Below, piece by piece: positions 1 to 36,497 of a stretch of 36,497 nt of DNA. Numbering within the stretch: the stretch's first letter is position 1; each line of letters opens with the position of its first letter. A model generated the notes under the pieces. It saw only the letters and a list, made by a program, of their open reading frames with translations, had not been told where the DNA came from and did no database searches. A program made the position numbers and the translations under genes. Source of the DNA: Candidatus Nanopelagicales bacterium (GTDB taxonomy: Bacteria; Actinomycetota; Actinomycetes; S36-B12); the NCBI GenBank assembly GCA_030728405.1, contig JANQZS010000108.1, positions 1 to 36,497 on the forward strand. Direction: 5' to 3'.

Positions 1-789
1 CCATAGAGCGCCTGCGGAGTCACAGATGCCAAGACTGCGCGCCGGGCATTGATACGTTCGCCATCAACGAGCTCAACACCGGTTGCTTGACCACCGGAAA
101 CCAGAACGCGCTGCACATCTGCACCTGTGCGCAATTCTCCGCCCGCATCAGTGATGATTCCGGTCAGAGCATTCACAACGCTCACTCCGCCACCTACCGG
201 CACCGGCATACCGCCCCATGCGATGGCGGCCCCAATCACCTTTGTGATGAAGGCGCTCGATGCATCATCAGGGCCAAGTCCGTTATGCAAAGCCCACGGA
301 GCCAATAGTGATTTGGTGACGGGGGAGGAGAAAGTGCGATCAAGCCACGGCGCGGCAGGTTCGAGTAGTTCAGCACCGGTGGCCATCTGCTTTCGAGCCA
401 AAGTCGGCGAGCATCGCGTTCCACGCCGCATCATCACCCAATGCACCGAACTGCTCTGCGTTGCGCTCTGGATCGGTCGAGAGCACAGCTGTTCCATCGG
501 CGCAGAGAACGCCGGTAGGAGTGGTGGTGTTGAGGTAGGTCACGCCGCGGGCGGTGAGCTCATCTGCGAGTACGGCATAGGCCGGGCCGCCCACGAAGAG
601 TGGATGCCAACTCGACAACATCTCCACCGTGTAACCGGGGAATGTGTCGGTGCTGGTGAAGATGGCCCCGCCGGCGCGGTCGGAGCGTTCGCACACCGAG
701 ACCGACCAACCTTCTTTGGCCAACATCGCGCCGGCAACGAGGGCATTGATTCCGCTGCCGACGATGACTGCGTCAAAGGTGCCGGTCAT
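1..789 (-). pseudogene. Phytoene-dehydrogenase-like FAD oxidoreductase, frameshifted, 3' end outside window
   Basis: The first 139 codons from the ATG at 789 (preceded by AGGAGG) encode an intact N-terminal Rossmann domain with GSGINALVAG near residues 11-20, as in FAD-dependent phytoene dehydrogenase/amine oxidase-type proteins. The frame then stops at 370. A different minus-strand frame, open from about 395 to the window edge, continues the same family (FSSPVTKSLLAPWALH, then VPVGGGVSVVNAL). Compared with the paralogue at 881-2425, roughly 30 residues are missing at the junction as well as the frame being lost. This looks like an out-of-frame deletion of about 90 bases, or an assembly error at that spot. 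The gene is divergent from the intact paralogue. The family assignment is firm; the specific substrate is unknown. If the lesion is real, the protein is truncated after the FAD-binding domain. Confidence 0.75.
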
Positions 790-880
790 GTGGCCTCCTG
801 AAAAAGAATGGGTGTTTGCCAGATAGACCGTATATCGGAAAGATGTCGGTCGTCAGACTTACGAGATGAATGGAGCCGTT
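790..880. promoter_or_regulatory. Divergent intergenic region with inverted repeat CCG-TATAT-CGG
   Basis: This 91-bp gap separates two divergent FAD oxidoreductase genes and must hold both promoters. An imperfect inverted repeat CCG-N5-CGG with an AT-rich centre lies at 828-838 and could be an operator. A TTGCCA at 816-821 could be a plus-strand -35 box, but no clear -10 box follows at normal spacing. The operator role is inference from position only. Confidence 0.3.
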
Positions 881-2425
881 ATGTCGGTCACTTGCGACGT
901 TATCGTGATCGGAGCGGGGATCAATGGTCTCAGCGCTGCGGCCCTGTTGGCCAAATCCGGCAAACGGGTCATTGTCTTGGAGTCCAACGAAACCCCAGGT
1001 GGTGCGATCCGTACCGAAGAGGTGACCCTGCCCGGCTTCAAACACGATCTCTTCGCGATGAACCTTGGCCTTTTCGCCGGTGGACCGGTGATGGCAGCTC
1101 TGGGTGAAGATTTGGCGCGGCACGGTTTTGCTCTCGTGCCCAGCTCTCGACCCTTTGCCTCGGTATTTCCCGACGGAACCATGATCGGTGTGCAGACCAA
1201 TGCTGCGGCTACCCGGGAGAGCCTGGAACTCGTTGCTCCCGAAGATGTTGCCTCGTGGGATCGACTCGGCGCTCGATTGGGTGAAATAGCGCCGTTCCTC
1301 ATCGGGTTTTTGGGTTCGGAGATGCCCTCATGGGGCGCTGTTCGCACCGCCTGGAAAACCCACCGTGCACTGGGCACCGATGGCGTGTACGACCTGATCA
1401 AGCTGAGCCTTTCATCAACACGGGCGTTCGCTGATGAGAACTTCACTTCCCCCAAAACCAAAGCGCTCCTCGCATCGTGGGGCATGCATCTTGATTTCGC
1501 TCCAGACATCAGTGGTGGCGCACTCTTCTCGTACCTGGAAACTCTCGGCGGGCAGATGTTCGGCATGGTGATCGGCCAAGGCGGTGCGTCGTCATTGGTC
1601 TCAGCGCTGGTGGCCGTCATTGAAGAGAACGGCGGCGAAGTGCGCTGCAATGCTCGCGTCGATCAGATTCTGATTGATCGCGGTCGAGCGAGTGGTGTGC
1701 GTACTCTCAACGGTGATCAAGTGCTCAGCACCACTGTTGTCTCGAACGTGAACCCATCACTCATGCCCGCGATGCTGCCCGCGGATGAGGCCGCCCGACC
1801 AGAAGTTGCTCGCGCGGAAAACTTTCGTCCGGGCCTTGCCACGATGATGATTCACCTCGCACTCGACTCGCTCCCGGATTGGCGGGCGGGTGATGCCAGG
1901 GAATTCAACTACGTGCACATCGGACCATACCTCGATGACATGGCTCGCGCGTACACCGATGCAGCTGCGGGATTTTTGCCAGAGCGCCCCACCCTCGTGG
2001 TGGGTCAACCAACTGTGTCTGATCCCAGCCGTGCCCCTGAAGGCAAACATGTGCTGTGGGTGCAGGTACGCGTGCTGCCGCTTGAGATCGCAGATGGCAG
2101 CACGTGGGATGAGGTTGCAGAGATCTACGCCGATCGGGTCATCGACATCATCGACGAGTACGCCCCAGGTATCCGCGCCAAGATCCTTGGCCGCGCAGTA
2201 CTTTCACCAGCAGATTTGCAGCGCTACAACGCCAACTTGATCGGTGGGGATTCCCTCGGCGGCAGTCACCACCCGGCGCAGTTCTTCTTCCTGCGCCCTG
2301 TGCCCGGTTGGGGTCGTCATCGCGCGCCTATCAAAGGCTTGTACCTGTGTGGTGCCAGTACGTGGCCCGGTGGTGGGGTGGGCGGCACGAGCGGGGCGCT
2401 CGTTGCAAAGACGTTGGGTGCCTGA
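881..2425 (+). CDS. NAD(P)/FAD-dependent oxidoreductase, phytoene-dehydrogenase-like
   Basis: A 514-residue protein beginning with a dinucleotide-binding fold (VIVIGAGINGLSAAALL, residues about 7-23), followed by the ES-N-ETPGGAIRTE segment that binds the FAD ribose. It ends with the family's C-terminal FAD-contacting region (LYLCGASTWPGGGVGGTSGA). The length is normal for the CrtI-like family, whose members desaturate or isomerise polyenes and other alicyclic substrates. I chose the ATG at 881 because GGAG sits five bases upstream; an in-frame ATG at 866 lacks a ribosome site. The gene is divergent from a broken paralogue and convergent with the BadI/MenB-like crotonase, 15 bases away. No other carotenoid gene is nearby, so a role in carotenoid synthesis is not supported. 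A role in the adjoining CoA-ester pathway is inference. Confidence 0.85.
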   Translation: MSVTCDVIVIGAGINGLSAAALLAKSGKRVIVLESNETPGGAIRTEEVTLPGFKHDLFAMNLGLFAGGPVMAALGEDLARHGFALVPSSRPFASVFPDGTMIGVQTNAAATRESLELVAPEDVASWDRLGARLGEIAPFLIGFLGSEMPSWGAVRTAWKTHRALGTDGVYDLIKLSLSSTRAFADENFTSPKTKALLASWGMHLDFAPDISGGALFSYLETLGGQMFGMVIGQGGASSLVSALVAVIEENGGEVRCNARVDQILIDRGRASGVRTLNGDQVLSTTVVSNVNPSLMPAMLPADEAARPEVARAENFRPGLATMMIHLALDSLPDWRAGDAREFNYVHIGPYLDDMARAYTDAAAGFLPERPTLVVGQPTVSDPSRAPEGKHVLWVQVRVLPLEIADGSTWDEVAEIYADRVIDIIDEYAPGIRAKILGRAVLSPADLQRYNANLIGGDSLGGSHHPAQFFFLRPVPGWGRHRAPIKGLYLCGASTWPGGGVGGTSGALVAKTLGA

Positions 2426-2440
2426 AAAAACACCAAAAAG

Positions 2441-3241
2441 TTACGCGCGGTACGGAGAAAAGTCTGGCGGACGCTTTTCATTGAAGGCGGCCCCGCCTTC
2501 CTTGGCCTCATCCGTTGTCACAAACAGATCCAAGACGTCGAAGGCGAGAGATTGAATGCCGACGATGTGATCGGTATCTGCATTGAAGGAATGCTTCAGA
2601 GTCTTCAGTGCGGTAGGAGAAAGCGCGCACGCCTTGCGACCCCACTCGATTGCCAAGGGCAACAACTCATCGGGCTCAACTACCCGGTTCACCAATCCCC
2701 AGCGCTCGGCGGTGTCAGCGTCGTACTGATCGCAGAAGAACCAAATTTCCCGAGCTCGCTTCTCTCCGACGACGCGAGCTAAATACGCGGTGCCGAATCC
2801 GGCATCGAAGCTGCCCACGCGGGGACCGACCTGACCAAACCGGGCGGTCTTTGATGCAAGGGACACATCGCACAGCACATGCAATACGTGTCCACCACCG
2901 ATCGCGAAACCATTCACAGCAGCAATGACCGGCTTGGGTACCTCGCGGATCAACCGGTGCAGGCGCTCAATCTCGAACATGCCCATCTCAGTCTCGCCGT
3001 AACCGCCGGTGGTTGCCCGTTCCTTTTGATCGCCGCCACTGCAGAACGCTTTTTCACCTGCGCCGGTGAGCACGATCGCGCCCACTGTTTTGTCGATCCA
3101 GGCGTACCGGAAGGCGTAAATCAACTCATCGACGGTGCGCCCGCGCAGGGCGTTGTACCGATCGGGTCGATTGATGGTGATCACGGCGACGCCGTCGGTC
3201 ACCTCGTAAGCAACGTCGGTGAACTCAGCGATCGTGATCAT
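2441..3241 (-). CDS. Crotonase-family ring hydrolase/lyase, BadI/MenB-like
   Basis: A 266-residue enoyl-CoA hydratase/isomerase-superfamily protein. The oxyanion-hole segments are AFCSGGDQ (residues 65-72) and AIGGGHVL (113-120). The stretch FGQVGPRVGSFDAGFGTAYL (135-154) and the following VVGEKRAREIW belong to the subgroup of MenB (dihydroxynaphthoyl-CoA synthase) and BadI (2-ketocyclohexanecarboxyl-CoA hydrolase, which opens a ring to pimelyl-CoA). No menaquinone genes are nearby, but a thiolase, SDR and CoA ligases are, so a BadI-like ring-opening or ring-hydrolysing role fits better; this is inference. The ATG at 3241 overlaps the thiolase stop by four bases (ATGA), showing translational coupling. 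In-frame upstream codons to 3286 are thiolase-coding and were left out. Confidence 0.85.
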   Translation of the reverse strand: MITIAEFTDVAYEVTDGVAVITINRPDRYNALRGRTVDELIYAFRYAWIDKTVGAIVLTGAGEKAFCSGGDQKERATTGGYGETEMGMFEIERLHRLIREVPKPVIAAVNGFAIGGGHVLHVLCDVSLASKTARFGQVGPRVGSFDAGFGTAYLARVVGEKRAREIWFFCDQYDADTAERWGLVNRVVEPDELLPLAIEWGRKACALSPTALKTLKHSFNADTDHIVGIQSLAFDVLDLFVTTDEAKEGGAAFNEKRPPDFSPYRA

Positions 3242-4416
3242 GACACCTCCACAAGAACGGCAACTCCTAGACCAACACCAATGCATGCAGTCGCGATGCC
3301 AAGACCGCCACCGGTGCGCTGCAGACCCCGAACCGTATCGATCACTGCTCGGGCAGCTGATGCGCCGATGGGATGACCCATGGCGATCGCGCCACCATCA
3401 GGGTTCACCCGGTCGCGAGGGATCTCCGGGAGATCGTGCAACACGGTGAGCACCATCGCTGCGAACGCCTCGTTGATCTCGAACCGGGAGATGTCAGCGA
3501 AGGAGTGCCCGGTGCGCTCGAGCAGTTTGCGCATCGCCGGGATCGGGGCGCTCGCAAAATCATCGGGCTCCACGGCAACGATCGTGGAGCCAAGGATCGT
3601 GCCCATGGGCTCTAGGCCTAGTTCTCGGGCAATCTGATCGGTAGTAACCAGTGAGGCGACCGCGCCATCGTTGATGGGGGAGGAGTTACCGGCTGTGACA
3701 GTGCCGTCTTTGGCGAATGCCGGTGGCAGGGCGCCGAGGGTGGCCATGGTGGAGTCGGGGCGAATGGATTCATCGCGGGTAACGCCGTTCACGGCAAAGG
3801 CGAAACCATCGTGCAGGCCGGCATCCCAAGCTGCGGCTGCACGCTCATGTGATCGCACTGCCCACTCGTCCATCTCGGTGCGGGTAATACCGCGGGCATC
3901 GGCACTGCGTTGGGCACACACTCCGAGGCTGTCGGTCCAGTGCGCGGGGAATGCGGGGTTGATCATGCGCCAGCCGACCGTGGTCTGTTCAAGTTTCGTG
4001 GAAGCGTCGAGCGGCTTGTCTGATTTGGGAAGAACAAATGGTGCCCGGCTCATGGACTCGACGCCGCCGGCGATCACGGTGGTCATGTCTCCAGCGCGCA
4101 CGGCGCGAAATGCCTGGATCAGAGCCTCGGCGCCCGAGCCGCACAATCGGTTAATGGTCATGCCTGGAACCGTGACCGGTAAACCCGCAAGGAGAGCAGA
4201 CATACGGGCCACGTTCCGGTTGTCTTCTCCGGCCCCGTTCGCATCGCCCATGATGACGTCGTCGATCGTGGCTTGATCAAGGCTGGGAATTGCCCCGACG
4301 AGCTCAGCAATCGTGAGGCCGAGGAGGTCATCGGGCCTGATTCCGGACAGCCCACCGCGGCTTTTGCCAAAGACGGTCCGGCGGGCTGCCGCAAGGACGG
4401 GACGGGGGCTGCTCAT
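3238..4416 (-). CDS. Acetyl-CoA C-acyltransferase (thiolase), PcaF-like
   Basis: A 392-residue thiolase with all catalytic elements: nucleophilic Cys92 in NRLCGSGAEAL, NEAFA, GHPIGAS (His348) and the C-terminal CIGVG (Cys378). The segment GAGEDNRNVARMSALLAGLP (61-80) closely recalls beta-ketoadipyl-CoA thiolases (PcaF/PaaJ), which suggests a dicarboxylic or aromatic-derived 3-oxoacyl-CoA as substrate. It cleaves 3-oxoacyl-CoA with free CoA to acetyl-CoA and a shortened acyl-CoA. The start is the ATG at 4416; no Shine-Dalgarno sequence precedes it, and an AT-rich -10-like box lies seven bases upstream, so the mRNA may be leaderless. It is the first gene of a two-gene operon with the crotonase. 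Specificity is inferred from similarity, not proven. Confidence 0.92.
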   Translation of the reverse strand: MSSPRPVLAAARRTVFGKSRGGLSGIRPDDLLGLTIAELVGAIPSLDQATIDDVIMGDANGAGEDNRNVARMSALLAGLPVTVPGMTINRLCGSGAEALIQAFRAVRAGDMTTVIAGGVESMSRAPFVLPKSDKPLDASTKLEQTTVGWRMINPAFPAHWTDSLGVCAQRSADARGITRTEMDEWAVRSHERAAAAWDAGLHDGFAFAVNGVTRDESIRPDSTMATLGALPPAFAKDGTVTAGNSSPINDGAVASLVTTDQIARELGLEPMGTILGSTIVAVEPDDFASAPIPAMRKLLERTGHSFADISRFEINEAFAAMVLTVLHDLPEIPRDRVNPDGGAIAMGHPIGASAARAVIDTVRGLQRTGGGLGIATACIGVGLGVAVLVEVS

Positions 4417-4421
4417 GTGTC

Positions 4422-4429
4422 GTATTATT
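4422..4429 (-). promoter_or_regulatory. Candidate -10 box for a leaderless thiolase transcript
   Basis: On the minus strand the bases read AATAATAC, giving an AATAAT or TAATAC hexamer. AATAAT ends seven bases before the thiolase ATG at 4416, so transcription would start at or beside the A of the ATG. No ribosome-binding site precedes the ATG. There is no convincing -35 box. Actinobacteria commonly use leaderless mRNAs with only a TANNNT-type -10 element. Confidence 0.35.
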
Positions 4430-4481
4430 GCCGGTCGACAAGGATGCGCGTTACCCGACCTGAGCCGAGTAGGTTGGAAAC

Positions 4482-4496
4482 CTCGCGAATCACTAA
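4482..4496. promoter_or_regulatory. Candidate PaaX-type operator upstream of the SDR operon
   Basis: The sequence CTCGCGAATCACTAA, read on the minus strand, contains TGATTCGCGAG. It matches 13 of 15 positions of the E. coli PaaX operator consensus as I remember it (WWTRTGATTCGYGWT). It lies 15 bases upstream of the SDR start codon, just before the GGGAGG ribosome site, where bound repressor would block transcription. A PaaX-family gene is encoded about 8 kb away at 12274-13158. The consensus is recalled, not looked up, and an actinobacterial PaaX could recognise a different site. Confidence 0.4.
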
Positions 4497-4510
4497 CTGT
4501 GGGAGGGCAT

Positions 4511-5284
4511 ATGCCGTCATCGAGTGGTCCTTCTTTACGGGTTCTAGTTACGGGCGCGAGCCGAGGAATCGGTGCCGCCATTGTGGCCGAACTTGGCGCC
4601 CAAGGTCATCGGATCGCCCTTACTGCTCGCACGGAGGCTGATTTAGTTGCAGTGGCCGCTGCGGTGGATGGCCCAACCCTGGTCCTGCCAGCCGATGCGA
4701 TCGATCCGGCTGCTCCCCAGCGCCTGATCGATGCGGTGGTGGCTGAGTGGGGTGGGATCGACGTGCTGGTCCTAAACGCCGGCGAGGCAGTTTCAGCGCC
4801 GATCGAGCGCACCGATGAAGAGTTATGGAACTCCCTCTTGGAGATCAACCTCACCTCTCCCTTCCGTTTTGTGCGGGCGGCAACGCCAGTCATGAAGGCC
4901 CAAGGCTTTGGCCGGATGATCGTCGTGGCCAGCGTCGCTTCCAAGATTGGAGCGCCGTACATCAGCGCTTACGTATCTGCAAAGCACGGTGTGCTTGGCA
5001 TGGTGCGCGCGGCGGCGGCAGAGCTCGCCACAACCGGCATCACCGTGAACGCGGTATGCCCGGGTTATGTGGATACACCCATGACCCAACGCTCAGTCGA
5101 TGCAATTGTCGCGAAGACCGGTCGCTCGCGTGAACTCGTTCTCGGCAACCTCCAATCAGCTCAACCCATCGGCCGACTCATCACGGCGGGAGAAGTTGCC
5201 ACCGCGGTGTCCTTTCTGGCCAACGACTCCGGTGGCATCAACGGCCAAAGCATTGTCATCGACGGAGGGGCAGTTCAATCATGA
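4511..5284 (+). CDS. SDR-family NAD(P)-dependent dehydrogenase (3-hydroxyacyl-CoA type)
   Basis: A 257-residue classical short-chain dehydrogenase: TGASRGIG cofactor loop (14-21), NAG motif (89-91), Ser141, catalytic Tyr154 and Lys158 (YVSAK), and the C-terminal NGQSIVIDGG. The C-terminal half (VCPGYVDTPMTQR, then a KTGRSRE insertion and QPIGRLITAGEVA) resembles SDRs found in aerobic 2-aminobenzoyl-CoA/salicylyl-CoA gene clusters and BadH-like hydroxyacyl-CoA dehydrogenases; this is recognition by eye. It probably oxidises a 3-hydroxyacyl-CoA to the 3-oxoacyl-CoA used by the neighbouring thiolase or crotonase. The ATG at 4511 has GGGAGG four bases upstream. It is first in a five-gene operon and overlaps the RidA gene by four bases. 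Confidence 0.88.
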   Translation: MPSSSGPSLRVLVTGASRGIGAAIVAELGAQGHRIALTARTEADLVAVAAAVDGPTLVLPADAIDPAAPQRLIDAVVAEWGGIDVLVLNAGEAVSAPIERTDEELWNSLLEINLTSPFRFVRAATPVMKAQGFGRMIVVASVASKIGAPYISAYVSAKHGVLGMVRAAAAELATTGITVNAVCPGYVDTPMTQRSVDAIVAKTGRSRELVLGNLQSAQPIGRLITAGEVATAVSFLANDSGGINGQSIVIDGGAVQS

Positions 5285-5679
5285 CCGTACGCAGAGTCAA
5301 CCCGCCGCACTTAGCTCCACCGATCGGCTTCTCGCACGCAGTGGTGGCAGAGGGTTCCACCATCGTGTTGCTCGCCGGTCAAACCGCACTCAACGCAGAC
5401 AACGTGATCGTGGGCAGCACGATTGTTGAGCAGTTTGAGCAGGTCATGACAAACCTGCTCGCTGCGCTCGAGGCCGCGGGCGGCACCCCTGATCAGTTGG
5501 CCAAACTGACGATCTATTCCGTCGATCCCGTCGATTACCGGGCCAACGCACGCGATATCGGACGGATTTGGCAGCGCCTCGTCGGCAAGGACTACCCAGC
5601 CATGACACTGATCGGTGTTACGCGCCTGTGGGATGACGAAGCCCTATTGGAGATCGAGGGGACTGCGATCCTCCCGTGA
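5281..5679 (+). CDS. RidA-family (YjgF/YER057c/UK114) protein
   Basis: A 132-residue RidA-like protein with the typical small trimer-forming fold: VVLLAGQTALNADN near the N-terminus, then EQFEQVMTNLLAALEAAGG and the C-terminal GVTRLWDDEALLEIEGTAIL, where the conserved Arg is present. Family members hydrolyse reactive enamine/imine intermediates, and some act as deaminases in aromatic pathways (for example 2-aminomuconate deaminase). Its presence in a CoA-ester operon beside an SDR is reminiscent of 2-aminobenzoyl-CoA clusters, which raises the possibility of an N-containing or enol intermediate. The start ATG overlaps the SDR stop as ATGA; its stop overlaps the next gene's GTG as GTGA. Confidence 0.88.
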   Translation: MTVRRVNPPHLAPPIGFSHAVVAEGSTIVLLAGQTALNADNVIVGSTIVEQFEQVMTNLLAALEAAGGTPDQLAKLTIYSVDPVDYRANARDIGRIWQRLVGKDYPAMTLIGVTRLWDDEALLEIEGTAILP

Positions 5680-7754
5680 CAATGCACCCCTCGGCGCCTG
5701 CACTCGCTGCACTGTGGTCAGCATCATCGATCGCAATCATTGGCGCCACCGAACGCGAAGGTGCGATGGGGCGACTGCCCGTTGAGTACCTCCAGCGATT
5801 TGGTTACGCCGGTCGCATTTTTCCGGTGAACCCGAAGGGTGGATCGGTACTCGGCTTGCCGGCATATGAATCAGTCGTCTCCATCAATCAGCCGATTGAC
5901 CTAGCGCTGATCATGGTGCCCGCAACTGCGGTGCACGATGCCGTCGAAGCATGCGCTCAGGCCGGTGTGCGGGTGGCGATTGTGATGTCATCCGGGTTTG
6001 CCGAAACGGGCCCAGAAGGTGCTGCAGCGCAATTGGAACTCGTAGATATCGCGCGAGCCGGTGGCATGCGACTCGTGGGCCCAAATTGTATCGGTGCGGT
6101 GGGCGGAGCCGATCGAGTGCTCGCCACGTTCAGTCCGGTTTTTGCTTCTGCATCCACCCCACTTCCTGGTGGACCGGTGGCATTGGTGAGTCAATCAGGA
6201 GCCCTTGGATTCGGCGCGCTCTCTTTGGGTCTTGAACGCGGTGTGCCGATCGGCATCGCGATCACCACCGGCAATGAGGCCGACGTCACCGCAAGTGAAG
6301 TGGCCGCAGCTCTTGCGATGGATGAGAACGTACGCGCACTTGCAATGTATGTGGAATCCCTTGATGACCTTGAAGCGATCCGCGCAGCCGCACAGGAAAA
6401 GCCGGTGGTGATGCTCAAAGCCGGCCGGAGCGATGCTGGCGCGAAAGCAGCTGCCTCGCATACCGGAGCGCTGGCGTCGGCGGACAAAGTTGTTGACGCT
6501 GCACTGCGCCAAGCCGGCATCGCGCGGGTTAACACGATTGATGATTTGCTCGATGCGGCAGCGCTCCTCGCACTCGATGGCCGGATGCACGGGGATCGCA
6601 TCGGCATCGTGACTACTTCAGGAGGCAGTGGAATTCTTGCTGCCGATGCAATTGAAGTTAATGGACTTCAACTTGCTGAATTGGCGTCAGACACCGTGCA
6701 AGATCTTGAAGCGATCGTGCCGAGTTACGGCAACGCCACCAACCCTGTTGATGTGACAGCCGCGGTGATGGCTGAGCCGGGCCTGTTTGAGCGGTGCGTT
6801 GAACGGCTAGCCGATGATCCTTCAGTCGATGCGATTGTGGCCTGCTTTGCGGTACTGGTGGGCGATGACGTAACCCGAATTGCTCGAGCACTTCAGGCGG
6901 TTCGTGAACGCACGGGATTGCCGGTAGTTGCAGCGCGTACCGGAGCGGCGTCGCTCGCTCCTGAGGGCGCTGCTGTTCTTGCTGCAGCAGGCGTGCCGGT
7001 CTACTCAACCCCGGAACGAGCGGTGGCAGCACTCGCCGCCCTTCGCGTTGTCAGCGTTCCAGCACGCGAGCGCGCAATCCGATCAGCAGTTACTACTGCG
7101 GTACCAACGCCGGGGGCATCGGAGAAAGAAGTCAAGGCGCTGCTTGCGAAAGCCGGTGTGCCCATCCCGGAATCGTTCCTGACCAGCACTCTCGAAGAAG
7201 CTCGAGCGGCTCTTACCTCTGTTGGTGGCCGGTGCGTGCTCAAGGCGGTCGTGCCAGGTCTTTTGCACAAGTCCGATGCGGGCGGGGTAATCGTTGGAGT
7301 AACCGAAGAGACTTTGGCCGCCGGCTTTACGCAGGTGGCAGCCCTAGGTGGGCGGGTACTCGTGGAGCGCATGGTTCCCGGTGGCGTCGAAGTAATCGTC
7401 GGTCTCACCCCGAGCCCACTTGGGCGCGTGCTCACCGTGGGTGTGGGCGGGGTGTTAACCGAGATCGTGGCGGATGCCGCGGTTCGCGTGCTCCCCGTCG
7501 ATGCGCAAGACGTGAGCGAGATGATCGAGAGCACTGCGCTTTCGGCGCTGCTCGCTGGTGCGCGTGGTGCTCCGCCGGCCGATAGGGCTGCGTTGATCGA
7601 CGCGGTTCTCGCAATCGTTGATGCAACCTGCACCTGGCCATCCGATGGCGAACTCGACATCAACCCGATCACGGTGCTCACCGAAGGCGCTTGGGTGCTC
7701 GATGCCATGTTCCACGTTCCCGAAGAAAATGTTTCCCCGATGAGAGGTCACTGA
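5676..7754 (+). CDS. Acyl-CoA synthetase, ADP-forming (acetate-CoA ligase family)
   Basis: A 692-residue single-chain NDP-forming acyl-CoA synthetase. Domain order is a CoA-binding Rossmann domain (about 10-130, SIAIIGATEREGAMG), succinyl-CoA-ligase-like flavodoxin domains (about 150-450) with the phospho-acceptor His262 in AAASHTGALA, and a C-terminal ATP-grasp domain (about 475-690; LKAVVPGLLHKSDAGGV and DINPITVL). It makes or consumes acyl-CoA with ATP/ADP through a phosphohistidine enzyme. The GTG at 5676 overlaps the RidA stop (GTGA); an in-frame ATG lies two codons later. It sits directly before an AMP-forming ligase, so the operon has two distinct CoA-activation enzymes. It may recover ATP from a product thioester or activate a second acid; which is unknown. 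Confidence 0.9.
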   Translation: MTMHPSAPALAALWSASSIAIIGATEREGAMGRLPVEYLQRFGYAGRIFPVNPKGGSVLGLPAYESVVSINQPIDLALIMVPATAVHDAVEACAQAGVRVAIVMSSGFAETGPEGAAAQLELVDIARAGGMRLVGPNCIGAVGGADRVLATFSPVFASASTPLPGGPVALVSQSGALGFGALSLGLERGVPIGIAITTGNEADVTASEVAAALAMDENVRALAMYVESLDDLEAIRAAAQEKPVVMLKAGRSDAGAKAAASHTGALASADKVVDAALRQAGIARVNTIDDLLDAAALLALDGRMHGDRIGIVTTSGGSGILAADAIEVNGLQLAELASDTVQDLEAIVPSYGNATNPVDVTAAVMAEPGLFERCVERLADDPSVDAIVACFAVLVGDDVTRIARALQAVRERTGLPVVAARTGAASLAPEGAAVLAAAGVPVYSTPERAVAALAALRVVSVPARERAIRSAVTTAVPTPGASEKEVKALLAKAGVPIPESFLTSTLEEARAALTSVGGRCVLKAVVPGLLHKSDAGGVIVGVTEETLAAGFTQVAALGGRVLVERMVPGGVEVIVGLTPSPLGRVLTVGVGGVLTEIVADAAVRVLPVDAQDVSEMIESTALSALLAGARGAPPADRAALIDAVLAIVDATCTWPSDGELDINPITVLTEGAWVLDAMFHVPEENVSPMRGH

Positions 7755-7756
7755 TC

Positions 7757-9310
7757 ATGGACGTTGGTCGACTCGTATCCCGTTCGATGCTGCGCTACCG
7801 CGATCGCATCGCACTCGATGGTCCAGAGGGTGTGAGCACCTTCGGCCAGACAGGTGCGCGCGTAATGCAGCTGGCTCGCGCCCTACGCGCGCTCGGTCTT
7901 GAGACCGGTGATCGGGTGCTCGACCTTCAGTCGAATCAGAACACCTACATCGAAACCGATTTTGCTATCAGCACGGCCGGACTATGCCGTGTGGCACTGA
8001 ACTACCGGTTGCACCCCACCGACTGGGTGCGGATCGCGAGTGATTGCACCCCGAAGGCGCTCATTCTTGACGCAAAATTCTGGGATGACAGCGCCGACGT
8101 TCGCGCGATGGTCGAGCACATCATCATCATCAATGGCGATGCAGACGGTGCTATTCCTTACGAGGCATTCCTGGCCCCGCAATCGGATGAGCCGCTCCTG
8201 CTCAGCATCGACCCCGACGCGCTGGTCTCACTGAATTACTCCAGTGGCACCACGGGTAAGCCCAAGGGCGCCCAGCGCACGCACCGTAATCGAATGGCGA
8301 GCGTGCACAACATGATCACGGATTTCTTTGGGGGATTGCCCGATGAAACCCGCACCTACCTGCACGCTGGCCCGGTCACCCATACCAGCGGGCTCTTTGT
8401 ACTGCCGTTCTTCGCTTTTGGCGGCAAGCAGATCGTGCATGCGAAATACGATCCCGAAGCCCTCGTTGATGCGGTGGAAAACCAAGGCGTGACCGATACG
8501 GCACTGGTTCCCACGATGGTGGCTCGACTCCTTGCGATGCCGGATATTTCCCGTGAGCGCATGGCGGGCTTGCGCCGGCTCGGTTACGCGGGTGCACCGA
8601 TGCCACCGGATCAGATCCGTCAGTGCTTTGACCGCATCACTTTGCACATGGCCCAGTACTACGGACTCGTCGAAGCGATTCCGCCGGTAACCGTATTGAG
8701 TCCAGAAGATCACCGTCGCGGGATTGACGGCGAACCCGAGCTCCTCACCAGCGCGGGGATCTCGTGCAACCAGGTGGAGATCCGGATCGTCGACGAAGAC
8801 GGTGTAGATGTACCGACCGGTGAGATCGGAGAGGTCATCACCCGTGGTGATCACGTAATGGGGGGCTACTACGGCCAAGCTGCTGCTGATCCCACGGTGA
8901 CCAAGGCGGTGCGCGATGGCTGGCTCTACACCGGCGATCTTGGTCGGCAGGACATCAACGAGCGACTCTTCTTGGTCGACCGTAAGGGCGACATGATCAT
9001 CTCCGGCGGGTACAACATCTACCCACGTGAAATCGAAGATGTGATCGCAGAGGTGCCAGGCGTGCATGAGGTGGCTGTGGTGGGGATCGAGGATCCCGAG
9101 TGGGGCCAACATGTAACCGCGCTGTTCACCGTGCAAGCTGGCGCCACCGTCACCACAGAACAAGTGATCGAGCACTGCAAATCGCGAATGGCTTCCTACA
9201 AGAAGCCCAAGGATGTGCGCATCGTGGCCGAGTTCCCACTGAACTCCACCGGAAAAATCGCGAAGAAGGTTTTGCGAGAAGAACTCAATGCGGAAGGTGC
9301 ACGCTCATGA
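7757..9310 (+). CDS. AMP-forming acyl-CoA ligase
   Basis: A 517-residue ANL-superfamily adenylating enzyme. Motifs in order are the P-loop YSSGTTGKPKGA, the aromatic/adenine region QYYGLVEAIPP (a divergent form of the usual YG-TE), YTGDLG, DRKGDMIISGGYNIYPREIED (hinge) and the C-terminal catalytic lysine in LNSTGKIAKKVLREE. It should convert a carboxylic acid, ATP and CoA to acyl-CoA, AMP and PPi, the entry step of the pathway. The start is the ATG at 7757, with GAGAGG ten bases upstream and two bases after the previous stop. Its stop overlaps the mutase start (ATGA). The acid substrate cannot be read from the sequence. Confidence 0.9.
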   Translation: MDVGRLVSRSMLRYRDRIALDGPEGVSTFGQTGARVMQLARALRALGLETGDRVLDLQSNQNTYIETDFAISTAGLCRVALNYRLHPTDWVRIASDCTPKALILDAKFWDDSADVRAMVEHIIIINGDADGAIPYEAFLAPQSDEPLLLSIDPDALVSLNYSSGTTGKPKGAQRTHRNRMASVHNMITDFFGGLPDETRTYLHAGPVTHTSGLFVLPFFAFGGKQIVHAKYDPEALVDAVENQGVTDTALVPTMVARLLAMPDISRERMAGLRRLGYAGAPMPPDQIRQCFDRITLHMAQYYGLVEAIPPVTVLSPEDHRRGIDGEPELLTSAGISCNQVEIRIVDEDGVDVPTGEIGEVITRGDHVMGGYYGQAAADPTVTKAVRDGWLYTGDLGRQDINERLFLVDRKGDMIISGGYNIYPREIEDVIAEVPGVHEVAVVGIEDPEWGQHVTALFTVQAGATVTTEQVIEHCKSRMASYKKPKDVRIVAEFPLNSTGKIAKKVLREELNAEGARS

Positions 9311-10797
9311 CCGAAACTCCAGGAGCCTTTCCCTACACGCGCGGAATCAGCGCTGATCCCGGCGTCTGGACGATGGGGCAATACGCGGGTTTCGGCACTG
9401 CTGCCGAGACCAACAAGCGATTTCGCACTCTGCTTGATCAGGGCTTGACCGGCTTCAGCGTCGCTCTTGATTTGCCCACCCAAATGGGTTTGGACTCAGA
9501 CAATCCCCTCGCACGCGGCGAAGTGGGCAAAGTCGGAGTGGCTATCGATTCCCTTGCAGACATTGAAGTTTTAATGGCGGGCATCCCGCTGGAGAAGATC
9601 AGTCAGGTGCGCACCACGGCAAACTCCATCGGTTATATCTGGGCCGCTCTATTTGAGGCTCTCGCAGTCAAGCGTGGCGTCGACCCGAACCAGTTCGGCA
9701 TGTTTATTCAGAACGACGTTCTCAAGGAGTACTTTGCCCGCGGAACGCAGATCTTCCCCGCGGCGACCGGCTTGAAACTCTCCGTCGATGTGATTGAACA
9801 CATTTCGCGGCATATCCCGCGCTGGGTTTCCCTTGCCATGAGCGGGTACCACATCCGCGAGTCTGGATCGAGTGCTGTGCAAGAGATTGCGTTCACTTTC
9901 GCCAATGCGAAGGCCTATCTTGATGAAACCATCAAGCGCGGCCTGACAGTTGACGATGTTGCGCCCACCTTGTTCACGTTCTTGTCGAGCAACATGGATT
10001 TCATGCCCGAGATTGCTAAGTTCCGCGCTGCTCGTCGAGTCTGGGCCAAGCTCATGCGCGATACCTATGGGGCGCAAGACCCCCGTTCGGAACAACTGCG
10101 GATCTTTGTATTCACCGCTGGCTCCTCGCTCACTGCGCAACAGCCATTGAACAACGTGGTCCGCACATCAATTGAGGCGATGGCTGCCGCACTCGGTGGC
10201 GTTCAAACGATGCATGTGTGTGCCTACGATGAAGCTTTAGGTGTTCCCACCGAAACCGCTGCCACTTTGGCCTTGCGCACGCAGCAGATCGTGGCATTCG
10301 AGACGGGCGTCACCACGATGGTCGATCCGCTCGGTGGCAGCGTGATTCTTGAAGCACTCACCGATGAACTCGAGCAGCGGATTTGGGAGGAACTCGACGT
10401 CATCGCTGCGCGTGGAGGGGCCCTCGAGTGCATCGAGTCCGGCTACTTTGCGACAGCGCTCGGAGATAGTGCTTACGAGTACGCGCAGTCAGTCGATTCC
10501 GGTGAGCGCCCTGTTATTGGCGTGAACACCTTTGTTACCGACCATGTTGCCTTCGACGTGTTCACGATCGATCCAGAAAGTGAGCGCTCACAGGTTTCAT
10601 CACTCGAAGGGGTTCGGGCCCGCCGGGATGAGCAGGCCGTTGCTGCCGGCTTGGCCGAGGTGAAGGCAGCTGCTGAAGCCGGAATCAACATTGTGCCGGC
10701 CTGTGTCACTGCGGTGAGTGCCTATGCAACTGTCGGTGAGATTTGCGACGTGCTCCGCGCGGTGTACGGAACCTGGACTCCTTCGGGAGCCTTTTAA
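9307..10797 (+). CDS. B12-dependent acyl-CoA mutase large subunit, atypical
   Basis: A 496-residue catalytic TIM-barrel subunit of the methylmalonyl-CoA/isobutyryl-CoA mutase family without the B12-binding domain. It keeps QYAGFGTAAETNKRF, FSVALDLPTQMGLDSD, the adenosyl/substrate-contacting SGYHIRESG (Tyr181, His182), LNNVVRT and DEALGVPTE. Two features are unusual. The N-terminal extension before PYTRG (residues 9-13) is absent. The following specificity loop is about three residues shorter than in methylmalonyl-CoA mutase, so the Tyr/Phe/Ile that discriminates known mutases is not present (ISADPGVWTMGQ). Arg145 (in FARGTQIFP) appears to match the methylmalonyl-CoA-type arginine. It probably pairs with the small subunit at 15603. 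The four-base overlap with the CoA ligase suggests the mutase acts on that ligase's product. Substrate unknown. Confidence 0.85.
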   Translation: MTETPGAFPYTRGISADPGVWTMGQYAGFGTAAETNKRFRTLLDQGLTGFSVALDLPTQMGLDSDNPLARGEVGKVGVAIDSLADIEVLMAGIPLEKISQVRTTANSIGYIWAALFEALAVKRGVDPNQFGMFIQNDVLKEYFARGTQIFPAATGLKLSVDVIEHISRHIPRWVSLAMSGYHIRESGSSAVQEIAFTFANAKAYLDETIKRGLTVDDVAPTLFTFLSSNMDFMPEIAKFRAARRVWAKLMRDTYGAQDPRSEQLRIFVFTAGSSLTAQQPLNNVVRTSIEAMAAALGGVQTMHVCAYDEALGVPTETAATLALRTQQIVAFETGVTTMVDPLGGSVILEALTDELEQRIWEELDVIAARGGALECIESGYFATALGDSAYEYAQSVDSGERPVIGVNTFVTDHVAFDVFTIDPESERSQVSSLEGVRARRDEQAVAAGLAEVKAAAEAGINIVPACVTAVSAYATVGEICDVLRAVYGTWTPSGAF

Positions 10798-10838
10798 CAC
10801 CCGCACAGCACGAGAGTGTTTAACGAGTGTGGATGAAC

Positions 10839-12212
10839 TTATTTGGTCTGGGAAACAGCTTCTGCAACCGCTGGTGCCACGCTCGGGTCGAACACACTGG
10901 GCACGATGTAGATAGCCGAGAGGGCCTCATCTGTCACCACGGATGCGATGGCACGAGCCGCAGCGATGAGGGCTTCGTCGGTTATCTTGTGACTGCCACC
11001 GTCGAGAATTCCACGGAAAATCCCGGGGAATGCCAAAACATTATTGATCTGGTTGGGGTAGTCACTGCGGCCGGTCGCGACCACGCGCGCGTACTTGGCT
11101 GCCTCGACCGGATCGATCTCTGGCTCAGGATTGGCCAGAGCAAACACGATGGAATCGGGTGCCATCCGCGAAATGTCATCACCGGTAATCAAGTTCGGCT
11201 GTGAAAGACCGATGAACACGTCGGCATCGACAAGGGCTTCGGCGATGGTGCCGGTGTGTCCGCGCGGGTTCGTAATCTCAGCGAGCGCAGTGCGTTCCTC
11301 GTCGAGGTTCGAGCGACCCTTAAAGATTGCACCCTTCGAGTCAAACAGAATGATGTCTTGAACGCCGGACTTCATCAGCAAACGGGAGACCGCAACGCCA
11401 GCAGCGCCGGCGCCGATCATCACCACGCGCAGGTCTTCAGCGTTCTTCTTGACCAAACGCAGTGCGTTGATGAGAGCTGCGAGAACCACTACTGCGGTGC
11501 CGTGCTGGTCATCATGGAAAACCGGAATATCGAGAAGTTCACGGAGACGGCGCTCGATCTCGAAGCAGCGCGGAGCTGCGATGTCTTCAAGGTTGATGCC
11601 ACCAAAACCGGGTGCAATCAACTGAACGGTGCGCACGATCTCGTCGACATCTTTGGTGTCAAGGCAGATCGGCCATGCATCAACGTCGGCAAATTTCTTG
11701 AACAGCGCAGCTTTGCCCTCCATGACTGGCATCGCAGCCTGCGGGCCAATATCCCCGAGACCGAGAACTGCGGAGCCATCTGTGACCACGGCAACCGAAT
11801 TGCGCTTGATGGTGAGGTTGCGTGCATCTTCTGGGTTTTCATAAATCGCCATGCACACGCGCGCAACGCCGGGGGTGTAGGCACGAGCCAGATCGGTGCG
11901 GTTGCGGATCGGTGTCTTGAGCGCGATCTCGATCTTGCCACCGAGGTGAATCAAGAACACGGAGTCACTGACCTTCTCAACCTCGCAACCTTCGAGGCTG
12001 CTCAACGCAGCTTTGACCTCTTCAACGTGATCGGTGTCGCGGGCCATGCACGAGAGGTCAAGCGAAACTGATTCATGGCCTGGGTCGGTGACGTCGAGTC
12101 CGGTAATCACCGCGCCGGTGGCGGCAACCGCAGTGATGATGGCTCCGGAGGCATGCAGTTCCGGAGTTGCCTTAATGCGGACGACGATCGAATACCCAGG
12201 GCTCACACTCAT
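10839..12212 (-). CDS. ACT-domain NAD(P)-dependent malic enzyme
   Basis: A 457-residue malic enzyme. Residues about 6-80 form an ACT-like regulatory domain (YSIVVRIKATPELHASGAI). The catalytic part has RTDLARAYTPGVARVC, the tyrosine/lysine region with TDGSAVLGLGDIGP and MEGKAALFKKFADVD, metal-binding acidic residues near HDDQHGTAVV, and the NAD(P) fold VVMIGAGAAGVAVSRLL. It decarboxylates malate to pyruvate and could feed C4 acids from the catabolic clusters into acetyl-CoA or supply NADPH. It lies 61 bases downstream of the PaaX gene on the same strand and is convergent with the mutase. No ribosome site precedes the ATG; a -10-like TAGACT lies seven bases upstream, so a separate leaderless transcript is plausible. 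Confidence 0.95.
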   Translation of the reverse strand: MSVSPGYSIVVRIKATPELHASGAIITAVAATGAVITGLDVTDPGHESVSLDLSCMARDTDHVEEVKAALSSLEGCEVEKVSDSVFLIHLGGKIEIALKTPIRNRTDLARAYTPGVARVCMAIYENPEDARNLTIKRNSVAVVTDGSAVLGLGDIGPQAAMPVMEGKAALFKKFADVDAWPICLDTKDVDEIVRTVQLIAPGFGGINLEDIAAPRCFEIERRLRELLDIPVFHDDQHGTAVVVLAALINALRLVKKNAEDLRVVMIGAGAAGVAVSRLLMKSGVQDIILFDSKGAIFKGRSNLDEERTALAEITNPRGHTGTIAEALVDADVFIGLSQPNLITGDDISRMAPDSIVFALANPEPEIDPVEAAKYARVVATGRSDYPNQINNVLAFPGIFRGILDGGSHKITDEALIAAARAIASVVTDEALSAIYIVPSVFDPSVAPAVAEAVSQTK

Positions 12213-12219
12213 GGACGGG

Positions 12220-12225
12220 AGTCTA
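12220..12225 (-). promoter_or_regulatory. Candidate -10 box (TAGACT) for a leaderless malic enzyme mRNA
   Basis: On the minus strand TAGACT fits the actinobacterial TANNNT -10 pattern and ends exactly seven bases before the A of the malic enzyme ATG at 12212. The sequence between them (CCCGTCC) has no Shine-Dalgarno match. No -35 box at 16-18 bp spacing is evident. This is position-based inference. Confidence 0.4.
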
Positions 12226-12273
12226 TCCGTGATGTGCAGGCCAATTCACCGCTAGGAGTACCTGTGAGCAGCA

Positions 12274-13158
12274 TCACGTAGAGATGGAGATCACGTGTTG
12301 CTGAGCGATGTGCGACAACTGATCATGAAGTTCATAGAAGAGCGACGTGGCCTGATCGCCGGCCCACTTCTTCGGCAGGAACTCGCGGGGCAGACCAGGA
12401 TCTAAATAGGGGAGCGGTCGCCATGATGTGAGCGCCTTTGTGTAGTCGGTAAAAGCGCGTACTGGGTCTGGCGACTTCTGCGAGCGGCTATACGAGGCAC
12501 CCATTGCTCCGTAAGCGGTGCTAAAAGCCGAGTATCCGTTGGCGATCTCGTCGAGATCCCACCATTCCCGCACTGCTTCCGAGGTGGGTCTAAATGCAAC
12601 GTGGTCGGCAACAAAGATGTCGATGTAGTCGATGACTCCGATTGCTTCAGCCAGATAACGCACGTCTGGTTCGAGTGCGCGTGGCGCGATCCATAACCCC
12701 CCACCAACTTGAGCAAAACCGACCCGAGCAAGGCGAGAGCGCAGGCGGTATCGCAGATCGCGGGCACTCTCGGGGATGGAGAACGCCGCCAGAATCCACC
12801 CATCACTCGGCGGTGGGAATCGACGTTGCAAAACGCGTGCGTCTCCTACGTCGAAGGTTCGCCAGGCAGATTCACTCAGTGCATACCCGGCAACTCCCGC
12901 TCGACGCTCGGCCACCAAAATGCCGCGTCGTTTGAATCGGGAGAGCGCGCTGCGCACTGCAGCGTCTTCAATGCCGACTTCAGCGAGCAGTGCCAGCAGG
13001 CTGCTGACCGAAAGCCACCCACCGATGCTGCGACTGTAGGCACCAAAGATGGTGATGATCAGCGATTGCGGGCGCACCGCCCTGATCGCAACGTCGTATG
13101 GCTCGCCTGCGAAAGACTGCAGAGACGTGGCATCCCCCGTGCCTTGAGCCAGGTTCAC
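12274..13158 (-). CDS. PaaX-family transcriptional regulator
   Basis: A 294-residue protein with the PaaX layout: an N-terminal winged helix (about 28-90; PQSLIITIFGAY, then VRSALSRFKRRGILVAERR), a central ferredoxin-like domain (DGWILAAFSIPE, LRYRLRSRLARVGFAQVGGGLWIAP) and a C-terminal region (SYSRSQKSPDPVRAFTDYTKALTSWRPLPYLDPGLPREFLP). Characterised PaaX proteins repress phenylacetate catabolism and are released by the aryl-CoA intermediate. No paa genes are seen here, so it probably senses another acyl-CoA, perhaps from the adjacent CoA-ester clusters. The GTG at 13158 overlaps the preceding FMN reductase stop (GTGA). It is last in a tight four-gene operon. A possible operator lies at 4482-4496. 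Confidence 0.9.
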   Translation of the reverse strand: MNLAQGTGDATSLQSFAGEPYDVAIRAVRPQSLIITIFGAYSRSIGGWLSVSSLLALLAEVGIEDAAVRSALSRFKRRGILVAERRAGVAGYALSESAWRTFDVGDARVLQRRFPPPSDGWILAAFSIPESARDLRYRLRSRLARVGFAQVGGGLWIAPRALEPDVRYLAEAIGVIDYIDIFVADHVAFRPTSEAVREWWDLDEIANGYSAFSTAYGAMGASYSRSQKSPDPVRAFTDYTKALTSWRPLPYLDPGLPREFLPKKWAGDQATSLFYELHDQLSHIAQQHVISIST

Positions 13159-13739
13159 GTTGTGCCCGAAGCCTGACGCATCTGAGCAAACTCCACGACC
13201 TGTCGACCGATCACGGCAAGTTGATCAGCTGCTGCGGTGTCTTGGCAGGTGCCATCAACTTCGAAACGGGTAGCGGATGCGTTGATGGTTCCGCCCAGCG
13301 GAGTGGGCCACCCGCGCAGTGCATGCACAACCTGGCGAAGCTGGTGCAGGGTAGACACGGTTGCCTGCCAGCCGTAGGCAACGGAGATGCAGCCGACAGA
13401 ACGGCCGTCAAGGTACGCGGGATCGTTTTCTCGGAGATCTTCGATGTAGTCCAGCGCGTTTTTCATCATGCCGCTAATGCCACCGTGATACCCGGGGCTA
13501 GCGATGAGCACGCCATTCGCTGTCCGAACCTTTTCTACGAAATCAACTGCGAGCGGATGCCTTTCGGTGGTTTCGGTGTCGTAGATCGGAAACATGAGGT
13601 CGCGACCGGTGATCGTGATGACTTCAGCGCCTGCCGCTTCGGCGGCCTTGGCCGCAACGTTGAGTGCCAACTCGCTGGAGGAGTTGGGGCGGGTGCTTCC
13701 GCCGATGGCCAAAATGCGTACTGCCGGTGAGGTGCTCAC
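13155..13739 (-). CDS. NADPH-dependent FMN reductase
   Basis: A 194-residue flavodoxin-like protein of the NADPH-dependent FMN reductase family. The phosphate-binding loop ILAIGGSTRPNSSS is at residues 9-22, and SPGYHGGISGMMKNALDYIE near 80-100 is the hallmark flavin-contacting segment. It reduces FMN or quinones with NAD(P)H and could supply FMNH2 to a flavin-dependent monooxygenase, but none is visible in the window. The GTG start at 13739 overlaps the WrbA stop (GTGA), and its stop overlaps the PaaX start. Confidence 0.9.
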   Translation of the reverse strand: MSTSPAVRILAIGGSTRPNSSSELALNVAAKAAEAAGAEVITITGRDLMFPIYDTETTERHPLAVDFVEKVRTANGVLIASPGYHGGISGMMKNALDYIEDLRENDPAYLDGRSVGCISVAYGWQATVSTLHQLRQVVHALRGWPTPLGGTINASATRFEVDGTCQDTAAADQLAVIGRQVVEFAQMRQASGTT

Positions 13740-14374
13740 ATTGCTCCGTTGGGTCGAGTATTCCGGCCGATGATCAGATCGCGAGTGATTATTGCAAGTC
13801 GTTCGCCTTGGACACGTGCCGCGGTGAGGGCATCGTTGTCAGGCGTTGCACCCTTTCGTGAAACGAATGAGGAGCCGTAGGGATTCCCCGAGACGCGAGC
13901 CACGTGTTCGTGTGCGTAACCGAGCGGCATTACGAGTGATCCCCAGTGGTAAAAAATGTTATTGATGGCAAGGATCGTGCTTTCCAGGCCGCCATGTTGG
14001 GTAGAGCTGCTCGTGAAAGACGTACCCACCTTGGTGGCAAGAACGCCCGTGAACCACAAGCCACCGGTGGTATCGAGAAAAGACTTGAGTTGCGCGGCCG
14101 GACCACCAAACCGGGTGGGAGAACCGAGTGCGATCGCATCGGCCCATTCCAGATCATCGAGCGATGCGTACTCATCCGTGCATGAGTCAATCCATCCCTG
14201 CCAGCGAGGGTTACTGGCGATTGCTTCGGCAGGGGCGCTCTCGTGGACTCGTCGTACTCGAACGTCAGCGCCATTGGTGCGAGCGCCATCTGCAAGCGCG
14301 TGTGCGAGCGCGGCCACGTTGCCGGTGGAGGAGTAAAAGATGACAGCTATGCGGGCGGGTACTGCTGAACTCAT
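13736..14374 (-). CDS. WrbA-like NAD(P)H:quinone oxidoreductase
   Basis: A 212-residue flavodoxin-fold protein of the WrbA family: FMN phosphate loop FYSSTGNVAALAHALADGA near residues 13-31, GSPTRFGGPAAQLKSFLD, and TSSSTQHGGLESTILAINNIFYHWGSLVMPLGY. WrbA proteins carry out two-electron reduction of quinones, avoiding radical semiquinones, which is useful in aromatic catabolism. I chose the ATG at 14374, which shares one base with the stop of the AraC gene (TGATG); a TTG one codon upstream is the alternative. It is the second gene of the overlapping AraC-WrbA-FMN reductase-PaaX operon. Confidence 0.9.
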   Translation of the reverse strand: MSSAVPARIAVIFYSSTGNVAALAHALADGARTNGADVRVRRVHESAPAEAIASNPRWQGWIDSCTDEYASLDDLEWADAIALGSPTRFGGPAAQLKSFLDTTGGLWFTGVLATKVGTSFTSSSTQHGGLESTILAINNIFYHWGSLVMPLGYAHEHVARVSGNPYGSSFVSRKGATPDNDALTAARVQGERLAIITRDLIIGRNTRPNGAM

Positions 14375-15354
14375 CAATGGGCTCCATGCCGGTTTTGGTT
14401 TTTGTGCCGGTGCAGGGTGATAGATGGTGACTCGCCAAAACGAGAACGGTAACTGGTGCTAAATCGGCCAAGGTGGACGATTCCATTTTCATGGGCGATC
14501 GCGGCAACGGTGGTGGCGTGGGGGTCAGAGTCGCGAAGCGCGTGATGCGCGGCGACGAGGCGAACATCTCGTAACAGAGCCGAAGGACTCAGGCCCAGAG
14601 TGCGCTGCACGCTGGCCTGTAATTGCCGGACGCTCAGGCCGACTGCTGCTGCCATGTCAGTGACGGTCACGCGCACCCCGTGGTTTTCCCGGAGCCAATC
14701 AAGGAGCAGATCCACGCGGGAATCACCCGAGGTATCACCGTGCACTTCTTCATGGGTCCAGGCAAGAACGAGTGCGGTAAGTATGTGATCCTCAATTGCA
14801 GCAAAAAAGTCGGTCAAGGTTTCATGCGGGATCCCAGATGGCAGTGTCGACGTCACCGTCCACGCGTGGCGGCACGCGTTTTCCAGAAGTGTGGATTGAC
14901 CTAGCCCGCGCATGTGGCCGTGCTCTATGTGAGTATCGACTTCTGGCCCAAGCACCACCCTGCGGTGCACTGCGAGTCGGGCTTCCTCGCTGGCAACCAC
15001 GAGTGAACCAGCCCATGGGTCTGGGTGCATCAGGGTGGATTCTGTTCGTGAGAGCAAGAACCCAGACTGAAAAGTCTGAGTGTTGGGGTTTGCTCCAACG
15101 CTGACGTCCATGGGGCCTAACGGAATTGTCGCCACGATGCGAGAGCCGGTGGCTGGAGCTTCGACGATCACATCGCCGCCATACCGAACAAAGACAAGGC
15201 GAGACTCAGGTAAAGAGAGCACCCCAACGCGGCCATCGAGTGGTCCGCCCAGCGGGGTGACTTCATGGGGAGTGGTACGAGCTGCGACTTCATCGCGCAG
15301 CACGCTGTGAGTGGAACTGGTGACCAAGCAGTCGAGTGCGCCAGTTGTTCCCAT
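14374..15354 (-). CDS. AraC-family transcriptional regulator
   Basis: A 326-residue regulator with an N-terminal ligand-binding domain of the AraC-binding-like type (about 25-200) and a C-terminal pair of helix-turn-helix motifs (about 225-315; VTVTDMAAAVGLSVRQLQAS and TTVAAIAHENGIVHLGRFSTSYRSRFGESP). It has a strong ribosome site (GGGAGGTGAG) before the ATG at 15354. The gene heads an operon ending in a second regulator (PaaX type), which is unusual, and is divergent from the B12-binding subunit. Its likely targets are its own operon and the nearby CoA-ester clusters; the effector is unknown. Confidence 0.9.
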   Translation of the reverse strand: MGTTGALDCLVTSSTHSVLRDEVAARTTPHEVTPLGGPLDGRVGVLSLPESRLVFVRYGGDVIVEAPATGSRIVATIPLGPMDVSVGANPNTQTFQSGFLLSRTESTLMHPDPWAGSLVVASEEARLAVHRRVVLGPEVDTHIEHGHMRGLGQSTLLENACRHAWTVTSTLPSGIPHETLTDFFAAIEDHILTALVLAWTHEEVHGDTSGDSRVDLLLDWLRENHGVRVTVTDMAAAVGLSVRQLQASVQRTLGLSPSALLRDVRLVAAHHALRDSDPHATTVAAIAHENGIVHLGRFSTSYRSRFGESPSITLHRHKNQNRHGAH

Positions 15355-15602
15355 TACTCACCTCCCGAGCAGGGGCCAGGTACCTGTAGTTCGTTGTGCG
15401 GGCCTGCCTTGAGGACCGACTCTACGGCCACAGATCTGCGCGCAAGGGCGGATCGGTGGACCGATGAGTGCATCCTCATGCCCCCAGCGTATTGTGTCCA
15501 TTTGACGATCGACGAAAGAATGTCAGATTGCTTTTCCGAACCGGTATCCTTCGGCGGTCGTAGTGAATGTTCTGCACCCAGATGCGTCGAAGGGGAGTGG
15601 CC
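15355..15602. promoter_or_regulatory. Divergent intergenic region; candidate promoter for the B12-subunit/sucCD block
   Basis: This 248-bp gap lies between the AraC gene and the mutase small-subunit gene. On the plus strand TTGACG (15502-15507) and CAGATT (15524-15529) are spaced 16 bp and would start transcription about 65 bases before the GTG at 15603; the ribosome site AAGGGGAG precedes that start. No clear hairpin, tRNA or conserved small ORF was seen. A promoter for the AraC gene must also lie here but I could not identify it. Confidence 0.4.
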
Positions 15603-16004
15603 GTGAGCGGACCGATTCGCGTAGTTGTCGCCAAGCCAGGGCTGGATGGACACGATCGTGGCGCGAAAGTTATTGCTCGAGCACTGCGCGATGCCGGTAT
15701 CGAAGTGATTTACACGGGCCTGCACCAAACCCCGCAGCAGATCGTCGACGCCGCCATCCAAGAAGACGCCGGCTTCATCGGTCTATCGATCCTGTCCGGT
15801 GCACACATGACCCTGTTTGCCGAGGTGTTGTCGCAGCTCGCCGAGAAAGAGGCGTCCGACATCATCGTGTTCGGTGGCGGCATCATCCCCGATGCAGATA
15901 TCCCAGAGTTGGAAAAAATTGGGGTCGCTCGGGTATTCACCCCGGGCACACCGACAGCTGCTGTCGTTGATTTTGTTCAACAGGCGGCCAGCGCTTCTTC
16001 CTGA
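15603..16004 (+). CDS. Cobalamin-binding acyl-CoA mutase small subunit
   Basis: A 133-residue stand-alone B12-binding domain. It has the cobalamin signature: the DGHDRGAK loop with the lower-axial-ligand His (DxHxxG), the SxL segment in GLSILSGAH, and the VFGGGII glycine stretch. It matches the IcmB type, the small subunit of isobutyryl-CoA-like mutases, and would join a catalytic subunit such as that at 9307-10797. I chose the GTG at 15603 because AGGGGAG lies five bases upstream; a GTG at 15597 is too close to the site. It precedes sucC by 45 bases. From memory, Streptomyces also has an icmB-type gene in the sucCD neighbourhood, so its location may be ancestral rather than recruited. Confidence 0.92.
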
Positions 16005-16049
16005 TTTTTATCCCACGTCAACGCAATGCCAATCCAGTAAGGAGCAGGT

Positions 16050-17237
16050 GTGGACCTGTACGAGTACCAAGCTAAAGAACTGTTCGTGAAGCATTCGGTA
16101 CCCACGACGCCAGGTTCGGTCTGCACAACCGCCGACGAAGCTGAAAACATTGCGGCCGCGATCGGTACCCCCGTCGTGGTGAAAGCCCAGGTCAAAACTG
16201 GTGGTCGAGGAAAAGCTGGAGGCGTCAAACTCGCTGCTGATCCTGTCGAAGCGAAGGCGCGTGCCACCGACATCCTCGGTCTTGACATCAAAGGTCACAC
16301 CGTGCACCGCGTGCTCGTCGCCCAGGCAAGCGATATCGCCGAGGAGTACTACGTCTCCTTCCTGCTCGACCGCGCAAACCGCTGCTTCTTGGCGATGGCA
16401 AGTGTCGAGGGAGGTGTCGAGATCGAGGAGGTCGCGGCCAACAACCCCGATGCACTCGCCATGATCCGCGTCGATGCGCTCGAGGGCTGCACTGAGGCAA
16501 AGGCCCGTGAGATCGTCGCTGCCGCGAAGTTCGATCCGAAGATCGCCGACCAGGTCGTCAATGTGCTGATGAAGCTGTGGACCGTGTTGGTCAAGGAGGA
16601 CGCAACCCTGGTCGAGGTCAACCCGTTGGTGCTCACCCCTGAAGGTGAAATCCTGGCCCTCGATGGCAAGGTCACCATCGATGACAACGCGGCCTACCGT
16701 CTCGAGGATTACGAGGGCATGGTGGATCGTGAGGGCACCGACCCGATCGAGCTGCGCGCCAAGGAGTTCGACCTCAACTACGTCAAACTCGACGGCGACG
16801 TTGGCATCATCGGTAACGGAGCCGGCCTCGTGATGAGCACCCTTGACGTGGTCGCATATGCAGGCGAGGAGTTCGGCGGCGTCAAGCCCGCAAACTTCTT
16901 GGACATCGGCGGCGGTGCGAGTGCCGAGGTGATGGCAAACGGCCTCGATATCGTCCTCAACGATCCGCAGGTTCAGGCGGTCCTGGTCAACGTCTTTGGC
17001 GGAATCACTTCTTGCGATGCAGTGGCTAACGGAATTTTGCAGGGACTTGCCATGCTCGCTGAAAAGGGTGTGAGCATCGATAAGCCGATTGTCTGCCGGA
17101 TTGATGGCAATAACGCTGAAGAAGGTCGACGCATCCTCATCGAAGCGAATCACCCGCTCATCGAGATCGTCGACACCATGGATGACGCCGCACGCCGCGT
17201 AGCCGAACTGGCCAGCGCGCGCAAAGCCGGAAAGTAG
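16050..17237 (+). CDS. sucC: Succinyl-CoA synthetase (ADP-forming) beta subunit
   Basis: A 395-residue beta subunit: [12 protein letters not shown] at the N-terminus, the ATP-grasp domain with [20 protein letters not shown], the acidic metal/nucleotide region LVEVNPLVL, and the CoA-ligase domain with [16 protein letters not shown] and [17 protein letters not shown]. It is the nucleotide-binding subunit of the TCA-cycle enzyme that makes ATP/GTP from succinyl-CoA. The GTG at 16050 has AAGGAG upstream. sucD follows nine bases later. It would also drain succinyl-CoA produced by methylmalonyl-type mutase chemistry. Confidence 0.97.
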
Positions 17238-17246
17238 GGATTGACA

Positions 17247-18119
17247 ATGGCTATCTGGCTGGACGGCAATAGCAAGATCCTCGTACAGGGCATGACCGGA
17301 TCAGAAGGCACCAAGCACACCCGGCGCATGATCGCCTCGGGCGCTCAGGTGGTGGCAGGTGTTACTCCAGGCAAGGCGGGGCAAGACGTTGACGGCATCC
17401 CGATCTTCAATTCTGTGCAAGATGCCATGGCGGCAACTGGTGCAAATGTTTCGGTCGTCTTTGTGCCACCGAAGTTCGCCAAAGCTGCCGTCATCGAGGC
17501 AATCGATGCGAGGATTCCACTCGCTGTGGTGATCACCGAGGGAATCCCGGTTCACGACACCGCAGAGTTCTTCCAGTACGCGCAAAATTCGGGTGCGACG
17601 CGGATCATCGGACCGAACTGCCCCGGCATCATCAGCCCCGGACTCTCCAACGCCGGCATCATCCCGGCCGACATCACCAAGCCTGGCCGGATCGGTCTGG
17701 TGTCCAAGTCGGGCACGCTGACCTACCAAATGATGTACGAGTTGCGCGATTTCGGTTTCTCCACCTGCGTGGGTATCGGTGGCGACCCGATCATCGGCAC
17801 CACGCACATCGATTGCCTGGCGGCATTTGAAGCCGACCCTGACACCGATGCGATCGTCATGATCGGTGAAATCGGTGGTGACGCTGAAGAGCGAGCGGCT
17901 GCCTTCATCAAAGACAACGTGACCAAGCCTGTTGTCGGATACGTTGCCGGCTTCACTGCTCCCGAAGGCAAGACCATGGGCCATGCGGGTGCGATTGTTT
18001 CCGGTTCCGCAGGAACTGCAGCCGCTAAGCAAGAGGCGCTTGAAGCGGTTGGTGTCAAGGTGGGCAAGACGCCATCTGAGGCCGCTCGTCTCATGCGCGA
18101 AATCATGCAGTCGCGGTAG
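17247..18119 (+). CDS. sucD: Succinyl-CoA synthetase alpha subunit
   Basis: A 290-residue alpha subunit with the CoA-binding Rossmann domain ([18 protein letters not shown]), [10 protein letters not shown], and the phosphohistidine His246 in [19 protein letters not shown]. It forms the active site with SucC. The ATG at 17247 is preceded by TAGGGA; the in-frame TTG at 17241 is less likely. Nine bases separate it from sucC, so the two are co-transcribed. Confidence 0.97.
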
Positions 18120-18131
18120 TTATCAACTTTC

Positions 18132-18902
18132 GTGCCTGAACTCTGGACGCCACTGATCATTGGATTGGTGGCGTTCGGTGTTGTGATCTATGGCTTCTCG
18201 AAGACAGCTATGCCGGTGGCAGGCATGGTGGGGAGTGCGCTTTTAGCGGCCGCTTTAGGGCCGACGATTGCATCGGGGTTTGTGGTGCCCCTGCTGATCG
18301 TCGGTGATGTGTTCGCACTCAACCTGTATCGCCAGCATGCCGACTGGAAGTTGATCAGGCGGTTGATCCCGGGTGTGCTCGGTGGGTTCGTTCTTACCGC
18401 TGTGATGTTTGTATATCTGCCCACCAGCGTGCTAGCGCGCACGTTGGGTGTGTTGTTACTCGTGACCGCTGCACTTGAAGCATGGCGAATCCGTAACGAG
18501 CACACGTTGGACGACCTCAGTGATACTCGACATGCGGAAATGACGAGCAAGGTTGGCACTGCATTCTTCGGTACCTTGACGGGCCTCACCACCATGGCGG
18601 CAAACGCTGGCGGGGCCGCGATGACCCTGTATTTGGTGAAAATGCGCGTGCCGATTCTTACCTTCATGGGAACCTCGACCTGGTTCTTCTTCATCCTGAA
18701 CCTGATCAAGGTGCCCTTCGTTGTGGCTCTGGGGCTGCTCACGTGGGATTCGCTCGTAGTGTCGGTCTACTTCCTGCCGGCTCTCGTGGCGGGAACATTC
18801 ATTGGCCGGTGGGCCATCAAGAGGATGAATAAGCGCACCTTTGTGTGGATAGGGCTTTCGCTCAGTTCGCTCGGGGCGCTGTGGCTAATCATCCAGGGCT
18901 GA
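18132..18902 (+). CDS. TSUP-family (TauE/SafE-like) membrane permease
   Basis: A 256-residue, strongly hydrophobic protein with about seven or eight predicted membrane segments. It has the two repeated regions of the TSUP family: an N-terminal half ending near VPLLIVGDVFALNLYRQHADW and a second half with FGTLTGLTTMAANAGGAAMTLYL. Family members export or import sulfite, sulfoacetate and other small organic anions. It starts with GTG at 18132, 12 bases after sucD, and may be co-transcribed with sucCD. The substrate is not predictable. Confidence 0.88.
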   Translation: MPELWTPLIIGLVAFGVVIYGFSKTAMPVAGMVGSALLAAALGPTIASGFVVPLLIVGDVFALNLYRQHADWKLIRRLIPGVLGGFVLTAVMFVYLPTSVLARTLGVLLLVTAALEAWRIRNEHTLDDLSDTRHAEMTSKVGTAFFGTLTGLTTMAANAGGAAMTLYLVKMRVPILTFMGTSTWFFFILNLIKVPFVVALGLLTWDSLVVSVYFLPALVAGTFIGRWAIKRMNKRTFVWIGLSLSSLGALWLIIQG

Positions 18903-18918
18903 ACTGACTGTCGAGAAG

Positions 18919-18935
18919 GTGTGGCGCTGCCACGC
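18919..18935 (+). terminator. Possible stem-loop terminator after the TSUP permease gene
   Basis: GTGTGGC and GCCACGC form a seven-pair stem (one G-U) around a three-base loop, in the 63-bp gap before the DUF6350-like gene. There is no T-run, so it would be an atypical terminator, as is common in actinobacteria, or simply a processing hairpin. Confidence 0.35.
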
Positions 18936-18965
18936 GAAAGCGCGATGACCTGACACGCTACATGT

Positions 18966-20228
18966 GTGCGTCTTCCCTCTACGGCCAGTCTGCGCAGCGG
19001 TCTGACTTCCACGCGGAAATCTGGCAGTGACTTGGTGCGGTCGGTGTGGATTGTTGGCCCGCTCGTCGCTGTGGGCGCAGCGGCCATCGGCTATTTCCTG
19101 CTCCTCATCCCACTGGCGCTTTTTTGGATCAGTGCACCGGCAACCGAGGTCACTTTGCTGGGCTCTGCCCGCTTGGCCGGATTCGGCTGGTTGGTGGCCC
19201 ACGACGCAGCCATTCGCGTTGCCGATGTTACGTACTCGCTGCTGCCGTGGGGTTTGCTTCTCATCCCCGGCATCGTGCTGCTCGCGGCCACACGCTGGCT
19301 GGGCAGAGTGTCACGCATTTCGAATTGGCGACGTGGCCTGATCGCAGTAGCCATCGTCGTGATCGCGTATTCAGCCCTTGCTGCAGGCGTCGCGCGATTC
19401 ACCGCTGATGCCACTGCTTCGGTCTCCGTCATGACCGCAGTGCTCTGCGCTGCCGGAGTTTCTTTGGTCGCATCACTGTGGGGTGTGGGGTCAACCGGGG
19501 CTTGGACGGAGCCGCTCGCCCGAATCCCCAGCGCGGTGAGACTCGCGGTTCGCGCTGGGTTGCTGGGCTTTTTTGTGCTGCTGGGGATCGCGTCGATCCT
19601 CACCGCTGTCGTAGCGATTTTGGGTTTTGATCGAATGCTCACCCTGGGAGTGACCCTCGATGCGGGAGCGGCTGGCGGCTTTGTGCTTTTCCTGATTCAG
19701 TTGGCCTACATCCCGATGGTCATCGTCTGGACCTTAAGTTATCTAGCTGGTGCGGGCATCAGCCTGGGATCTGACACTTTGCTATCACCGTTCATCGGTG
19801 GGACCAGCCCCACCCAGCTTCCGTCAGCACCGATCTTGACGCTGTTACCAGAGAACGCCGGTTCAATCGCATGGGCATTGCCGATTCTGGTGGTACTCGC
19901 AGGCACGATTGTCGGTGTCTGGGTGGGACGGCGCGCGGCTGACGAAATGTGGATGATGCGAATTGTCATCGTGATTGGTGCAACGGCCACGACTGCGCTA
20001 CTCGTACTTGCGGTTTCAGCGATGTCATCCGGTTCCTGGGGGGTGGCCAACCTTGCCAGCATCGGTCCAGATGCCGGGCTCACCGCAATGATCACCTGGA
20101 TACTGATAACGCTCGGTGCCGTTCCTGTGGCCCTCGTTGTGGTGGCCCGGCGGGCTCGCCACTTGGCTGTTTTGCCGGAAACGGATGTTCCAGTGGCCAC
20201 GCGAGAAAAGCACGATGAGCTGGTCTGA
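18966..20228 (+). CDS. DUF6350-like polytopic membrane protein
   Basis: A 420-residue integral membrane protein with roughly nine to ten hydrophobic segments and few charged residues in between. The position between sucCD and purN, the size, and features such as LIPLALFWISAP, SYLAGAGISLGSDTLLSPF and LPSAPILTLLPE match the actinobacterial DUF6350 family (sometimes called PerM-like and linked to cell division). The GTG at 18966 is taken as start, though its ribosome site is weak. Function is unproven. Its end overlaps the next gene by 14 bases. Confidence 0.7.
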   Translation: MRLPSTASLRSGLTSTRKSGSDLVRSVWIVGPLVAVGAAAIGYFLLLIPLALFWISAPATEVTLLGSARLAGFGWLVAHDAAIRVADVTYSLLPWGLLLIPGIVLLAATRWLGRVSRISNWRRGLIAVAIVVIAYSALAAGVARFTADATASVSVMTAVLCAAGVSLVASLWGVGSTGAWTEPLARIPSAVRLAVRAGLLGFFVLLGIASILTAVVAILGFDRMLTLGVTLDAGAAGGFVLFLIQLAYIPMVIVWTLSYLAGAGISLGSDTLLSPFIGGTSPTQLPSAPILTLLPENAGSIAWALPILVVLAGTIVGVWVGRRAADEMWMMRIVIVIGATATTALLVLAVSAMSSGSWGVANLASIGPDAGLTAMITWILITLGAVPVALVVVARRARHLAVLPETDVPVATREKHDELV

Positions 20229-20922
20229 TTCGCAGTTGCCGCAGGGGATTGGCATCGGTAGTTCCTTAACGTGGGCATGGAACACCTTTCGAGCGAATCC
20301 GGCTGTATTTGTAGTGACGGCTCTCGTTGTTGCCGGGATTCAGTTCGGTCAGCAAATTGCTGTTCAGCCAATGAACGATGCCCTGATTGCCTGCCTGCAG
20401 GTGCAAACGGTGGGTCAGCAGAATGCATGCGATTCGGGGGTAACAAGTGCAGCGTTCTCCTCGGCGATCGGCTTCATCTTTTTCCTCGCTCTGACCGTTC
20501 TCGCGACCATCTGGAGTATTCGGGCTGCGCTCATGGCCTATGCAGGGCGCCCGTTGACGATTCCTGATGCATTCTCGATGCATAACGCCGCACCTTTTGC
20601 GGTGGCTGTTGTCTCCGTGTTGGTAGTCGGAATCACTGGCTTCGCGCTGTGCATCATCCCGGGGATTTTGGCCCTGTTCTTGCTGCAGTTCGCTCCATTC
20701 TTTGCTCTCGATACCGGTGCAGGGCCGGTAGATGCTCTTCGTGCGAGTGCGCAACTTGTTCGCAGGGCGCCCGCCTTGTGCTTGGCATTGCTGGCGTTCA
20801 ATGTCTCGATGTTCATTCTGGGTGGGCTGTTTCTCGGGATTCCGACGCTGCTCACTCTTCCGCTGGCAGCCCTCACCACCGCCCATGTCTACCGGCGATT
20901 GAGCGCACCGCTCGCGTACTAA
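20215..20922 (+). CDS. Uncharacterised membrane protein
   Basis: A 235-residue protein with about four or five hydrophobic segments (for example near residues 28-50, 80-105, 130-170 and 195-225). I do not recognise a catalytic motif. The N-terminal GIGIGSSLTWAWNTFRANPAVFV and the DALRASAQLVRRAP helix before the last membrane segment resemble a broad class of integral membrane proteins of the glycerophosphodiester-phosphodiesterase-membrane-domain type; that comparison is loose. The ATG at 20215 overlaps the DUF6350-like gene by 14 bases, and 26 bases separate it from purN, suggesting one transcript. Confidence 0.65.
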   Translation: MSWSDSQLPQGIGIGSSLTWAWNTFRANPAVFVVTALVVAGIQFGQQIAVQPMNDALIACLQVQTVGQQNACDSGVTSAAFSSAIGFIFFLALTVLATIWSIRAALMAYAGRPLTIPDAFSMHNAAPFAVAVVSVLVVGITGFALCIIPGILALFLLQFAPFFALDTGAGPVDALRASAQLVRRAPALCLALLAFNVSMFILGGLFLGIPTLLTLPLAALTTAHVYRRLSAPLAY

Positions 20923-20948
20923 GTCAGGCCGAGCTGCGCCGATAGGCT

Positions 20949-21512
20949 GTGGCAGTGGCCGGTCGAATCTGCGTACTCGTATCAGGTTCTGGCAGCCTTC
21001 TCCAGGCGCTCATTGACAGTCCGGTTCGGCCCAGCATCGTGGCGGTCGGAGCCGATCGCCCTCACGTGCAAGCTCTTAGTCGAGCCGAAGCGGCAGATAT
21101 TCCCACCTTTATCGTCGATCCGCGCGGGTATGCGAATCGGTTGGACTGGGATGCTGCCATGGTAGATCGGATCTCTGCGTGGGAACCGGATTTAGTGGTC
21201 AGCGCGGGCTTCATGCGCATCCTTGGTCCGATGGTCGTGCAGACCTTCCGAGGTCGACTCATCAATACCCACCCCGCATTGCTGCCGGCTTTCCCGGGCG
21301 CCCATGCCGTGCGTGATGCATTGGCATATGGCGTCAAAGTCACAGGTTCGACAGTGCATTTTGTTGACGAAGGTGTTGATACCGGGCCGATCATCGCCCA
21401 GCAAGCGGTGCCGGTTCTTGATGGCGACGACGTCGAAACTTTGCATGAACGCATCAAAGTCGTTGAACGGCATTTGCTGTTATCAGTTGTCACAGAATTT
21501 ATGAAGGGGTAA
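20949..21512 (+). CDS. purN: Phosphoribosylglycinamide formyltransferase
   Basis: A 187-residue GAR transformylase: [14 protein letters not shown] at the N-terminus, the catalytic [13 protein letters not shown] (Asn and His of the active site), and [13 protein letters not shown] with the catalytic Asp. It transfers a formyl group from 10-formyltetrahydrofolate to GAR, the third step of purine synthesis. It starts at the GTG at 20949 (a second GTG at 20955 is possible). Its last five codons and stop lie inside a 15-bp repeat that is duplicated before purH. Confidence 0.96.
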
Positions 21513-21530
21513 GACTTATGAAGGGGCAAG
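21499..21530 (+). repeat. 15-bp tandem-like duplication across the purN end and purH ribosome site
   Basis: TTATGAAGGGGTAAG (21499-21513) is repeated as TTATGAAGGGGCAAG (21516-21530), one mismatch apart with a 17-bp period. The first copy encodes the purN C-terminus and its TAA stop; the second supplies the purH ribosome site (AGGGG). The second copy also forms a five-codon mini-ORF whose TGA overlaps the purH ATG (ATGA), suggesting purN once overlapped purH before a short duplication. Confidence 0.8.
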
Positions 21531-21531
21531 C

Positions 21532-23085
21532 ATGAGCGAGGATCGACGACGGATTACCCGGGCGCTGGTGTCCGTGTATGACAAAACCGGACTGGTTGAC
21601 CTCGCCTCCGCATTGCACGCTGCTGGTGTTGAGATCGTGTCGACCGGCTCAACCGCTGCCACGATCGCAGCAGCTGGGATTCCGGTGACTCCTGTGGGTG
21701 AGGTAACCGGATTCCCTGAATGCTTAGATGGCCGGGTTAAGACCTTGCACCCGCATATTCACGGCGGATTACTCGCTGATCTGCGCAAAGAATCACACCG
21801 GGAGCAGCTCGCTGAGCACGGGATTGCACCTTTTGAACTCGTTGTGGTCAACCTGTATCCCTTCACGCAGACCGTCAACTCCGGCGCTTCGGCGGATGAG
21901 TGCGTCGAACAAATTGACATCGGTGGGCCTGCGATGGTTCGGGCGTCGGCCAAGAACCACGCGAATGTGGCCGTGGTGGTCTCGCCAAGTGCGTACCCAG
22001 ATATCGAACACGCTCTCAACGCTGGCGGCTTCACCCTCGGTGAGCGCACCTCGCTTGCCGCCCAAGCCTTTTCTCACACGGCCTCCTATGACATCGCCGT
22101 GGCGACGTGGCTCGAACGCGAAGCTGCCGGGGAACAGTTCCCGCAATGGTTAGGCCAATCATGGGAGCGCGGTGAGGTGCTTCGCTACGGTGAAAACCCG
22201 CATCAAGAGGCAGCGCTATATCGGGCGCATTCCGGTGAGGCTGGTCTTGCCGGTGCTGAACAGTTGCACGGTAAACCGATGTCATACAACAACTATGTCG
22301 ATGCTGACGCGGCCCGCCGGGCTGCTTTTGATTTCACCGAGCCGGCCGTTGCCATCATCAAACATGCAAATCCTTGCGGTATCGCTACTGCCATAGACAT
22401 TGAAGAGGCGTACCTCAAGGCACATGCGACCGATCCGGTGTCTGCCTTCGGTGGAGTGGTGGCCGCGAACAGGGAGGTCACTGAAGACCTGGCGACTGCG
22501 CTGGCGCCGGTATTTACCGAAGTGATCATCGCCCCTGAATTCACCCCTGGAGCTTTGGCGGTGCTCACCCAGAAACCGAATCTGCGAATTTTGCGCTCAC
22601 CTGGTCCCCACCCTGGTCGTCGGGTTGATATGCGAACCATCAGTGGGGGCGTGTTGGTACAAACTGTCGACGACGTCACGGCCGATGGCGACGACCCCGC
22701 GAACTGGACTCTGGTGAGTGGTGCTCCCGCCGGGGCGCAGACTCTGCGAGATCTCGAGTTCGCTTGGACTGCCTGCCGTTCAGTGAAGTCAAATGCGATC
22801 TTGCTCGCGCGCGGCACTGCCGCAGTGGGCGTGGGTATGGGGCAGGTCAATCGCGTGGATTCGGCAAAGCTCGCGGTTGAGCGGGCTGGCGACCGAGCAA
22901 CTGGATCGGTTGCGGCAAGTGATGCTTTCTTCCCATTCGCCGATGGCCTTCAGGTGCTACTCGATGCCGGTGTCACTGCAGTTGTGCAACCTGGCGGATC
23001 AGTGCGCGATGAGGAAGTGATTGCGGCAGCTACCGCTGCCGGGGTCACCATGTATTTCACTGGGACTCGGCATTTCTTTCATTGA
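21532..23085 (+). CDS. purH: Bifunctional AICAR transformylase/IMP cyclohydrolase
   Basis: A 517-residue protein of normal length. Residues about 1-190 form the IMP cyclohydrolase (MGS-like) domain with [17 protein letters not shown] and [16 protein letters not shown]. The remainder is the AICAR transformylase with [26 protein letters not shown] (catalytic Lys-His), [10 protein letters not shown] and the closing GTRHFFH. It carries out the last two steps of IMP synthesis. It follows purN by 19 bases. Downstream lies a promoter for the unrelated amidase operon. Confidence 0.97.
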
Positions 23086-23175
23086 GTCAAGACGTTGCCA
23101 AAAACCTTGCACCACTCCATTTGTATGACATAGGATTAAATGTCTGGATAGGGGAAAAACGGAGAGGCAGAGTGC
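23086..23175 (+). promoter_or_regulatory. Promoter of the amidase/Mo-hydroxylase operon with inverted-repeat operator
   Basis: TTGCAC (23107-23112) and TAGGAT (23131-23136), spaced 18 bp, form a likely promoter, followed by GGAGAGG (23161-23167) eight bases before the GTG start. Between and overlapping them, TTTGTATGACATA at 23120-23132 is an imperfect inverted repeat (TGT-ATG-ACA core). The same motif, reverse-complemented and matching at 11 of 13 positions, sits between the -35 and -10 of the second operon at 31010-31022. The shape recalls GntR/FadR-type operators, but no regulator gene is in the window. Confidence 0.6.
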
Positions 23176-24627
23176 GTGCATCAGGGCGTGAAACTGACTG
23201 AGCCACCCTCGGGAGCTCCTGGCTTAAGCGCGCGTGGACTCCGTGATGCACTTCGCGAAGGCCAGATCCGCGTTGCGGATGCCCTTGAGGAGTTTGTGAG
23301 CAGGGCCGCGGAGGTTCAAAAAGTCGTCAATCCGTTCACGTTCATTGATCCTGATGGAGCGCGCGAGTTGGCGCATGCGGCTCAAAAGCGGATTGATGAT
23401 GACAACCCTCGTGCACTGGAGGGTGTGCCGGTTGCGATTAAGGACCTCACTCCGATGGCTGGTCACCCGCACACAATGGGGAGTCTGGTCATGCGTGACG
23501 TTGTTGCCACCGTTACGGACCCTGCAGTTCAGCGGCTACTTGATGCTGGCGCAATACCTTTCGCTCGGACGAACACGGCGGAGTTTGGCTGCGCCACTGT
23601 GACAGACAATCTCCTGTACGGGGAGACGCTGAATCCGTGGAACACCGAATACAGCCCGGCGGGTTCATCGGGAGGGGCTGCTGCTGCCTTGGCTTCTTTC
23701 GCCACGCCGCTCGCACAAGGTTCAGATTCAGCGGGCTCGTTGCGGATGCCAGCCTCCGCCTGTGGTGTGGTCGGCATGAAGCCTTCTTATGGTGTTGTTC
23801 CTGTTGGTGCGCCCGCATACCTTGACCCTTTTGGTCACAACGGGCCGATGGCGCGGAATGTTGCTGATGTGCGTTTGATGTTTGACGTGATGGCAGGTAT
23901 TGATTCACACCAAGGTTTTGGTTATGACGTACGGTTCACGGAGACTATCCGCTCAGTGGCCGGACTTCGCTTAAGAGTGATCAAGTCCATGGATGGTCTC
24001 AGCGTTGATCGCGAAGTGGCTGCAAATTTAGAAATTGCATGCGGTGCACTGTCGAATGCGGGTGTTGAAATCGAAGAAGTTGATTTCCCGTGGGACTTTG
24101 AACGCCTTTTTCATTGTGTGAAGAACGCTTTCGCGATGACATACATGCCTTTGGCTCGCTCAGCTCGCGATAGTGGGATCGACGTCACTGACCTCACAAG
24201 TGCCTTTATCGACGACGTCATGCCGTTCACCGCAGATGGCATGCAGGCAGTTCGGGCGCAGTCAGAGATGGCCGCCCTTCATGCGGCATTAGCAGTGCAT
24301 CTGGCCCAGTCAGACTTTCTCATGCTGCCCACTCTCGCGATGCCTGCCCCTGTGGCGCACGATCACTTCATCGAGCGCGGACCGCTTGTCAATGGTGTTG
24401 AGCATGAAGATAGATGGATCGTGGCATTCACTGTCCCTTTTAACCTGATGAGCGCCTGTCCAGCGATCACTATTCCGTCGGGGATATCAACAGCAGGTAT
24501 TCCAACGGGAATTCAACTTGTTGGTCAACCATATGAGGATCGTCGATTACTAGATACCGCTGAACTTGCTGAATCAATAATCCCGGGAATTCCACGGAAT
24601 TTTGGCAACGTAAAAGTTGGAGTGTGA
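23176..24627 (+). CDS. Amidase-signature family hydrolase
   Basis: A 483-residue amidase with the complete Ser-cisSer-Lys triad: Lys89 in PVAIKDL, cis-Ser164 in PAGSSGGAAAALA and nucleophile Ser188 in QGSDSAGSLRMPAS (usually GSD-GGS). Amidase-signature enzymes hydrolyse C-N bonds, including amides released when N-heterocyclic rings open. It starts at GTG 23176 with GGAGAGG upstream and is the first gene of a five-gene operon; one base separates it from the 2Fe-2S gene. The context suggests it cuts an amide formed after hydroxylation and ring opening. GatA is unlikely because GatB/GatC are absent and the context is catabolic. Confidence 0.9.
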   Translation: MHQGVKLTEPPSGAPGLSARGLRDALREGQIRVADALEEFVSRAAEVQKVVNPFTFIDPDGARELAHAAQKRIDDDNPRALEGVPVAIKDLTPMAGHPHTMGSLVMRDVVATVTDPAVQRLLDAGAIPFARTNTAEFGCATVTDNLLYGETLNPWNTEYSPAGSSGGAAAALASFATPLAQGSDSAGSLRMPASACGVVGMKPSYGVVPVGAPAYLDPFGHNGPMARNVADVRLMFDVMAGIDSHQGFGYDVRFTETIRSVAGLRLRVIKSMDGLSVDREVAANLEIACGALSNAGVEIEEVDFPWDFERLFHCVKNAFAMTYMPLARSARDSGIDVTDLTSAFIDDVMPFTADGMQAVRAQSEMAALHAALAVHLAQSDFLMLPTLAMPAPVAHDHFIERGPLVNGVEHEDRWIVAFTVPFNLMSACPAITIPSGISTAGIPTGIQLVGQPYEDRRLLDTAELAESIIPGIPRNFGNVKVGV

Positions 24628-24628
24628 A

Positions 24629-25096
24629 ATGAAAATTAACGGCACCCATGATGATCCGGTTGGCATTCGGGCCGATACACGTCTCTTGGACTACTTGCGT
24701 GATCAGCAGGGTCTGCGTGGCACCAAGGAAGCGTGCGGCCGCGGCGAATGTGGTGCTTGCACGGTACTCATCGATGGTCGCCCCGTGCTCTCTTGCATCA
24801 CGTTAGCGGTGCGTGTCGATGGCGATGTTGAGACCATTGAAGGAGTCACTGCCGAATCGGCTGAATTACGCCGACAATTCGCCGAACACGGAGCCTTCCA
24901 ATGTGGCTTTTGTACTCCGGGGCAGATCGTGAGAGGTGTGGCTCTTCTCCGGCAGGGCCTACCGGCGGATGACAACGCGCTGCGAGCCGCAATCAGTGGC
25001 AATGTGTGTCGCTGCACCGGCTATTCGGGAATAGTGTCCGCTTTACGGGCCGCGGAGGAGAACATCGCGATGGCTGACTCTGGAGAAAATTCATGA
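24629..25096 (+). CDS. 2Fe-2S iron-sulfur subunit of a molybdenum hydroxylase
   Basis: A 155-residue protein with both cluster-binding domains of the xanthine-oxidase family small subunit. The plant-ferredoxin-type cluster uses Cys36, Cys41, Cys44 and Cys56 (ACGRGECGACTVLIDGRPVLSC). The helical-domain cluster uses Cys92, Cys95, Cys127 and Cys129 (QCGFCTPGQ, CRCTGY). It passes electrons from the molybdenum centre to FAD. The ATG at 24629 has GGAG upstream; its stop overlaps the start of the fused large/FAD subunit (ATGA), so the two should form one complex. Confidence 0.94.
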   Translation: MKINGTHDDPVGIRADTRLLDYLRDQQGLRGTKEACGRGECGACTVLIDGRPVLSCITLAVRVDGDVETIEGVTAESAELRRQFAEHGAFQCGFCTPGQIVRGVALLRQGLPADDNALRAAISGNVCRCTGYSGIVSALRAAEENIAMADSGENS

Positions 25097-28000
25097 CCAC
25101 GATTTCGGAGACTCCGCGCCGAGTTTCGGGTGTCGTTGGGCAAGCGGTTCCAAATGTGGAGAGAGAGGCGAAGACCTCCGGATCATCGATCTATGCCGGA
25201 GATGTAGAACTCCCAGGGTTGCTTCATGCCCGAATCCTGCGAAGCACCCACCCGCACGCGCGAATTCGGAATATTGACCTTTCGCGCCTTGCTGGCATGC
25301 CAGGTGTTATCGGTGTCGTGACGGCACAGGATCTTCCTGATCGCATGTACATCCATCACGGTGGTCCTCTTTCGGATCGGGGAGTACTTGCCTCTGATGT
25401 GGTTCGCTTTGTTGGTGAGGAGATCGTTGGGGTAGCTGCGGAAACACCAGCAGCTGCTGATCAGGCCCTCTCATGCATCGTTGTGGACTACGAAGTGCTT
25501 CCAAGTGCGGTATCCGTATCGGAAGCACTTGGACCTGAGGCACCACTCATTCACTCAGGTGGCAATGTTCCTGTGCGTCATGCCCGACGTTGGGGAAGCG
25601 TGCCGGCCGAGCAAGAGGCTGCTGTGACGGTGTCGGGCACCTACCTGTTTGGTCGGCAGACCCACGCGTGTATGGAGACAAACACAGTGACCGCTTCGTG
25701 GTCGTCTGCCACGGGAATGCTCGACGTGTGGATTAGCACACAATCGCCGTATCTCGTGCGAAAAGAACTTGCTCACGTCCTCGATTTGGATGTACATCAC
25801 ATTCGTGTTCACGAGGTGGCTGTTGGTGGAGGTTTTGGATCTAAGTCAAAGATTTCCGAGTACGAGGCAATTGCTTGCGCGTTATCGATGAAGACTGGGC
25901 GACCCGTTCGGCTCGCCCTCACAAGGGAAGAAGAATTCACTACCGCGAAGTGTCGCCATAGCTTCGAGATCAATTTGGAAACATCGGCAACTGCAGAAGG
26001 AATGCTTGTTCGCCGCGATGCCTCGATGACAGTTGATAATGGCGCCTACAACCATTCAGGGCCTTCGGTAATGGCGTATGCAGGTCAAGTATTGGGCAGT
26101 CTTTACCGGATCCCTGCAGTCAATGTCGACGCAGAGTTGGTGTACACGAATAAGCAACCAGGTGGCCAATTCCGTGGCTATGGCGGACCGCAGGCAATTT
26201 TTGCGCTCGAATCGCAAATGGATGAAGTTGCTGACCAACTTGGGATAGATCGGGTTGATCTTCGAATCCTCAATGCCAACTTGGCTGGCGACACCACACT
26301 CACTGGCTGGCGTATTGATTCGGCGCGTCTTGTCGAGTGTCTTGAGACCGCTCGTAGCGCCATCGGTTGGCAGGGCAGGGGAGCAAAGGCACCCGAGGGG
26401 CGCGGTATCGGATTTGCTGCCTCGATCCATGTGAGTGGTGCAAACATTTACGAAGGCGCTGACAAGAGCAGTGCGACCGTCGAGGTTGACACCGATGGGC
26501 GGGTGCTTTTGCGATTCGGTGCGGCAGATGCTGGCACCTGGCAAAACACAGTGGTTGCGCAATTCGTTGCGCACGAATTGGGAATAGAGCCAGATGATGT
26601 TCAGTTAATCACGATGGAAACCGACGCAACCCCAACGGAACTGGGTTCGTGGTCGAGTAGGGGAACCTATATGAGTGGCCATTCGGTAGGCCAGACCGCG
26701 CGTGATGTTGCAGAAGAGCTTCGCTTGCATGGTGCCGCAATGTTGGAGTCGCCCGTTGATGAAGTATGGCTCCACGCAGGTGTGGTGACGAACGGTGTCA
26801 CTTCAGTTGGTTTCGGTGTGGTCGTTCAGGAGCGGTTGGGCGGAAGTCTCGTCCGGACGCGTGAAATCACATTGACCAACGTGGATCAAGTGAATCGTGA
26901 GACGGGTATTTCTAATCTTTCCGGAGCGTATTCCTTTGCCGTTCATGCTGTTGAGGTAAGCGTTGACGAAGGCACTGGGAAGGTCAAGGTCGAGAGGTAT
27001 GTAGCGGTTCACGACTCAGGTCAAATAGTGAATCCCATAGCGGCTCGCAGTCAGGTGATTGGTGGCGTGGCAATGGGTATTGGCTACGCCTTGAGTGAAG
27101 AACTCTTGTACGAGGGTGGCATGTCGATGACACGCTCATATATCCAATATCCACTTCCAAGAGCTGCAGATCTGCCAGAAATCGAAGTAATCTTTGTTGA
27201 AGGCGATGACCCGAATGGCCCATACGGGGCGAAGGCTATTGGCGAAATTGTTCTCATTCCACCGGGTGCAGCTATTGCTAATGCCGTTGCTGATGCGACG
27301 GGTGTACGCATGCGCGAACTTCCCTTGACACCGGATCGGGTGCTGGCTGCTTTGCATCAGCGAGATCGCAAGCCGAAGCGGAATTACCGAATTGGCCAAC
27401 GTCCGTCGCGCTGGCAGATTGCTGTGATGAGAGCTTGGTATCCACGAGGCCTTCATCAGTTCCTCCACAAATTTGGTACGAGATGGGGTCGCCCTGCGCA
27501 GCGTGCCGAACTTCTTGCAGTTGAGACTCCTGTCGATGAGGCCGCCGCTTCCGCCGCACTCGCGCGCCCGGGTGCGAGGGTTATTGCTGGGGGAACCGAT
27601 CTCCTGCCTGCGCGCAGGCAAGGCTTGGTTCAACCATCTGTGTTAGTTGACATCATGACCATTCCCACTGTTGGCCGCATAGAACAGAGTGGATCAGATG
27701 TCGCTGTCGGCGCTGCGGTAACCCTTGCTGATCTGGCGATTTGGTCCCAAGATCAACTGTCTGTCCTACACGAAGCAATCACAGCAATCGCAACTGAACA
27801 GATTCGCTTAATGGCTACGGTTGGGGGCAACCTCTGTCAGCAGAATCGTTGCTGGTTCCTCCGAAATGATTTCATGTGTTACAAGAGAGGTGGAGTTTCC
27901 TGCCCCTGTTACGCAGTAACGGGCGATCACCGTTACTACCACTCCGTGATAGATAGTCACCGCTGCCAATCGGTAACGCCGTCTGATCTCTCGACAGTTT

Positions 28001-28482
28001 TGAGCGCACTCGATGCGACTGTCGAGATTTCTGGCGGAGATCGCAAGCGATCAATGAAGGTTGTTGATTTTTACACCGGTCCGGGTGAAGTACGCCTTGG
28101 GCGTGGAGAGTATCTACGTTCAGTTGTCATCGAGACCGACAAGTTTTCAGGTCACGATTACCGCAAGCTCAACCGTGGCCATGGGGATTTCGCCATGATC
28201 TCGGCGGCCGTATCCGTCGCAACAGACATGAATGGAACTGTCACTGACGCTCGAGTGATACTCGGAGCGATGGCCCCAGTCCCGTACCGCGTGCATGATG
28301 CTGAGCGGCTCATGGTGGGTCGCACAGTCAACGCGATAGATGTGGCAGCAGCAGCTGAGGCATGGTGTCGGCGGGCACATCCGCTTGAGCGAAACGAGTG
28401 GAAAGTTCAAGCGGGTGCTGAACTTCTACAACGCAGTATTGCGGCAGCACTGGCCCGAACCCAATCTGGAGGGAAACCGTGA
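25093..28482 (+). CDS. Fused molybdopterin-binding and FAD-binding subunits of a xanthine-oxidase-family hydroxylase
   Basis: An 1129-residue fusion. Residues about 10-755 are the molybdenum-cofactor subunit (VGGGFGSKSKISEYEA, GGQFRGYGGPQA at 357-368, catalytic Glu718 in AKAIGEIVLIP). After a basic linker of about 50 residues (RDRKPKRNYRIGQRPSRW), residues about 815-1129 form the FAD subunit (VIAGGTDLLPARRQG, ATVGGNLCQQ). The FAD domain has an inserted loop with Cys915, 920, 929, 937, 939 and 958. It resembles the [4Fe-4S]-binding loops of PaoB and HcrB (RC-WF..., C-YKRGG..., YAVTGDHRYYH..., C-QSV). These subunits are normally separate polypeptides in the order FAD-FeS-Mo, so both the fusion and its order are unusual. 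The frame is open across the linker, so this is not a missed stop. Substrate unknown; an N-heterocycle, an aromatic CoA ester or an aldehyde is possible. Confidence 0.9.
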   Translation: MTTISETPRRVSGVVGQAVPNVEREAKTSGSSIYAGDVELPGLLHARILRSTHPHARIRNIDLSRLAGMPGVIGVVTAQDLPDRMYIHHGGPLSDRGVLASDVVRFVGEEIVGVAAETPAAADQALSCIVVDYEVLPSAVSVSEALGPEAPLIHSGGNVPVRHARRWGSVPAEQEAAVTVSGTYLFGRQTHACMETNTVTASWSSATGMLDVWISTQSPYLVRKELAHVLDLDVHHIRVHEVAVGGGFGSKSKISEYEAIACALSMKTGRPVRLALTREEEFTTAKCRHSFEINLETSATAEGMLVRRDASMTVDNGAYNHSGPSVMAYAGQVLGSLYRIPAVNVDAELVYTNKQPGGQFRGYGGPQAIFALESQMDEVADQLGIDRVDLRILNANLAGDTTLTGWRIDSARLVECLETARSAIGWQGRGAKAPEGRGIGFAASIHVSGANIYEGADKSSATVEVDTDGRVLLRFGAADAGTWQNTVVAQFVAHELGIEPDDVQLITMETDATPTELGSWSSRGTYMSGHSVGQTARDVAEELRLHGAAMLESPVDEVWLHAGVVTNGVTSVGFGVVVQERLGGSLVRTREITLTNVDQVNRETGISNLSGAYSFAVHAVEVSVDEGTGKVKVERYVAVHDSGQIVNPIAARSQVIGGVAMGIGYALSEELLYEGGMSMTRSYIQYPLPRAADLPEIEVIFVEGDDPNGPYGAKAIGEIVLIPPGAAIANAVADATGVRMRELPLTPDRVLAALHQRDRKPKRNYRIGQRPSRWQIAVMRAWYPRGLHQFLHKFGTRWGRPAQRAELLAVETPVDEAAASAALARPGARVIAGGTDLLPARRQGLVQPSVLVDIMTIPTVGRIEQSGSDVAVGAAVTLADLAIWSQDQLSVLHEAITAIATEQIRLMATVGGNLCQQNRCWFLRNDFMCYKRGGVSCPCYAVTGDHRYYHSVIDSHRCQSVTPSDLSTVLSALDATVEISGGDRKRSMKVVDFYTGPGEVRLGRGEYLRSVVIETDKFSGHDYRKLNRGHGDFAMISAAVSVATDMNGTVTDARVILGAMAPVPYRVHDAERLMVGRTVNAIDVAAAAEAWCRRAHPLERNEWKVQAGAELLQRSIAAALARTQSGGKP

Positions 28483-29414
28483 TCATCGATGTGCATACCC
28501 ACCTCTACCCACTGAGTTGGGCACCTCTTGGCCGCATGCCTGAAGACATGTTTGATGTTGACGGCTTGATCGCACGCCTTGATGCGGGTGGGGTAGATGT
28601 CGCTATCGTCTCAGATCCGCACATTTGGTTTGGTGATCTTGATGTCTGCGACATCGCGCAGGTGCGTGAATACAACGATTTTGTTGCCGAGCTCCGTGAG
28701 CGCACAAATGGTCGTCTCATCGGACTGGGAACTGTAGTTCCTTGGCGCGGAATTGAGCACATTGCAGAGGCGCGCCGAGCAATATCTGAACTAGGTCTGG
28801 TGGGCCTGGCTATTCCGACGAGTGATCAAGGTCGCTACCTGGACACCGTGCCTGAGGAATTCTGGAACACGGTCACTGAATTAGATGTGCCAGTTTTCAT
28901 TCATCCCGCCGGCACAGTTATCGGCCAAGAGTTGATGGGGGAATATCGGCTAGGCGAGGTGTGCGGGAGACCACTAGATACGACAGTAACTCTTGCGCGC
29001 GCCATCTTGACCGGAGTGCTCGAGCGACATGAGAATCTCAAACTGTTGTGTTCCCATGCAGGTGGAGCTATCTGCATGATTGCCGATCGGTTGGACTTTG
29101 GACACGAGCTGCGTGATTACGCGGCACTCGGTCCGTGGGGTGAGGTTCGCCTTACCCGACCCCCGAAAGATTATGTGCGTCGGTTGTGGCTCGACACGGT
29201 CGTATACGGCTCTGATCCGCTCAGACTCGCACTAGCGACAGTGGGCGCAGAGAGGCTGTGTTTTGGCAGCGACGGTCCTCCTGTTCCTTTCCCACTCTCT
29301 CGTCATCTGGGGATGCTGGATGAACTTGGACTACCCGAAGATGCACAGAGCGCAGTGCTGGGCAACAATGCTCAGACCTTGTTTCGACTCAATGGGGAGA
29401 GGCCTGCTTCATGA
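28479..29414 (+). CDS. Amidohydrolase-2 family protein (ACMSD-like decarboxylase/hydrolase)
   Basis: A 311-residue TIM-barrel metal enzyme of the amidohydrolase-related family that includes 2-amino-3-carboxymuconate semialdehyde decarboxylase and gamma-resorcylate decarboxylase. Metal-site residues are visible: His6 and His8 (DVHTHLYP), His142 (FIHPAGT), His193 (CSHAGG) and Asp265 (FGSDGPP). Members decarboxylate aromatic or ring-opened acids or hydrolyse lactones. The GTG at 28479 overlaps the stop of the fused subunit (GTGA), and its stop overlaps the aldehyde dehydrogenase ATG. The decarboxylase-then-dehydrogenase order resembles the lower kynurenine/2-nitrobenzoate route, but no ring-cleaving dioxygenase is seen. 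Confidence 0.88.
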   Translation: MIIDVHTHLYPLSWAPLGRMPEDMFDVDGLIARLDAGGVDVAIVSDPHIWFGDLDVCDIAQVREYNDFVAELRERTNGRLIGLGTVVPWRGIEHIAEARRAISELGLVGLAIPTSDQGRYLDTVPEEFWNTVTELDVPVFIHPAGTVIGQELMGEYRLGEVCGRPLDTTVTLARAILTGVLERHENLKLLCSHAGGAICMIADRLDFGHELRDYAALGPWGEVRLTRPPKDYVRRLWLDTVVYGSDPLRLALATVGAERLCFGSDGPPVPFPLSRHLGMLDELGLPEDAQSAVLGNNAQTLFRLNGERPAS

Positions 29415-30979
29415 GCGAACTACGCCAAAGCTTGCTCGAGACATTGGGCTCATTTGAGGCCAGTGCCGCAGTGCCTGTTGGCTTAGATCGAATGGAATCC
29501 CGGCTCATGATCGGCGGGGAGTTACGACCATCTTCAGATGGCGCGTTACTCATCAACACGAACCCGGTGACAGGAGAGCAAGTAGGGGAGGTCTCCGATG
29601 CGTCTCCCGATGATGCCCTCGCTGCCGTGGCTGGTGCGCGGAAAGCATTGACCGGCACCACATGGTCAACTGACTCGAATTTTCGGTCTGCATGTCTTCG
29701 CCAACTTTGCTCTGCCCTGGAGCGCAATGCTGCTGACTTTCGTACTGCTCTCGTGTCCGAAATTGGTTGCCCGGCTCGAATGACCTTCGCCGATCAGTTT
29801 GACTATGCGGTAGCCAAACTCGCCTTTTATGCAGACCTTCTTGACACATACGAGTTCAGCGATTCACTCGATGACCTCCCAACCTACGGAGCAGTTCTCC
29901 GGAGGCAGCTGTGGCGTGAACCTGTCGGTCTCGTCGCCGCGATCACGCCATGGAATCTGCCTATAGAGCTCATGCTGGCGAAGGTCGGTGGTGCATTAGC
30001 TGGTGGGAACGCCATCATCCTCAAACCGTCGCCACTGGCCCCATGGTGTGCAACCATTCTCGGCCGCGTGATTGCCGAGGAAACTGATATTCCAGCTGGC
30101 ATCGTCGCAGTTCTCCCTTCGGCGAGACTAGAGACGGCACAGGCTCTTACCTCCTCTCCTGACGTGGATGCCATAGCGTTCACGGGTTCAACCCACACGG
30201 GTGAGGCTGTCATGCGATCGGCGAGCTCAACGTTAACAAAGGTGTGCCTCGAACTGGGTGGAAAATCGCCTTCGATCTTTCTCCCCGATGCAGATTTGGC
30301 CTTTGTACTTCCCTTTGCTGCAGGGATGGCGATGTTTAACGCTGGGCAAAGTTGCATCATGCCAAGTCGCATGTTGGTCCCGATTGAACAATTCGACCGG
30401 TGTTTGGATCTTGCAGTTGAGGGCATGGCTGCGGTGAATTGGGGGGATCCCTGGTCGCCGGAAACGTTTATGGGTCCGCTGATCAGTGCGGATCGCCGAA
30501 ACGAAGTGGTAGGAGTTGTCCGTCGATCTGCTGAACAAGGGGCGCGGATCGTGTGTGGAGGAAATGCAATCCCTGGACCGGGTTTCTTCATGGAGCCGAC
30601 GCTGATAGCCGATCTTGACGGATCCAGTGAGGCTGCTCAGCAGGAAATTTTTGGCCCGGTTGTCGTAATGACGCCTTATACATCCGTCGAGCATGCGATT
30701 GAGTTGGCCAATGACACCGAATTTGGCCTTGCTGCCTACGTGTGGGGTGCCTCGGCTGAGGATGCTGCTCAGGTGGGCAGCCGTATTCGAGCAGGCATGG
30801 TGGGCATCAATGGTGGACAATTCACCTCAGCGGATATGCCCTTTGGTGGCATGCGAAGAAGTGGGATAGGGCGAGAGTGGGGGGTTGCCGGTATGGAGGA
30901 ATTCCTCGAGACCAGGACCATGGCCACGCGTATTCCAGTGGTCTCCGAAGACTCCCCGGTGTTTCTGGCGGGTAAATAA
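29411..30979 (+). CDS. NAD(P)-dependent aldehyde dehydrogenase
   Basis: A 522-residue ALDH superfamily enzyme, with Glu281 in LELGGKSP and nucleophilic Cys315 in NAGQSCIMPSR separated by the usual 34 residues; ITPWNLPIELMLAK and FTGSTHTGEAVM form the cofactor site. It carries an extra N-terminal segment of about 30 residues before the normal MIGGELRPSSD start. It would oxidise an aldehyde intermediate, for example a semialdehyde produced by the preceding decarboxylase. The ATG overlaps the preceding stop by four bases. It is last in the amidase operon; an 88-bp gap with a promoter follows. Confidence 0.95.
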   Translation: MSELRQSLLETLGSFEASAAVPVGLDRMESRLMIGGELRPSSDGALLINTNPVTGEQVGEVSDASPDDALAAVAGARKALTGTTWSTDSNFRSACLRQLCSALERNAADFRTALVSEIGCPARMTFADQFDYAVAKLAFYADLLDTYEFSDSLDDLPTYGAVLRRQLWREPVGLVAAITPWNLPIELMLAKVGGALAGGNAIILKPSPLAPWCATILGRVIAEETDIPAGIVAVLPSARLETAQALTSSPDVDAIAFTGSTHTGEAVMRSASSTLTKVCLELGGKSPSIFLPDADLAFVLPFAAGMAMFNAGQSCIMPSRMLVPIEQFDRCLDLAVEGMAAVNWGDPWSPETFMGPLISADRRNEVVGVVRRSAEQGARIVCGGNAIPGPGFFMEPTLIADLDGSSEAAQQEIFGPVVVMTPYTSVEHAIELANDTEFGLAAYVWGASAEDAAQVGSRIRAGMVGINGGQFTSADMPFGGMRRSGIGREWGVAGMEEFLETRTMATRIPVVSEDSPVFLAGK

Positions 30980-31070
30980 ATGACAACAAATTCCCAATTC
31001 GCTTGACTATCTGTCATACAGAAGACAATGTACTGATCACTCAGCTGCAGTAGGTAATTAGGGAGACGTG
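30980..31070 (+). promoter_or_regulatory. Promoter of the second Mo-hydroxylase/ABC transporter operon with palindromic operator
   Basis: TTGACT (31003-31008) is followed 18 bp later by AATGTA (31027-31032), a plausible promoter. Between them lies TCTGTCATACAGA (31010-31022), a perfect inverted repeat with five-base arms (TCTGT/ACAGA) around CAT. It is the reverse complement of the motif at 23120-23132 with two mismatches. GGGAG at 31061-31065 is the ribosome site for the ATG at 31071. A repressor bound here would cover the RNA polymerase spacer. Confidence 0.65.
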
Positions 31071-31931
31071 ATGAGACCAGGGGCCTTCAGGTACCTCGCG
31101 GCGACCTCCTTAGATGAAGTTCTCGAGAATCTTTCCGAACTCGGCGATGAAGTGACCCTCTTGGCCGGTGGGCAGAGCCTTATCCCCCTCATGAATCTCC
31201 GACTAGCCCGACCGGAAGTTTTAGTCGATCTCAACCGCGTTCCGGGTCTGGCGGGAATCGACCTTGTCGACGGTGAACTGAGAATCGGCGCGATGGTTCG
31301 GGCCGCTGACGTCGCCAGTGATCCCATAGTCACAGGTTCGCTACCCGCATTGGCCCGAGCTGCAGCTTTTATTGGTCACCCGCAAATCCGAAATCGGACG
31401 ACCATCGGTGGCAACATCTCTCACGCAGATCCATCTTCTGAATTGCCGGGCGTTCTGGCGGCATTCGAGGGGAGTGTCACCTTGAAATCCCTTCGTGGCG
31501 AAAGACGTGTCGGGTGGGATGAATTCATCGTGTCCACGTTCACGAATTCGCGTGAAGCGGATGAATTAGTCGTAGATGTGCGGTTTCCGGTGCGACCGGG
31601 ATGGTCCTTCGCCTACGACGAGGTGGCCCCGCGTCATGGTGACTATCCCCTTGCCGGAATTTGTGCCGGAGTGCAGATCAGCGACGGCATCGTGCGTGGA
31701 ATGAGACTGGTAGCTGTCGGTGTATCGGACCGCCCGGTCGTGTTGACCGGCGTTGCGCAATTTGCCCTTGGCCGAGAGCTCGACGCCGCCACGATTAAAG
31801 AACTTGGCAAAGTTGGCCGTGAAGAGGTATCCGCAAACGATGACGCTCATGCTTCTTCGGAGTACCGCAAGTGGCTCGTTGGCACGCTGATCAACCGAAT
31901 TTTAGGAAACCTCGTATTGGAGCAACGATGA
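31071..31931 (+). CDS. FAD-binding subunit of a molybdenum hydroxylase (CoxM-like)
   Basis: A 286-residue medium subunit with the two FAD pyrophosphate motifs TLLAGGQSLIPLMNLRLARP (about 32-51) and TIGGNISHADPSSELP (about 108-123). It lacks the extra cysteine loop seen in the FAD domain of the neighbouring fused enzyme, so it is of the ordinary type. It passes electrons from the 2Fe-2S subunit to an acceptor. The ATG at 31071 has GGGAG five bases upstream; a GTG one codon earlier is too close to that site. Its stop overlaps the 2Fe-2S gene (ATGA). First gene of the second operon in the standard M-S-L order. Confidence 0.93.
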   Translation: MRPGAFRYLAATSLDEVLENLSELGDEVTLLAGGQSLIPLMNLRLARPEVLVDLNRVPGLAGIDLVDGELRIGAMVRAADVASDPIVTGSLPALARAAAFIGHPQIRNRTTIGGNISHADPSSELPGVLAAFEGSVTLKSLRGERRVGWDEFIVSTFTNSREADELVVDVRFPVRPGWSFAYDEVAPRHGDYPLAGICAGVQISDGIVRGMRLVAVGVSDRPVVLTGVAQFALGRELDAATIKELGKVGREEVSANDDAHASSEYRKWLVGTLINRILGNLVLEQR

Positions 31932-32413
31932 ATACGCCCCAAACGGTGAAGACAATTCAACTCCTAGTGAATGGTGCTCAGATTGAGCGTGAGGTTGAGG
32001 TGCGCACGCTGCTGTCAACATTCTTAAGGGACGACTTGGGGTTAACCGGAACACACGTGGCATGTGAGCACGGCGTCTGTGGCTCGTGCACGATCCTCGT
32101 CGATGGTCGAGCGGTCCGGTCCTGCCTGCTCTTGGCAGTCCAAACTGATGGCACCAGCGTTGAGACAGTTGAAGGGCTAGGGAGTCTTGGTGATCTCAGC
32201 CCGCTTCAAGAGGCTATGTGGCGTGAACATGGATTGCAGTGCGGCTTCTGCACACCCGGAATTCTTATGTCGATCGAAGGCGAAGCGCGTTCTGGTTCAT
32301 CTGCAGAGGAAATTTGTGACGAAGTTCTTTCGGGCCATGTCTGTAGGTGCACCGGTTACCAAAACATCCGTACGGCGATTCATGCCTACTTTGCAACGAG
32401 GCATGGGTCATGA
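31928..32413 (+). CDS. 2Fe-2S subunit of a molybdenum hydroxylase (CoxS-like)
   Basis: A 161-residue small subunit. Cluster ligands are Cys46, Cys51, Cys54 and Cys66 (ACEHGVCGSCTILVDGRAVRSC) for the ferredoxin-type cluster, and Cys105, Cys108, Cys139 and Cys141 (QCGFCTPG, CRCTGY) for the helical domain. It bridges the molybdenum and FAD subunits encoded on either side. Both junctions are ATGA overlaps, which supports a stoichiometric complex. Confidence 0.95.
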   Translation: MNTPQTVKTIQLLVNGAQIEREVEVRTLLSTFLRDDLGLTGTHVACEHGVCGSCTILVDGRAVRSCLLLAVQTDGTSVETVEGLGSLGDLSPLQEAMWREHGLQCGFCTPGILMSIEGEARSGSSAEEICDEVLSGHVCRCTGYQNIRTAIHAYFATRHGS

Positions 32414-34761
32414 CTACGTCAATTGACGCCCAACGTCCGAGTCTTGTTGGGTCAAGCGTCCGACGAGTCAATGACCCCAGGTTGCTAACGGGTGCTGGTC
32501 GTTTTGTGGACGATATTTCACTGCCTGGAATGTTGCATGCGTTTATCCTCCGAAGCACGGTCGCCCACGGCAGGTTAATCAGTTTTGAACCTGGTGATTC
32601 ACCGGCTGACCTCATTTTGGGACCGGACGAAGTAGGTGCCGCTACCGAGCCGCTCCCGTTCGTCTGGATTGCCCCTGACCAACAGCACCTTCACCTGCCC
32701 ATGGGTGACCGAACTGTGCGGTATGTGGGCCAGCCGCTGGGGATCGTTGTTGCCGGTTCGAGGGCCCAGGCTGAAGATGCGGCTGAATCAATCGAAATGA
32801 CCATCGACCAGTTTCCTGGAGTGGCCGATTCGCTGGCCGCTCTCGAGGCAGGTGCACCTGTGCTCTATCCAGAACACGGATCAAACCTAGCTGTGGATTT
32901 CAGTATTGGGGATGAACCTGATGTCCTAGAAGCGGCAATGGCTGCAGCCCCACTCATCGTGAGTCGACGGTTGAGAATTCCGCGAATCGCACCGAGCCCT
33001 ATGGAAACCCGGGGGGTTTTGGCTGATTGGAATACTGGAACAGAAACTCTCACTGTGTGGATGTCGACTCAAACTCCACACCATGTTCGTGACCAGTTAG
33101 CCCTGGTTTTGCGGCTCAAGGTTGATCAGGTCCGTGTCATATCTAGTGATGTCGGAGGCGGATTTGGCGCCAAAGAGCACCTCTATCCTGACGAAGTCAT
33201 GGCGTGTCTGGCCGCCATCCGTTTGGGTGTGCCGGTCAAATGGGTAGAAGATCGAAATGAGCATTTCATAGCGACATGCCACGCGCGTGACGCCGTTCAT
33301 GATGCCCGCCTTGCAATGACTGAAGACGGAATCTTCCTCGCGATCCACACCAAGGTTACGGGAAATCTGGGCGCTCATTTTTCCAATGTTGGTTCCGGTC
33401 CGTTCAGAGTCTCTGGCCTCATGCTCCCAGGTCCTTACCGCGTAGCTAATGCGGGAGCGAGGATTTCGGCTGTCTTCACGAACACCACACCGACGGGTGC
33501 CTATCGAGGCTTTGGCATGCAAGAGGCGGCCTGGGTCAGGGAGCGACTCGTCGATGAAGCCGCCCGGGAACTGGGCGTTGATCCCTTAGAGCTTCGACTT
33601 CGCAATGTGATCACCTCAGATGAGCTCCCTCATCTGACCCCGACGTTCCAAGAATATGACTCTGGCGACTATGGCCGAAGCCTCACGATGGTTCGTGACC
33701 GAGTTCAGGCGTACACCCCCATCGTCGACACAAACCCGCGGGTCAGGCGAGGCATAGGTTTCGCTACCCATGTGGAGTTCACCGGTCTCGGACCAAGCGT
33801 TATGCAGGAGATTGTCGGTTTTCGTCTGGGCGGATATGAGACGGCAATCGTTCGGATGGAGCCGGATGGAAGCGTTTTTGTCTCATCTGGGGTCATGGGG
33901 ATGGGCCAAGGAATCGAAACGACACTCGGCCAGTTAGCCGCGGATTGTCTCGGTGTTGACATGGACAGGGTGAGTGTCCATCTGGGCGACACTGCCCAGG
34001 CGCCCTACTCTGCTGCGGGGTCCATTGCCAGCCGTTCGATGACAGTCGGAGGAGGGGCAGTTGTAACGGCAGCCACGACCCTTCGTGAAAAAATCTTGCG
34101 GATTGCTGCGCACCGATTAGAGGCCAGTGTTCAGGATCTCGTCATCACCGAAGGTCGAGTGCGCATAAAAGGTGATCCATCGGTGGGCATAAGTCTGGAG
34201 GAATTGGCCGAGTACTCCTGGCTGGGCTGGAAATTGCCGGCAGGCGAGACACCTGATCTCGAAGTCAAATTTGTTCATGATCCTTCGAACATCAGCTATC
34301 CGTACGCGACCCATGCGGCAGCGGTGGCTGTTGATCTTGATACAGGTCAGATCAAAATCGAGCGGTACTGGATTGCGCACGACAGCGGAGTTGTTGTAAA
34401 CCCGCAAATTGTCGACGGGCAAATTGCGGGAGGTGTTGCTCAAGGGCTGGGGATTGCGCTCTTTGAGAAGGTGCTTTATGAAGAAAACGGCCAGCCAAAC
34501 AGTACGACGTTTCTTGACTATCTCCTCCCACTCGCAAGCGATGTGCCGGATTTGGTGATGGATCATTTCGAAACTCCGGCTCCGCACATTCCTGGTGGCA
34601 TGAAGGGTGTCGGAGAGGGAGGGACCATCGTTGCTCCTGTCGCGATCGGGAACGCGGTCGCCGCTGCAGTTCCAGAGATCGCCGGAATGTTGCTCGAAAC
34701 CCCGCTATCACCGGGTCGGTTATGGGAACTCCTCCGTAAGGGAGGGCTGTTCGATGACTAG
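32410..34761 (+). CDS. Molybdopterin-binding large subunit of a xanthine-oxidase-family hydroxylase
   Basis: A 783-residue large subunit: LVGSSVRRVNDPRLLTGAGRFVDD at the N-terminus, DVGGGFGAKEHLYPDE, TGAYRGFGMQEA (Gly363-Arg366), GMGQGIETTLGQ and the catalytic Glu736 in GMKGVGEGGTI. The active-site loop is GAYRGFG rather than the Cys-containing AYxCSFR of true CO dehydrogenase, so despite CoxL-like similarity this is a hydroxylase of another substrate, probably a heteroaromatic ring or aldehyde. It overlaps the ABC ATPase gene by eight bases, linking substrate uptake and hydroxylation in one transcript. Confidence 0.94.
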   Translation: MTTSIDAQRPSLVGSSVRRVNDPRLLTGAGRFVDDISLPGMLHAFILRSTVAHGRLISFEPGDSPADLILGPDEVGAATEPLPFVWIAPDQQHLHLPMGDRTVRYVGQPLGIVVAGSRAQAEDAAESIEMTIDQFPGVADSLAALEAGAPVLYPEHGSNLAVDFSIGDEPDVLEAAMAAAPLIVSRRLRIPRIAPSPMETRGVLADWNTGTETLTVWMSTQTPHHVRDQLALVLRLKVDQVRVISSDVGGGFGAKEHLYPDEVMACLAAIRLGVPVKWVEDRNEHFIATCHARDAVHDARLAMTEDGIFLAIHTKVTGNLGAHFSNVGSGPFRVSGLMLPGPYRVANAGARISAVFTNTTPTGAYRGFGMQEAAWVRERLVDEAARELGVDPLELRLRNVITSDELPHLTPTFQEYDSGDYGRSLTMVRDRVQAYTPIVDTNPRVRRGIGFATHVEFTGLGPSVMQEIVGFRLGGYETAIVRMEPDGSVFVSSGVMGMGQGIETTLGQLAADCLGVDMDRVSVHLGDTAQAPYSAAGSIASRSMTVGGGAVVTAATTLREKILRIAAHRLEASVQDLVITEGRVRIKGDPSVGISLEELAEYSWLGWKLPAGETPDLEVKFVHDPSNISYPYATHAAAVAVDLDTGQIKIERYWIAHDSGVVVNPQIVDGQIAGGVAQGLGIALFEKVLYEENGQPNSTTFLDYLLPLASDVPDLVMDHFETPAPHIPGGMKGVGEGGTIVAPVAIGNAVAAAVPEIAGMLLETPLSPGRLWELLRKGGLFDD

Positions 34762-36289
34762 TACTGCGGCGTTATCTGCTGAGCAGGTGACGAAGGCCTT
34801 TGGTGATGCGCTCGCTTTGAAGGCAGTGGATTTCACATGCAAGGCTGGCGAAGTACACGCGCTCTTGGGTGAAAATGGTGCAGGTAAAAGCACTTTGGTG
34901 AAAATTCTCACCGGTGCGATGGAACCTGATTCGGGGAAAATAGTCGTCAACGGTAAGAGCCACCACTTCCGAAGTCCGTTGGAGGCGCAAGTAGCTGGCA
35001 TAGGCGTCGTTTACCAAGATTTTCAGCTCTTTCCGCGGTTAACGGTCGCAGAAAACATCTGTGCTGCATCTGTCGGCGACGTCTCCCGCGGCGGTTTTTT
35101 ATCGCGCCGTCGCATGAATGCCAAGGCTGCCGGAATTCTTGCAAACTTCGGTATTGAGGTCGATCCTCAACGCGAAGTGCGCTCTCTCGATGCGGCCGAG
35201 CGAAAACTGGTTGAAATTTCCCGAGCGCTCCAAACCGATCCGGAATATTTGTTCCTTGATGAGCCAACGGCAGCGCTTGAACCCAAAGAAACACATCGCC
35301 TTTTGGCAATGATCGATCGCCTCCGGACTCATGGCAAGGGGATTATTCTTGTCACCCATCGGCTGCAGGAGATCAGCGAAGTAGCGGATCGGGCTACTGC
35401 GCTCCGCGATGGAGAATATGCCGGAACCTTGGACCGTTCCCAGTTCTCCCGGGAGGCACTTTCAGAGCTCGTTGTGGGCAGATCTGTTGAAGAGCATCGA
35501 GGCCCAAGCCATGCTCCAGGTGAAGTGCGCATGCACCTGAGCGGACTAACTCTGCGAGACGATTCACCTGAGATTGACATCTCTGTGCGTGAGCGAGAGT
35601 TGGTGGCCGTAGTGGGCTTAATCGGCTCCGGTGTCCCGAGCATCATGAAAGTTGCAGGTGGTGCAGTCGCGACGCCCAAGGGAGCATCAATTCTTCTCGA
35701 TGGCGCAGAAATTGAATTTCGCAGTCCTGCTGATGCCCAAAAGAGGGGTATCGGCTTTGTCAGTGATGACCGGAAAGCCCAAGGGATTGTGCCCCTGCGA
35801 TCCGCGGCAGAAAACATTGCGCTGCCGTCCCTCAAACGTTTTGGTGGGCCATTCGTGCACCGTAATGCATTTCGGAGCGCGGCACTTGGCTGTCAACAGA
35901 CCTTTGATATCCGGTGGACTTCTCCAGATCAGCCAGTCGGTTCACTTTCGGGTGGAAATCAGCAAAAAGTAGTTTTGAGTCGCTGGCAAGTCCGCGAGTC
36001 GACCTTCCTGGTAATTCAGGAGCCATCCCAGGGTGTTGACATCGGTGCTCGCCTTCAAATTCACGATTACCTTGTGGATTATGCAAAGTCCGGTGGGTCA
36101 GTGTTTTTCTCAAGCTCTGACCTTGATGAGGTGAGAGATATTGCCCATCGCATCTATGTCGTTCACGCTGGCGAAATCGTGGCCGAGTTCGTCAACAACA
36201 GTGAAAATCCTGTAACCCGAAGCCAACTTGCGCAAGCTATGGCGGCCATGATCGATCGTGACGAGAAGCAGGGAGTCTCCAATGACTGA
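34754..36289 (+). CDS. ABC transporter ATP-binding protein, RbsA/MglA type (double ATPase)
   Basis: A 511-residue protein with two ATPase halves. The first has a full Walker A (GENGAGKST, 39-47), a degenerate signature (SLDAAERKLVEIS) and Walker B with FLDEPTAAL. The second has the degenerate Walker A typical of the family (VVGLIGSGVPS), a good signature (SLSGGNQQKVVLSR) and VIQEPSQGVDIGAR. This layout is the carbohydrate-uptake-2 type, which imports sugars but also nucleosides and related compounds. The ATG at 34754 has GGGAGGG eight bases upstream and overlaps the hydroxylase gene by eight bases. The permease follows with another eight-base overlap. A nucleobase-like or heteroaromatic cargo is inferred from context only. 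Confidence 0.95.
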   Translation: MTSTAALSAEQVTKAFGDALALKAVDFTCKAGEVHALLGENGAGKSTLVKILTGAMEPDSGKIVVNGKSHHFRSPLEAQVAGIGVVYQDFQLFPRLTVAENICAASVGDVSRGGFLSRRRMNAKAAGILANFGIEVDPQREVRSLDAAERKLVEISRALQTDPEYLFLDEPTAALEPKETHRLLAMIDRLRTHGKGIILVTHRLQEISEVADRATALRDGEYAGTLDRSQFSREALSELVVGRSVEEHRGPSHAPGEVRMHLSGLTLRDDSPEIDISVRERELVAVVGLIGSGVPSIMKVAGGAVATPKGASILLDGAEIEFRSPADAQKRGIGFVSDDRKAQGIVPLRSAAENIALPSLKRFGGPFVHRNAFRSAALGCQQTFDIRWTSPDQPVGSLSGGNQQKVVLSRWQVRESTFLVIQEPSQGVDIGARLQIHDYLVDYAKSGGSVFFSSSDLDEVRDIAHRIYVVHAGEIVAEFVNNSENPVTRSQLAQAMAAMIDRDEKQGVSND

Positions 36290-36497
36290 AACATCTACGG
36301 TTATCGCAACAGATGCCAGGGCTCGCCGGCGAAAGCCGCGGATCTCGTTTGATGCAGCTTTTGTGCCAGCGATCATCATCATCTTGTTGGTCATCTTGTC
36401 CGTAGCCTCGCCGGTGTTTCTTAGCTCACGCAACCTTGCCCAAATCTTGCTTCAAATCTCAACCCTAGGCATCGCCGCGGTCGGTGCAACATTGGTG
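36282..36497 (+). CDS. ABC transporter permease, RbsC type, 3' end outside window
   Basis: The first 72 codons of a membrane permease. A basic N-terminal cytoplasmic stretch (DARARRRKPRISF) is followed by a hydrophobic helix (VPAIIIILLVILSVASPVF) and the LSSRNLAQILLQISTLGIAAVGATLV segment typical of RbsC-type permeases. It starts at ATG 36282, overlapping the ATPase gene by eight bases. A substrate-binding protein gene, expected for this importer, is not in the window and may lie just downstream. Confidence 0.9.
   Translation, partial: MTETSTVIATDARARRRKPRISFDAAFVPAIIIILLVILSVASPVFLSSRNLAQILLQISTLGIAAVGATLV

Follow-up and report, generated by a model that had tools for sequence, protein, structure and literature searches.

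What compound would an uncultured, lake-type actinobacterium import and degrade with two different molybdenum (Mo)-dependent hydroxylases encoded side by side? The question is raised by a stretch of 36,497 nucleotides (the window) from a Candidatus Nanopelagicales genome (GenBank assembly GCA_030728405.1, contig JANQZS010000108.1, positions 1 to 36,497), for which an earlier note had proposed an undescribed catabolic pathway.

Gene content of the window

A profile search of the window found the named genes in place with strong Pfam matches (Table 1), confirming two adjacent gene sets arranged head to tail: amidase, 2Fe-2S protein, Mo-FAD fusion, ACMSD-like amidohydrolase and aldehyde dehydrogenase, followed by FAD, 2Fe-2S and Mo subunits with RbsA and RbsC. 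Neighboring genes overlap by 4–11 bp within each set and a gap of 88 bp separates the sets; therefore, expression as one or two transcription units is possible. Among the downstream genes, the true start codons are ATGs at 31928 (second 2Fe-2S gene), 32410 (Mo), and 34754 (RbsA). The window stops at 36497 because a 10-N scaffold gap (contig positions 36498–36507) falls within rbsC. In total, the contig spans 60,033 bp and the gene block extends to approximately 54 kb, i.e., the genes of the window are the first half of a block of ~31 kb (contig 23.2–54.0 kb). An amidase homologue (71–82% identical) is likewise the first gene of the block in two related loci (L032 and L033).

Table 1. Features at positions 23,176 to 36,497 of the window, with the evidence for each assignment.
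Feature	Position	Strand	Evidence
Amidase-signature hydrolase, 483 aa	23176..24627	+	Pfam Amidase 4e-79; Lys and GSSGG/GSDSAGS Ser motifs read in sequence
2Fe-2S subunit, Mo hydroxylase 1	24617..25096	+	Fer2_2 1e-24; both 2Fe-2S Cys motifs
Mo-FAD fusion subunit, Mo hydroxylase 1, 1129 aa	25093..28482	+	MoCoBD_1/2, FAD_binding_5 and CO_deh_flav_C in one frame
ACMSD-like Amidohydro_2 enzyme	28479..29414	+	Pfam Amidohydro_2 6e-31
Aldehyde dehydrogenase	29411..30979	+	Pfam Aldedh 3e-128
FAD subunit, Mo hydroxylase 2	31068..31931	+	FAD_binding_5 3e-44
2Fe-2S subunit, Mo hydroxylase 2	31928..32413	+	Fer2_2 3e-24; both 2Fe-2S Cys motifs; 4-bp overlap
Mo subunit, Mo hydroxylase 2	32410..34761	+	MoCoBD_1/2 3e-75/6e-77
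RbsA-type two-domain ABC ATPase, importer	34754..36289	+	ABC_tran 3e-43, two stretches; 76% identical in L032
rbsC (permease), 5' end	36258..36497, continuing to contig position 37274	+	RbsC 85% identical, same place in L032

The ACMSD-like enzyme, which has HxH and further His/Asp motifs, best matches a 2-amino-3-carboxymuconate-6-semialdehyde decarboxylase in the PDB (8yt2, 88 bits) and is a probable decarboxylase or lactonase. The best NCBIfam model for the aldehyde dehydrogenase is TIGR04284, at 511 bits and under its cut-off of 775.

Two distinct molybdenum hydroxylases

Both Mo enzymes contain the features of the xanthine oxidase family, i.e., two MoCo-binding domains, an FAD domain and two 2Fe-2S motifs, and both retain the catalytic Glu near the C-terminus of the Mo subunit (GAKAIGEIV in Mo hydroxylase 1 and GMKGVGEGG in Mo hydroxylase 2). 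The active-site Cys motif of CO dehydrogenase (CODH), AYXCSFR, is absent from both and is replaced by QFRGYGGP and AYRGFGMQ. In a phylogenetic tree, the two large subunits fell outside CoxL, XdhA, and the E. coli aldehyde oxidase reference PaoC. These results uphold the view that the hydroxylases are distinct, and by sequence neither is a CODH, a xanthine dehydrogenase or a characterized aldehyde oxidase.

The Mo-FAD fusion aligns best with the alpha subunit of 4-hydroxybenzoyl-CoA reductase (HBCR; best PDB match, 389 bits), and its FAD part holds a Cys-rich 4Fe-4S-type insert that aligns with those of HBCR beta (1rm6_B) and PaoB, a feature absent from the earlier note. It differs from both HBCR and PaoABC in having the Mo and FAD parts in one chain; furthermore, it scores about half of the HBCR family cut-off (TIGR03194; 538 bits compared to 994.55) and forms its own clade (support 99/98). 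For the Mo subunit of Mo hydroxylase 2, the best PDB matches are CoxL (8uem, 484 bits) and quinoline 2-oxidoreductase (1t3q, 467 bits), and this protein clades with a plasmid-encoded hydroxylase of Rhodococcus pyridinivorans YF3 (support 100/100).

Importer, hydrolase and dioxygenase genes beyond the window

Past position 36497, the contig encodes RbsB, a hydrolase of the guanidine-modifying enzyme (GME) superfamily, a Rieske dioxygenase, an extradiol-type dioxygenase, an aldolase-family protein and more hydrolases. The importer is of the RbsABC type, with a two-domain ATPase and a Peripla_BP_4 binding protein, both assigned by Pfam, and RbsC, assigned by sequence reading and synteny. The GME hydrolase (contig 38526–39566), which had no place in the pathway scheme of the earlier note, is a core part. 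Its best PDB match is the 2-nitroimidazole nitrohydrolase NnhA of Mycobacterium sp. JS330 (4.6e-38; 31.9% identity). The alignment shows retention of the catalytic residues E197, H260, and C357, together with D262 and N311; in NnhA, loss of these residues abolished activity or the residue forms the proposed catalytic base (PMC11659421). The substrate pocket is different: all nine further positions compared (F146, W149, C201, Y217, P261, I263, F306, C352, and K356) are changed, including F146S, W149A, and Y217C. NnhA, whose target is C2 of an imidazole, provides 2-nitroimidazole resistance.

The earlier note had found no ring-cleaving oxygenase, leaving ring opening to hydrolysis or to genes downstream. 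Rieske and extradiol-type dioxygenase genes are present beyond the window; therefore, the missing oxygenase lies downstream. The Rieske alpha subunit contains the Rieske motif and is closest to naphthalene dioxygenase (300 bits) and phthalate dioxygenase (272 bits). A two-domain VOC2 protein has the His-His-Glu triad (H144/H200/E251) of type I extradiol dioxygenases, an assignment based solely on motif and spacing. In the block we recognized neither a ferredoxin nor a reductase dedicated to the Rieske enzyme, which counts against the reading favored below. Also encoded are SDRs, a cyclase-family enzyme, a C-N hydrolase and a DapA-family aldolase, and a divergent GntR-family gene is probably the regulator.

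Two sets of neighboring genes were rejected as members. A second ABC importer (41.1–43.9 kb) was excluded from the core because it is missing from the block of a related genome, G056. An amino-acid permease and a copper amine oxidase (56.2–59.6 kb) lie beyond the DMT gene that flanks the block, and G056 has neither of them on that side.

Conservation and insertion site

A search for the same gene set in other actinobacteria showed that the ~31-kb block is shared by a few related genera, with four further genomes from this family carrying it (G056, G130, G006, and G017). It is complete in G056 (L032 and L039), where the whole block is syntenic and most proteins are 53–94% identical (one small protein, 43%); G130 (76–95% identical), G006, and G017 carry parts. 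Of the 166 genomes from the order, five had the GME gene. Four of these five also belonged to a set of 99 relatives compared for the Mo-FAD gene; they carry it at an identity of at least 56%, a level reached by none of the other relatives. The G130 contig begins inside its Mo-FAD gene (81% identical). For comparison, the genes can be divided into module A (RbsABC, Mo hydroxylase 2, GME hydrolase, and SDRs) and module B (amidase, Mo-FAD enzyme, amidohydrolase, aldehyde dehydrogenase, Rieske, and extradiol dioxygenases). Their order is reversed in G006, where they are still adjacent. A contig from another family (G435) carries only a smaller core within its own neighbors, i.e., Mo hydroxylase 2 (FAD-FeS-Mo), the GME gene and an RbsB-like protein; therefore, the block may be a combination of modules rather than one linear pathway. 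The two successive hydroxylations of one ring proposed in the earlier note would accordingly be no more than a possibility, because the two hydroxylases belong to modules whose order can change and the G435 contig showed only the second enzyme.

Six relatives that lack the block have a DMT gene no more than a few hundred bases after purH. In G000 and G056, which represent two genera, the block sits between these two genes. GC content drops from 59.5 to 55% at the junction, and the DMT protein of G000 shares 66% identity with its G056 counterpart but 35% with the one from a member of the same genus. These features suggest that the island was probably acquired horizontally.

Comparison with described systems

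In the literature searched, no described pathway has this gene set, in line with the earlier note; the pathway would be new, but made of known enzyme kinds. Closest in logic is the 25-gene lum operon of Nocardioides simplex, for which a pathway of lumichrome catabolism was reconstituted (PMC12746152). Like lum, which dismantles a fused N-heteroaromatic, the island brings together hydrolases, Mo hydroxylase, Rieske alpha/beta, extradiol dioxygenase and aldolase, and it holds the lum signature of the second to fourth of these in one cluster. Differences are its GME hydrolase, its RbsABC importer and its Mo hydroxylases, of which there are two, with separate subunits.

Other loci share parts of the island. 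A Streptomyces plasmid encodes NnhA next to a Mo hydroxylase (L058), and no Rieske, extradiol or importer genes accompany NnhA there. We found no NnhA proper in 395 genomes of the class, and the linkage of NnhA to a Mo hydroxylase therefore comes from this one plasmid. Among other GME relatives, those on Shinella and Kozakia plasmids are clustered with transporter and peptidase genes but no Mo hydroxylase, and the one in Thermomicrobium has a Mo hydroxylase large subunit ~3 kb away, too loose an association to use. The YF3 plasmid cluster (L087) has an FAD-FeS-Mo hydroxylase with a large subunit 48% identical to that of Mo hydroxylase 2, an adjoining Rieske alpha/beta pair (38–40% identical) and a C-N hydrolase; in contrast to the island, no GME hydrolase, Rbs importer or Mo-FAD enzyme was found there. 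This strain turns quinoline into 2-hydroxyquinoline (PMC7193041). A megaplasmid cluster of Rhodococcus ruber MSA14 (L079) encodes homologues of the cyclase (73%), C-N hydrolase (46%), CMD (41%), quinone-oxidoreductase (37%) and GntR (39%) proteins, but its Rieske genes are single-component with VanB-type reductases and no GME or Rbs genes were found. Among the matches listed for the carbendazim and 2-aminobenzimidazole literature, none described a GME or Mo-hydroxylase gene set. Plasmid-borne relatives of the DapA/OCD pair showed nothing more than a recurrence of this pair near aromatic-cleavage genes.

Proposed pathway and alternatives

There is good support for an N-heteroaromatic being imported and catabolized, whereas we infer its identity and the order of steps. 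The proposal in the earlier note of an N-heteroaromatic acid or nucleobase-like compound is too narrow, because naphthalene/phthalate- and extradiol-type dioxygenases imply that a carbocyclic aromatic ring, which nucleobases lack, is broken too. On balance, we favor the reading that the island, itself a probable horizontal acquisition, serves to import and fully degrade an N-heteroaromatic with a carbocyclic aromatic ring, either present in the compound or formed from it. A point against this reading is that each of three enzyme kinds involved, i.e., Mo hydroxylases, Rieske oxygenases and GME hydrolases, has many substrates.

The sequence shows the enzyme families, key catalytic residues in several of them, the conserved block and its insertion site; the mechanism that we infer is as follows. 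RbsABC would import the substrate and the GME hydrolase, through its Cys nucleophile, would strip a substituent or open a guanidine/amidine-type carbon, comparable to NnhA at imidazole C2 with a different pocket. Mo hydroxylase 2, which is quinoline-2-oxidoreductase-like, and the Mo-FAD enzyme would add oxygen to ring carbons adjoining nitrogen, and the amidase, cyclase-family enzyme and C-N hydrolase would hydrolyze the resulting lactam and urea bonds. The Rieske alpha/beta dioxygenase, an SDR and the VOC extradiol-type dioxygenase would then dihydroxylate and cleave the carbocycle, with the DapA-family aldolase, aldehyde dehydrogenase and ACMSD-like decarboxylase trimming the product toward central metabolism. 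A narrower version, which we put forward tentatively, is an undescribed pathway for a fused arene with a cyclic guanidine, amidine or 2-amino-azole ring, such as a 2-aminobenzimidazole- or 2-aminoquinazoline-like compound. The GME hydrolase would act as ring deaminase or opener, followed by the two Mo hydroxylases, with the Rieske and extradiol enzymes finishing.

The modules could instead be two separate side-by-side pathways, with module A serving an imported azole or guanidine compound and module B another aromatic. The isolated module A core of G435, the fused Mo-FAD homologues in those alphaproteobacterial loci that were read (L034–L037), which lack module A, and the 88-bp gap are consistent with this arrangement. 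We nevertheless consider it rather unlikely: the modules co-occur in all five family genomes with the GME gene (that of G130 being cut off inside its Mo-FAD gene), are adjacent even where their order is reversed, and share a single insertion site as a whole block in G000 and G056. A simple route for a 2-substituted imidazole, i.e., 2-nitroimidazole (azomycin) or 2-aminoimidazole, would have the GME hydrolase form imidazol-2-one and a Mo hydroxylase form hydantoin before hydrolases act. The relationship to NnhA as nearest characterized relative, the conserved catalytic residues, the Mo hydroxylase beside the NnhA gene in Streptomyces, and the C-N hydrolase and amidase of the island fit such a route. 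The low identity (~32%) and altered pocket make it improbable, as do the Rieske, extradiol and aldolase genes, which would be superfluous for imidazole.

A variant of riboflavin or lumichrome (quinoxaline) catabolism accords with the shared lum logic of hydrolases acting on the pyrimidine ring, xanthine-oxidase-like LumJ, Rieske LumABCD, extradiol LumE, a hydratase and an aldolase, and such variants were anticipated (PMC12746152). However, the contig (C108) has no p450 match corresponding to the three-domain self-sufficient P450 LumU (81 kDa), and the four matches elsewhere in the assembly (~93% complete) are in frames of 403–467 aa. In addition, we recognized no thiamine-dependent pair like LumK/LumL in the contig proteins that were scanned or read, both island hydroxylases differ from LumJ, a single chain of 140 kDa, and lum offers no place for a GME enzyme; we regard this variant as quite improbable. 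Least credible would be genes for CODH, purine or aldehyde oxidation beside unrelated transporters. Some NCBIfam models (CODH, glyceraldehyde dehydrogenase, and XdhA) reach hundreds of bits, yet all scores are far under the curated cut-offs (e.g., 535 compared to 950 and 538 compared to 995), and the motif and tree results above also argue against it.

If the favored reading of an imported and fully degraded N-heteroaromatic holds, uncultured actinobacteria would have a complete import-to-cleavage route for such a compound. It would also extend the lum logic of hydrolysis, Mo hydroxylation, Rieske and extradiol chemistry to a different substrate. The conserved block and fixed insertion site make this testable through a few expressed enzymes. 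A function would further be assigned to an uncharacterized branch near NnhA of the GME superfamily, which is best known from arginine.

Extent of the gene block

The window forms the first part of a 60,033-bp contig (C108) in an actinobacterial assembly of 2.14 Mb and 122 contigs. Re-reading and Pfam matches bore out the gene list of the earlier note for the window, where the genes form two sets 88 bp apart and neighbours within each set overlap by 4–11 bp. The end of the original finding at 36497 is an assembly artefact, since it falls inside rbsC at a 10-N scaffold gap (contig C108 36498–36507). The join across this gap is credible, given that RbsA, RbsC and RbsB are contiguous in loci L032 and L064 (76–88% identity). 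When the genes beyond 36497 were read, as the earlier note had advised, the block was found to continue from RbsB through a two-domain VOC protein (VOC2).

Features beyond the window (contig C108, continuing the window numbering)
Feature	Position	Remarks
RbsB	37336–38397	Peripla_BP_4
GME hydrolase	38526–39566	
Two SDRs	up to 41109	
NMT1/THI5-type ABC importer	41123–43850	opposite strand
VOC1, SDR3, GntR, CMD-like protein	43958–46577	minus strand; CMD-like by reading, without Pfam match
Rieske alpha and beta	46570–48551	
158-aa unknown protein		between Rieske beta and DapA-like
DapA-like	49248	
OCD	50285	
Cyclase	51278	
C-N hydrolase	52062	
VOC2	53021–53938	
Quinone oxidoreductase	54157	
DMT-like transporter	54966	
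Amino-acid permease	56210	with copper amine oxidase, spans 56210–59622
Copper amine oxidase	57694	

The permease and copper amine oxidase lie just past the block; on the corresponding side of G056, a genome of the same family, both are missing, and folD and an aldo-keto reductase gene follow instead. Upstream of the block, at window positions 866–10797, genes identified by reading only (FAD oxidoreductase, enoyl-CoA hydratase, thiolase, SDR, RidA, ADP-forming acyl-CoA synthetase, AMP ligase and an acyl-CoA mutase large-subunit-like protein) look like a separate acyl-CoA catabolic cluster.

Predicted catalytic functions

For the block as a whole, the sequences themselves show the gene content, catalytic motifs, synteny, rarity and insertion site, and from these we infer the substrate class (N-heteroaromatic), step order, transport direction and regulation. 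Both Mo hydroxylase large subunits fell outside XdhA, PaoC and CoxL in the tree with known hydroxylases that the earlier note had proposed (references from PDB alignments and E. coli; some deep branches weak). The Mo-FAD enzymes and fused alphaproteobacterial homologues formed one clade (99/98), apart from 4-hydroxybenzoyl-CoA reductase (HBCR), XdhA and PaoC. The Mo hydroxylase 2 large subunit grouped with its plasmid counterpart from Rhodococcus pyridinivorans YF3 (100/100), inside the CoxL/quinoline/hydroxypseudooxynicotine group, yet outside CoxL. Neither enzyme reached any NCBIfam equivalog cut-off or, on sequence inspection, contained the CODH Cys motif. The FAD part of the fusion carries the Cys-rich insert found in HBCR beta and PaoB, suggesting an extra 4Fe-4S centre. 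YF3 converts quinoline to 2-hydroxyquinoline (PMC7193041); the gene goes unnamed there, so this conversion is tied to the YF3 hydroxylase by inference. Elsewhere in the genome, contigs C23 and C59 (L004, L006) carry two close CoxL-type paralogues, suggesting true CO dehydrogenases separate from the island.

The best solved relative of the GME (guanidine-modifying superfamily) hydrolase is the 2-nitroimidazole nitrohydrolase NnhA, of which E197, H260, D262, N311 and C357 are conserved in the alignment. The other pocket positions compared all differ (9/9), and these differences, F306 excepted, are common to the five island enzymes aligned; judged from these residues, the islands share a GME hydrolase of distinct specificity. 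Small residues in place of F146, W149 and Y217 point to a more spacious pocket.

The earlier note saw no ring-cleaving oxygenase and proposed hydrolysis or downstream genes for ring opening; such oxygenases lie downstream, with Rieske alpha and VOC2 both beyond the window. Rieske alpha has a CxH...CxxH motif, and its closest matches are Rhodococcus naphthalene dioxygenase and phthalate 3,4-dioxygenase. In VOC2, the His-His-Glu triad known from extradiol enzymes is present.

Distribution and mobility

A search of other actinobacterial genomes, also advised earlier, recovered the whole block in G056, with order kept except for the NMT1/THI5-type importer, which is absent from the G056 block (L039) and is a local addition. 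Partial versions occur in four genomes: G130 has the centre at 76–95% identity, G006 and G017 have both modules (order altered in G006), and G435, from another family, has RbsB', FAD, FeS, Mo (56%) and GME (74%) on a single contig. The GME gene is rare (5/166 genomes of the order; 3/396 others from a phylum sample under a looser cut-off, with 74% identity in one of the three).

In both G000 (the present genome) and G056, the block lies between purH and a DMT gene, which adjoin in six relatives without it. At the junction GC decreases from 59.5% to 55%, and the G000 DMT gene is 66% identical to that of G056 versus 35% to that of its own genus mate. Horizontal transfer of the block is the simplest explanation. 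A contig labelled Bifidobacterium breve (L033) holds the first block genes in an 82–85% identical copy; the label is probably wrong.

Related clusters

This gene set was not described in the open papers searched, subscription papers lying outside the search. The lumichrome pathway of Nocardioides simplex (PMC12746152) is alike in outline chemistry but differs in its starting enzymes; contig C108 carries no P450. A Streptomyces sp. NBC_01727 plasmid (L058 14962–22282) carries RefSeq nnhA, an SCP2-domain gene, then FAD, 2Fe-2S and Mo subunits, an independent hint that both activities can work together; its Mo hydroxylase possibly takes 2-nitroimidazole breakdown one step further by oxidizing imidazol-2-one. 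Homologues of the cyclase, C-N hydrolase, CMD protein and quinone oxidoreductase are grouped in Rhodococcus ruber MSA14 (L079 13295–17609) with single-component Rieske genes; a related lactam or ureide may be their substrate. The pairing of an OCD-family with a DapA-family gene recurs on Corynebacterium occultum and Roseomonas mucosa plasmids (L081 8969–11011, L082 5487–9035), close to genes for VOC proteins and aldehyde dehydrogenase.
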